NCBI GenBank assembly: GCA_034620365.1
Contig: JAQGEQ010000365.1
Coordinates: 124,001-188,000 of the forward strand
Direction: 5' to 3'
DNA length: 64,000 bases
Source: Pegea sp. RAD2-039
Lineage: Eukaryota; Chordata; Thaliacea; Salpida; Salpidae
Shown: one piece after another, positions 1 through 64,000 of the stretch
How positions within the stretch are numbered: position 1 is the first letter of the stretch
How the letters are laid out: the number at the start of each line of letters is the position of its first letter
Translations under genes and position numbers: made by a program
Notes under the pieces: generated by a model
Databases searched by the model: none
Seen by the model: only the letters and a program-made list of their open reading frames with translations
Told to the model about the DNA's origin: nothing

Positions 1-3000
1 TTTTGTGGTTCAATTAACAAAAGAAATAGAAAAAAACAAAAATGCTAAGAGATCAAATTTTAATTAAAATAAGTTGATGACATATTTAGTAATTAAATAA
101 GAAAAAGTCTTCAAAATTTAAGCTGAAAACAACATTTTATATTTTCATTAAAAGTTGAAATTAGGAAACTAATCAGAAAGTTTGAAGCTAAAAAAGAAGA
201 TATAAAAAAAAGAATTAGTTGAGATGTAAAAACTAAATTAATCTCTAAATTATTAATAATTGTTCACTAATAATTTCTTTAGTTTGATTCTATTGTTATC
301 CAAGTTGATTTAAAAATACATCAAAAATGAATTGTTCAAAATGGCTTTAAACATAAAAGTAAAAAAGAAATATTAAAAATTAAAACTATTTAAATTTATG
401 TGAGACACTAAATAAGTCTAAACAAATATATTTGGATTTGAAGAGCTGACAAAATCCAGGAACTAGAAAAAAAGGAAATATCAAGTTACTTTCAAAGATA
501 GAATTGAAGTAAAACTAAGAAAGTGCTGCTGCCATCATATTCCTGAAAACTTTCAGAAGTAATTCAGAATTTAAGAATATTCTTTTAAATAACCAAACCA
601 AAATTCAAACAAAAAAGTTGAAAATATGATAAAAAGTTATCAGAATGCTTTTAAAAGCCTACAACTAAACAACTAATTCCAACAAAGTGTTTTACAAAAT
701 GGTATAAGCTTCAATTTCTATTTAATAAATAAAAACTCTTTTATTAAGAATATTTAAAATCTAATTTTCAATCAAAACCTTTTTTAAAATAGAAATATCA
801 AAAACTTTTCAAATGATTTTTACAAAATCCAAATTTTAAAACTTATCAAAACATTAACAATAAACAACTATAAATTAAATCATATAACTCAACATAAAGC
901 TCAAGTATTTAAACAAATAAAAATCATTTTATATAAAAGTATTTGTTTCATTCAAATAAATCCATACAATACTTGCTTCTAAGTTAGCTACAATTATTAT
1001 AACTATTTAATACTTTAAAGAAAAGAGTTGATTCAATAATATAAATATATAAAAAAATCATAATTAGAATAATAAACTGAACATAAGATGAATATATATG
1101 AGGCAAATTAATCAAAATAATTATATGATAACTAATTACTTTACAAAATTTAATAATTAAATTATATCAGAATAAGTACTTAATTATATATTATATATAT
1201 TTGATCTACTAATAATTATATATGATCAATCATCAAAACAAACTAATTCTAAAATTAATTCTAAAAGCAAATAATATTACTTATAAAGTTAAACAGATTT
1301 ACATAAAACCAAAAAACATTTAGAATTACTAAATTTACTGAAATATAAAACTTACTAATCATAAAAATATAAATCATTGTTGATACATCATTAAAGTTTT
1401 TAAGAAAGATCTACTTTTAGTTATTTATGTTTTATATGTTAATTTATTTACAAATAAAATAATAATTTTGATAAAAAGGTTAAACAAGAACATTAATGAT
1501 ACAAGAAACATGAAAATGAAAATTTTAAATAATTTCAACACAGAAATATTTGATATTTCTATAAATATTTATATATATAATTGAAGTGATTTATATAAAT
1601 ATAAAAATAGATAAACACGATGCAAAAAATGATATCAAAAATAAAAGATCATTTTTTTTCTAATTAAAAAGTTAAAAGAATAAAAACTTTATAAAAAAAA
1701 AACATAGAAATTAGATTTTCATCAAAAATATCATCAAAAAAAGTTAAATTATTCAATTTATATAATAAAAAAGATAAGAAATAAAATTGAGTGTCTAAAC
1801 TTGTCTAAGTTTCATTAATAATCTTCTAATTTTCAAACTATCACAGAAATATAAATACTTTTCAAAGCACTAGCAATACTAGCGGTACAGTTATTTGTAA
1901 ATACTTGCATTTAATTATTACTAAATGTGGTTTGTATCATAACAAGTTTAGAAAAAAAAGGAAAATCGAATGTGTGACTACAGCAAGTCGTCAGCCTGTT
2001 TGTAAATTCGTCTGTCACAACAAATACGTACTACTTGAAACATGTGACTACGAGTGGTTAGTTAGAAAAATAGGGGAATTCCCTGAAAATAGTCGACTAA
2101 CAAAGTTTACTTAAAAAATATCGACGTTTATATAATTAACGTGACTAATTTTGGCTTTGTTTCTAATTAATAGGTTCAAAAAGTAAAATATAGTGTATCA
2201 AGATTAGTTTGTACTCAAAATCTTTCTACAAAAACAACAGCTTGTTGTATTTCTGGTTAAATAACTTATAAAACAACTATTTCTATTTATTTGCTAATGT
2301 TTTATTTGAAAAATTTGATTACAACTTTATTTAATACCTTAAAATATATAATTTATTTATTAAGTATCGTTGAGTAACACTAAAAACTACAAGATTAAAT
2401 AAAAATTAGAAGGTTTAAAAGTTATGTATTTAAAAAATAAATTTAAAGTCAAAATGTTAATTATCAAATATATCGTTTAGTTTCATGTTAACTTATCTCT
2501 ATTTGCTTCATAAATATATAAAAATTTTTTAGTCATTATTCAAATTTCAAAATAACTGAAATATTTCAAGAAAGAATTTTTTCTCAAATATATTTCTTGA
2601 ATCTAAAATCTAGTCAATTATTTTTAAGTTTAAAATCTAGCCATGTATTAAACAGCATTATTTCCTTTTTTAATTAATTCACTTTAATTAATTCAATATC
2701 TTCACGCATTTTTACAACTTATTTTTAGTATTTTACGCATTTTGTAAAATTATATTTAATAAGTTGATGATAATCTAACGTTTTGTTTAACTGCAAAAAT
2801 TTACGTTGAGTTATTTTACAAAATTTCTATTCTTTTAATTCATTATTCAAAGTGCTTTATATAAACAAAATAAACGATGTAATAGAAGATATAAAACAAC
2901 TGCAAACTATTTTTATTTTCCATTTTACAGTCATTAAATTGATAAAAATTCATTACTAAAATATAAAAGATTAAATCAGTTATTTCATAAAATTTGCTTT

Positions 3001-3587
3001 TATTTGTTTATTATAAACATAATTCTATAAGTATACAAGGTTTCTACGAATTAGTAGTTTCAATAAAAAAAATTTTATAAGAATTTTAAACCTCAAATTC
3101 TTTATATAAATAAATAAAAATTCATTCTTTGTTACTTTATATTTGAACAAAACGAATTAAATATCCAAAGATTAGATGCATCAAGAAAAATTGAGTCATC
3201 TTCCAATTTTCTTCAAATGAATCAAATAATAAAATCATACATTCACAGGAAATACAGTTTATGAATATTTTATATTATTCTTATTATTAGTCATATCAAA
3301 ATATCACGCGCAAATCAACAGGAAAATGAAAATTCTTTGAATTCATTTCTAAATGTTTTAAAACTTAGATTTCAAAGTTATAATTGTAGGAAATAGAAAC
3401 AGTATTGTGAAAAATTAAGTAAACCGAAATTCTCTTTTGCAGAAAGATCAAATTCTTGGAACAATTCTTATTCATTTTCATAACTTTCAAATTTCTCGCA
3501 AATTTGGTTATGAGAAAAGTTAACTATTATATAAGAAAATTTCACCTATTTTAATATAATTATGTTGAAAAATATGTTACTGATAAT
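1..3587. other. AT-rich DNA without a recognisable gene
   Basis: Very AT-rich sequence with long A and T runs. I see no exon series, RNA gene or LINE/SINE match. A slightly less AT-rich patch at about 1870-2130 holds a 69-codon open frame (1905-2114), but it has no recognisable domain and no clear splice sites, so I do not call it a gene. Confidence 0.6.
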
Positions 3588-3994
3588 TTATTTATTTATT
3601 TATTACAATAAATGTGAAGTAGGGTGCCTGAAGAGAGCACCTCTCGCTAACACACATTCTCACAACTAACATCTATTAAGTCAAAAAGATGGAAAGCAAA
3701 AGATGTAACACATGGTATTTCGTTAGCACTCAAAGCATATAACAGTGAACAATTACATAGAATGTTAATAATATAAAAGTAAAAAGAAATAACAGTTTAG
3801 AAATGACAATGTTGGTAATATTATAACGGTTCAGCTTCTGCTTGAACAATGCGAGCGACTTCGACATGACAATAGCTGATGGCAGCTGGTTCCAAGTACT
3901 AATCGTGCGGTATGAGAAAAAATTTGCTCTGATTAATGTACCAGGTGATATGAGCTTATAAAGATGTAATGTGTGTCATCTGAGTTGATATAAC
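3588..3994 (-). mobile_element. 5'-truncated LINE (CR1/Jockey-like), 3' end only
   Basis: The reverse strand matches the last part of the LINE at 9.7-12.8 kb: the C-terminal RT-protein coding stretch, then the 3' UTR, then the terminal hairpin and a run of ATTT/TAAA repeats at 3588-3605. Only about 400 bases are present, as expected from incomplete target-primed reverse transcription. The coding part has several changes and is not functional. Confidence 0.85.
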
Positions 3995-4610
3995 TTTATA
4001 ATTAATAATAAAATATAAAAAAATATCTAATTAGATACTTCAAAAGGTTTGTATCTACCAAATTTCTAATCTTTTAACTTCTATATGAAATATTCTACCA
4101 AAATCTCTGCCGCTTTCAACTCTATTTCAAACTAGTTACTGGATAATATTAACTTCACTTAATAATTGACAATCTGTTAGTAAACTTCTAGTTCTAGTTT
4201 TGAAAGGAACCAACAACAAATATATTTTTAAAAATTAAACAATTTTTTGTTTTTTAAAATACTTCTAGACTATCTTACAGATAATCTACTTAAATTAGAA
4301 GAACTTATTTATAAAGACACAAAGATAAAATTATGAATAAAATTAGTTTATTATTGAATTTTAAAACAAATTTATCAATAACAAAAAGCTTCAAAATATC
4401 ATCAAAATAATTAAGAATTCTTTAAAACTAAATTCTTATCTTAAAATATTATTAGAATTATTTTCAATTTATTCATTTTCCTGGTCATGTTTATTATCAT
4501 ATCGACTAATCCTTTCACAAAAACCAGTTTATTTTTTAAGTTTTTACTACATGAAGCACCACATTTTTGAAAGTGAAAAATTTTTTTCAGTTGTATTTTT
4601 TTTTTTTTTT
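3995..4610. other. AT-rich spacer
   Basis: No gene, RNA or repeat recognised. The 72-codon minus-strand frame at 4441-4659 runs into the neighbouring SINE and shows no domain. Confidence 0.5.
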
Positions 4611-4818
4611 TATATAAATGCGAAGGAGGGTGGCTAAAGAGAGCACATCTCACTAACACACATTCTCACAAATTAGGAGTTTCATTCTCAGGAGTTTTTT
4701 ATGGTTTTTCTCAGGAGTTTTATATGTCTCCACCTGGGGTCAAATCCGGTACTTCCTAGCTAGATGTACCTTGTAGCTTGTAGCTAGGTGTAGTAACCGC
4801 TTCGCCACCAAGCAGGAC
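4611..4818 (-). mobile_element. tRNA-derived SINE with LINE-like 3' tail (copy 1)
   Basis: On the minus strand the element starts near 4818 with a tRNA-like head. An A-box-like stretch (TGGCGAAGCGGTT) is followed by a B-box-like stretch (GGATTTGACCCC, one or two changes from consensus). It then runs into the 3' tail shared with the LINE (gtgttagtgagat...ctctttagccacc) and ends in an A/T-rich run near 4611. An internal direct repeat around 'ctcaggagtttt' is private to this copy. Two closer relatives lie at 55.4 and 56.1 kb. Confidence 0.8.
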
Positions 4819-6114
4819 GTATTAAAAGTATTATACAGAAAAATAAATACTTTTTAATATCAAACTTAAAAGTTATACTAAAAGCAGAAAATCAAACTTG
4901 AAATAAAAAACTAATTATTTCCAATTTTTTTTTATTTATTATTTTTTTTTAGTTAAAAGTTATTTATGAAATGACATTTGAAATGATAATTATTGGAATT
5001 GAATCAATTATATATTTTCATTCGTAGAATTAGCGGAACTTTGTAAAGTCTGAAGTTTTGACAACATATTGTGGTACTTCATGTAGTTTTTATTTCATCG
5101 TTTTTACATAAAAATGCTTTTAAAACTCGAATTTAATTGTCTTCAAAAACTATTTTCTATAAAAATATATATCCCGAGCTATAAACAAGCTACAATAAAT
5201 CAGTTTATACATTTGGAATTTCTAAAATGATTATTTTGAAACTTATTGAAGTTATTTTATTTAAAAACCTAGTTTGAAATTTTACAAGAATTTGAAAAAA
5301 AAACTGTTAACTTTTCGAATTTTAATAAAAAATTTCACTTATTTTAAGTAAAAACGATTTTGATTGTTTTAAAAACAACAATTTTAGAAATATTTATTAA
5401 AGAGTTTATACTACAAGAGCTACTGATTGCTTCTTGTTTTAGTAAATTAGAAAATTAGTCAGAATTAATTTAACAATTTTTTTGAACAAATGTTTTACAA
5501 TTTGAGCAAATTTATTCAGTTATTACAGACAAAAATGCCAAAGTCACTAACTAAAGTACATTACTAAGTTAGGACACAAACATGTTTGTAAAACGTTCAA
5601 CTGCTGCATAAGCATTCTCAAAAAGTAACCAAGTTTTTATGAAAATATCGACCATAAATTCAGTCATTACATTTCCAATTATACTTATAAAAAGTAGTTT
5701 TATGTTTTTGGTGCTTAAGTTTCGAATACGTTAAAAAGCGTTTTATGTTGAAATATTATTTTCTAAACTTTACATCCGAAGATAGAAAATTAAATGGTAG
5801 AAGCTGTATAGTCGAAGACTTTTTGTTAATTTTAGTTCAGACCTATAAAATTTTAAAAAATTTAAGCTAACTATATCCAGATATCAATTTTAAAATGTTG
5901 TGTAAGATGGATATACGATGTAAATGAATTAGAAGATAGGAAAAATTATTACTCATGAGTTATAAAAACGCCAAAGTCATTAACTAAAGTACATTACTAA
6001 ACAAAATTACAAAATATTTTATATTAGCTATAAAAGTTTTAGAAATATTAAAAATAATAAAAAAGTTGTTTAAGTTTGTAAACATATATGACGTGATAAT
6101 TAATTATTTTCTTG
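4819..6114. other. AT-rich spacer
   Basis: No coding exon, RNA gene or recognised repeat. A short phrase (agtcactaactaaagtacattactaa, split over lines near 5550 and 5975) occurs twice and may be a small dispersed repeat. Confidence 0.5.
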
Positions 6115-6785
6115 ATGAACTATTTATTTGGTTATCTTCTTATCACATCAAAACCTGAGAACATTATCTACGTTGATCAAAAAGAACCTTTTGCTTTGAC
6201 ATGAGATCACAATATGATTGAATTCATACTTTTTTATGAACTTCAAGGAAAAGGAATTTTTATCGTGGAAATTAATAAGTTTCTATCAGGTGTTGACTGG
6301 ATTTCAACTCTTCCGAAGACATCAATACTATTTACTCAAGGTTTACTAAAATCGTTACAGAGTCAATCGAAAAATTCATATCTTTTTATAGAGTCAACAA
6401 AAAATAGATTTGCCCAAAAATTTAAAGAATTTACAACATTTAAAAAACCTCCTATACAAACAAACTAAAACAGACCCTTCCATCACATCTCTGTACAAAG
6501 ATCTTTGTATAGTTTACAAGAAATCTATTTCTAATTTCTATTTGGGAAGAGAAAGTGCAGTTTTATCTTCGCCATGGTGGCAATATTGATGATGGCAATA
6601 CTCCTTCTCTCTCCTACTCCGACATTCTTACAAATGTCTCTGAGATGGTAGATCTTGACATAACAGTCAATATTGTATCTAAGGATATTTCTTCTTTAAA
6701 ATCATCAGTTTCCAACACCCCAGATCAGATCCCAGCTTTGTTTTTAAGAAAAACTACTTTTTCTTCGGAGCTGGCAGAACCGATT
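6115..6785 (+). mobile_element. LINE fragment (end of endonuclease to start of RT), decayed
   Basis: Matches the LINE at 10,390-11,210 with an internal deletion. The stretch after the endonuclease (TSKPENI, DWIST) and the linker before the RT (VSNTPDQIPALFLRK at about 6705-6755) can be read, but in shifting frames with stops. It is not functional. Confidence 0.8.
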
Positions 6786-7627
6786 GAATGCTGACAGATT
6801 GAAGCTGCAGAAGAAGTAGTGAAGTCAATGGAACTTAAAGAGGAGGACCAACAGTAGCGGTTATGAAAGAAGTTTGTTTAAAATGTGGAAGCAGCAAACT
6901 TGATGATTTTACGAGATATCGAACTGGTTCAAACAAATGTTTCAAAAGTGGGAATTTTACCAATTACATGAAAGAGTGTGGGTCGAATTGGACAGACAAG
7001 AAAAGGTAGTACTTTGAGAGTTGTCAGAGTTATGTAGAGGCTGAAGCGGCGCTGGTGGTTCGCGCGTCATCGACTACGAACAGAGAAGTCAATGTTTAAA
7101 AGACTTTCGATGAACTTTGGTACTTCTGACCAAGGACTGTGCTTTTAAGTGTGTCATGGAAGCAAAACACAGGGTTGGTTTGATTAGGAATTGATTTATA
7201 GATAGATTATCCTCATCAAATAATAAGCACAGTGTTGTTAGAGCGTCAAACGTTGACATTGGAAGAAGCCTTTAATCAAGCGATGAAACTGGAAGATGCA
7301 GAACAAGCAAAACTTCGGAGGTACTCAGATTAATAAAAGAGTATCTGGACCCTTTAATTATTATGAGATAGAAAAGCTAAAAAGAAGCTATTGCTGTAGC
7401 TTAGTAGAAAAACTAAAAATATTTTCTACTTTAATCAAAAGAAGCTTTCTAATTATGATGAAAAAGAAATTAATTAAAACCAGAAAATAGTTCAACCATC
7501 TAAGATGTACAAAAAACTCATTTTGCAAAGTCAACCACATCTATTAAACAAATAAATACAAATCTGTTTGTTATAAAAGGTCAGAGTGTTTGTGGGAGTC
7601 GAAAAGAAGATTTAGTGTAACGTCATC

Positions 7628-7742
7628 AAAGATGTAACGTGGAAACAAACACGAAGTTGTCATGGCAACTGTGTTAGGTGTTGGCACCGGGGATATAATA
7701 GTCTTTCGTGTTTAAATCGGATCATATAAGAAGCAACCGCAA
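7628..7742. repeat. Direct repeat, left copy (LTR-like)
   Basis: About 115 bases, from 'aaagatgtaacgtgg' to 'gaagcaaccgcaa', recur almost unchanged at 8078-8193 apart from one short differing block. The pair brackets about 335 bases inside the gag-like relic. They could be short LTRs of a deleted element or a local duplication. Confidence 0.75.
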
Positions 7743-8077
7743 AATATATACAACTACCAACCAAATGAGACGTTTTATCAGTCGGTTTCTTCAACAAGAT
7801 GATACCTGATTCCAAGTGAGTCAACTTCTACATTAAAAAGCTTCAAATGTGTTTCAAATGATACTGGTTTCAAATGTGAAAAACGACATTATTGTCGGGT
7901 CTTTAAAAGGTCTTGGGGAAACGATCTGATAGAAATAGGGGACCACAACCACCTGAAGAGCCTATTTCGAGGCTTCAGTTGTACTTGGGTCCTCGAAAAG
8001 CTTTGTGAATAGAAGATGAAGTAGTGATGAGATTTTCATGAAACTCCGAAGAAGCTTGAGTTAGGAAAGTGGGACAT

Positions 8078-8193
8078 GAAAGATGTAACGTGGAAACAAA
8101 CACGAAGTTGTCATGGCAACTGTGTTAAATATGCGCAGAGAGGATATAATAGTCTTTCGTGTTTAAATCGGATCATATAAGAAGCAACCGCAA
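8078..8193. repeat. Direct repeat, right copy (LTR-like)
   Basis: Partner of 7628-7742 in the same orientation. The block 'ggtgttggcaccgggg' of the left copy is replaced here by 'aatatgcgcagagag'. The rest is essentially identical. Confidence 0.75.
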
Positions 8194-8551
8194 CAGAAAA
8201 GAAGTAGGAAAGAGCTGCAAAGATTAAAAGATCAGAGATGACGGCTAAGAACTGAGTATCTGTGAGCTACTTAATAAAAGAGCTTCCGGACGCTCTAGTT
8301 GTTATGAGGTAGAAAAGCTAGAAAGTAGAAAGCAGATGCTTAAAGAACAAACAGTAAGCTCTACTGGATCTAATCAGGGATCAAAGAAGCATCTAGAGGT
8401 TCTAATTGATACAAGGAAGACAAAAGGTAGAAGCAACTGAAGAGGTTTTTCAACTTTTAGAAATCGTTACAACCATCTTGGAAGAAACGGCATCTTGAAA
8501 AATAAATCGCTGAAAAAGTTTGCTTCAAATGTTGAAGAGAATTTTTAAAAG

Positions 8552-9167
8552 TTTTCTGCCGCTTCAATTTCAAATCTATCTCCTTTATTTGCAGCTCAAC
8601 TTCTTGGTAGGCGACTCTGTATCATCCAAGAGGCAATCTTCAGATGAATCGTTATCATCTGGAAGTTACTTCAGATGAGTCTTCAGCTCCCAACAAATCC
8701 GAAGATTTTGTAGAAAGCGATTTGCTCGCTATTAAAGTGGAATTGTTAATAATCAATTTGTTAATTCTCTACAAGAAGAAAGAGAAATTCAGGAAATAAT
8801 TACAGAAATAATAAAAAGAGATAGAATCAACTCTAGGATGGATTATGATTGTAAGTATTGATAAAGTGACAAGGAGGTTTATCAAGTTATATAAAGATGA
8901 GTTTAAATATCGTTGATGCAAATCCAAGATGTCATCTTCGCTGTAATAATTCTATTATTTGGTTGAGGAGAATATTAAATCCGAAGCTTACGTAAATGTG
9001 TTGTCAAGTTATTCCCTTTCAAAATATTAATTCATTCTGTCGCTACTTACTTTTGTTATTAATCGCTTTTTACAATCGAATAAGACTTTCTTAAAAAGTT
9101 ATTTTCGTTCACTAGATGAGTATAAGACTAAGCTTTCTGTCCTTAAATAGAAATTAGAAATAGATTT
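8552..9167 (+). repeat. 616-bp inverted repeat, left arm
   Basis: The reverse complement occurs at 12,970-13,585 with few differences, mostly single-base changes and small indels. The two arms flank the LINE at 9.7-12.8 kb. Short open stretches (for example SDESSAPNKSEDFVES near 8670) suggest a retroelement protein relic, but no domain is recognisable. Confidence 0.85.
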
Positions 9168-9475
9168 CTTGTAAACTATACAAAGATCTTTGTACAGAGA
9201 TTTGATGGAAGGGTCTGTTTTAGTTTGTTTGTATAGGAGGTTTTTTAAATGTTGTAAATTCTTTAAATTTTTCGGCAAATGTGGTTTTTTGTTGACTCTA
9301 TAAAAATGGTTTGAATTTTTCGATTGACTCTTTAACGATGTTAGTAAACCTTGAGTAAATAGTATTGATGTCTTCGGAAGAGTTGAAAACCAGTCAACAC
9401 CTGATAGAAACTTGTTTATACCATTACAATATCCACGATAAAAATTTCTTTTCTTTTAACTTTTTGGTAGAACAG
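9168..9475 (-). mobile_element. LINE fragment (post-endonuclease segment), decayed
   Basis: The reverse strand matches LINE positions 10,540-10,830 and, more closely, the decayed copy at 18,510-18,820. It is the same region as the plus-strand fragment at 6250-6540, so the two fragments form another inverted pair around the gag-like relic. Confidence 0.75.
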
Positions 9476-9564
9476 TTCCATAATACAATGACTGGGTAGG
9501 TTTGGTTGTTACTCAAGATAGGTTTTTAAATGTTCAGATAAGATGAGGCAATCGCAAAAGATCC

Positions 9565-9650
9565 ACCTTCACTATGAGAAGAAGAGTAATACAGAATTTT
9601 GAAAAATATTGAAAGAAATAGTTTGGAGTAATTTAAAAATATATTTCGAT
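9565..9650. repeat. 86-bp direct repeat, left copy
   Basis: The segment beginning accttcactatgagaag and ending atatttcgat recurs in the same orientation at 13,765-13,850 with about one difference. It lies just upstream of the LINE's similarity start, and its partner lies just downstream of the composite structure. Confidence 0.8.
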
Positions 9651-9689
9651 AATCACCCTTATTCAACCTCTCTTCGCACAAAATTATTA

Positions 9690-12600
9690 GTACTATGCTT
9701 CCAGCCCAAGATAACAGTACACAGAAACCTACCACCAAATCTTACAAGTGTCAAAAAGACAATTTTTCTTTTATATTAGGTATGTTTTTCAACGCACGGT
9801 CAATTGTCAACAAAATTTTCGAATTGTAAGCTCTTTTGCTTTCTCAAGATTTTACATTTGTTTTCATTACCGAAACTTGGTTGAAACCCTTTTATCCTGA
9901 CTCCTTTCTGGATGACAGTGATCTTTTTCGTGCTTTGCGCTGTGACAGACTGTTTGATAGAGGCGGCGGTGTTTGTGTAATCTATAAAACATCACTGGCA
10001 CCTATGATTTCAAGAATTAAGATAAATACCATTGATTGCCCAGGATTTGAGATTATTGCTTTCAATTTTCATTACTCAAAATCTAAGTTTTCCCGCTTTA
10101 TATCTACCTACCTACCACCGTCTAAAGTTAACGATGAGGTTACTATTAAGGCCTTATTGAAGGTTCTGAAAAGCCTTGTTTGTCCTGAGATTTATATTCT
10201 CGGGGATTTTAATTTTAGTAGAATTGATTGGAATAACCCAAATTTAGCATTCAATGGAAAATTGTTTAATTTGAATGGAGACAAAACTAATTTAGCTAAT
10301 CTGAGTCATGTCTTTGTAAACTTCCTCACTGCCAATAATCTATCTCAGATGGTTACTTTTCCGACCCAAGTTAGTGGTAATACTTTGGATCTTCTCATCA
10401 CATCAAAACCTGATAACGTTATCTACGTTGATCAAAATGAACCTTTTGCTCTGACATGCGATCACAACATGATTGAATTCAAGCTCCAACAAACTTTTTC
10501 TACGAACGTTAAAACTCCAAGCATACGGAACTTTTATCGTGGAAATTATAACAGTATAAACAAGTTTTTATCAGGTGTTGACTGGATTTCTGTTTTCAAC
10601 TCTACCGAAGACATCAATGATATCTACTCGAGGCTTACTAACATTGTTAATGAGTCAATTAAAAAGTTCATACCTTTATATAGAGTCAACAAAAAACCAC
10701 ACTTGCCAAGATATTTAAGGAATTTACAGCATTTGAAAAACCTCTTATACAAACAAACTAAAGCAGATCCTTCCATCAAACCTCTATACAAAGATCTTTG
10801 TCTAGTCTACAAGAAATCAGTTTATAGCCTCTATTTAGGAAAAGAAAGTGCAATCTTATCTTCACCTAGCAAGAAAACGTTTTTTGGTTTCATTAATCAC
10901 AAGCTTAAGGCGAGATCTCATCTACCTCCCTTGCTTGATAACGCCAATCAGCTGGTGATGGAACCAAAGAATAAAGCTGAATTGCTAAACAAACAATTTG
11001 AAAAGGTTTTTATAACCGATGATGGCAATACTCCTACTATTTCCTACTCCAATATCCTTTCAAATATCTCTGAGATGGTAGATCTAGACATAACAGTTGA
11101 TATAGTATCTAAGGCTATTTCTTCTCTAAATTCAACAGTTTCCAACACCCCAGATCAAATCCCAGCTTTGTTTGTAAGGAAAAGTACTTCTTCTTTAGCG
11201 CTACCCTTATCGCTACTCTATAACATGACTCTTAAGCGGGGAAGACTTCCACAAATTTGGAAGAATGCTATTATTACTCCAATTTATAAGAAGGGTCCCA
11301 GAAACACTGCAGTTAACTACTGACCAGTTTCGCTGACTTCGGTTATCTGCAGAACTCAAGAACATATCATTCACAACCATATAACTAGCCATTTGACGGA
11401 GCATCATCTAATATCTGATGTCCAGCATGGCTTTGTTAAGCAAAGATCTTCTTTGACTCAACATCTCACTTTTTTCAATGAGCTTACAGCTCATTACGAA
11501 AGTAATACTCCATGTGACATCATATACCTTGATTTTGCTAAAGCGTTTGATTCTGTTCCACACAACAAGCTCATTACTGTATTGAAAAACATAAAAATCA
11601 GCAACTCCATCTTAAAATGGATTGAAGATTTCTTATCAGGTAGAACCCAACGAACCAGTGTAGAAAGATCTTTATCTACTCCTAGTAAAGTCACCAGCGG
11701 CGTTCCTCAGGGTTCCGTTCTGGGTCCACTTCTCTTTTTGATTTTCATTGAAGACCTCATCAGAAGACTAATAACAGTAGACAATGTCAGTGTGTTTGTG
11801 TATGCAGATGACATCAAGCTATTATCTGGTTCTCACTCAAAACTGCACTAAACATTGTAGAAAACTGGTCTGCGAATTGGCAACTTAAAATCCAGCCAAC
11901 AAAGTCTGAAGTTATAACATTCTCCCGTAAGCCAGCTGCCAACTTCAGCAACCAATACTACATCAATGGATCCATTCTTGAACGAGTATCCTCAGTCATA
12001 GACCTCGGCATTACTCTGACATCTGACTTCAAATGGCACAGTTATGTTTCCAGAATCTTTGGAAAATCTATCAAGCTTGTCCACCTCATCATAAAGACTT
12101 TTAATTCTAAAGATCCATGGTTTTTCGTCAACCTTTTCAAACTGTACATACGCCCTATTCTTGAATACAATGTCAGTGCATGGATGCCATATCAAGTTGG
12201 TGATATCAGAAAAATCGAATCTGTTCAGGCAACATTTACGAGATTGGTTTGCAGGAAACTTAATATCAAATACGAGAGTTATAAGCATCGTCTCAGCTTC
12301 TTCAATCTAGATACTTTGGAAATCCGAAGAATTAAATACGACCTTATTCTGATTTTTAAAATTATTCACAACCTAATTGATCTTCAGTTTGATGACTTTT
12401 TTTCCATTAGTCCCTCCCTCAAGTTATATCAACTTAGAAGACATAAATTACATCTTAATAAGCCCACTCCACCAGCTACGTTAACCAGATTAAGTTTTTT
12501 CTCATACCGCACAATCAGTACATGGAACATTCTGCCATCAGAGATTGTCATGTCAAAATCACTTATGCTGTTCAAGAAAAAGCTGAATTGTTATAATATC

Positions 12601-12800
12601 GCCAACATTGCCATTTATAAACTGAGAATTTTTCTCTTTTACAATACTATGATTCTGTGCAATTCTTCATTGTCATATGCTTTTTCGTTTACACGTCAAA
12701 TAGATCTAATTTGTGAGAATGTGTGTTAGCGAGAGGTGCTCTTTTTAGGCACCCTCCTTCACATTTATTGTAATAAATAAATAAATAAATAAATAAATTG
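9690..12800 (+). mobile_element. Near-complete CR1/Jockey-like LINE, ORF2 part
   Basis: This is the longest LINE in the window. It has the ORF2 endonuclease, the RT, a C-terminal domain, a short 3' UTR, the conserved terminal hairpin and a (TAAA)n tail at about 12,772-12,800. The 5' end starts in the segment that joins ORF1 to ORF2 in the copies at 22.3 and 24.6 kb, so ORF1 is missing. It lies between the arms of the 616-bp inverted repeat. Assignment to the CR1/Jockey group rests on the endonuclease-RT layout, the PHD-containing ORF1 of sister copies and the short tandem-repeat tail instead of poly(A). Confidence 0.9.
9836..12729 (+). pseudogene. LINE ORF2 (endonuclease + reverse transcriptase), disabled
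   Basis: The endonuclease shows the TETW motif (about 9868), GDFNF (about 10,204) and the DHN catalytic motif (about 10,462). The RT shows FAKAFDSVPHNKL (about 11,532), GVPQGSVLGPLLF (about 11,699) and the YADD box (about 11,803). Three lesions inactivate it. A frameshift just upstream of 9836 separates it from the normal N-terminus. A TGA at 11,321-11,323 replaces the residue after NY in the RT motif NYRPVSLTS, with the frame intact on both sides. A small deletion near 11,840-11,850 shifts the remaining frame, which resumes at about 11,850 and runs to 12,729 (it contains RLVCRKLNIKYESYKHR). Endonuclease-RT proteins of this type nick the target and prime reverse transcription from the element's 3' end. 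Confidence 0.9.
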
Positions 12801-12969
12801 CAGATTGAAGCTGCAGAAGAAGTAGTGAAGTCAATGGAATTTAAAGAGGAGGACCAACAGTAGCGGTTATAAAAAAAGTTTGTTTAAAATGTGGAAGTAG
12901 CAAACTTGATAATTTTACGAGATATCGAACTGGTTCAAACAAATTGCAGATTGAAGCTGCAAATGTTTC
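12801..12969 (+). pseudogene. Copy of the gag-like relic
   Basis: About 150 bases match 6786-6940 in the same orientation, including the stretch readable as VCLKCGSSKL. It directly follows the LINE's (TAAA)n tail and leads into the right arm of the inverted repeat. Confidence 0.65.
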
Positions 12970-13585
12970 AAATCTATTTCTAATTTTTATTTAGGGACAG
13001 AAAGCTTAGTCTTATACTCATCTAGTGAACGAAAATAACTTTTTAAGAAAGTCTTATTCGATTGTAAAAAGCGATTAATAACAAAAGTAAGTAGCGACAG
13101 AATGAATTAATACTTTGAAAGGGAATGACTTGACAACACATTTACGTAAGCTTCGGATTTAATATTCTCCTCAACCAAATAATAGAATTATTACAGCGAA
13201 GATGACATCTTGGATTTGCATCAACGATATTTAAACTCATCTTTATATAACTTGACGAACCTCCCTGTCACTTTATCAATACTTACAATCATAATCCATC
13301 CTAGAGTTGATTCTATCTCTTTTTATTATTTCTGTAATTATTTCCTGAATTTCTCTTTCTTCTTGTAGAGAATTAACAAATTGATTATTAACAATTCCAC
13401 TTTAATAGCGAGCAAATCGCTTTCTACAAAATCTTCGGATTTGTTGGGAGCTGAAGACTCATCTGAAGTAACTTCCAGATGATAACGATTCATCTGAAGA
13501 TTGCTTCTTAGTTGATACAGAGTCGCCTACCAAGAAGTAGAGCTGCAAATAAAAGAGATAGATTTGAAATTGAAGCGGCAGAAAG
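12970..13585 (-). repeat. 616-bp inverted repeat, right arm
   Basis: Reverse complement of 8552-9167. It keeps the same order of short open stretches on the minus strand. With the left arm it encloses about 3.8 kb that includes the LINE. Confidence 0.85.
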
Positions 13586-13591
13586 CTTTTA

Positions 13592-13643
13592 TGTGTGTTA
13601 GCGAGAGGTGCTCTCTTTAGGCACCCTCCTTCACATTTATTGT

Positions 13644-13672
<29 letters not shown>
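13592..13672 (+). mobile_element. Solitary LINE/SINE 3' tail
   Basis: Only the conserved tail is present (gtgtgttagcgagaggtgctctctttaggcacc...), followed by a clean (AAAT)n run. No LINE or SINE body precedes it. It abuts the inverted-repeat arm. Confidence 0.8.
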
Positions 13673-13675
<3 letters not shown>

Positions 13676-13942
13676 CCATTTTCATTAATTTTCCATAATT
13701 TCAAAACGTCAAAAATAGAGAGTTATTTTTCATATTATTAAAACAGATAATATGATATGAGATAACCTTCACTATGAGAAGAAGAGTAATACAGAATTTT
13801 GAAAAATATTGAAAGAAATAGTTTGGAGTAATTTATAAATATATTTCGATTAACTCACCAGATAATTTCCATTTTCATTAATTTTCCATAATTTTAAAAC
13901 GTCAAAAATAGAGAGTTATTTTTCATATTATTAAAACAGATA
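13669..13942. repeat. 81-bp direct repeats bracketing the 86-bp repeat
   Basis: The 81 bases at 13,669-13,749 (ataatttccattttcatt... to ...aaaacagata) recur at 13,862-13,942 with about one difference. Between them sits the second copy of the 86-bp repeat (13,765-13,850). The arrangement suggests an insertion that duplicated its flank, or a local tandem duplication. Confidence 0.85.
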
Positions 13943-15950
13943 TAAACAAAACATAATAAGATGACAACTTTCCAACATCTGAATCATCAAAACATTACAT
14001 TGATGTAGTTACTGCTGATTGAAAACATCATTATGAGTTTTTAACAATTGTTTAAATTTGTTACAAAGAAATGCCGCCCAGTTTCTTCAGTTTTCTACTT
14101 TTTGTAATTATGGATTGACAACTAACATTTATTTATGCTTTTACAGAATTCTTATTTTTTCTTGTACTGCTTTTAGTAATATGTGGAACCTTTTTACTAT
14201 TATTTGACTTGTATTGTTTTGTACTTTAAAAACGCTAAAAGATTTAAAATTTGTATAACTTGTGAACTGAAGCCTTGCATTTAAAGAAATAAAATTTCAG
14301 AATAATTTAATTTGGAATCAAGTAGAAGAAGAAGCTAATATTCTGAAAATTGAGATGAATTCAACTTTCTTGGAATGATAAGGCTCAATTTATTTTGAGT
14401 TTATTTTAAATATACATATTTTTATTATTTAAGTTTTGGTTGAAGCGAATAAAACACTAAGGTAATCAAACAAAGAACTATTTTATGCTATCAACAAAAT
14501 CTGAATAACAGTTGAAACCATAAACTTCAGCAGAAACAACTGAGAAAACATTAATTACATCTTTATTTTCCATTTGCATCTAAGATTTAAATCAAAAATT
14601 ATTCTGTAAATATTTTCATTTTATATAGAGCCTTGTATCAAGAAAAAATATGTGAAGTCAACAGATTTACATTTACATAGATAAACGTTTTTGTAAATTA
14701 TTTTTATATGCTTCAATTAAATTACTTAATTTTTATATTATTATTTAATTGATTGACGTTTTTATGAAATAGATAAAAATAGATATTTTCGTATTAGTAT
14801 TTAACAATCAATTAAAATCTCTCAAAATATTTTATTCATCAAATCACAATATTTGTTTAGATAAAAATAATTGAACTAAAATAAAAATTGAATATTGATT
14901 TGCTAAGTGAATTCAAAACAATAATATTTTAGTATAAATGAAAATGAAGTTTAGACATGATGTAAAATCATCTGTAAATTTATCTGATAAGTAAAGTAGT
15001 TTTTATGATCTTTTAACTGACATAATAATCTGCTTCGGCAGTGAACGGCTAGATGTGCTATAAGTGAACATATTGATGTTAACAGAAAGGTGATAGAATA
15101 TGTTGCAATAAAACTATAAACTAGAATTTTTTCTACTTGAACATTAACAATATAAATTATTTTCATAATTTCTCTTTTCATGCTTTGATTTGAAGTAAAT
15201 TATGATAAGAGTTTTTTAATTATTAATTTATTTCTAATATTTCCTATTTTACTGTTTATTAAAATTTTGCTGTAAAATTCACTTTCTCATTTACTGAGTC
15301 GAATTTAACTATTTAAGATTTGAGAGTTTTTCATGCAAAACTACTCTTGTGTTAGTGACAATCTTTTATTAGCAGTCGATCTTATCTTTCAACATTTGTT
15401 AAATTACCAAAATTTAAAGCTGAGAAAATACTGAAAAAAGGGATGCAAATATGAAGTAATACTCAGAGTAGCAAAAATACCTAAATCGATATTTCATTTA
15501 AATCGAATAATAAATCTATTTATTATTCGACATTTTATTTCATTTATTAGAAGAAATAATAAGAAACTAGTTTGAACTATCTATTCTATCAAAACTAATA
15601 GTTAATAATATTACCAATGAACAAATATTAATCAGTTTTTAGACATTTTTGATGAAGAAAATGTATCAGAAAATAATAAACTAATGAAGCTGTATAGGTA
15701 CACACTAAATTAGACTGTGTAACGACTTAATATTTCATCAAAATGGTATTTCTTTTGATAGAACTAATAAATTAGCCTATTTATCAGAATTATATAAGAA
15801 ATTAAATCTAAAAGAAAAAACTTTGCTGTAATTTTTTGATACTTAACACTTACAATAAAGATTTCATTGAAAACAACCACGTGTAAGAATTAAATAGTTA
15901 TTTTAATAAAAAGCCATTTTCGACATTTACTCAAGTTTAAAGATTTTCTA
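13943..15950. other. AT-rich DNA without a recognisable gene
   Basis: No exon series, RNA or repeat seen. Short minus-strand frames (for example 14,951-15,181) show no domain. Confidence 0.5.
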
Positions 15951-15970
15951 GAACCAGTCGTTCCTTGCAG

Positions 15971-17578
15971 TCAAAATCGGTTGAAGGTATTTTATTAACT
16001 TTTTTATTTGTAATTATTATTTTAAATAATTTATATTATTTATCAATCACTTATTATTTTAGTTATTATTTTTCTATAGATATTATAAACATCTAATTTA
16101 TTAAAATTTTCTTAAAATATATTATTATTTGTGAGAATGTGTGTTAGCGAGAGGTGCTCTCTTCAGGCAACCTCCTTCACATTTATATTAATAAATAAAC
16201 AAAATTATTTCAACAACTTTATTTTTATTGTTTAAAAAATATAATTTATAATTTTCTATTAAAGCAATAAAACCAACAAAATTTATAAATTTAAATATTT
16301 ATTTATTTAATAATTTATTATAAGTTTTATATAGTTGTTTATAAAAATCTTTTTGAACTTATTGTTTAATGTAATTATTTATCTAATATATATTAATTTT
16401 ATTAGTTTATTGATTAGATGTTTCATAATTAGAAAAATTAATTTAAGAAAACATTTCTAATTATTTAAATATATTTCTTTTATTTTTATATTTCTTAATA
16501 AATTTATAAAAAAGTTTCTTTATAATGTTTCTTGATTCATAATTAGAAAATTCATAATTATCAAATATATTATTAATATAGTTTTTAGCTGATATAAATT
16601 TCTATTTCAAATAATTATTTATTTAGATTATATATTAATTATATTAATTTTTTTATAATTATTAGGTACTTTTACTTATATTTAATATATAAATAATATG
16701 TTTTATTCTACAGATATTTTTGAATTTGAAGACTTTTTCTCAGAAATCTTTTGATGAGTTGAAAAGATTAGAAGATAGTTTTGAGGTAAATTTTCAAATA
16801 CTTAATTGAATATTTGAAGAATAAATTTGTGTATTTAGCACTAAAGATCTCTTATATATTGTTTGATTTTATATAAGACCAAATTTGTGCAAAATAGAAT
16901 CATTCCTCTGAACCATTGTATGATATTTGATATATATCATTCTTACTGATATGAAGGAATACATTTGATTAAATAAATAAAAATTTCTCAACTATTTACT
17001 TGTTTTTGATTAGATCATGAGAAGTTGTGTCTTTGATGTTGCTCCAGATTGAAATGAAGAAGATGTCAGTTGCTTCATCAAGATCTTTCAACTGGAAGAT
17101 ACAGGATTAATCTTGTGGTATCTTTGATGATAAGTTAATTTGGAGGACATTTGAGTTATTTCAAGTGATTAGTGGTTGATGTGGTGAGATATTGTTTTAG
17201 ATTTGATTGAATTTTTACTACAATGATGTAATAGCTCAACAGGACAGATATAATTATGTTGATAACATTTAATTACTGAGTAAATAATTTATAGAAAATT
17301 TCAACTTGTCTCTTTTTTTGCTAATTGATTTTTATTCTACAGATATTTGTGAAGATTTGATGATTTCTATAAAAGGTTGGTGAAAGTTGGATTTATATTA
17401 AGTTCAAATCTGTTCACTTATGATGTTAATTTTTTTCCCCGTCATAGCTAGATAAAACTGATGACTTAAATTCATTCTGAAGTGATAAAAGATCTTTTTA
17501 TATCAGAATTTGATTCAAACTTCAAACTAAATAATATCTTCTTTCAACAGATTGTGAAAAAAGCAGCAATCAAACCTG
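15971..17578 (+). other. Possible chain of very small exons
   Basis: Several short segments have good acceptor and donor sites: 15,971-15,986 (16 bases), 16,714-16,785 (72 bases, encoding IFLNLKTFSQKSFDELKRLE and a few more residues), 17,343-17,375 (33 bases) and 17,551-17,578 (28 bases). Another acceptor is at 17,013. The acceptor context 'ttttattctacagatattt' occurs twice (16,700 and 17,328), with a weaker form near 16,070, as if an exon had been duplicated. The reading frame cannot be carried through all of them without a stop (TGA after 17,050), so this may be a non-coding transcript, a pseudogene or chance. Confidence 0.25.
16129..16197 (+). mobile_element. Solitary LINE/SINE 3' tail
   Basis: About 65 bases of the conserved tail (tgtgagaatgtgtgttagcgag... 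hairpin ...aacctccttcacattta) followed by AATAAATAAA, with no element body. It is a minimal-length insertion. Confidence 0.8.
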
Positions 17579-17795
17579 GTAAGTTGATTAATTTGAATAT
17601 TTGGCAATATGCGATGATGATCTAATTATTTCTACTGACACCTAGTGTGTATGATAGTGACTAGAGTCTCTGAGCAAAATAGATTTAAAAGTTTATCTTC
17701 TGAAAGATTATTTGAAGATTTAAATGATTGTTAATATTTGTAGATGGATTTACATTGTTGAAAAAGATCTGTAAATGATCCTGTCATCTTGATCA

Positions 17796-19490
17796 TCATC
17801 GCGGTCGATTATTAACAAATTTTTTCAATTGAAAGCTCTTTTGTATTCCCAAGATTTCACATTTGTTTTTATTACTGAAACTTGGTTGAAACCGTTTTAT
17901 CCTGATTCTTTTTCTGGTTGACGGTAATCTTTTTGGTATTTTGTGTTCTGACAGACGGTATGATAGAGGCGGTGTTTGCGTAATTTACAAAACATCGCTT
18001 GCACCAAAGATCTATTGAATTTAGATCGATCCCATTAACTGTCCAGGGTTTGATATTATCGCTTTTGATTTTCATTATTCAATGTCCAAATTATCTCGTT
18101 TTATATGTACCTATCTACCACCCTCTAGAACTAATGATGAAGTTACTGTTAAGGCCTTATTGAAGGCTCTGAAGAGTGTTGTGTGTCCTGATTTATATAT
18201 TTTGGGGGATTTTAATTTTACTAAAATTGATTAGAATAACCCGAATTTAGCATTTATTGGAAAATCGTTTAAATTGGATAGCAATAATACTAATTCACCC
18301 TTTCTAAGTCATGACTTTGTAAGCTTCCTCAATACCAATAATATATCTCAGATGGTTACTTTTCCGACCCAAGTTAGTGGTAATACTTTGGATCTTGTTA
18401 TCACATCAAAACCTGAGAACATTATCTACGTTGATCAAAATGAACCTTTTACTTTGACGTGCGATCACAACATGATTGAAATCAAACTCCATCAAACTTT
18501 TTCATGAACATTAAAACTTCAAGCAAAAAGAATTTTTACTGTGGAAATTATAATGGCATTAACAAGTTTCTATCAGATGTTGACTGGATTTCTGTTTTCA
18601 ACTCTTTCAAAGACATCAATACTATTTACTCAAGGTTTACTAGCATCGTTAAAGAGTCAATCGAAAAATTCATAACTTTTTATTGAGCCAACAAAAAACC
18701 ACATTTGCCCAAAAATTTAAAGAATTTACAACATTTGAAAAACCTCATATACAAACAAACTAAAACAGACCCTTCCATCAAATTTCTGTACAAAGATCTT
18801 TGTATAATATACAAGAAATCTATTTGTAATTTCTATTTGGGAAGAGATATGACAATATGATTGAATTCAAACATCAAACTTAACTTATAACATTTTCTAG
18901 TAAACCAGTTTTAAATTCCTTGAACCAATATTCCATCAATGGATTTTTTATTCGGTCCTAGACCTTAGCATTACTCTTTCATCTGACTTTAAATGGCGCA
19001 ATTATGTTTCCAAAATCTTTAGAAAATCAATCAACCTTGTCTTCCTTATTATAAAGACTTTTAATTCTAAGGACCCATGCTTTTTTATCAATCTTTTCAA
19101 ATTGTTCGTACGTCCAATTCTTGAATACAATGTCAGTGTATGGATGCCATATCAAGTTAGTGATATCAAAAAAATCGAATCTGTTCAGGCCACATTTACA
19201 AGATTAGTATGTAGGAAACTTAATATTAAATATGATAGTTATAAACATCGTCTCAGTCTCTTCAATTTAGATACTTTGGAAATTCGACGGATTAAATACG
19301 ACTTAATTCTTATTTTTTAAATTATCCACAATTTAATTGACCTTCAGTTTGATGATTTCTTTTCTATTAGTCCTTCCCTCAAGTTATATCAGCTGAGACG
19401 ACACACATTACATCTTAATAAGCCCATATCACCTGGTACATTGGTCAGAACGAATTTTTTCAATTTTTTTGACTTATTAGATGTTATTGG
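17796..19490 (+). mobile_element. Decayed LINE (endonuclease and C-terminal RT part)
   Basis: The endonuclease region (17,796-18,850) matches the LINE at 9.79-10.85 kb. It includes TETWLKP, GDFNF and CDHNMIE, but has stops (for example TAG after TKID near 18,233) and a frameshift at the DSFSG position shared with the copies at 22.5 and 24.8 kb. At about 18,870 it jumps to the C-terminal part (open frame 19,102-19,320, RLVCRKLNIKYDSYKHR), so the RT core is deleted. It lacks its own 3' UTR. A tail fragment follows at 19,547. Confidence 0.85.
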
Positions 19491-19546
19491 TTATAAATAT
19501 TTTTATATTTCTAATATTTCTAACTTAATAATTTGACTTAATAGAT

Positions 19547-19640
19547 GTTATTTGTGAGAATGTGTGTTAGCGAGAGGTACTCTCATGAGGCTCTTAATTG
19601 TCCAGAATTTGAGATTATCGTTTTCAATTTTCATTTGAAG
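19547..19640 (+). mobile_element. LINE tail scrap joined to endonuclease scrap
   Basis: A partial 3' tail (tgtgagaatgtgtgttagcgagaggtactctc) is directly fused to about 40 bases matching the endonuclease region near 10,033-10,075. It is a small rearranged LINE remnant. Confidence 0.65.
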
Positions 19641-20296
19641 TTAAATCGAGTTGAAGTTAAAAAAACCTGAAAGTCTGAAGTCATGACTTGATGAAGCTTT
19701 AGAGCTAGGCGTTGTCGCTCAGAAAATTGTTTTAAAAATCTGTTTCAAGTTTCGTCATTAGCTAATATTTGATGAAAATACAAAAAAGTTACGAAATCCT
19801 TCTTTGTATTTTGCACAACTAACTGAAGTTAAACAAATATTTTATAAATCTTGTTGCTAACCTTCAAACATTTTGAAGTTATTATTGAAGTAGTAACTTA
19901 GCTTTTCACTAAATAAAAAGAAGTTTTAGTTTTTAATAAAGTTTTTTTTGTACAGAAATATATGAAGTTATTTTTAAAGATTTTTGATTACGATTTTAAA
20001 AGTTTTAAATTCTATAAAAATAATATAATATAAGAATCATTATTTTAATGATTTCACTTTAAAGTTTTACTCCTGAAAATCTTCTGAGAAAAGTTTTCCA
20101 GTTTTGTTCTTTTTAAAAATCTTAGCAAAAAGTTACATGTATGAATTTCGTTGTACAAATATTTGTGAAAAACCTAAAAGAAAAACTAATTATGAAAAGT
20201 CTTTTCATCGATTGACTAATTAACAAAAAGCGAAATAATTTAATCCATATCTGTTTATTTTACTAGCTTAGTAAAAAGTTCAAAGTAAACCAAATC
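19641..20296. other. AT-rich spacer
   Basis: No gene, RNA or known repeat recognised. Confidence 0.5.
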
Positions 20297-20703
20297 TATA
20301 TCAGAATTTTTAAGCTTTTTAATTGAAAAAGACCCTTAAATTCTTTATATCTACTTTTATTATACTTTATATTTACTTCTATAAAATTTTTAAACTAAAG
20401 TATCAAAAATTGAATCTCATTTGATGGAAAACTGTTTGGTCAAGTTGTAGGTCAACATCATTGTTAACTTAAATAAATCATTAATACCTCACTATTTGAA
20501 ATGACACAGATTTGTTCTTCACAGATGTTTGCTTAGAGATATCACTGAACTTTCTATTAGTAGTTTTGCTTTTATAATTTACAATTCTATTTAAATAAGT
20601 TTCAGGTTATAGGATATTTGAATTATATTTGTAAATTGTGATAAATCTGTCTGGATAAGAAATCGATTCGAATTATTTGGGTTGGTGGCACTAAAATTCT
20701 TTC

Positions 20704-22260
20704 ATGGAAACTATGGTGGATCCTAATGAAAGTGACGAGACCTTAAGTTCAAGTGAACAGCAAAATTCTGACAAACCGACTTCATCAAAACAAGATTGCG
20801 ATGAAATTTGCTCTGGTGAAGATCCGTTAATAGAATGCTGTAAATGTCTCTCCTGGTTTTATATCACCTGTAGTGATGTGAAAAATAAAATTTATGAAAT
20901 ATTTAAATGCAACCAGACGAAGCAAATGGGATTTAAATGGTTTTGCCCTAAATGTAGAATCAACGACATAACAGCTCCCTCATCTAATTCTGATCTAATA
21001 TCCGACATCAGAAAATCTATATCTGCTGAATTAGCCAAAATTAAATCTGAAATTGACAACGATGTTGCCAAAACCAACATAGAAATTTCTAGCTTGTCCA
21101 AATCAACGAACGAACTGGATGCCTCTACAAATATACCATTCACATGGGCCTCGGTGGTCGGTGATTCTGGTTCCGACAAAAATGCTAAGATGGTGCAGCT
21201 TCTTGCCAAGGAGGTCAGCGACACGTTCATACAACTTATTAAGGACCGTGAGGAAAGAGAAAACAATGTCATCATCTCTAATGTCTCTGAGACTGATAAA
21301 GATGATGACAGAAAGTTTTTTAATCAAATGTGCTCTCAAATCCTTGATTTTGTGGACGTTCCAAAGGTATCAATGACTAGACTTGGAGCAAAAAGCTCAG
21401 ATCATCAAAGACCGTTGAAAGTGTTCTTTCAGGATATTTGGGACAAACGCATGTTTCTTGCCAATCTGTATAAGCTAAAGCTTGACAAAAAATTCGAGCA
21501 CATTAGAGTAGCACATGATATGTGTGAAGATTATCGTTTAGAAAATAAGCATCTTCTAAAAGACATCAGCAAATCTATATCTGCTGAATTAGCCAAATTT
21601 AAATCTGAAATTGACAACGATGTTGCCAAAACCAACAAAGAAATTTCTAGCTTGTCCAAATCAACGAACGAACTGGATGCCTCTACAAAGATACCATTCA
21701 CATGGGCGTCGGTGGTGGATGATCCCGGTTCCGACAAAAATGCTAACATGGTGCAGCTTCTTGCCAAGGAGGTCAGCGACAAGTTCATAAAACTTACTAA
21801 GGACCGTGAATACAGAGAAAACAATGTCATCATCTTTAATGTCTCTGAGACTGATAAAGATGATGACAGAAAGTTTTTTAATCAAATGTGTTCTCAAATC
21901 CTTGATTTTGTGGATGTTCCAAAGGTATCAATGACTAGGCTTGGAGCGAAAAGCTCAGATCATCAAAGACCGTTGAAAGTGTTCTTTCAGGATATTTGGG
22001 ACAAACGAATGTTTCTTGCCGACCTGTATAAGCTAAAGCTTGACAAAAAGTTCGAGCACATTAGAGTATCAAATGATATGTGTAAAGATGATCGCTTAGA
22101 AAGTAATCGTCTTCTAAAAGAAACGTATAACCGAAATAAGAAGGAACAACCAACCGATTTCAAATACAGAGTTCGAGGTCCACCATGGGCTTTGAAAATT
22201 GTCAAGGTTGTTCAAACGGAAGTGGTAAATAACCACTGGACCCACATCTTCTTTCTTTAA
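20704..22260 (+). CDS. LINE ORF1 protein: PHD-like finger, coiled coil and RRM-like blocks in duplicate
   Basis: 518 residues, starting METMVDPNES. Residues 32-84 form a PHD-like Cys-rich finger (C32, C36, C45/46, C48, C56, C81, C84), but the usual His ligand position is Tyr53. Residues 101-286 comprise a heptad-like coiled segment (SISAELAKIKSEI...) and an RRM-like block (NNVIISNVSE... to ...FEHIRVAHDM). The whole 186-residue segment is repeated at 287-472. The end (YRVRGPPWALKIVK) resembles ORF1 C-termini that precede ORF2. Proteins of this kind bind element RNA as a chaperone. The frame is intact, but the element lacks most of ORF2. Confidence 0.85.
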   Translation: METMVDPNESDETLSSSEQQNSDKPTSSKQDCDEICSGEDPLIECCKCLSWFYITCSDVKNKIYEIFKCNQTKQMGFKWFCPKCRINDITAPSSNSDLISDIRKSISAELAKIKSEIDNDVAKTNIEISSLSKSTNELDASTNIPFTWASVVGDSGSDKNAKMVQLLAKEVSDTFIQLIKDREERENNVIISNVSETDKDDDRKFFNQMCSQILDFVDVPKVSMTRLGAKSSDHQRPLKVFFQDIWDKRMFLANLYKLKLDKKFEHIRVAHDMCEDYRLENKHLLKDISKSISAELAKFKSEIDNDVAKTNKEISSLSKSTNELDASTKIPFTWASVVDDPGSDKNANMVQLLAKEVSDKFIKLTKDREYRENNVIIFNVSETDKDDDRKFFNQMCSQILDFVDVPKVSMTRLGAKSSDHQRPLKVFFQDIWDKRMFLADLYKLKLDKKFEHIRVSNDMCKDDRLESNRLLKETYNRNKKEQPTDFKYRVRGPPWALKIVKVVQTEVVNNHWTHIFFL

Positions 22261-22614
22261 ACTCTCTCTGGACACAATACCATCCTTTCAGCCCAAGATA
22301 TCAATTTACAGAAGCCAATCATCAGATCTCACAAGCGTCAACAAGACAATTCTTCTATCACATTAAGTATGTTCTTCAACGCGCGGTCGATTATTAACAA
22401 ATTTTTTCAATTGAAAGCTCTTTTGCATTCTCAAGATTTCACTTTTGTTTTTATCACTGAAACTTGGTTGAAACCGTTTTATCCTGATTCTTTTTCTGGT
22501 TGACGGTAATCTTTTTGCTATTTTGTGTTCTGACAGACGGTATGATAGAGGCGGTGTTTGCGTAATCTGCAAAACATCGCTTGCACCAAAGATCTCCAGA
22601 ATTCAGATCATTTC
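22261..22614 (+). pseudogene. LINE ORF2 N-terminus, truncated
   Basis: Starts right after ORF1 and reads into the endonuclease (FFNARSIIN, TETWLKP near 22,460). An extra base at the DSFSG point gives a TGA at about 22,501. The sequence ends at about 22,614 where the next tandem unit begins. Confidence 0.85.
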
Positions 22615-23020
22615 ATATCAGAATTTTTAAGCTTTTTAATTGAAAAAGACCCTTAAATTCTTTATATCTACTTTTATTATACTTTATATTTACTTCTATA
22701 AAATTTTTAAACTAATGTATCAAAAATTGAATTTCATTTGATGGGAAGCTGTTTGGTCAAGTTGTAGGCCAACATCATTGTTAACTTAAATAAATCATTA
22801 ATACCTAACTATTTGAAATGACACAGATTTGTTCTTCACAGAAGTTTGCTTAGAGATATCACTGAACTTTCTATTAGTAGTTTTGCTTTTATAATTTACA
22901 ATTCTATTTAAATAAGTTTCAGGTTATAGGATATTTGAATTATATTTGTAAATTGTGATAAATCTGTCTGGATAAGAAATCGATTCGAATTATTTGGGTT
23001 GGTGGCACTAAAATTCTTTC

Positions 23021-24556
23021 ATGGAAACTATGGTGGATCCTAATAAAAGTGACGAGACCTTAAGTTCAAGTGAACAGCAAAATTCTGACAAACCGACTTC
23101 ATCAAAACAAGATTGCGATGAAATTTGCTCTGGTGAAGATCCGTTAATAGAATGCTGTAAATGTCTCTCCTGGTTTTATCTCACCTGTAGTGATGTGAGC
23201 AAGAAAATTTATGAAATATTTAAATACAACCAGACGAAGCAAATGGGATTTAAATGGTTTTGCCCTAAATGTAGAATCAAGGACATAACAGCTCCCTCAT
23301 ATAATTCTGATCTAATATCCGACATCAGCAAATCTATATCTGCTGAATTAGCCAAAATTAAATCTGAAATTGACAACGATGTTGCCAAAACCAACAAAGA
23401 AATTTTTAGTTTGTCCAAATCAATGGACGAACTGGATGCCTCTACAAAGATACCAGTCACATGGGCCTCGGTGGTCGATGATCCCGGTTCCGACAAAAAT
23501 GCTAACATGGTGCAGCTTCTTGCCAAGAAGGTCAGCGACAAGTTCATAAAACTTACTAAGGACCGTGAATACAGAGAAAACAATGTCATCATCTCTAATG
23601 TCTCTGAGACTGATAGAGATGATGACAGAAAGTTTTTTAATCAAATGTGTTCTCAAGGCCTTGATTTTGTGGACGTTCCAAAGGTATCAATGACTAGGCT
23701 TGGAGCAAAAAGCTCAGATCATCAAAGACCGTTGAAAGTGTTCTTTCAGCATAATTGGGACAAACGCAAGTTTCTTGCCAAGCTGTATAAGCTAAAGCTT
23801 GACAAAAAGTTCGAGCGCATTAGAGTAGCACCTGATATGTGTGAAGATGATCGCTTAGATAATGAGCATCTTCTAAAAGACATCAGCAAATCTATATCTG
23901 CTGAATTAGCCAAATTTAAATCTGAAATTGACAACAATGTTGCCAAAATTGACGAGAACTTATCTAGTTTGTCCAAATCAACGGACGAACTGGATGCCTC
24001 TACAAAGATACCAGTCACATGGGCCTCGGTGGTCGGTGATCCCGGTTCTGACAAAAATGCTAACATGGTGCAGCTTCTAGCCAAGGAGGTCAGCGACACG
24101 TTCATAAAACTTACTAAGGACCGTGAGGACAGAGAAAACAATGTCATCATCTCTAATGTCTCTGAGACTGATAAAGATGATGACAGTAAGTTTTTCAATC
24201 AAATGTGCTCTCAAGGCCTTAATTTTGTGGACCTTCCAAAGGTATCAATGACTAGAATTGGAGCAAAAAGCTCAGATCATCGAAGACCGTTGAAAGTATC
24301 CTTTCAGCATAATTGGGACAAACGCAAGTTTCTTGCCGAGCTGTATAAGCTAAAGCTTGACAAAAAATTCGAGCACATTAGAGTAGCACATGATATGTGC
24401 GAAGTTGATTGCTTAGAAAATGAGCGTCTTCTAAAAGAGGCGTATAACCGAAATCAGAAGGAACAACCAACTGATTTCAAATACAGAGTTCGAGGTCCAC
24501 CATGGGCTTTGAAAATTGTCAAGGTTGCTCAAACGGAAGTGGCATATAACCACTAG
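23021..24556 (+). CDS. LINE ORF1 protein, second tandem copy
   Basis: 511 residues, with the same organisation as the copy at 20,704: PHD-like finger with Tyr in place of the His ligand (WFYLTC), then two successive coiled-coil plus RRM-like blocks. It differs by scattered substitutions in both blocks and ends a few residues earlier (TAG at 24,554-24,556). The intact frame in both copies suggests either recent duplication or some constraint. The first explanation is simpler. Confidence 0.85.
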   Translation: METMVDPNKSDETLSSSEQQNSDKPTSSKQDCDEICSGEDPLIECCKCLSWFYLTCSDVSKKIYEIFKYNQTKQMGFKWFCPKCRIKDITAPSYNSDLISDISKSISAELAKIKSEIDNDVAKTNKEIFSLSKSMDELDASTKIPVTWASVVDDPGSDKNANMVQLLAKKVSDKFIKLTKDREYRENNVIISNVSETDRDDDRKFFNQMCSQGLDFVDVPKVSMTRLGAKSSDHQRPLKVFFQHNWDKRKFLAKLYKLKLDKKFERIRVAPDMCEDDRLDNEHLLKDISKSISAELAKFKSEIDNNVAKIDENLSSLSKSTDELDASTKIPVTWASVVGDPGSDKNANMVQLLAKEVSDTFIKLTKDREDRENNVIISNVSETDKDDDSKFFNQMCSQGLNFVDLPKVSMTRIGAKSSDHRRPLKVSFQHNWDKRKFLAELYKLKLDKKFEHIRVAHDMCEVDCLENERLLKEAYNRNQKEQPTDFKYRVRGPPWALKIVKVAQTEVAYNH

Positions 24557-24926
24557 ACCCACATCTTCTTTTTTCAAACTCTCTCCGGACACAATTGTTA
24601 ATACCCAAGATATCAATTTACAGAAGCCCATCATCAAATCTCACAAGCATCAAAAAGACAATTCTTCTATCACATTAGGTATGTTCTTCAACGCGCGGTC
24701 GATTATTAACAAATTTTTTCAATTGAAAGCTCTTTTGCATTCCCAAGATTTCACTTTTGTTTTTATTACTGAAACTTGGTTGAAACCGTTTTATCCTGAT
24801 TCTTTTTCTGGTTGACGGTAATCTTTTTGCTATTTTGTGTTCTGACAGACGGTATGATAGAGGCGGTGTTTGCGTAATCTACAAAACATCGCTTGCACCA
24901 AAGATCTCCAGAATTCAGATCATTTC
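24557..24926 (+). pseudogene. LINE ORF2 N-terminus, truncated (second unit)
   Basis: Same content as 22,261-22,614. A 99-codon frame (24,516-24,815) covers the start of the endonuclease and ends at the same DSFSG-TGA frameshift. It breaks at the same point as unit 1. Confidence 0.85.
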
Positions 24927-25397
24927 ATATCAGAATTTTTAAGCTTTTTAATTGAAAAAGACCCTTAAATTCTTTATATCTACTTTTATTATACTTTATA
25001 TTTACTTCTATAAAATTTTTAAATTGTAAATAACTTTTTTGTAAAGAAATCGAGTTATTTTTAAGTATTTAAATATAGAAAAAAGAGTGAATAAAATAAT
25101 AATATATAATTTTTTTGAATAAATAATAATAACTAAACTAAATATTAAATAAATAAATAAAATAAATAATAACTAAGTAACCATTAAATTTAGAATCAAT
25201 TAAGAAATTAACATCACTGAAAAATTTGAAAATTCAAAGCAAAGATCCTACAAAAAATTTTTTAACAAAATTGTGGTTCTTCATGTAGTAAAAACATTTC
25301 ATCATAAAAATAAATATTTAAAATATTTCCAAATTAGATTATAAAAGATCATTTCAAAACAGTTGAAAATAATTTTATAAAATATTTCAATAAAAAT

Positions 25398-25655
25398 ATG
25401 TCAGTGTGTTTGTGTATGCAGATGATATCAAGCTATTATCTTGTAATCCTTTAAAACTTCAAACTGCACCACACACTGTAGAAAACTGGTCTATGAATTG
25501 GCAGCTCAGAATCTAGCCCACAAAGTCTTATAACTTTTTCTTGTAAACCAGCTGTAAATTGCTTGAACCAATACTCCATCAATAGATTTATTATTCAACG
25601 AGTATCTTCGGTCCTAGACCTTAGCATTACTCTATCATCTGACTTTAAATGGCGC
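25398..25655 (+). mobile_element. LINE fragment around the RT YADD box, decayed
   Basis: Matches LINE positions 11,783-12,035: VFVYADDIKLLS near 25,405, then NWSMNWQL and LSSDFKWR-like stretches with stops and small deletions. It has no 3' tail. Unlike the 9.7-kb copy, it keeps the bases around KLQTAP that are deleted there. Confidence 0.8.
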
Positions 25656-25931
25656 AAGATTTGGTTTCTTTAATAAATTTTGAAGCATTTTTTTGAAGCA
25701 ATCTTTTATTTCAAACGATAAAATTAAATGCCAATCTAAAGTCCATTGATACGAAATTACATAAAACCTGAACAACTACAAACTGCAAATAAAAGTTGAA
25801 ATCAGATCCATGTAAAATTGTTGAATCATTTCAGAGTTCATCTGCTCTTTAAAAAGACTTTAAGACGAAATCTTCATCAATATGGATACTTTAATTCGCG
25901 TTTAAAACATCGAAAGAAGTTAGATTGTGTT

Positions 25932-27200
25932 TCAGACGTTTGAGGTAAGCTCTCGTCTCTTTACTAAAGCCAGAATGTCCTTTATAAGAAGAGTGTTTTC
26001 AGGAGAGACATTGTGGTTATAACGTCTGAAAAAAAACATTATTAGATTGTTGTAAATAATGGTATAAAAGTTTAAAAGTTAATAATTTTAATTAATTAAT
26101 AAATTAATAATAATTAGTTAATATTTTTCTGATTATGAAAAACACTAACATCATATTCATCAATAAAACATTTAATTGAAATTATTTAGTGAGTTTGAGG
26201 AGTTACCTAGCAACCTTTCCTTCATGATCCACAAGAAATTTGTGAAAGTTCCACTCGATATCGTTCGGTGTGATTGGATCATAAAATAATTTCGACCTCA
26301 GTTGAAATTTCGCTGAAACCACATCACATTTACTCTAAAAAAATAAATAAAAAAAAATTATATTAAAATGTAAAAGAAAATAGATGCAATTATCAAATCT
26401 ATTAAATAGTAAAGTTGAAGAAATTTTATTTATATATTACAATAAATGCAAAGGAGGGTGTCTGAAGAGAGCACCTCTCGCTAACACACATTCTCACAAA
26501 TAACATCTATTTAGTTAAAAATATAGAAAGTAAAAGATGGAACACATGACATTTCAGTAGTCCTCAAATCATATAACAGTGAACAATTACATAAAAGAGA
26601 AAAATTCACAGTTTAGAAATGACAATGTTGGCAATATTATAACGATTCAACTTCTGCTTGAACAACGCGAGCGACTTCGACATGACAACGTCTGAAATCT
26701 TACCTTCATGAAAGTAAACAGTGGATGTTCATGTTCTCCATTAACTTCAAGCTTTTCAAAAACAGGAAAATTTGGTTGATAACCTTTCCCAGGTCGAACA
26801 TATCGGAGTATATTCAAAATCTCATTATTCCTACCCGGTTCCTAAAACATCATTTTTAAATCAAAACTGTAAGAATCAAATGAATCACCTGCAAACCAAA
26901 TTGGTTGCATGGAAATCCAAGTACAGTAACACCTTCGATATTTTGCAGTTTGTTTAAATAAGGATATTGCCAAGTTGAGCCTCAGAAGGAAGCTGTGTTG
27001 ACAATCAGAAGAACTTCACCAGCAAACTGGTTTAAGTTGACTAATTGACCATCTTGTATATTTACAAATGAGTGGTTCCCGTTGAATATCGTCTCATTTG
27101 ATGATATACAACGAGTTCTACTTTTAATAGGTCTTCGAGAAGATACTAATGTTACACAAAGTAACAAGAGTAAGGCGGGAACAGTTTTCCCGCTAATCAT
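25932..27200 (-). CDS. Secreted glutathione peroxidase, selenocysteine-containing (GPx3-like)
   Basis: Predicted from four exons: 27,200-26,889, 26,841-26,704, 26,334-26,207 and 26,025-25,932. These give 223 residues if UGA at 26,984-26,982 is read as selenocysteine (residue 73). The motif around it is NTASF-Sec-GSTWQY, followed by LGFPCNQFG (94-102), a PGRNNEI block and WNFHKFLV (178-185), which supply the Sec, Gln, Trp and Asn of the GPx active site. Residues 1-22 look like a signal peptide (hydrophobic run [13 protein letters not shown]). The enzyme reduces hydrogen peroxide and organic peroxides with glutathione, here probably outside the cell. The first ATG (27,200) is preceded by a splice acceptor at about 27,207, so a 5' UTR exon probably lies further upstream. 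A LINE 3' end sits in the second intron. Reading continues in perfect family register past the UGA, so I treat it as functional, not as a pseudogene. Confidence 0.9.
26424..26689 (-). mobile_element. LINE 3' end inside a GPx intron
   Basis: The minus strand carries the last ~265 bases of the LINE, including the terminal hairpin and AAAT-rich end. It is inserted in the sense orientation in the second GPx intron (26,703-26,335) and starts only about 13 bases after the splice donor. Confidence 0.85.
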
Positions 27201-27206
27201 TGCCAA

Positions 27207-30087
27207 CCTAAAAAATATAAAAATATAAAATAGTTTTAGAAACTAAAAAGTTAAACTTTGTCAACCAATATCTGATTAGTTTTTAAATATTTATAATTAA
27301 AATTATTTATTTATTTATTCATTTAAAGTGAAGTAGCAGGAAATAGCTTTTAGAGTGAAGAAAGCAAATTGATTGAAGTGAAAATATCTTCAAATTGAAA
27401 ATAACTGAATAAAATCGGAACATAGAAATAGTAAAAGTAGAAAGCAGAAACAAGGGTTGAAAAATAATTAAAGAAAATGAAGTAACTGGCAGAAAAATAT
27501 ATTTATTGTCAATAAAACTACTCAAAGAATAAAATAAGTTTAAAAGATGTAGTCTGTTTCTGCTGAAAATTAATAACTTTTTAAACTGTTTTAGGATTAA
27601 AGTGTAAAAATAAATAGTTATATTTGAAAACAACAAAGATAAAAAAGATAGAATCACAAATACACTGATGAAGGATATTTCAAAATTAATAACTGAAATT
27701 TCAGCTAACTGCAGTGAGCCACACAACTGATAATAACCATCATCATATCATGCTTATTATACAAATTTCTTTGTAGTTAGAACTTTGCCCTTTTCATCAA
27801 ATATTGCGCAATAATTGCTTTGAAGTGACTTTTTACTAGATTTTAGTTTTGTTTAAATGTAAACATAAAAGCTTAATTACATAAAGTTGTCACAATTGTA
27901 AAAAAGTCAACTCATAATAGCTTCAATCAGTATTTCAATTTACATTTCGTCAAGCTGTTATTAATCTCAAATTACTATAATTTTATTAAGTATGTTAATA
28001 ACAGAATAATAATCATAATCTATATAAGAATAATTTAATATTTTTTGAGGCTTTTGATAACCCATGAAAACGCTTTAGATATTCTATTATGTAAATGAAA
28101 TAATAAATAAATAATAAAATTTTATTGTTTTTATATCGCTGAATTTGTCAATTTACTATTTCAGCATATTCTTTTAATTTTGTAATTAGTTTAAATGATT
28201 TTAATTTATTTATGAAAAAAAATTATGCAACTTTTGCATAAGATTTGTGAAATATTCATTTGCTGATTCAAAAACATCTTTATGAACAAATTCAATTTTG
28301 TAACAAACTTTTTTTATTATAGTTTGCTGGCCTTGCAGTTTTAATCAAATATCAGCAAATTCTACAAAGTCAATATATATAAAAACAAAAGCTAATAACA
28401 CTAACTAGTTTGTCTAGTCTACCATTAACTTGATTTAAATTGTAATTAGAGTTTCAACTTGAAAGATTAAAACCTCCTTAAAACAATAGAAGGAAAAGAC
28501 CTCAGCATATAATCGATCTAAACAATAAAGTCTATTTAAATAATAAAGTTAAAAAGAGAAATATTTCGATATGTATTAGAATTTTAAATAATTTAAATTT
28601 GTTGTATATATTTGAAAAAATATAATCAGTTCAACATTCTACTGTTAGTATGTTTATTTTGTTACATAAACTCTTTGACTTCTTATTTTTTGAAAGTTTT
28701 CGAACAAATCTTAATTTTCAAATTTCTTGTTTTGATTAATTCATTTTTAAGTCAATTTTTAGTGAAAAAATTTCATTCTTTATTTGAATAACTTTAAAGT
28801 AACATCTTTGAGCAAAATAATTACATTTTAAAAGCTTCTTGACACCAAAACGTAACCCAATGTGAGAATGTAAACTGCTACAAATTTTGTTTGTTTGTAA
28901 AAATTGGTAAAAACTTTTAAAGGGCGAAGCTGCATCATTTGATAAAGTTTGCTGATTTGGCTACAAGTCTTATTTGTTTATTAAAATTGTTTGCTGTTTT
29001 GTTTATCAAATCATAACTGTATAAATATTTATTTACAAAAATTGTCGCAAATTTAAAGGTTATTGTGCAAGCTGTAAAAGTTCTGTTTAGAAAATACATT
29101 TCTTCAAACTATCTTTCTACTCTCTTACTTTGGTGTTACTTAAATCATTTAGAAATAAATTCAATTTTGCAAACACTTGATTAATAAACTTCAGATTTGT
29201 TTTTTAGTAATCGGTTTTTAGTTTTTTCATCTAAGCAACCATCTAATTAAATATTTAAATTTTTCGATTTATTTAACTTAATACTTACATAAGATACAAC
29301 TTTGATTAATTCAATTGAAAGAATGTTTTAGAATTTCTTTATCCGTTTTTAAGTAATTTTTATAAACTTGCTTCGATTTCTTTAACATTGAAATTTCGTT
29401 TAATAAGAGTAACATAGTTTTAAAAACATTTATAGATTTGCTAAACTGAAGGTAAAAACATTTGAGTTGTAATATAAGTATTGAAGTTTGATCAATATAT
29501 TTTACAAAGTTACCAAAATCGCTGGTTTTGATAATTGTAATTTTTAATAAGAAATCAGTTAATTGTAAGAACTATAGAAGTGACTTTCTATAAAATATTT
29601 TGTAAAAATAGAAAAGATTACTTAGGAAGAAAACTGAATCTAATTTTACTGATGCTACTAATAAAATTAACTTTTTAACTTATTTAAGTTTTTATAACTT
29701 TTAAAATGTTTAGAAACTTATTTTACACTTTAAGATGAAAAAAAATCATTTCCTTCTATTAAATTGTCTTTAGAATAAAAGCTAACTATCGAATAGTAGT
29801 ACTTAGTGTTGATTTTGTTGTTGCTTTTAAGACTTCTATGTTTTATGCTCAGCTATTTTCAAAAATAAATTTCTAAATTAAAACATTTAAAAAAAGTTAC
29901 AAATTTAATTTCCTTTTAATATCTTGAAAGCCAATCCATATTTCTAAATAAAATTTCTTTTAATGGAATTATGAAGTTTATTAAATATTTAAAACAAGAT
30001 CATACATTTGAAAGATATTTACATCAAAATACAGATTAAGAATCAACATATACATAATCTTCATCTTTTCATTGACAATCTCTAGAG
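27207..30087. other. AT-rich spacer between GPx and A2M copy A
   Basis: Both neighbours are on the minus strand, so this should hold the GPx promoter and 5' UTR exon and the A2M 3' UTR, but I cannot point to either. A 135-codon minus-strand frame at 27,319-27,726 is hydrophobic, low in complexity and without domains. Confidence 0.5.
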
Positions 30088-31248
30088 TTAGTCATGAGGA
30101 AATGTTGTATCTAAACATGAACTGCTATTCATTATTTGATTTAATGTTGTTGGTTGAGAAAAACAGCTATCATCTTTTTTAACTAAAGAAGTAAATAAAT
30201 GTTTTTGTATTTGAGGAGTTAAAATCGGTTCATCGTAGTTATTGGCAGCAAAAAGTAGTTCTTCATAAAATTGAAATGTTTGTAAAGCTTCATCACTATT
30301 AAAGTTTCGATTCCAAATTCCAAGTGAAGATACATGACCATTCAACAACTCTATCAAATCAATAAATTGTTAATTTCTGAAGATTTCAAGACAACGTACC
30401 TTCATCAAATCGGTTTTCATGAGATTTACCAATTCTTAAGTTCGAGGAATCACCGATAGGTTTCGCTACAGAGGTATTATGAATTGTGTCTTTACCAACT
30501 TTTTCACCGTTGATATAAACTGAATGATTATTAGGATGCCAAGATATAAGTAGATGAGTCCATTGTTGTACTAATTGCCTGAAAATATAAATTGTTAAAT
30601 AATTAGTTTTAGAAATTGATAAAAAAATAAAATTTTGAGGTTTCATCTCCAGAAAAAGCTTTATTATCAAATCAAGTAATTTTCATTCATCAAACTTTTA
30701 GTAAAATTGAAATAACTTTTTGATCTTAATTTTAACTTCTTTAGAACTTTATTAATAACAAAAAACTCACGAAAAGTCGATATTATTTGTGGTGTATGTC
30801 ATCCCAGCATATTTCCCAACAAATTTTATAAATTTTTCATTCCTATTAAACCAGATTTTTATTTCTTTTCTAATTTCAATCAAACTCACCTAACATATTT
30901 CTTCAGCAGAAAATAAGGATATCTTACAAAGTTGCTGTTGTAAGATAACAAAGTATTACTTTTATGGAATGCAAAGTCTTCAACAAAAATTAACAAAGAT
31001 ATTGTGATGCCATCAGAGAAATTAAAATCATCAAAAATACTGTAACATTCGATATATCCTTCAAAATTAATACCTTCAAAAATAGAAAGAAATTTTCAAA
31101 AAATTTGAAATAAATTCCAATGTTTGATTACTTGGTATTCCGCGAGATGAGAAATTCCTCCCAGAAGTTGATCTTTTTGCTCTTTTATAGCAATTCTCAG
31201 AACGTGGGACATCTGTTCGGTAAATCCCCCAAAAGCCTTTGAGCTTAT
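30088..31248 (-). other. LamG/pentraxin-like C-terminal module of copy A
   Basis: Five exons (31,248-31,132 to 30,350-30,088). The first carries a basic stretch (CYKRAKRSTSG). The remainder reads as a concanavalin-like beta sandwich: FEGYIECYS, SDGITISL, LLSYNSN, WTHLLISWHPNN, VYINGEKVGKD, then LGIWNRNFNSDEAL before a roughly 60-residue tail ending FPHD and TAA at 30,090-30,088. The WTH...W...YINGE pattern and the final LxIWNR pattern are typical of LamG/pentraxin folds. No calcium ligands can be assigned with confidence. Such domains usually bind glycans or matrix. Confidence 0.75.
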
Positions 31249-34200
31249 CTAAAAGAAGAAATTGAAGAAATTGAAGAAATTGAAGATACATCACCAGGAC
31301 AACTGGGTAGCAACGGCGTTCGACATTTAGTTTTAAAATGAGGTTTTTTATCTAAACCACAAAGACTGTCGGCGACAATTTTATTGTTGCTTGGGTCGAT
31401 ACAATCCCGATAAAATTCTTTAAAATCATTTTCACATGAAGATAAGCAAGCCTTAAGTACTTTCCATTCGCTTAATCTTGGAGCTGAATTAGAAAATAGT
31501 TTTTAATTTTTGTAAACAACAACTTTATTTTGTTTAAAATTGTTTTTTTAATCTTATAAATTCCAACAAACCTGGGCAACCATCACATTCAAATCCACAA
31601 ACCTCACAAACTTCAGTTTGCTCAAAATTCGAAATTGAGTAACTTTCAATAAATCGTCTTTCTGGTAAAAAATTTAGCAACAGTTGATAGAAAACTGTTA
31701 ATCACATGATACATTTCAATATTTTATACGAACCATCAAATAGTATAATTGGATTAGTAAATAAACAACTAATAACTAAATAACATCTCTCAATATACTT
31801 TAAACAAGTTTGCTTTAATTTTTTTTGATTTAAGAAACAAATCTTTAATCTAAATTTTATTTTTTTAATAAAATTAAAAAGAATAAATCTGAAGAAAGTT
31901 CTTTAAAATTTTGAAATAAAATATTTGTTTGTAAAATTGAAATTAAAAAAGTTTAAACCTGGTTGATAGTAGTCTAGAACAGTTATCGTTGGTGGTTTGC
32001 TTCCAGCAACTTGCTGATATCGAAACAATTCAGTAGAAGAACAAATCTCTTCACCTTTAGACAACTAAAAGCGTTTTTCAAAATTTAAGATCGCTGTAAG
32101 TGATATCGATACCTTATCATAATAATAATTGACACTTCCTTTTTTAAACTCTACAAGATTTGCTTCACGATTTCGTCGAATTTCTTCATCTAAATTCACT
32201 TTAAAACCACTTGGGAGGTTGATTTGGTAAAGAAGCATTCCAGTTGAATCATCAGCAGATTCTTTTAAACTTTACAGAGATGAATAATTACTAAATTATC
32301 GATATTTAGGTTAAAAAAAACCTGCAACAAAACTGCAGCCTCGCAAAATCATAACTTCTACAGATCACTTCAAGATCACAATTAAATGGAGAATCAGAAA
32401 ATGGAGATTCAACTATATTGTAGCAAATGGACATTTGTACAACTGCAACTCCAAATCCTGAAGCTTCAATATTAACTTCACCATTAGTAGCAGGTAACTA
32501 AGCAAAATAAATATTTTACAAACTTCAAGTTGTTACACAAATTCAAAATATCTTACATCGATTCTGTTTAAAACCATTGCGTTGTGATTAGATATTCGAA
32601 TGTTTTGAGACACATAATCTTTTGTAACTGTAACATGTAGATCTTGGTTTGAAGTACCAAATAAAGCAGCAACTTCTGATAACGCTTGAATTGCTATTAC
32701 TGTATTCTATAAAGAATTTGTTTTGAAAACTTTTTCTACTTTTTTTGAAGTTGATTTTAAATAATTGATAATTTTAATATCAGAAGTTTTATCAGCTAAA
32801 AATCAGTTTAAGTTCAACTGAAGCATCTTACAATTGTTGTCACGATTTTTGTCATATTATTAGATGATAATAAAACTTGTAACTTTTGAGAAAAAGTCTT
32901 ACTTGAGTATTAGAATAACCTCCGAGTTCGTTACGTTTTGATGTAAGCCATTTAAGAATTGGAACTGCTGAGATGATAGATTTTCTTCTAACATACGTCA
33001 GTAAAGCGTAAGCTGTCATCTCGATATCATTACTTGGTGGTTCTTCGTAGTAAAATTGATACTTTTCATTTAAACTAGATGAAAAGTCATCTGCTTGATG
33101 CCAGTATTTTTGATCATCTATAAAACAAAATATATTTAACTGAAAAATTAGAAATTTGAAGAATTCAAATCTGATAAACATCACTTCGTATTTTGATAAT
33201 TTTTTTATGATTAACGTAAAGTTAGTTTGATTTAACTTGAACCTCATTCAAATTTACTAAAGATAAACAACTTGTGATATTTTAAAAAGTTTTGAAAAGC
33301 TTTTAAAAGATTTTATTAAATGAAGAAATTAGTTTTTATAAAAAAATTATTCTAAAAATTTTATAGAATTTTTTGTGTCTTGAAAAGTTTCTATAAAATG
33401 TAATTATTAAATTTCGTGTAAATCTTAAAACATCATTATTGCTTCTTCTTCTTCTATATTTTTATCAAATATCTTCAAAACTTTGATTAAAAATCGATTC
33501 TAAATATTTATTATTCTTGAATCTTATTTTAAACCGAAGATACAAATATTAAATTTTCTATTTTTAAAAAAAAGTGATAAAAAAATAATTTCAAAAATAT
33601 TTCCAAACTTGATTCAATTGCTAAATCTTCAAGAGCTTCAAACGCGTCATCAGCTCTCGAACTTTCACTTGTATGAAGAGCATACGTCACAATAGAAAGA
33701 GCAAATGAATTTGATCTGATGCTATCAAGATTTACTTCAAGATATCGACGAATCAGAAGTAATTGTTGAAACTAGAAATCGATTTTAAAAATCAAATTTT
33801 CAATTTCAAATTTCTTTTTAAACCTCTTTAAATTTTCCGACTTCTGTCAAAGCCACTAAAACATAAGCAGCTAAAGTGATTGGGGCGTTTACTCCACCCT
33901 AAAATTATCAATTTGAAGAAATAATTTGATTAATTATCACCAACTTGTATTGATTTTGAATAAATATCTCCTGGTTCATTTACACTTCCATCACTGTTCA
34001 CTTGAGACATTAAAAAATAGAATCCATCATCAATATCATGACTCAATTGTTCCTGCATCTCTGGACGAACTAGTCCAGCTTGTTTAAAGCATTTAACAAC
34101 AAATGCAGTCAACCACAAGCTTCCTGACTTATCTCGTTCACCAAAAGCACTGTAAGAACCGTCTGGGTGGCGATAACTACAAAAGAAATTGACATTTTTT

Positions 34201-37200
34201 CAACTAAATCAAATAAATAGTGATAAAGTGGAGATGAATGAACTACTAATTAATAAACTGGATGCAGATAGATACAAAAGAGTCTCTGATAATAACTCAA
34301 ACTACTTTTAAAACTGTTCTTTTAAATTATGATAATTTGGAAAAAGTTTTTAAAGATTTCAAGATGATCTGAAAACTTGATTAAGTTCTTATATTCAATA
34401 GAAAACTGTTAGATTGTCACAATAAGTAGATAGTTGAAATAAACCTAATAATTTATCTGATATATACTTGTTTCAAAAAAGGTTTTTCTTCAACTTACTT
34501 CAGTTGGTTTTGGTATCCTTGTAAGAAATGCTTGTAAGCAGTTTCTTTAGTTTCTTCATCTAATATTCCAGCATTTCGAAGATACAAAGTCACAAAGACA
34601 TCAGGAGCAAATGACATCATATTTTGTTCTCCACAACCGGTTGGCTCTCGAAGTAAACTTCCTAAATTGCTTCTGGTACTTCCCATTATATCTCCTAAAA
34701 GTTTAGAATATTTTGAAAATCATTAATAGAAAACTTTTTCTTCAAACCTCTATTTTCTAATTCTAATTACTTCATTAAACATTTTAACATTTATTTGAAA
34801 TCTTTTGTAAAAATTCTCATCAAATTTTAAATCTTTATTTTTAATTTAAATATCAAAAAGATTCGATCAAAAAATTCAACTTCTTCTAAATTGCAAAAAA
34901 TAATAAAATTTGAAAAAGTAGAAAAAATGTTTAGACAAGTTGACGATAAAGTAAATCAATCTACTAATATATAGTAGTTTGTATCTAACAATATGAAATC
35001 TTTATGGAATATAGTAAAGTGATATTTGAAGAATTGTTAACAACAAGTATTTTACAAGCTTACCAAAAACAATCATCTTTACACTTTCAGATCCAAGAAC
35101 AAATTCAGAAGGTAGTTGTACATTGAGCTGTTTAACAGAGTCTTCATTTGTTCTACTATCACGTCTGATTAAGACAGATTGAGACGAACATTGTTGAAGA
35201 CCTTCAGGCTTTTACAAAAGATTTGTTGCAAAAAAAACATAAAAATATTGACATCAGATACCTTCACAGAAATCTTTCTAATCAATGAATCAGCTGCAAT
35301 TACTGATGATGCAGATACTTGAATATCAATTTCTCCAATTTGATTCATCTTCAATGGGAAAGATATTGAATATTGATCTTCTGCACGAATTTTAATTCGA
35401 CGAATTCTACCAGCAACTGCTTCATCATCAACTGGCATGATTAGTTCGAATCCATTTGAGTTTTTGTGAAGTTTCACTTTCACCTGAATTCAGATTTTTT
35501 AAAAGTGATTTTTAAGCATTCTAAAGTTTTTAAAACTTTGATTCAATCACCAAATTACTTTTATTATCAATCTAACTAACCATCAAGTCCATTTTGAAGT
35601 AGTTGAAGATGATTGCTTGAATTATTACAATCTCTCCTCGTATCACTTTCAATGGAACATTTAAATTGATAAAAAAGTTTCTGAAAACTCTAATCTACAA
35701 AAATATGATTCTATTATTTGATGATTAAATTATATTTGAAGATTTTCGTTGTGAAGCTTTTTATGAAGTTTATAAATAAGTTTTAATCTGTGATTTGTTT
35801 TTATTTAAAGTTGTTGTCAGTTAGATTGTTTTTGTATTTGTATTTTTAGAACAAATTTTGAAGATTTTAAGATGTTGGAATCATAACATTTAGAAATATT
35901 ATCGATTTTCAAGAATTATTCTGAATAATTAAAACTTTCTATTGAAAATCTTAAAATATTTTTCCAGTATTTTTTTATGTTGTATAAAGATAAAAAAAGT
36001 TTTTTATTTCATTTGAAAATTGAGATTATTTTGAAGTAACTTTTTTCTTGAAAATTTCGTTGAAAAAACTTAAATTGTTTTAATTTATTAGATTTATTTT
36101 CTGCTGTTATTTTTTTAATTTATTTAATATGAGATTTTAAACTTTATAAAAAAGTTTTGTTACTTATCACTTAATTTTTCATAAAAAAAACTATTTTTTA
36201 TATTTTATTTACAATTAATTTTATAATTTTTATTTAAAACAATCTAATAACTAACTTTTTAAGCTTTTAAAACTTTGAAACTTTCAGTTTAGTAAAGAGT
36301 AGATATTATTTCACTGAAATATTCTGAAGTATTTTTGTGGATACATTTATCTTTAGAATAACTCAAATAGTTTTACTTTTATATCAACCAATCAATTTTC
36401 TAACTTTCATTTTTCAATCTTTTAAATCTTTTTTAAAAATTTCTATTTCTTCAAATTGATTATTTCAAATCAATCACCTGTGATGAAGTAGCAACACCTA
36501 AACCATAGTTTTCAGATACTGAGAAAGCATTCAACACCCATGATGTAATTGTATCTGGTACAGTAGTATTGAATATTACTTCACCATTTTCACTACAATT
36601 CAATTTGAGATTTTATTATTGAATTATTATCATCAAAATATTACCTGGTCAAAAATTCTTTCCAAATCCAAGTCTCAGGGAAAAAGGTTCGAGGGTCTTT
36701 TACTTCAGTGTCTTCTGATGTAGAATCGTCATGGAAACGGAAACGCTTTCTGTCATCGCGGGAAATATTCTTCATTTTTATAACTGATCATGAATAACTC
36801 ACTTTGTAATTTGCTGTCTTATTGGTTTAATAGAATTATCTACAGATTGAAGGTTGTTAACTCCAGAAGCTCCTGGAGGAAATCCAAACAGCGCAGATGG
36901 AATTGATTCTGATGAACAATTTAACTTTCAACAAAATTTTGAATAAAAAAAATTCACAAATTAAAATTTGATTCAAAATTTATTCCAAAAACTTATTTTC
37001 TCTCTCAAAACCAAATATTTAAATATTTGTATTTAAACCACTACAAGTTAAATTACTTAAAAATTAGCTATTATATATTTATATTTATATTTATTTATTA
37101 TAAGGGTTTGTTTGAATGTTTGTTAACAAGAGATGCTCTCTTCAGACACCTTCCTTCGCATTTATTGCAATTAATAAATAAAAACTAACTGATATAATTT

Positions 37201-40200
37201 TTTTTGAAGTCGTTAAAAAACTAAATTTTATCAGAAATTTAAATTACTTTCATGGATATAAGCATCTGTTAAAACATTTATTGAGCTTGATTGAAAGATG
37301 CTTGTAGCTGTCGACCCTTCGTTAGTTCTCGGCCACCAATCATGAATATGACGTTTACTACCACCAGAATATTTTAACATTTGTCTTGTTATCTGTAATT
37401 AAATTCAAATTCAAACTAATGTATAAAACTTTTGGCAAAATTCTCAATAATTTGTAGTTTTAATTTGTTTTTTCACCATAATACATTAAATATTTTCGAA
37501 AACATTTTCTTCTTTCATTTACCTCATTTATTGAAACCTCATTAGCATCTTTCATCAACAAAACACTTTTATCAATAGCTTGTAATCCTACAAGACTTCC
37601 TCTTTCAGATGTTTGAACTGAAATTTGAATATTGCTTCCAGCATCAACTGAATCAGCTGATGTTTGCAGCAGAACCTATGATACAGTTTGATTAGCAGTT
37701 AATATACTTTGATCTACAGAAAACTTGTTTTTATTAAAAGTACTGCTTCTTTAGTTTCATCAATGTCAGTGACAAATTGCGTCATGAATGACGCGTGAGA
37801 TGTGAAGGAGGGTACCTAAAAAGAGCACCTCTCGCTAACACACATTCTCACAAATTAGATCTATTTGACGTGTAAACGAAAAAGCATATGACAGTGAAGA
37901 ATTGCACAGAATCATAGTATTGTAAAAGAGAAAAATTCACAGTTTAGAAATGGCAATGTTGGCGATATCATAACAATTCAGCTTTTTCTTGAACAGCATA
38001 AGTGATTTTGACATGACAATCTCTGATGGCAGATTGTTCCATGTACTGATTGTGCGGTATGAGAAAAAACTTAATCTGGTTAACGTAGCTGGTGGAGTGG
38101 GCTTATTAAGATGTAATTTATGTCTTCTAAGTTGATATAGCTTGAGGGAGGGACTAATGGAGAAAAAGTCATCAAACTGAAGATCAATTAGGTTGTGAAT
38201 AATTTTAAAAATCAGAATAAGGTCGTATTTGATTCTTCGGATTTCCAAAGTATCTAGATTGAAGAAGCTGAGACGATGCTTATAACTCTCGTATTTGATA
38301 TTACGTTTCCTGCAAACCAATCTCGTAAATGTTGCCTGAACAGATTCGATTTTTCTGATATCACCATATATTAATCATATATTATTAATCAGTTAAATAT
38401 TTAATATTTGCAAATAAAAAACTCAATTATAATGTTTCAATATTTCTAATCTAAAGATAAATGTTATATAAATGTAAAGGTTGTTGCTTATTAGTTTAAT
38501 AATTCAGATAATGCAAGTTGTAATTAGTTAAAGGATGAATTGTTTTATGTTAGTTGAACAACTTACTTTATTTTCTAATGAAACACCAACAGTAATTGTG
38601 ATGTAATCTGCTACAATCTCACCGTCTTGTCTCACATAAGATACTAAAATAGTAGCTGATGGTGACATTTGACGAGTGATCAAAAGTTCATAGTTCACTG
38701 ATTTTGAGTTGCTGTCATATGTGACTTGTTGATTGGATAGAATATTTCCTTTTGATTTAATCTAAAATTAGAACTTTTAGAACTTAACAGAGTAATTTGT
38801 GAAAACTTTTAAGTTTATTTATCTAAACTATCAACTAAATGATTAATAATATTTGTAACAAAAATATATTTTGATAATTAAAGAAGTCACTATATTATTA
38901 TAATTATATTATTATTATTATATATTATTATTAAACCGAAAAGATGAAACCTTAATTTTTGTAATATTAATATATATTCTTACATCTGAATTTAATTAGT
39001 GTAAATTTAAAGTGAAGTTTGATATTGTAGAAGAAGTTGCAATTAATATCAAAAACAATTCACTTACTGAATAATGAAGTTTTTCAAAAAACTTATTTGA
39101 TCTAACAGTAAAGTTTGCTGTTTTTCCAACTTCAAATCTATTTTCATTTGAAATGATTTGTAGAAAGGTGTTAGAAGGTGAGTCAGCTATTGAAGCTTTC
39201 CATTTAATTGTATTTATTTGACTTTTTCCAAGTATTAGAGCCTATGTAAGAAGAAAGAAGAAATGAAATTTAAAAAAATATTGATGATTTTCAAATGAAA
39301 TTGAAGTTTACAATCAAATTTATTTTTTATATTTATCATCAAACACTAGAAAGTTTTTACTTCATCAAAATATCTCAAAAATCTTTTAAAAAAATTACTA
39401 ATTTACTATCTAATACCTCAATATTTAAATAATTTAATTATTATTTACTGATTCATTAATATTTAAACAATTTAGAAAAAATTGATTATTTAAGTTTTAT
39501 GAAATTACTTTGAAATTAATTTCAGAGAAATGAAAATCGGTCTGAAAGTTGACAACAACTAATCCATCTGGTAAAATTTCATAATCTTTTGTTAAAACGT
39601 TTTGACCAGAAGCTAGTTGTGGTCGTTGTGGTCTGTAGTCTCTATAGCTTTCATACTTATATGGACCAGTAGCTGGTCCAGAAGCTGGACCAGAACGTGG
39701 ACCAGAAGATGGTCCAGAAGATAGACCAGAAGGTGGTCCAGAAGATGGTCCAGAAGATAGACCAGAAGGTGGTCCAGAAGGTGGTCCAGAAGATGGTACA
39801 GAAGCTGGGCCTGAAAGTGGACTAGAAGCTGGGCCAGAAAGTGGACCAGAAGATGGACCAGAAGATGGACCAGAACGTGGACCAGAAAGTGGACCAGAAG
39901 CTGGACCAGAAAGTGGACCAGAAGATAGACCAGAAGGTGGACTAGAATGTGTGCCAGATGGTCCAGAAGATAGACCAGAAGATGGTCCAGAAGATAGACC
40001 AGAAGGTGGGCTAGAATATGTGCCTGGTGAACCACCAAGTCCAAAACGTCCTCTGCTGTGAAAAAATACTTTTAAATTTTTACTAAATAGAAATTCAATT
40101 TGATAACTTACTTGACAGAAACTATTATTGTGAGATTATGATTTTTTCTAAATGAATCTTCAACTAACTTCCCATCTACTTCAACCACTTTTAACTGAAC

Positions 40201-41871
40201 AATCCAAGTTGAAACACTTAAATACCATTTTGAAAAATACTTACATAAGCAATATACTGAAGGTTTGATTTAAATATGTTTGGTGTAAAAAGTTTCTTGA
40301 TAGTGATTGGTTGTTCTGCTGAAATTATTTGTCGTTTTGTATCAACTTTAATATTTGTAGAAACTTCTGTGACAGAAGCAACTATTTCAATATTTGAGGT
40401 TCTTTCAATCAAAGATTTGAATGTTGAAGAGCTTATAAACATTTCAGCTTCTCCAGAAAAGTTCTTTCAAACATAAAAACAAATTTGAAGTTTTTAATAT
40501 CTGAGAAGAAATCAATCTTACTGTGAAATGCATTTCAACTGACGGTTTAGAAATTGTTTCATAGTTTCTATGATAATTGTGTCTTCTTAATTCCATGATG
40601 TAAACTTGAATAGATGCAATACCTTTAACGTGCTTCCCGAATGTATATCTATAAGATCTCTAAATTTAAATCTATCTAATATCAGTTTAGACTACAAAAT
40701 CACTTTATAAGAATCTTTACATTTGAGTTAATTGATATAAATGATTACAAGATGACATGCTAACTTACTTTGCTTGCAACTTAACAGTTAAACCATCAGA
40801 TGATAAATAGTAGTAATTAGGAGCTTTTATCATCACCTCAAATCTTGGTAGTTTGTAAGTTTTCACTTGAAATTTCACTTTATAACGATACTTCTGTAAA
40901 TTCAATCATTTTTATTCATATTCTAGTTAGACATCAAAACTTACAGTTATATGATCGGTTGCTTTAATCGTCCAATCACCAGCTGGTGTATCTTCATGAA
41001 TTTGTAGTTCATCACTAACTACACCAAGAGTTGGAACTTGATTCTTCTTCAACAGAATCACGTTTGATTTGGAGTCAGTAATCTCATAATTCAGTTTATG
41101 AGTCAAAGGTTTCAAATTGACATCAAGATTTATTATTCTGAATTTCACTGAATATAAAACATCAAATTTCAACAAATTCACTTTTTTAAATAATTTGTAA
41201 ATATTTGTCACCTATTTGTCCAGGTTTATACGCAGATTTATCAGTTTGAATAAACATTGATTGAATATTTGTTATGATTAAAAAGTTCAAAGTGTAGTCA
41301 GTAAAGATGAATCCTCCGAATTGATTTCTTCCTCTAATCTCCAGTTTTAATTTATTTTTTCGAGTCAAAGTGAGAGGAAGCTGAAGAAATTTGAATTGAT
41401 TTTGTCAACAAATCTATCTTGTATACACGACTACTTTATAAATCTCACTTTTCTTGTTGTAATCATTCGGCTTCCTCCTGAAATTTAAAACATCAGTTTG
41501 AAAATCAGTTTAATTTTTCAAATCACTAATTGATTGATTCAATAAATATTTCAACAAACGAAAAATCTTCTATTTAAATGTAGTAATTACCTCTTGAAAC
41601 CACTGCTGAATCCACAGACAGTGTCCCATGTCTGTGAGTTAAGGTCCCAGTGACTCTAACGTCCTCAGTTGCTATCAAATTGTGGACCACATAATTGATT
41701 GGTTGCCCTGGACGCACAAACTTTGGGACATATATCAGATATTGACTGAAAATAACAAAAACTGAATAATTTCATGAAAGATTTTTGATTTTTTTTGACT
41801 TACTTTCGAGCTGAAGTTAATTGAAAGAAGCAAAATACTGAAATAAAAATCAACTTCAAAATAATTTTCAT
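30088..41871 (-). CDS. Alpha-2-macroglobulin/TEP protein, copy A, with TSP1-like and LamG C-terminal modules
   Basis: I assemble 36 exons, about 1,929 residues, all phases matching. Exons (high to low): 41871-41804, 41745-41591, 41477-41449, 41380-41212, 41147-40945, 40893-40769, 40648-40522, 40463-40245, 40194-40112, 40055-39509, 39241-39068, 38761-38567, 37675-37523, 37392-37248, 36908-36803, 36749-36645, 36592-36478, 35694-35581, 35483-35262, 35208-35064, 34694-34499, 34176-33945, 33898-33824, 33771-33609, 33117-32903, 32706-32557, 32497-32322, 32269-32113, 32064-31959, 31661-31572, 31483-31295, 31248-31132, 31073-30890, 30869-30771, 30578-30400, 30350-30088. Domains: signal peptide, MG1-MG6 with bait region, MG7, CUB-like, thioester domain (GCGEQ), receptor-binding domain, then extra modules. 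Such proteins trap proteases or tag targets covalently. Start: first Met of a signal peptide. Confidence 0.9.
31295..31661 (-). other. Cys-rich linker and TSP1-like module of copy A
   Basis: Exon 31,661-31,572 ends in a cluster of cysteines (CEVCGFECDGCPG). Exon 31,483-31,295 encodes W-K-V-x3-C-x3-C, an R-x-C, a C-G-x3-K-P and further Cys. This is the spacing of an ADAMTS-type thrombospondin-1 repeat, although the usual second Trp is absent. TSP1 modules bind glycosaminoglycans or proteins. I infer the family from Cys and Trp spacing only. Confidence 0.55.
32113..35208 (-). other. Thioester domain through receptor-binding domain of copy A
   Basis: Exon 34,694-34,499 carries PTGCGEQNM, whose Cys and Gln form the internal thioester. 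The downstream position occupied by His in complement C3 and by Asn in A2M aligns with Ser here (SKSIQGG, exon 34,176-33,945), so an A2M-like amide-preferring reactivity is likely. LGGYSNTQ (exon 33,117-32,903) matches the A2M thioester-domain end. LPSGFKVN (32,269-32,113) and TVLDYYQPG (32,064-31,959) match the receptor-binding domain. Two donors here are unusual: GTTGGT after 33,945 and GTTTGG after 33,609. Confidence 0.9.
36645..36908 (-). other. Bait-region exons of copy A
   Basis: Two small exons (36,908-36,803 and 36,749-36,645) separated by a 53-base intron encode about 65 residues just before the invariant RTFFPETWIWKEFLT. The first is hydrophobic, rich in Pro/Gly/Ser (PSALFGFPPGASG). 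The second is basic then acidic (KKRFRFHDDS, SEDTEVKDP) and offers dibasic cleavage sites. Its position matches the protease bait region of A2M. Copy B has unrelated residues here. Confidence 0.8.
37111..37185 (+). mobile_element. Old LINE/SINE tail in an intron of copy A
   Basis: A decayed tail (gaatgtttgttaacaagagatgctctcttcagacacc...atttattgcaattaataaa), antisense to the gene, in the intron before the bait exons. The same tail with the same distinctive 'attgcaattaataaa' end sits at the equivalent place in copy B (58,371-58,441). Confidence 0.85.
37801..38365 (-). mobile_element. LINE 3' part in an intron of copy A
   Basis: About 565 bases on the minus strand match LINE positions 12,200-12,765, including a 127-codon open stretch (38,320-37,937). 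It is sense to the gene, inside the intron between exons 12 and 13. The terminal TAAA run is missing. The end abuts a perfect palindrome (gcgtcat-ga-atgacgc, 37,779-37,794). Copy B lacks this insertion, so it is younger than the duplication. Confidence 0.9.
39509..40055 (-). other. Gly-Pro-Ser-rich insert in MG4 of copy A
   Basis: One 547-base exon. After NRGRFGLGGSPGTY it encodes about 110 residues of imperfect SGPxSGP-type repeats (variants SSGPSSGL, SGPASGPL, PPSGPPSG), then a Tyr/Arg-rich stretch (YESYRDYRPQRP) and finally a normal MG strand (ILPDGLVVVNFQ). The insert is in phase and has no stop. Copy B has two short unrelated exons here. The low-complexity segment would be extended and flexible, and its Ser residues are candidates for O-glycosylation. 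Confidence 0.85.
40112..41871 (-). other. Signal peptide and MG1-MG4 exons of copy A
   Basis: Exon 1 encodes a hydrophobic leader (MKIILKLIFISVFCFFQ...). Exon 2 has YLIYVPKFVRPGQPINY (MG1). Exon 3 is only 29 bases (GGSRMITTRK). Exon 4 has MFIQTDKSAYKPGQ (start of MG2). Exon 5 has the conserved GDWTIKA. Exon 6 has LPRFEVMIKAP (MG3). Exon 8 has FTPNIFKSNLQY (MG4). Exons 2 and 5 are nearly identical in DNA to copy B, while exons 1, 3, 4 and 6-9 differ strongly. Confidence 0.85.
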
Positions 41872-43520
41872 TTTTAGACATCTGCTGATAAATTAATATT
41901 TGTTTTTTCGCTAAAATTTTTTAATAAAAACGTTTTTTGATTAAAAATATATATTTTTATTATAATATCTTCAATTTTCAATAATTTTAAGTCGAATATT
42001 AATTAATTTATTTGAAAATTAATATTTATTTAGAAACAAACTTTTTTAAAAACAGAAATAATTTTCATTCCAATCTAGTTGACGATTTAATTTAAATTAT
42101 AAAATTTTTTTCAAACTTAAATTATTTGTAAATATTATTTCTATTAAATATAAGTAAATAATTATCTGATAATTCAATCTGCTTACATTTTATCAAATTA
42201 TTCTATTAGTTTAATTACATTTCATAAAAGTTCTTTTAAATGAAACTTGATTAGCTATCTGCGGGAAAAAAAGTTTTGTTATCAACTTTCACTTTCTTCT
42301 CTTCTTTCACAAACGAATAGAAAATAATTTCAAAAGTTTTTTTTACCGCTGAGGTTATTTATATTAAACTATTTGACTTCATTCACAATTTATTTATATT
42401 TATCTCAAAAATAATGAAATAAATTGTTTTTTAGATAAAATAAATAATAAATATTTGATATTCCAAATCTTCTAGAGATATTCTTTGAATTACTTTAATG
42501 ATTAAAAAAATAAAAGTTATCATTAAAAATAAAAGATTAAAAAATATTTACGTTTTAATTAGGCTTTTATAATAAATCAAAATACTTGGATTCATTTAAA
42601 ATCTAAAAAGATAAATTTAATAAATAAGTCAAATTGGTTGATGTCAATTTGTTTGATAATTTATAAAATCTTTAACTTTCATTTCTCAAGGCTTTCATCA
42701 AAACGAAGGATTTTGTAAATTTTGTTTTTCTTCTTTACATTTTTTTTATTTAAAATCGAATAATTAAACAAATTCTATTTCTTAAGTATCCACAACATTT
42801 TGAATTAATTTATTTACACTAAATAGTTAATTTCTAAATTCAATATTTAGTAATTAAGTAATTGTTAAGAAATTCGAGTAACTTATCAAAATGTTATCTT
42901 CTGTTTTTCATTAATTACTTTAAAGATTTAATATTTAAATAAATCAGTTTATAAAATTAAAAAAAAATTAGTTTAAAAAATGTAAGAAATTTTGTAAATA
43001 AACTTTTAGTTATTTATTTTTTTAGGTCGTAATTATAATCATAAAGTTACAAGTTGTTTCAAATATTCTATTTCATTTTATTGTATAATTTAGTAATTTG
43101 TAAAATTAATTTGAAGTATTAAACATCAAATTGCTTAAAACTTTAATATAAGTTGAGAATTCTTTTCAAACAATCAATTGTTAAAACTGTCAGTTACTTA
43201 TGATGTCAGTTGGTTTAAATCTAGTTGTCTTCAAATTTACAACTTGATTAAAAATTTTAAACATTTTACTTTCACTATTTGCAGCAACAGAACTTCAAAA
43301 GAATAATTTCAATCAACAAAATTTGATAAAATCCTAATCTAATCTACTGATAAGAAACAAACAAAATTAAAATAATCATAAATTTCATTTATATCAGCTT
43401 GTTGCTGCTTCATTTATCGAAATAGTTTAAATTCAAATTAACTGGAAACACAAAATTATTTTCTATTTATTTTAACAAGTTTATTAATTTATTAATAATT
43501 ATTTATTCAAACATTTCCTT
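41872..43520. other. Upstream region of A2M copy A
   Basis: Very AT-rich with no gene seen. It should hold the promoter of copy A, but no clear TATA or initiator stands out from the AT background. Confidence 0.5.
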
Positions 43521-43655
43521 ATAATATTACCAACATTGTCATTTCTAAACTGTGATTTTTTCTCTTTTATATAATTATTCACTGTCATATACTTTAAAAA
43601 CTATGTAATTCTATGTAATTGTTCACTGCTAAATGCTTTGAATGCTATCGAAATG
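43521..43655 (+). mobile_element. LINE 3' fragment, plus strand
   Basis: About 135 bases match the end of ORF2 and start of the 3' UTR (ttataatattaccaacattgtcatttctaaactgtga), as also seen at 58,660-58,770. It stops before the terminal hairpin and is joined directly to an ORF1 fragment of opposite orientation. Confidence 0.75.
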
Positions 43656-44457
43656 TCATGCGCTCGAATTTTTTGTCAAGCTTTAGCTTATACAGATTGG
43701 CAAGAAACTTGCGTTTGTCCCAATTATGCTGAAAGAACACTTTCAACGGTCTTTGATGATCTGAGCTTTTTGCTCCAAGCCTAGTCATTGATACCTTTGG
43801 AACGTCCACAAAATCAAGGCTTTGAGAGCACATTTGATTAAAAAACTTTCTGTCATCATCTTTATCAGTCTCAGAGACATTAAATATGATGACATTGTTT
43901 TCTCTGTATTCACGGTCCTTAGTAAGTTTTATGAACTTGTCGCTGACCTTCTTGGCAAGAAGCTGCACCATGTTAGCATTTTTGTCGGAACCGGGATCAC
44001 CGACCACCGAGGCCCATGTGACTGGTTTCTTTGTAGAGGCATCCAGTTCGTTCGTTGATTTGGACAAACTAAAAATTTCTTTGTTGGTTTTGGCAACATA
44101 GTTGTCAATTTCAGATTTAATTTTGGCTAATTCAGCAGATATAGATTTGCTGATGTCGGATATTAGATCAGAATTAGATGAGGTAGTTGTTATGTCGTTG
44201 ATTATATATTTAGGGCAAAACCATTTAAATCCCATTTGCTTCGTCTGGTTGCATTTAAATATTTCATAAATTTTCTTGCTCACATCACTACAGGTGAGAT
44301 AAAACCAGGAGAGACATTTACAGCATTCTATTAACGGATCTTCACCAGAGCAAATTTCATCGCAATCTTGTTTTGATGAAGTCGGTTTGTCAGAATTTTG
44401 CTGTTCACTTGAACTTAAGGTCTCGTCACTTTTATTAGGATCCACCATAGTTTCCAT
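43645..44457 (-). pseudogene. LINE ORF1, 3'-truncated
   Basis: 270 codons matching the first half of ORF1 at 20,704: PHD-like finger (again WFYLTC, His ligand replaced by Tyr; one later zinc-ligand Cys is also lost in CPKYII), coiled coil and the first RRM-like block up to KKFER. The match breaks at the junction with the plus-strand LINE 3' fragment, so only one block is present and the protein would be truncated. Confidence 0.85.
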
Positions 44458-44745
44458 GAAAGAATTTTAGTGCCACCAACCCAAATAATTCGAATCGATT
44501 TCTTATCCAGACAGATTTATCACAATTTACAAATATAATTCAAATATCCTATAACCTGAAACTTATTTAAATAGAATTGTAAATTATAAAAGCAAAACTA
44601 CTAGTAGAAAGTTCAGTGATTTCTCTAAGCAAACTTCTGTGAAGAACAAATCTGTGTCATTTCAAATAGTGAGGTATTAATGATTTATTTAAGTTAAAAA
44701 TGATGTTGACCTACAACTTGACCAAACAGTCTAAAAAATTTGAAG
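44458..44745 (-). mobile_element. LINE 5' UTR
   Basis: The minus strand matches the 5' regions at 20,410-20,703 and 22,730-23,020 (gttggtggcactaaaattctttc just before the ATG). This is where the internal promoter of the LINE would be expected. Confidence 0.8.
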
Positions 44746-47700
44746 TTTAAAAAGTTTAACAATTTTATTATGTATTGTCAATGCGTTTATTATAAATTAT
44801 TATAAAAGTAAATTTATACCATTTTTTTGTATAAATTAATAGAACTCTGATAATTAGGACTTTTATTTAAACTTTGTTCAAAATTTGGACAAATAATTTA
44901 AATTTTTTGTTAGATTTTCTTTAAAATAAATCTGAATCTTAATATTTCTCAAAAACAAATAGAAAATTAAAATCAAATCAGACAAGAAACCAACTAATTT
45001 GTAATTTGTTTGTTTTAAGACTTTCTCTGAAATTAGAATTCCTTATGAAATTTCTTCAAGCGAAACAAATAAATACTTGTATGTTTGTAAACAGATCAAT
45101 TTAATGTTCGTCAATATATATTAGCTAAATACTTGTTTTGAAAAGAATTAATTTTATCTATTTAATTTGGTTTTTCATCAATTAATTACGTAATTTTAAA
45201 GGTATTAATGAACTAAAAAAGTAAATATTAGGGACTTTTAGAAAGTTTATAAAATAAACAAATTGAAATTGTTTTTTTCGGAAGTTTATATAACTATTTA
45301 ACGAATTTAATGAGTTGTTGTTTTGTTAAAGTTTTTGTATTTTTTATAAATGGATTTATTGATTAAGAAATTATAAAAGTTGCGTAATATATTCCTTTTA
45401 TTTATTATTGTTTTGTAAACTGATCTCTATTTTCACCAAGCAACAATTACTTCATTTATTTAATCTCTATAAACACCACAAATCACTTTAAACTTTCTAA
45501 TTGCTTTTTGAAGAGTAAATCTAAAAGAATAATTATTTAAAAATTTCAATAAAAACATTTTATTATTTTTTACAATCAAAAGTTATTCGCTGATTTTTTT
45601 GTGAACTAAAATTTCTAGCAACTTTACTTGTAGACAACTTAAGAAAAGAAATTCTCTTATTTTGTGAAAGAGAAAATGTTGGGGACTTTTTCACCTACAG
45701 GATATTTCAAGTTTATCATCAGTTCTATTTTCATGAAACGAAAAATACTCGACAAAAATTTCACTTTTTTTTCAACTTTGAAAAATTTCACAAAAAATCA
45801 ACTTAATAATTTGCAACAATTTTGAATGTTTTGTAAAAAACGTTAAAAGAAAATTTATTCATTTGTTTAAAGCAAACTCAAAATATAAATAAATTCAAAA
45901 GAATGAGATTTAGTAATGTTCTAATTCCTGTTTTTTACTTATTTATCTAAATGACTTTAATTTCAATGAACTATGCTTTTACCAAACTTTCTATTTTCAG
46001 ATGTTTAATAATTCTAAAATAAGGAAGTTTGTGGTTTTAGTTGGTAAGTAATTAGATATTCAGACTATTATGTTGTGGTATCAACTTTATTCTTAATTAC
46101 ATCGATATTAAAAGTCATTCAACTCAATTGAAATAATGTCACTTATGACGACAGTTATGTAATCTAGTTTACCAGCTTCGTTTTAACAAGTATGTTGGCA
46201 AACCGGGAACTTTGCTTCTACAAAAATGTTGACATCTTCTAATTTAATTCTGTTATCATCTCTATTTTGTATGAAATTGCAATCTATTGTTTTTAATAGT
46301 TTCAAGTTATAACGGAAGCTTATTTTTTGGAAAATCCTTTTTTTGTAATATTATTAATTCGAATTTTTCTTTTTCTATAAACTTCTAGATAATTCAAGAA
46401 TAATATTTTAATATTTTAATGAATATTTTTCACAATATTTTCTTAAGTTTTGAATAAAATTATATTAAATTCTGTAAAATTTTCCTTCAGTTTTTTAATA
46501 GTTTATTTATATGAATAATTTTGACACCAAAGTTTAAATTATCGAATAATTTTTATAGAATAAAGAATGATTTCAGATATTTTTTATCAAACTTATTAAC
46601 TTTATTCTTAATTATAATAATTTTAAATAATTACTTCCTAATATTTGTTAGTTGCAATTACTACATATTCAAAGCTTTTAGTTTAGCAATATTGGTTAGT
46701 CAAAACACTTTCTTAATAATTTTAAGATGAAATTAATCAAAGTTTTGTTCTATAAGAAGTAATTATTACAGATTGTTTTAAAGATAATTAAAATAAATTT
46801 CAAAACTTTGTTATTCAAGCAAAACAATTAACATCAATAAGAGAATTTCTTGAAATGGAATAATGTTTTATTTATTTCAATTTATGTTCAACAATTTAAA
46901 TATTCAATGTTTTTAAAAACTTTATTTTATAACTAAAATATCAAAACAATTAGTAATTAGAGAATCGTGAGCCGAAGCACAAATAAGTTATCAAAATGAA
47001 TTTTTCTGAATTCTTATTGTATTGGTTCAATTTATAGGTAAAAAGTTTTTGAGGTTATCTTGATTGAAAATAAAACCAAAAGTCAAAGCTTTTATTACCT
47101 TTGTACAAAGATGTTGTTTTGATGCAAATCTAAAATCTATTTTGTCATTTATGATAGACTTGTAATGAGCTGATTATTGAAATACAATTTTGTTTTTAGA
47201 GGTAACTAGAACACAATACTTTGAATTGTTTAAATAAAAACTTGTTAAAAATCAGTTGTATCTAAAGTTTGAACAGAAATTTTTCATTAAAAAGAATTTT
47301 TTATTAACAAGATAAATTTGTTGATGACAAATAGATTCTTTTTCGGAACTTTTGATTTAATTTAATCATTTTCAAGTTATCTTGAAAAGGTAACGAGTTA
47401 CTTACTGACAGAAATTTCTCTCTAGCGTTACTTAACGGATATAAAATTTACAAATTTTGCAAAAAGTATTTTAAACTTTTGATGACTCATAATATTTATT
47501 TGGTCAGCAATATTTAAAACAAATATATGAATCGATTTAATTTTACATTTTATTAATTTACTCAGAACTTAAAGAAATTAAAAAAAGTGAAATAAATAAA
47601 GTTTTTAAAATATTCAATTTTATTATCAACTAAAATCTTTTCCAACCAAAAAAGATTTAAACAGATTTTCAAACAAGTTGAAGCAAGCTAGTATCAAACT

Positions 47701-48820
47701 TTAAAGCAAAATAGTTTCTAGTTAGATCTAGTAAACATGTAAGAAGCACAAAAGCCTAAAAGATTTAAATGAAAAAGTATCAAGTTGAAAATAGATGTTA
47801 GTTGATGTGACACCAACCTTAAAACCAACTGTTGTCCATAAAAACTAATTTTCTCAATTTATATTTTTATGATTGCTGCATCTATAAAAGTAAAAATAAT
47901 TGTTGATATTATAAAGTAATAAAAAAGAGTTAAACTAGAATTATTAAGATGCTGTTTTAAATTTCAAAGATTAAAGCAAAACTCCTAAAAAGATTCTATT
48001 TAGAAAAAAACAAAAATTTGTTGAATTAAATTTGATTTTATGAAATAATTTTATCAATTTTGTATAAATGGTGAACTCAAATAGAAATTATCAAAATAAC
48101 AATTTAATAAAAAGATGACTGATTACAATAAAGAATCTTTTTTAAATCTCAAAAATACACTGAAGCAATAGATTTGTAAATAAATTTGTTAAAATTTAGA
48201 CTTTAGTTTTATTGAAATTGTTCGATGGTTAAACTATTTGAAGGTTTCTGAATGAGTCGATAGTAGAAAGATATCAGAAAATTATGACAATTTGCTATAA
48301 ACAGTATTTGGGTTAGAAGAGAATTTTTCAAAAACTTTTTTAAGTTTATCTGATTCACAAAAAAGTCATTCATGAAAAGTAGAAGATACTTCAAATAAGA
48401 AAGAAAATAATCTAAAATCTTAAAATAAATCGAAGTTCTGTAAATATAAATTGGAACTTTTTAAATAAAAAGTAAATTTTAATCATTTTAATTCTCTGAT
48501 AATTGTTATTAGGATTTCTTTTTAGAAACATATTAATTATTTATTATATTTAACTTCATGCTATTTATAAACTCAAAAGTATTTTTAATAAATGAGTTGA
48601 AATTTTTAAATAATCACAAAAAAATACTTCAATAAGAATTTAAATCAATTTAGTTAATAAAATTTTCACTTAAAATGTTAAAATAAAAAAACTTATTTTA
48701 TGAATATTTTATAATCAAAATTCTCTAATTAATTCTCTAACATTTTATAATTAATTAATTATTGAATAAAATTTTAGATAAAATAAATCAAAAGTATTAA
48801 AATATATAAAATGTTTTTTC
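44746..48820. other. AT-rich DNA without a recognisable gene
   Basis: Long AT-rich stretch. Small open frames (46,521-46,730; 48,209-48,394) are low in complexity or hydrophobic and lack domains. No LINE or SINE match noticed. Confidence 0.5.
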
Positions 48821-49240
48821 TATGATTTAATATGATGGCAAATTAATCAATAATAGACTAATAAGCTTTCCATTTAATAATCTTCCCAGTTGCTAGTATT
48901 GATGTTAAGTGACTTCATATCGCGCTTGCAAGTATCTTTTCAGCTTTTAAGACAGCCGATACACCTTGGATGCCTTTTGAAAGCTCTCCAACAACAATTT
49001 CGTATTCCATTTAATGGTTGTGTCCAAGCCAGCAAAACCTTTACTTGCTTAGCTGTACATTGTTGTTAAGATTACATAATAATATAAGTTTCAGCTCAAG
49101 GTAGAATCAATGGCTGTTAGATAGGTTTCTTCTGATGGAAGCTACATTTTGTACCCATCTCTTCGCTAAACAAGAATAGACTAATAACTGGTAACTGTAG
49201 TTTTCATTATTTGCTGAAATAACTTCTCAAATAATCTTTG
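48821..49240 (-). pseudogene. Relic of a second LINE type (C-terminal RT-protein end)
   Basis: Distinctly less AT-rich. On the minus strand, near 49,030-48,880, it reads in shifting frames as WRAFKRHPRC, KDTCKRDMKSLNI and NTSNWEDY. This resembles the end of a common family of animal endonuclease-RT proteins (pattern G.R..GRQKxRYKDxLKxxLKxLxIDxxNWE). Frameshifts and stops interrupt it. It is unrelated to the CR1-like LINE. The identification is from remembered family patterns only. Confidence 0.45.
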
Positions 49241-49289
49241 AGCACAGATACACTGAAGAAGTATTTTGGCTTCGTCTTCGTCTGAGAAC

Positions 49290-49560
49290 GACCATATATG
49301 TATATGCCAGGACAGAAATTATGGAAATCCAGTTGCTGCCTAATAGCAGTTGTTGCAGCAGGAATTCACTTTCCACGACAACATGGTATGCAGCGAAACA
49401 AGAATGATACGGCCGACAAAGAGGTGAACGACATTGAAAGACGAATTGCCTACGAGGTTCTATCTCTTTAAATTATTTCAAATCATTTATATCAGCTTTG
49501 AATTAAGAGTTTTGCGTCTCTTTGTGAACCAGAATAACGAGGCCCTTCTACCCGAGTTTT
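49290..49560 (+). other. Less AT-rich patch with a short open stretch, unidentified
   Basis: From about 49,308 a plus-strand frame reads MPGQKLWKSSCCLIAVVAAG, then IHFPRQHGMQRNKNDTADKE and VNDIERRIAYE. A possible donor at 49,457 and acceptor near 49,505 would add SFASLCEPE and a stop. The start resembles a leader peptide. I recognise no family. It could be a small gene or part of the neighbouring retroelement relic. Confidence 0.2.
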
Positions 49561-50264
49561 ATAGACTTTTCCTAAAAGAACATTAACCTCAGCTTCTTTA
49601 CTTTAAGAAAGAAGTTTTAATTTTTGAACTAAATGTTGAAATGTTTACAAATACTTTAGTACTATATACTTTTATACTTTATATTACTTCTTTTTTTTTG
49701 AAATGTTTACAGATATTATACTTTATATTATTTCTGGCTATATTATTGTTTCTGTTAATAATATTATTAATTGCTTTTTATGAATTTGTAATTTTTGACA
49801 TAACAAATAAGCAGCTACAAAATAAGAATAAGATTCTATAAACAAAATAAAAGTGGTTTATCGAAAAAAAAATCGTCTTAAAAACATTTTAAATAAATAA
49901 TTTTTTATTTACATATACTTTTGATTTAAAATATTATATCGGAGTTACAATTTTAATAAATTAGTTTTAATTTAATATAACCAGGTTAAGGAAATTAATT
50001 TAAAACAATTGGTTCTCATTAATTAATTAATTCATTTAAATAATTTATTTTAGTTCTAATAAAATAATTTTTCAGTATTTTAATTTAACAGTTAATAAAT
50101 TAGTTTCAATTACAGATTTATTTACAAAAAGTATTTTAACTTTTAATTGAATTTTTCGGCCTTATTAATAAAAGGGAAAAATAGTCAAAAAATTCCCCGA
50201 CTGAAACAAAACACTGAAGTTACATTCGATGGAGCTGTAGCGTAATTTAAATATTCATTTGATA

Positions 50265-51557
50265 ATGGGTCGAGGCAGAAAAAGAAATTATTACTCTTCT
50301 AGTAGCCAATGTAAGAAGAAAAAGACAGAATATATATCTGGAAACTTCCAATCGTGTTCTAGAGGAGTTTTAATAAGTCATGACCGAACGAAAGAACATT
50401 TTTGTCGAATTGATGCTTTTAAATTATTCAATTATTTTGCTGATAAATGGTATGGAGAAGAAAAGGTAAAAAATAGTGAGGAAGTTGAAGAAGATATTTA
50501 TGCTGACGTAGAAATATCTTTAGCTAAAGAGGTGGAAAAGTCTAGAGAGTTTAATAAAACCAATCAACGCAGGTTTACAAGTCAAAAAAGTGGATGTAAT
50601 AACTTAATTTTTATTCAATTTAGAGGTTTGCCAGTTCAACCAAGCATCTTTATTCAAAAAGTCATTGAAGCTATTCATTCAAACTCTATAAAGAATAATT
50701 TAGAAGCTTTTCCAGCTGTAAGATCTGTTCTTCGTTTGCATCCAACTGATTGTGCATCGAGAGCAGATCTTGAAGGTATCAAGAATATGACAGAAACTTA
50801 CCTTCCTGATGCTTTTAAAAACATTTCGGAGTTTGCTTCAAATGGAGATCTTTTGAAAGAATATAATGTTGTTTATAAATGTCGAAATAATGGAACCCTG
50901 GGAATGCATTTAGTAACTGATCTGATAGTTGATAAAGTCAAAGAGATTTGTCCTGATTGGAAATTTAATTGTAGATCAAATGATGTAGTTGTTCTTGTGG
51001 ATATAATATGTGCCACTTGTTCTATGAGTCTTGTTAAAAGTTATAATTATTTAAAAAGATTTAATGTTCGTGAGTTAAGAGACTATTCAAAACAGAATGT
51101 GGAGAAAGTAGATGGAAAAAGAGATGCTAATGATGGAAAGATCAAAGTTGGTGATGATGGAAAGATCCAAGATGCTGATGATGAAAAGATTAAAGATGTT
51201 GATGATGAAAAGATCAAAGTTGGTGATGATGAAAAGATCCAAGATGTTGATGATGAAAAGATCAAAGTTGGTGATGATGAAAAGATCAAAGTTGGTGATG
51301 ATGAAAATATCCAAGATGTTGATGATGGAAAGATCCAAGATGTTGATGATGAAAAGATCCAAGATGCTGATGATGAAAAGATTAAAGATGCTGATGATGA
51401 AAAGATCCAAGATGTTGATGATGAAAAGATTAAAGACACTAGTGATGGAAACAAAGATGCTGATGAAGAAATCATAGATGTTGACTCTTTAAAGCAAGAA
51501 GATGATGGGCAAATAAATCTTGATAAATCTCAGATACAAGTAGAAGAATCTTGTTAA
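50265..51557 (+). CDS. THUMPD1: THUMP domain-containing protein 1 homologue (Tan1-like)
   Basis: 430 residues in a single exon. The N-terminus is basic (MGRGRKRNYY, CKKKK). GVLISHDRTKEHFCRIDAFKL then resembles the GILITCNMNE start of THUMPD1. The THUMP domain spans about residues 95-260: RRFTSQKSGCNNLIFIQFRG, VLRLHPTDC, VVYKCRNNG, VVVLVDIICATCSMSLVKSYNYLKRFNVREL. THUMPD1/Tan1 is the RNA-binding partner of NAT10/Kre33 for N4-acetylcytidine formation in tRNA. The C-terminal ~130 residues are an acidic octad repeat absent from the usual family tail. I start at ATG 50,265. An in-frame TTG six bases upstream is not needed. No upstream TATA stands out. Confidence 0.88.
   Translation: MGRGRKRNYYSSSSQCKKKKTEYISGNFQSCSRGVLISHDRTKEHFCRIDAFKLFNYFADKWYGEEKVKNSEEVEEDIYADVEISLAKEVEKSREFNKTNQRRFTSQKSGCNNLIFIQFRGLPVQPSIFIQKVIEAIHSNSIKNNLEAFPAVRSVLRLHPTDCASRADLEGIKNMTETYLPDAFKNISEFASNGDLLKEYNVVYKCRNNGTLGMHLVTDLIVDKVKEICPDWKFNCRSNDVVVLVDIICATCSMSLVKSYNYLKRFNVRELRDYSKQNVEKVDGKRDANDGKIKVGDDGKIQDADDEKIKDVDDEKIKVGDDEKIQDVDDEKIKVGDDEKIKVGDDENIQDVDDGKIQDVDDEKIQDADDEKIKDADDEKIQDVDDEKIKDTSDGNKDADEEIIDVDSLKQEDDGQINLDKSQIQVEESC
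51111..51478 (+). repeat. 24-base coding repeat in the THUMPD1 tail
   Basis: About 13 consecutive units of 24 bases encode the octad D-(D/G)-E/G-K-I-K/Q-(V-G / D-V / D-A)-D, for example DDEKIKVG and DDEKIQDV. Higher-order alternation of KVG and QDV types suggests slippage and unequal exchange. Because of the repeat, other frames are also open on both strands; these are by-products. Confidence 0.9.
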
Positions 51558-52249
51558 AGATGTAAAGAAGATAAAAGCAAAAATAGAAGAATTTTATAAA
51601 ATATTTTTTGGTGGAATAATATTTAAATAAGTTTTAGTGAATTTATGATATTTTCAGTTTAATGAGAATTTTTTTACTTCTCTAAACTACTTTTTGTTGA
51701 AAATCTCTCTTTTATTACTTGAAGTTTCATGAAATAAATTTATTTAATAAAAAAGATTTTCTCATATTCTGAAAATTGTTTAAAAAAACTAAAAGGTGGA
51801 AAATAAATTTATATAAATCTTTTGATAATTTTTTTATATTTTATTTTTTTTATAATATTTATTAATATTTCAAAATGAAATTTAGCTTTTCTTGTTATCT
51901 AATTATTCATAAATTTTAAAAATATAATTTTAATATAGAGCTTATGATATTATTATTATTTATGATAATAAAAGTATTATTAATAGAATCAAATATTAAT
52001 TAACAATTACTTATTATATAAATATTCATTATTAAAGAGAATTATTATTAAATGATTGAATGAATTTGATTTGAAAGAACTTTTACTACTGTTGCTTTAC
52101 TAATAACTATTTTATATAAAGTTATTAAGTAGAACAATTTGTTTTCAATTTATATCATTTATAAATGAGATTTATTTCAATTGAACTTTGTTACTTTACT
52201 CACATCCTTATATTTTATTGTACTTAACTTAATTTATAAGAGATATTTA
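51558..52249. other. 3' flank of THUMPD1, AT-rich
   Basis: No further gene seen. The 3' UTR and poly(A) signal (several AATAAA-like runs, for example near 51,733) should be here. Confidence 0.5.
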
Positions 52250-52345
52250 GTGTCACCAACCACCAATACAAATTACTTCCCAGAAGTAACTTTATCACAA
52301 CTTACAAGCACTTATTCAAATAGAATCTAACCTGAAACTTATTCA
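52250..52345 (-). mobile_element. Diverged LINE 5' UTR scrap
   Basis: On the minus strand it resembles the LINE 5' UTR at 44,461-44,580 (ttagtgtcaccaaccacc... acctgaaacttattcaaata), with many differences and gaps. It is an old remnant. Confidence 0.55.
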
Positions 52346-52867
52346 AATATTTATAAATGTTGGCTTTATTTGAAATTGTAAATATAATGTTGAATAATTG
52401 AACTTTTTTATTTTTTATGTTTCTTATTTTTCTTAATTTTTATACTTTTGACTTTTCGATAGTTTAAATGAAACATCCAACTATAGTGAGAAACAAAAAC
52501 TTAAGTTCAAAATATAAATTTTTGTTTGTTATTTGCAGTCATGTGTTGAATAAACCAGTTAAAATATATTAATTGTATTCTTAAGACTGTAAAAAAATTA
52601 ACAGTTAAATTCATTTGTAACATTATTTTATCTAGTCAAAAAAAGTAATTATTTCTAACCTAATTTGATATTTAATTTATTAATTTTGTTTTCCTCTAGT
52701 TGACGCTAAAGCAAAACTTATCAGCTGTGAGATTACAAAATGGAAAATGTGCTCAAAGACAAACCCGGGTTTTATGACTTGTTTACTAAAGAGGACAAAT
52801 TATCTACATAATAAGTCTTATTTTATCTGTTTTCAGTTTACTAGAATAGAAATTGAAAATATCTCAC

Positions 52868-52975
52868 ATTCTTGTATTATTACTTGTCTACTTAGTACTT
52901 GGCTACTTATTACTTGTCTACTTATTACTTGGCTACTTATTACTTGTCTACTTATTACTTGTCTACTTGTACCTC
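52868..52975. repeat. 15-base minisatellite
   Basis: About seven tandem units of TACTTATTACTTGTC / TACTTATTACTTGGC. The two types tend to alternate, giving a 30-base higher-order period. The open frame across it is a by-product of the repeat. Confidence 0.9.
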
Positions 52976-52986
52976 AGATTGTGTAA

Positions 52987-54041
52987 TAAGTGTTCTAGTA
53001 ATAAAATCTAAATAATGAAAACAGCTCTGTACAACTTCTGTTTCTGTTCAGTAGCACAAATGATATCACAAACGAAATTAAAAAATTCATAATTATTACA
53101 AACTAAACAATTAAAACGGGACTTTCTTAAATTTTAAGTTCTGTGGATAAATTTAGCTATAAAAGTAAAAAAAAATAAAACCACCAATTAGTTTACTAAA
53201 GTTCGTTATAACCTAAGTAAAGGTCGAAATAAAAAATTTAATTTTTATATAATAAAAGACTAAAAGAACTTTTCAATGACAAATTAATAGATTAAAAGAC
53301 GGTTTTTTATTTTGTAACATTTTCACTGTTTCAAGTTTTTCAATAAAAAAAATTCTGATCTACTTTTTGTTAACTGAAATACTTAAATGATTTATTTGTA
53401 TTTTAACTATCAGAGTAAAAACTACATATACACGATATTGATTTTGTTAATTATTTATTCAAGTAATATTGGTATGCTAAATTTTATTTAAAGATTTAAA
53501 TATAATTTTTAAAGCTGTCCTTAGAATAACAAAAGTTGATTTAAATAAAAGTTAGAAATCAAAAACCAATTGTTCGTAAGTAGAAAAGTTACAAAGTTTC
53601 TATTTCTTAGCTATTTAACTCAAGTAAATTGACATGAAATTATATGCAAATGAAGTATTGTAATCATATTTGCGTAAGAACACATAGAATTACTTCCTTA
53701 ATTTCTTTAATTTGAATAAAAATCAAATACTTGAAACAAAAAACCGTCAGACTAAAGTTATTTACAAAATTTTCATTTAAGACTTGATTAGTTAGAAGTA
53801 GTATTTAAAGAACTTCTAAAAGCAAGTATTGTTAGAAATCAAAAGTATCAGAGCAACTCAACATATAGGAGTATTAAATCGAGTCAATAATTGATATAAT
53901 TTGCGAGTATTAATCTAATTTTAATGATTGTATTAACCAGCTAAACTAAAATTGATAACTTTAAACAGTATTGAAACAGTTTTTTTATAAACTGCTTGTA
54001 ATTGTGATATTTTAAAATATATTTTGTAGTTTTTATTTCAG
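52987..54041. other. Upstream region of A2M copy B
   Basis: AT-rich with no gene seen. A good splice acceptor (ttttatttcag) ends at 54,041, so the first coding exon probably has a 5' UTR extension from 54,042, with an upstream non-coding exon that I cannot place. Confidence 0.5.
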
Positions 54042-54068
54042 ATTTAACTGAGAAGCAAATAGTTGAAA

Positions 54069-57000
54069 ATGAAATTTATGTTGAAACTGATTTTAGTTGG
54101 AACATATTTGTTCATTTATTTGAATTCTACTTTCGCTGAAAAGTAAATCATTCTAAGAATTTTTTGAAACAAAAATGAATAAATCTTTTTGATAATCTCT
54201 TTTATTTTCAGTCAATACCTGATATATATCCCTGAGTTTGTGCGTCCAGGCCAGCCAATCAATTATGTGGTCCACAACCTGATACCAACTGAGGACGTTA
54301 GAGTCACTGGGACCTTAACTCAAGGACATGGGACACTGTCCGTGGATTCAGCAGTGGTTCAGAAAGGTAAATAATCAACTTTTATTCAATATTTTATTGA
54401 TCTAATGTTTTAAAATTAGGAGGAAGTAAAATGTTTTCAACCAAAAATGTGAGTTTTAATTTCTTTAATTTTGTATTCTAAAGTTTTGTTAAACTCAGAT
54501 ATTTTACAAATACTCAAAAAATCTCGAATTTTCAGCTACCATTGAATCTTTCCCAAGAAGAAAGTAACTTAAAACTTGAAGTAATCGGAACAAGTCTAAC
54601 TGGTGATGTGATTTTTTCAAATGAAACTTCAAGCTTTACAATTAACAATGAAATTCAATCAATGTTTATTGAAACTGATAAAGCTGTTTATAAACCAGGA
54701 CAAACTGGTAAGATGTATTCTATATCTTGACCTGCAATAATTTCGACAATTTCTCATAATTATTTTGATCTTTTTAAACTTTTGATATAAAAAACTCTTC
54801 TTGATTTGCAGTGAGATTCAGAGTAATAAATCTTGATGTCAATTTGAAACCTTTGACTCATAATCTGAGTTATGAGATTACTGACTCCAAATCAAACGTG
54901 ATTCTGTTGAAGAAGAATCAAGTTCCAACTCTTGGTGTAGTTAGTGATGAACTACAAATTCATGAAGATACACCAGCTGGTGATTGGACGATTAAAGCTA
55001 GTGATCATTTAACTGTAAGTCTCGTTAACTTGAAGCAGTTAATTGAAAACAAAATTATAGAATTATGAAAAAGAAGTAGAAATTATTATCAAGAATTACA
55101 AATTACCGAAATTCGAAGTGAAGATAAAAGCTCCTCGATTTTACTATTGGATATCTGAAGGTTTAACTATTACGATAGAAGCAACGTGAGATGTTTACTA
55201 CAAAAATATCAAATTCATATCAGAAACATTTTGGTTATATCTTCTTTTTCTGATAATTCCAGATATACTTTTGGAAAGAAAGTTAATGGAGAAGCCCTTA
55301 TCAGAATATGGATTCTTAAACCAAACCCACTTTTGATCAATAAAAAGGTGAAGTTTACAGAATTTGAAAACAATTTTTTTATATATAAATGTAAAGGATG
55401 GCTCCTTAAGAGATCTTATCTCGCTAACAAACATTCTCACGAGTTTTATAATTATGTCTCCACCTGGGTTCGAACCCGGTACTTACTAGCTAGAAGTACT
55501 TTGTAGCTAGGTGTATAAATCGCTTCGCCACCAAACAGGACTAAAATTGATTAGATGCAAAGGTGTATGTTCTAAAATTAGAGTCTTAGTATCAGATTCT
55601 ACGAATCCTCAATTTCAGACTCTAATTGATTTTTTTCGAATTTTTATGAAATAATTAAAAAAAAATTCTTTTCAAAGAACCAATAGTTAATTGAGGAAAT
55701 ATATTTTCGTAGAACTTTGATGGAAAAACTGAAATCTTTGTGAATTCTTCAACACTTAATTCTATGGACATACATCGAATGGGAAAAAGTATTAAAGTGG
55801 ATGCAGTTGTCACAGAATCTCTTACAAAAATAGAAATAAGCAAACAATCTTCGATACCTGTAAAACTACAACCAATAGAAATCAAGAAACTTTTTGCTCC
55901 ACAGATAGTGAAACCTGGTCTACAATACACTGCTTATGTAAATATGTTTAAAAGTTAGTTTAGATAAATGAAATGATTTCATAATTCCAGCTGAAAGTTG
56001 CTGAAATGGATGGAAATTTGATACAGGAATCATTTAGAAAAGAAAATAATTTGACTCTAACATTCTACACCACGTAAGTTTTTGAATTAATTTTAAAAAA
56101 TTTTTATATATAAATGTAAAGGAGGGTGCCTAAAGAGATCTTATCTCGCTAACAAACATTCTCACGAGTTTTATAATTATGTCTCCAACTGGGTTCGAAC
56201 TCGGTACTTACTAGCTAGAAGTACTTTGTAGCTAGGTGTAGCAACCGCTTCGCCACCAAGCAGGACAATTTTAAAATGATTTAAAATATTAAACAGGAAT
56301 GAGATTTATGATGATGATTTTTACGGTTCATATTCAGGATTCACAGAAGATGACTGTAATAGTTGGACTCCAAGGTCAAGAGAAATGCTGCACGGTTAGT
56401 ATAAATAATAAAGAAGCTTAAAAAGTTTTTATTTAATGCAGGTTTGTCAATGTTTTATCCACATCTGAATAAAACTGTGGCCATCTCTCCTGGTGGACTT
56501 GTTGTTGCAAACGTTGAAGTTCCTGAAGTTGAATTCAGAGATATCCATTTTTCAGTAAATAATCTTTCATATTTAATTTTTTAATCAACGCAACAGATGG
56601 TAATTTAGAAAATTTCTATAGTTGATTTTATTCTAATTCGATTATTGACATTCATTTCAAATTGAAAAGTTATCTTCAATAAACTAAAAGACTTTTGTAA
56701 ATAATAAATGATAAACTTTGTTTAATTTACTGTTTCAGGCATTTATAGATGGAATCATTTGCATAAAATTGATCAAATGGAAAGCTTCAATAGCTGACTC
56801 ACCTTCTAACACCTTTCTACAAATCCTTTCAAATGAAAATAGATTTGAAGTTGGAAAAACAGCAAACTTTACTGTTAGATCAAATAAGTTTTTTGAAAAA
56901 CTTCATTATTCAGTAAGTGACTTGTTTTTGATATTAATTGCAACTTCTTCTACAATATCAAACTTCACTTTAAAGTTACACTAATTAAATTCAGATGTAA

Positions 57001-60000
57001 GAATATATATTAATATTACAAAAATTAAGGTTTCATCTTCACCTGTAAAAACTCTTTGATTAATAACACTTAAGCGAGAAGTTGTCGTCGGTTTAATAAT
57101 AATATATAATAATAATAATATAATTATATAATATAGTGACTTGTTTAATTATCAAAATATATTTTTGTTACAAATATTATTAATCATTTAGTTGATAGTT
57201 TAGATGAATAAATTTAAAAGTTTTCACAAATTACTCTGTTAAGTTCTAAAAGTTCTAATTTTAGATTAAATCAAAAGGAAATATTCTATCCAATCAACAA
57301 GTCACATATGACAGCAACTCAAAATCAGTGAACTTTGAACTTTTGATCACTCGTCAAATGTCACCATCAGCTACTATTTTAGTATCTTATGTGAGACAAG
57401 ACGGTGAGATTGTAGCAGATTACATCACAATTACTGTTGGTGTTTCATTAGAAAATAAAGTAAGTTGTTCAACTAACATAAAACAATTCATCCTTTAACT
57501 AATTACAACTTGCATTATCTGAATTATTAAACTAATAAGCAACAACCTTTACATTTATATAACATTTATCTTTAGATTAGAAATATTGAAACATTATAAT
57601 TGAGTTTTTTATTTGCAAATATTAAATATTTAACTGATTAATAATAAGATTAAAACAATAAATTTTACGTCAATTTTAGAGCAACTAAAACATCTTCAAT
57701 AAAGTTTATATAAATTTAATTACAGACAAAATATGAGAACATTTTGAAGTTATTCAATTGTACTTTGATTTCTAGCAAAATTATTAAAATTATTTGGCTT
57801 AAAAAATTGACTTTAATAGAAACTCAGTTTGTTGTTCAAAACAAGTTTTCTGTAGATCAAAGTATATCAACTGCTAATCAAACTGTATCATAGGTTCTGC
57901 TGCAAACATCAGCTGATTCAGTTGATGCTGGAAGCAATATTCAAATTTCAGTTCAAACATCTGAAAGAGGAAGTCTTGTAGGATTACAAGCTATTGATAA
58001 AAGTGTTTTGTTGATGAAAGATGCTAATGAGGTTTCAATAAATAAGGTGAAAGTCAAAAAATAAATAAAAAAAAGTTTATCTGATTGAATTTTTAGCTAA
58101 CTGAAAAAACAAATAAAAATATTTGGATTAAAAGATTTTTTTAAAATACAGATTATAAAAGAAACAGACAAGTATTCAGAATATTCAGGAACATCTCATA
58201 TTCATGATTGGTGGCCGAGAACTAACGAAGGGTCGACAGCTACAAGCATCTTTCAATCAAACTCAATAAATGTTTTAACAGATGCTTATATCCATAAAAG
58301 TAATTTAAATTTCTGATAAAAATTAGTACTTTAGTTTAAACAACATCTCAAAAATTATATCAGTTTTTAGTTTTTATTTATTAATTGCAATAAATGCGAA
58401 TGAATGTGTATGAAAGCATCTCTCGCTAACACACATTCAAATATAATAAATATATATATATCTTTATAATAAATAAATTGCAAATTAACTAAAATAATGA
58501 TTGAATTTAATTAAGTTAGATGTAGAGTAGTTAGACAAGTCGTCTTGTACATTGGTCAAATTGAATTTTTTCTCATATCGCACAATTAGTACATGAAACC
58601 AGCTGCCATCAGACATTGTCATGTCAGAATCACTCGCGTTGTTCAAAAAGAAGTTGAAACGTTATAATATTGCCAACATTGTCATTTCTAAACTGTGATT
58701 GTTTTTATCTTTATTATTATTATTAACATTCTATGTAATTATTCACTATTATATGTTTTGAGGACTACTGAAATGCCATGTGTTCCATCTTTTACTTTCT
58801 ATATTTTTGACTAAACAGATGTTATTTGTGAGAATGTGTGTTAGCGAGAGGTGCTCTCTTCAGGCACCTTCCTTTGCATTTATTGTAATAAATAAATAAT
58901 TACTTATTCAAAGTTTTTTGAAAATTGAATAAACAATTATTTTTTACAATTATTTTAAATCATAATTCGAACTTAAATTTCTTCAAAAAATGTTTAAAAT
59001 TAAAAAAAAATCACTTTTATTTAAACCGAAATTAGAAATTGAGGAAGTAACGTCCGGTAATCATTATCCTGGTGGGGATTACGCAATGTATTATTTATAT
59101 GAGTCTATGTACTCTTATGACGAACCTCCTGAGGAATCTTCTGAGGAATCTTCTGAAGGTAACTCTGTGGAAGCTCCTCGAACCTTTTTCCCTGAAACTT
59201 GGATTTGGAAAGAATTTTTGACCAGGTAATATTTTGATGGTAATAATTCAATAATAAAATCTCAAATTGAATTGTAGTGAAAATGGTGAAGTAATATTCA
59301 ATACTACTGTACCAGATACAATTACATCATGGGTGTTGAATGCTTTCTCAGTATCTGAAAACTATGGTTTAGGTGTTGCTACTTCATCACAGGTGATTGA
59401 TTTGAAATAATCAATTTGAAGAAATAGAAATTTTTAAAAAAGATTTAAAAGATTGAAAAATGAAAGTTAGAAAATTGATTGGTTGATATAAAAGTAAAAC
59501 TATTTGAGTTATTCTAAAGATAAATGTATCCACAAAAATACTTCAGAATATTTCAGTGAAATAATATCTACTCTTTACTAAACTGAAAGTTTCAAAGTTT
59601 TAAAAGCTTAAAAAGTTAATTATTAGATTGTTTTAAAGAAAAATTATAAAATTAATTGTAAATAAAATATAAAAAATAGTTTTTTAAGAAAAATTAAGTG
59701 ATAAGTAGAAAAACATTTTTATAAAGTTTAAAATCTCATATTAAATAAATTAAAAAAATAACAGCAGAAAATAAATCTAATAAATTAAAACAATTTAAGT
59801 TTTTTCAACGAAATTTTCAAGAAAAAAGTTACTTCAAAATAATCTCAATTTTCAAATGAAATAAAAAACTTTTTTTATCTTTATACAACATAAAAAAATA
59901 CTGGAAAAATATTTTAAGATTTTCAATAAAAAGTTTTAATTATTCAGAATAATTCTTGAAAATCGATAATATTTCTAAATGTTATGATTCCAACATCTTA

Positions 60001-63000
60001 AAATCTTCAAAATTTGTTCTAAAAATACAAATACAAAAACAATCTAACTGACAACAACTTTAAATAAAAACAAATCAAAGATTAAAACTTATTTATAAAC
60101 TTCATAAAAATCTTCACAACGAAAATCTTCAAATATAATTTAATCATCAAATAATAGAATCATATTTTTGTAGATTAGAGTTTTCAGAAACTTTTTTATC
60201 AATTTAAATGTTCCATTGAAAGTGATACGAGGAGAGATTGTAATAATTCAAGCAATCATCTTCAACTACTTCAAAATGGACTTGATGGTTAGTTAGATTG
60301 ATAATAAAAGTAATTTGGTGATTGAATCAAAGTTTTGAAAACTTTAGAATGCTTAAAAATCACTTTTAAAAAATCTGAATTCAGGTGAAAGTGAAACTTC
60401 ACAAAAACTCAAATGGATTCGAACTAATCATGCCAGTTGATGATGAAGCAGTTGCTGGTAGAATTCGTCGAATTAAAATTCGTGCAGAAGATCAATATTC
60501 AATATCTTTCCCATTGAAGATGAATCAAATTGGAGAAATTGATATTCAAGTATCTGCATCATCAGTAGTTGCAGCTGATTCATTGATTAGAAAGATTTCT
60601 GTGAAGGTATCTGATGTCAATATTTTTATGTTTTTTTTGCAACAAATCTTTTGTAAAAGCCTGAAGGTCTTCAACAATGTTCGTCTCAATCTGTCTTACT
60701 CAGACGTGATAGTAGAACAAATGAAGACTCTGTTAAACAGCTCAATGTACAACTACCTCCTGAATTTGTTCTTGGATCTGAAAGTGTAAAGATGTTTGTT
60801 TATGGTAAGCTTGTAAAATACTTGTTGTTAACAATTCTTCAAATATCACTTTACTATATTCCATAAAGATTTTATATTGTTAGATACAAACTACTATATA
60901 TTAGTAGATTGATTTACTTTATCGTCAACTTGTCTAAACATATTTTCTAATCTTTCAAATTTTATTATTTTTTGCAATTTAGAAGAAGTTAAATTTTTTG
61001 ATCAAATCTTTTTAATATTTAAATTAAAAATAAAAATTTAAAATTTGATGAAAATTTTTACAAAAGATTTCAAATAAATGTTAAAATGTTTAATGAAGTA
61101 ATTAGAATTAGAAAATAGAGGTTTGAAGAAAAAGTTTTCTATTAATGATTTTCAAATCATTCTAAACTTTTAGGAGATATAATGGGAAGTACCAGAAGCA
61201 ATTTAGGAAGTTTACTTCGAGAACCAACCGGTTGTGGAGAACAAAATATGATGTCATTTGCTCCTGATGTCTTTGTGACTTTGTATCTTCGAAATGCTGG
61301 AATATTAGATGAAGAAACTAAAGAAACTGCTTACAAGCATTTCTTACAAGGATACCAAAACCAACTGAAGTAAGTTGAAGAAAAACCTTTTTTGAAACAA
61401 GTAAATATCAGATAAATTATTAGGTTTATTTCAACTATCTACTTATTGTGACAATCTAACAGTTTTCTATTGAATATAAGAACTTAATCAAGTTTTCAGA
61501 TCATCTTGAAATCTTTGAAAACTTTTTCCAAATTATCTTAATTTAAAATATTAGTTTTAAAAGTAGTTTGAGTTATTATCAGAGACTCTTTTGTATCTAT
61601 CTGCATCCAGTTTATTAATTAGTAGTTCATTCATCTCCACTTTATCACTATTTATTTGATTTAGTTGAAAAAATGTCAATTTCTTTTGTAGTTATCGCCA
61701 CCTAGATGGTTCTTACAGTGCTTTTGGTGAAGAAGATGAGTCAGGAAGCTTGTGGTTGACTGCATTTGTTGTTAAATGTTTTAAACAAGCTGGACTAGTT
61801 CGTCCTGAGATGCAGGAACAATTGAGTCATGATATTGATGATGGATTCTATTTTTTAATGTCTCAAGTGAATAGTGATGGAAGTGTAAATGAACCAGGAG
61901 ATATTTATTCAAAATCAATACAAGTTGGTGATAATTAATCAAATTATTTCTTCAAATTGATAATTTTAGGGTGGAGTAAGCGCCCCAATCACTTTAGCTG
62001 CTTATGTTTTAGTGGCTTTGACAGAAGTCGGAAAATTTAAAGAGGTTTAAAAAGAAATTTGAAATTGAAAATTTGATTTTTAAAATCGATTTCTAGTTTC
62101 AACAATTACTTCTGATTCGTCGATATCTTGAAGTAAATCTTGATAGCATCAGATCAAATCCATTTGCTCTTTCTATTGTGACGTATGCTCTTCATACAAG
62201 TGAAAGTTCGAGAGCTGATGACGCGTTTGAAGCTCTTGAAGATTTAGCAATTGAATCAAGTTCGGAAATATTTTTGAAATTATTTTTTTATCACTTTTTT
62301 TTTAAAATAGAAAATTTAATATTTGTATCTTCGGTTTAAAATAAGATTCAAGAATAATAAATATTTAGAATCGATTTTTAATCAAAGTTTTGAAGATATT
62401 TGATAAAAATATAGAAGAAGAAGCAATAATGATGTTTTAAGATTTACACGAAATTTAATAAATACATTTTATAGAAACTTTTTAAGACACAAAAATTTCT
62501 ATAAAATTTTTAGAATAATTTTTTTATAAAAACTAATTTCTTCATTTAATAAAATCTTTTAAAAGCTTTTCAAAACTTTTTAAAATATCACAAGTTGTTT
62601 ATCTTTAGTAAATTTGAAGGAGGTTCAAGTTAAATCAAACTAACTTTACGTTAATCATAAAAAAAATATCAAAATACGAAGTGATGTTTATCAGATTTGA
62701 ATTCTTCAAATTTCTAATTTTTCAGTTAAATATATTTTGTTTTATAGATGATCAAAAATACTGGCATCAAGCAGATGACTTTTCATCTAGTTTAAATGAA
62801 AAGTATCAATTTTACTACGAAGAACCACCAAGTAATGATATCGAGATGACAGCTTACGCTTTACTGACGTATGTTAGAAGAAAATCTATCATTTCAGCAG
62901 TTCCAATTCTTAAATGGCTTACATCAAAACGTAACGAACTCGGAGGTTATTCTAATACTCAAGTAAGACTTTTTCTAAAAAGTTACAAGTTTTATTATCA

Positions 63001-63935
63001 TCTAATAATATGACAAAAATCGTGACAACAATTGTAAGATGCTTCAGTTGAACTTAAACTGATTTTTAGCTGATAAAACTTCTGATATTAAAATTATCAA
63101 TTATTTAAAATCAACTTCAAAAAAAGTAGAAAAAGTTTTCAAAACAAATTCTTTATAGAATACAGTAATAGCAATTCAAGCGTTATCAGAAGTTGCTGCT
63201 TTATTTGGTACTTCAAACCAAGATCTACATGTTACAGTTACAAAGGATTATGTGTCTCAAAACATTCGAATATCTAATCACAACGCAATGGTTTTAAACA
63301 GAATCGATGTAAGATATTTTGAATTTGTGTAACAACTTGAAGTTTGTAAAATATTTATTTTGCTTAGTTACCTGCTACTAATGGTCAAGTTAATATTGAA
63401 GCTTCAGGATTTGGAGTTGCAGTTGTACAAATGTCCATTTGCTACAATATAGTTGAATCTCCATTTTCTGATTCTCCATTTAATTGTGATCTTGAAGTGA
63501 TCTGTAGAAGTTATGATTTTGCAAGGCTGCAGTTTTGTTGCAGGTTTTTTTTAACCTAAATATCGATAATTTAGTAATTATTCATCTCTGTAAAGTTTAA
63601 AAGAATCTGCTGATGATTCAACTGGAATGCTTCTTTACCAAATCAACCTCCCAAGTGGTTTTAAAGTGAATTTAGATGAAGAAATCACAAGAAATCGTGA
63701 AGCAAATCTTGTAGAGTTTAAAAAAGGAAGTGTCAATTATTATTACAATAAGGTATCGATATCACTTACAACGTAATTTATTATCTTTGAGAATAAACCT
63801 GCTTGATACAAATTTTTAATAATTCTTAGCTCTCCCAAGGAAATGAAATCTGTTCAACAACTCAAATGAAAAGGTATCAACAAATAGCTGGAAGCAAGCC
63901 ACCAACCATCACTGTTCAAGATTATTACCAACCAG
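54069..63935 (+). CDS. Alpha-2-macroglobulin/TEP protein, copy B (3' end beyond window)
   Basis: 29 exons seen: 54069-54142, 54212-54366, 54420-54448, 54536-54707, 54812-55014, 55061-55185, 55263-55347, 55713-55937, 55991-56073, 56297-56394, 56442-56554, 56739-56912, 57265-57459, 57894-58046, 58152-58299, 59036-59225, 59278-59392, 60174-60287, 60385-60606, 60660-60804, 61174-61369, 61692-61923, 61970-62044, 62097-62259, 62748-62962, 63159-63308, 63368-63543, 63596-63752, 63830-63935. About 1,429 residues: signal peptide, MG1-MG6 with bait region, MG7, CUB-like, thioester domain and receptor-binding domain. Exon lengths match copy A almost everywhere. Phases join without a stop. It is transcribed away from copy A, with THUMPD1 between. 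The frame stays open past 63,935 to the window end, so the last donor is uncertain. It should have the same role as copy A: a secreted thioester protein for protease trapping or target tagging. Confidence 0.9.
55376..55541 (-). mobile_element. tRNA-derived SINE (copy 2) in an intron of A2M copy B
   Basis: On the minus strand there is an A-box-like TGGCGAAGCGATT near 55,532 and a perfect palindromic B box GGGTTCGAACCC (55,466-55,477). A short linker is followed by the LINE-like tail with hairpin GAGAT-AAG-ATCTC and an A/T-rich end near 55,376. It is antisense to the gene, in the intron after exon 7, 28 bases from the donor. Confidence 0.9.
56101..56266 (-). mobile_element. tRNA-derived SINE (copy 3) in an intron of A2M copy B
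   Basis: Very similar to copy 2, and the best preserved A box: TGGCGAAGCGGTTG near 56,255, then B box GAGTTCGAACCC, the linker gagacataattataaaactc, the tail hairpin GAGAT-AAG-ATCTC, ggcaccctcctttacattta and an A/T end near 56,101. It ends 30 bases before the next exon. Confidence 0.92.
58371..58441 (-). mobile_element. Old LINE/SINE tail in an intron of copy B, shared with copy A
   Basis: The tail (tttattaattgcaataaatgcgaatg...ctctcgctaacacacattcaa) lies at the same place, in the same gene-relative orientation and with the same upstream intron sequence as the tail at 37,111-37,185 in copy A. It was therefore inserted before the two genes separated. Confidence 0.88.
58552..58896 (+). mobile_element. 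LINE 3' end in an intron of copy B
   Basis: About 345 bases of the LINE 3' end, from the C-terminal coding region (ttctcatatcgcacaattagtac) to the terminal hairpin and AATAAATAAATAA. It is sense to the gene, in the intron before the bait exon, and absent from copy A. Confidence 0.9.
59036..59225 (+). other. Bait-region exon of copy B
   Basis: A single exon placed before RTFFPETWIWKEFLT. It encodes about 45 residues that are Tyr-rich and then acidic (GGDYAMYYLYESMYSYDEPP, then EESSEESSEGNS). Nothing in it resembles the bait exons of copy A, although the exon's 3' part and the following intron are almost identical between copies. Likely cleavage preferences would differ: aromatic and acidic here, dibasic in copy A. 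Confidence 0.8.
60660..63752 (+). other. Thioester domain and first part of receptor-binding domain of copy B
   Basis: Contains PTGCGEQNM (61,174-61,369), the Ser-type SKSIQGG at the catalytic-His position (junction 61,923/61,970), LGGYSNTQ (exon 62,748-62,962) and LPSGFKVN (63,596-63,752). DNA here, including introns, is almost identical to copy A. Divergence resumes inside the intron after 63,752. The same unusual donors occur (GTTGGT after 61,923, GTTCGG after 62,259). Confidence 0.9.
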
Positions 63936-64000
63936 GTACAACTACTTCTTATATCAAAGTGCTTTTCTCATTTGAAGATTCTCAAATTCGCTTTCGTATT

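Follow-up and report, generated by a model that had tools for sequence, protein, structure and literature searches.

Introduction

Variable baits and gene conversion are each already known in TEPs; the clean layout found in the two gene clusters described below is less usual. For Anopheles gambiae, the portions of Obbard 2008 (PMC2576239) drawn on here describe a conversion chimera among TEP1, TEP5 and TEP6, in which Ks varies along the gene between >1 and about 0.03; the discussion of the same paper places positive selection in TEPs mainly on the bait-like region. Elsewhere the segment is varied through splicing: excerpts of PMC5489563 report alternative exons for this same segment in Drosophila Tep2, and excerpts of PMC7016707 report alternative splicing of bait exons in the scallop Chlamys (CfTEP) and in the snail Biomphalaria (BgA2M, BgTEP2 and BgCD109). 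Among the literature matches listed, titles and the opening parts of abstracts contain no mention of private baits among converted TEP copies.

Here we describe two genes, A and B, together with their relatives, in DNA of Pegea sp. RAD2-039. The stretch analysed, hereafter the window, is 64,000 nucleotides long in its entirety and lies within a 444-kb contig of a 105.7-Mb assembly; the stretches examined have 27-33% GC. This GC content is similar to the 26.4% given for the rotifer Brachionus plicatilis in excerpts of PMC8351084, but two B. manjavacas primers taken from PMC2746195 had no match when up to 2 mismatches were allowed. Searches of the genome for PBP_GOBP and Chitin_bind_4, two families expected in insects, and for LEA_4 gave no match, where A2M-family exons were detected by the same method; since the controls were equally silent, these negatives do not establish absence. 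As far as the excerpted sources describe them, Tep2, CfTEP and the Biomphalaria genes resemble copies A-D in bearing a variable bait or hypervariable segment on a constant thioester scaffold, but whereas genes of the Tep2 type hold several such exons each, every copy A-D appears, judged from its sequence alone, to have a bait of its own. The likeness to Anopheles TEP1, within the portions of the mosquito work used here, lies in TEP paralogues whose synonymous divergence swings along the gene and in chimeras made by conversion. In that system conversion is described as importing divergent sequence from other loci into TEP1 alleles, the TED included; in A and B, by contrast, it is the TED side that is homogenised, the bait forms a sharp unshared island, and the arrangement is seen in two clusters.

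Gene structure and family assignment

The two genes are inverted relative to each other and comprise 30 modelled exons apiece:

31567..41871, minus strand: gene A, an iTEP/CD109-like thioester protein; spliced model from our own aligner, 1543 aa, with a GCGEQ thioester
54069..64000, plus strand: gene B, the inverted paralogue of A; spliced model, 1430 aa, with a GCGEQ thioester

The last exon of gene B continues beyond the end of the window, to 64427 in window numbering. Both models include a two-base 'exon', probably a fault of the aligner, and both are free of internal stops, a count to be read in the knowledge that the aligner penalises stops. Membership of the A2M superfamily, proposed in a first-pass annotation of this DNA, is borne out, with all five of the Pfam domains MG2, A2M_BRD, A2M, TED_complement and A2M_recep exceeding the cut-off in A and in B. 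Among solved proteins, an approximate B sequence comes nearest to CD109 (E 6.5e-156), and then to A2ML1, A2M and Anopheles TEP1. Human CD109 (PDB codes 8s3o and 9fx2) and A2M have their bait at the same position as A and B, and alignment to CD109 agrees with the earlier view that the variable segment occupies the bait position.

By eye, the models open with a hydrophobic, signal-peptide-like stretch. At the other end, a cysteine stretch of the form C..C...C..C is present in 10/10 models A-J, with 0-4 modelled residues after it; excerpts of PMC7016707 give such a C-terminal stretch as a criterion for iTEPs, that is, insect-type TEPs, which occur in molluscs too. CD109 is recognised by a C-terminal GPI anchor signal; in place of such a hydrophobic anchor A and B, again by eye, appear to have this iTEP-like cysteine end, no hydrophobic tail being seen after it, with the ends of A, C and D lacking a modelled stop. 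The GCGEQ motif is found in 9 of the 10 models A-J, the exception being C, in which the whole TED is missing. A and B are probably long-standing paralogues, and their cluster comprises at least four thioester-protein genes, the products of which are predicted to be secreted.

The two further genes of this cluster, C and D, lie downstream on the same contig. On another contig, C249, genes E, F, G and H are found near each other with I apart; contig C177 carries J, and more domain matches lie on contigs C10, C1, C77, C21 and C6. What had been described as a paired system is not a pair, there being four clustered genes here and five on the other contig. The baits differ among the nine genes read (A-I), and in every one of these nine the bait has an open reading frame.

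The model of gene C (75623-82635 in window numbering, beyond the window) is open over 1146 aa and includes MG2, BRD, A2M and receptor domains; it is without a thioester domain, and in it the exons flanking the gap join in frame. Pseudogenes were considered as an explanation and set aside, since the models of A-D are without stops, but the aligner's penalty on stops applies here too and a frameshift could hide in a false intron. The first model of gene E has one stop, its bait being open nonetheless. An assembly artefact is unlikely, as the different baits of A-D are all found on one contig and the pattern recurs in E-H on another.

Bait regions

In the best spliced models the bait exons fall where the first-pass annotation had put them, and the intron phases at entry to and exit from the bait region are equal in A and B:

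36803..36908, minus strand: first bait exon of A, beginning SIPSALFGFPPGASG; spliced model
36645..36749, minus strand: second bait exon of A, a private part running from KRFRF to an acidic stretch and then the shared PRTFFPETWIWKEFLT; spliced model, with a possible alternative start at 36783
59036..59225, plus strand: bait exon of B, a private part that is Tyr-rich and then Glu/Ser-rich, followed by the shared PRTFFPETWIWKEFLT; spliced model, with a weak acceptor

The A and B baits, taken from the outset to be unrelated, gave a Smith-Waterman score of 21 (p = 0.355, 500 shuffles), and for none of the six pairs among the A-D baits, compared over the part before FPETW, was similarity greater than in 500 shuffled comparisons (p 0.355-0.932). 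Charge also varies, acidic and basic residues numbering 12 and 1 of 48 in the B bait and 2 and 8 of 46 in the C bait; the B bait is loose in composition and partly made up of a short tandem repeat. When the comparison is widened to the 36 pairs among baits A-I, p <= 0.01 is reached in five. Four of these are pairs within the E-H group, in which the baits resemble one another in part; the fifth, A-F, would fail correction for 36 tests. A search of the assembly in which the best-scoring candidates were considered returned no other copy of the A or B bait at E <= 10, the matches at that threshold being only the genes themselves and the shared 3' codons.

Splice sites were scored against 244 modelled introns. 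The best model retains the earlier description of two bait exons in A and one in B, with the qualification that an in-frame acceptor in A, at 36783, could skip the first. For the first bait exon of A the acceptor stands at the 65th and the donor at the 88th percentile; the acceptor of the second stands at the 25th, and the intron between them, of 53 bases, lies between the 10th and 25th length percentiles. The B bait acceptor at 59036 is weak (7th percentile). Use of the alternative A acceptor (48th percentile) would join the previous exon directly to another in-frame bait, and an A isoform without the first bait exon is possible.

Over 31 force-aligned codons the first bait exon of A has 23% protein identity to B, to be compared with a baseline of 47-51% in exons 4, 6, 7 and 8. 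The second has 69% over 29 codons, a higher figure because this exon contains the shared PRTFFPETW part.

Homogenised tract and upstream mosaic

Beyond the bait the two genes become nearly identical:

32113..36694, minus strand: homogenised tract, A side; 98.6% identical to B in exons and introns, its 5' edge within the bait exon
59176..63752, plus strand: homogenised tract, B side; 98.6% identical to A in exons and introns

This 4.6-kb tract, the largest between A and B, begins at the last codons of the bait, takes in the thioester domain and ends close to the 3' end. Its exons are identical at 1965/1992 positions (98.64%) and its introns at 2549/2585 (98.61%), an equality which implies that the sharing is recent and does not stem from protein constraint. 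The longest identical run is 378 bases. Measured in 50-base windows, identity is 45-53% through the bait and then 98-100% from A 36694/B 59176, the 5' edge falling inside the bait exon at the codons for PRTFFPETW; single windows within the tract go as low as 91%, and identity drops after A 32113/B 63752. Almost identical DNA had been reported on both sides of the bait: this is true downstream, introns included, while upstream it applies to patches only.

The upstream half is a mosaic. Exon 13 is 99.3% and exon 14 84% identical between A and B at the DNA level, with 43-59% in the 50-base windows between them, and ~390 bases of A (37083-36694) gave no BLAST match to B at the corresponding place. 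Exons 4, 6, 7 and 8, with the protein identities given above, have dS of 0.54-2.1, to be set beside 0.07 in exon 5 and 0 in exons 12 and 13. Other pairs of genes are closer in places: A-C dS is 0 in exons 5 and 6, the A-B value for exon 6 being 0.69, and in exon 29 B-D dS is 0.05 against 2.9 for A-B. Besides the bait, A and B are diverged in exons 1 (the signal-like peptide), 3, 4, 6-9 and the last two exons. The bait is hence not the sole unshared segment, and this pair alone does not prove protection specific to the bait.

For each pair of genes, in three gene sets, the longest run at silent sites was compared with the expectation from 2000 permutations. With A, B and D, the observed and expected runs were 41 and 16.9 for A-B (p 0.001), 13 and 2.5 for B-D (p 0.0005) and 3 and 1.6 for A-D (p 0.037); the A-B run in this set (exons 9-16) spans the bait, only codons synonymous in all three genes being counted. 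With A, B and C, the A-C run was in excess (9 against 3.8, p 0.0025) and those of A-B (8 against 5.5, p 0.088) and B-C (3 against 2.4, p 0.34) were not significantly so. With all four genes, excesses were obtained for A-B (76 against 16.1, p 0.0005), A-C (25 against 12.4, p 0.0065), B-C (25 against 10.1, p 0.001) and B-D (10 against 3.0, p 0.0005), A-D (p 0.37) and C-D (p 0.76) being not significant. When all variable sites are used, p is < 0.05 for all pairs of each set, runs of this kind also reflecting uneven protein constraint.

Both marks of a gene-conversion mosaic are present, namely synonymous divergence that alternates along the gene and an excess of silent-site runs, and they support interlocus gene conversion, or an equivalent exchange, as its origin. 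The original suggestion of a scaffold homogenised by gene conversion is thus upheld by the step-like dS and the run tests in an amended, patchy form, with the upstream half mosaic.

A second hypervariable cassette

Upstream of A2M_BRD there is a further segment, probably located in MG4, whose sequence is private in each of A-D, with a conserved I(L/S)P(D/G)GxV motif after it:

39509..40055, minus strand: second hypervariable cassette of A; Ser/Gly/Pro-rich, with a 12-bp tandem repeat x29 and then conserved EILPDGLV
56297..56554, plus strand: second hypervariable cassette of B; two modelled exons, 56297-56394 and 56442-56554
77760-78084 in window numbering, beyond the window: second cassette of C
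88294-88442 in window numbering, beyond the window: second cassette of D

Where A exon 9 can be aligned to B, over 64 of 182 codons, the two are 28% identical in protein, against the 47-51% baseline. One of the six pairs among the A-D cassettes beats shuffled sequences (B-D, p 0.002). Among E-H, the bins in which a second cassette is expected contain no divergence peak, the models of these genes being poor there.

Bait divergence in the second cluster

Divergence along a whole-gene alignment of E-H was measured in 484 windows, each 60 columns wide. The median distance is 0.042, exon windows having 0.037 (n=196) and the other windows a mean of 0.079 (n=288). The two highest windows (0.542 and 0.419) both lie within the bait exon, which contains 5 of the top 25 overall; the remainder of these 25, of which one sits immediately ahead of the bait exon, fall in introns or precede the first modelled exon. 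The signal-peptide exon is absent from the E-H models. Both introns flanking the bait exon still align, the preceding one with indels and the following one closely.

Within the E-H bait, where alignment of such short segments is uncertain, the six pairs have pN of 0.28-0.41 and pS of 0.31-0.48, pS elsewhere in the modelled genes being 0.03-0.12. The raised pS fits a segment that was left unconverted or was replaced and does not by itself indicate positive selection; dN/dS in this bait was likewise discarded as proof of positive selection, pN and pS being similar and both high. The bait had been described as replaced or diversified, and what stands of this is that the baits differ; no other copy of the A or B bait was found among the best-scoring candidates of the assembly search, and pN is close to pS in E-H. 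Taken together, the two clusters support a scaffold homogenised patchwise, with the bait having been spared, diversified or both.

Alternative explanations

A recent inverted duplication, after which the bait alone evolved very fast and no gene conversion took place, would give a 4.6-kb tract in which exons and introns are equally alike. Such a history is nevertheless highly improbable: within the same pair of genes, exons with dS near 0 adjoin exons with dS of 0.5-2, and the closest partner is not the same throughout, A pairing with C in exons 5-6 and B with D in exon 29, swings for which a single duplication date cannot account. Alternative bait exons as in Drosophila Tep2, several to a gene with splicing choosing among them, would be compatible with our main reading and are in themselves quite unlikely. 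The acceptor at 36783 in A, by skipping the first bait exon in frame to give a different bait, is an indication in their favour, and in the B intron one more candidate, at 58763-58835, is in frame and has splice sites of fair quality, the acceptor ranking at the 64th percentile and the donor at the 42nd. This candidate, however, belongs to a repeat, the stretch 58544-58902 having matches elsewhere in the window, and does not read through into FPETW. The best candidates in C, from a scan of A, B and C, proved to be the known bait exon and parts of it, and the assembly candidates scored included no match to the A or B bait elsewhere.

Neutral sparing, whereby conversion tracts fall at random and the bait, an unconstrained linker, was missed by chance, we regard as unlikely. 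It would sit comfortably with the other unconverted segments of A and B, with the near equality of pN and pS in the E-H baits and with the partly repetitive, compositionally loose B bait. It sits less well with the second cluster, in which the bait is the peak of divergence and exceeds the non-exon mean of the same genes, or with the fact that the A, B and C baits differ and yet exon 14 (84-90% DNA identity) and the post-bait exon (91-100%) are common to these genes. The open frame in 9/9 baits A-I also counts against it.

Thioester domain and proposed function

The His at the PGRVIHSELQGG position in CD109 is one which we take to be the catalytic His. Inspection by eye places Ser at this TED position in A, B and D, a difference of the first two from CD109, with Asp in E-H and His in I and J; human A2M has Asn there. 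In the excerpts of PMC2685406, protease-trapping alpha-2-macroglobulins are described as possessing the thioester and lacking the catalytic His. The combination of catalytic His and thioester used to recognise iTEP opsonins is not seen in A, B and D, with their Ser, or in E-H, with their Asp. That of an alpha-2-macroglobulin-type trap, a thioester without His together with a bait, is seen, and is a weak criterion since A2ML1 has His at the corresponding position in the alignment. A2ML1 is a protease inhibitor according to excerpts of PMC9156758, so that the argument from His for a trap is weakened; A and B lean, weakly, towards a protease trap rather than an opsonin.

Our preferred reading, which we consider probable, is that conversion homogenises the scaffold and selection keeps the baits distinct, for different proteases. 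The gene structures as modelled, the mosaic of identity, the bait island and its recurrence in the second cluster are seen in the DNA itself, from which selection as the cause, protease trapping and its specificity, and expression are inferred. The proteins of the cluster would serve as traps for proteases or as complement-like sensors. Patches of the A and B scaffolds would be overwritten repeatedly through interlocus gene conversion, with the bait remaining outside the conversion tracts and diverging until the copies are mutually unrecognisable. The likeliest cause would be selection favouring a variety of baits on a single functional scaffold, such that a copy losing its distinct bait through conversion is not retained. 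Different proteases would cut each bait, upon which the protein would collapse and the thioester become exposed.

A tentative extension of this reading is a germline cassette system, in which a shared trap scaffold carries a private bait and a private upstream loop (probably MG4), giving a small fixed repertoire of sensors, and in which conversions that erase a cassette are selected against; gene C, without a thioester domain, may then be a decoy or a trapless bait.

Should the preferred reading be true, the clusters would amount to experiments of nature, with much of the scaffold kept unchanged and the protease-contact segment varying, and a long-standing idea, that diverse TEP baits allow a wider set of proteases to be detected, would become directly testable with sister proteins of one animal. 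Homogenising conversion and local diversification would also be combined in an invertebrate immune-type gene, in a manner comparable to the splicing of Drosophila Tep2.

Neighbouring features

Between A and B, on the plus strand, lies an ORF with a THUMP domain (50241-51557), in which a 24-bp tandem repeat encodes an acidic, Asp/Lys-rich tail. Repeated LINE-like stretches occupy 8546-13850, 17800-19461, 20298-25023 and 43658-44730; they include an ORF with Pfam matches of the endonuclease-reverse-transcriptase type and a ~2.4-kb tandem duplication of 94.7% identity. Fragments related to these LINE-like stretches are also held in the introns of A and B.
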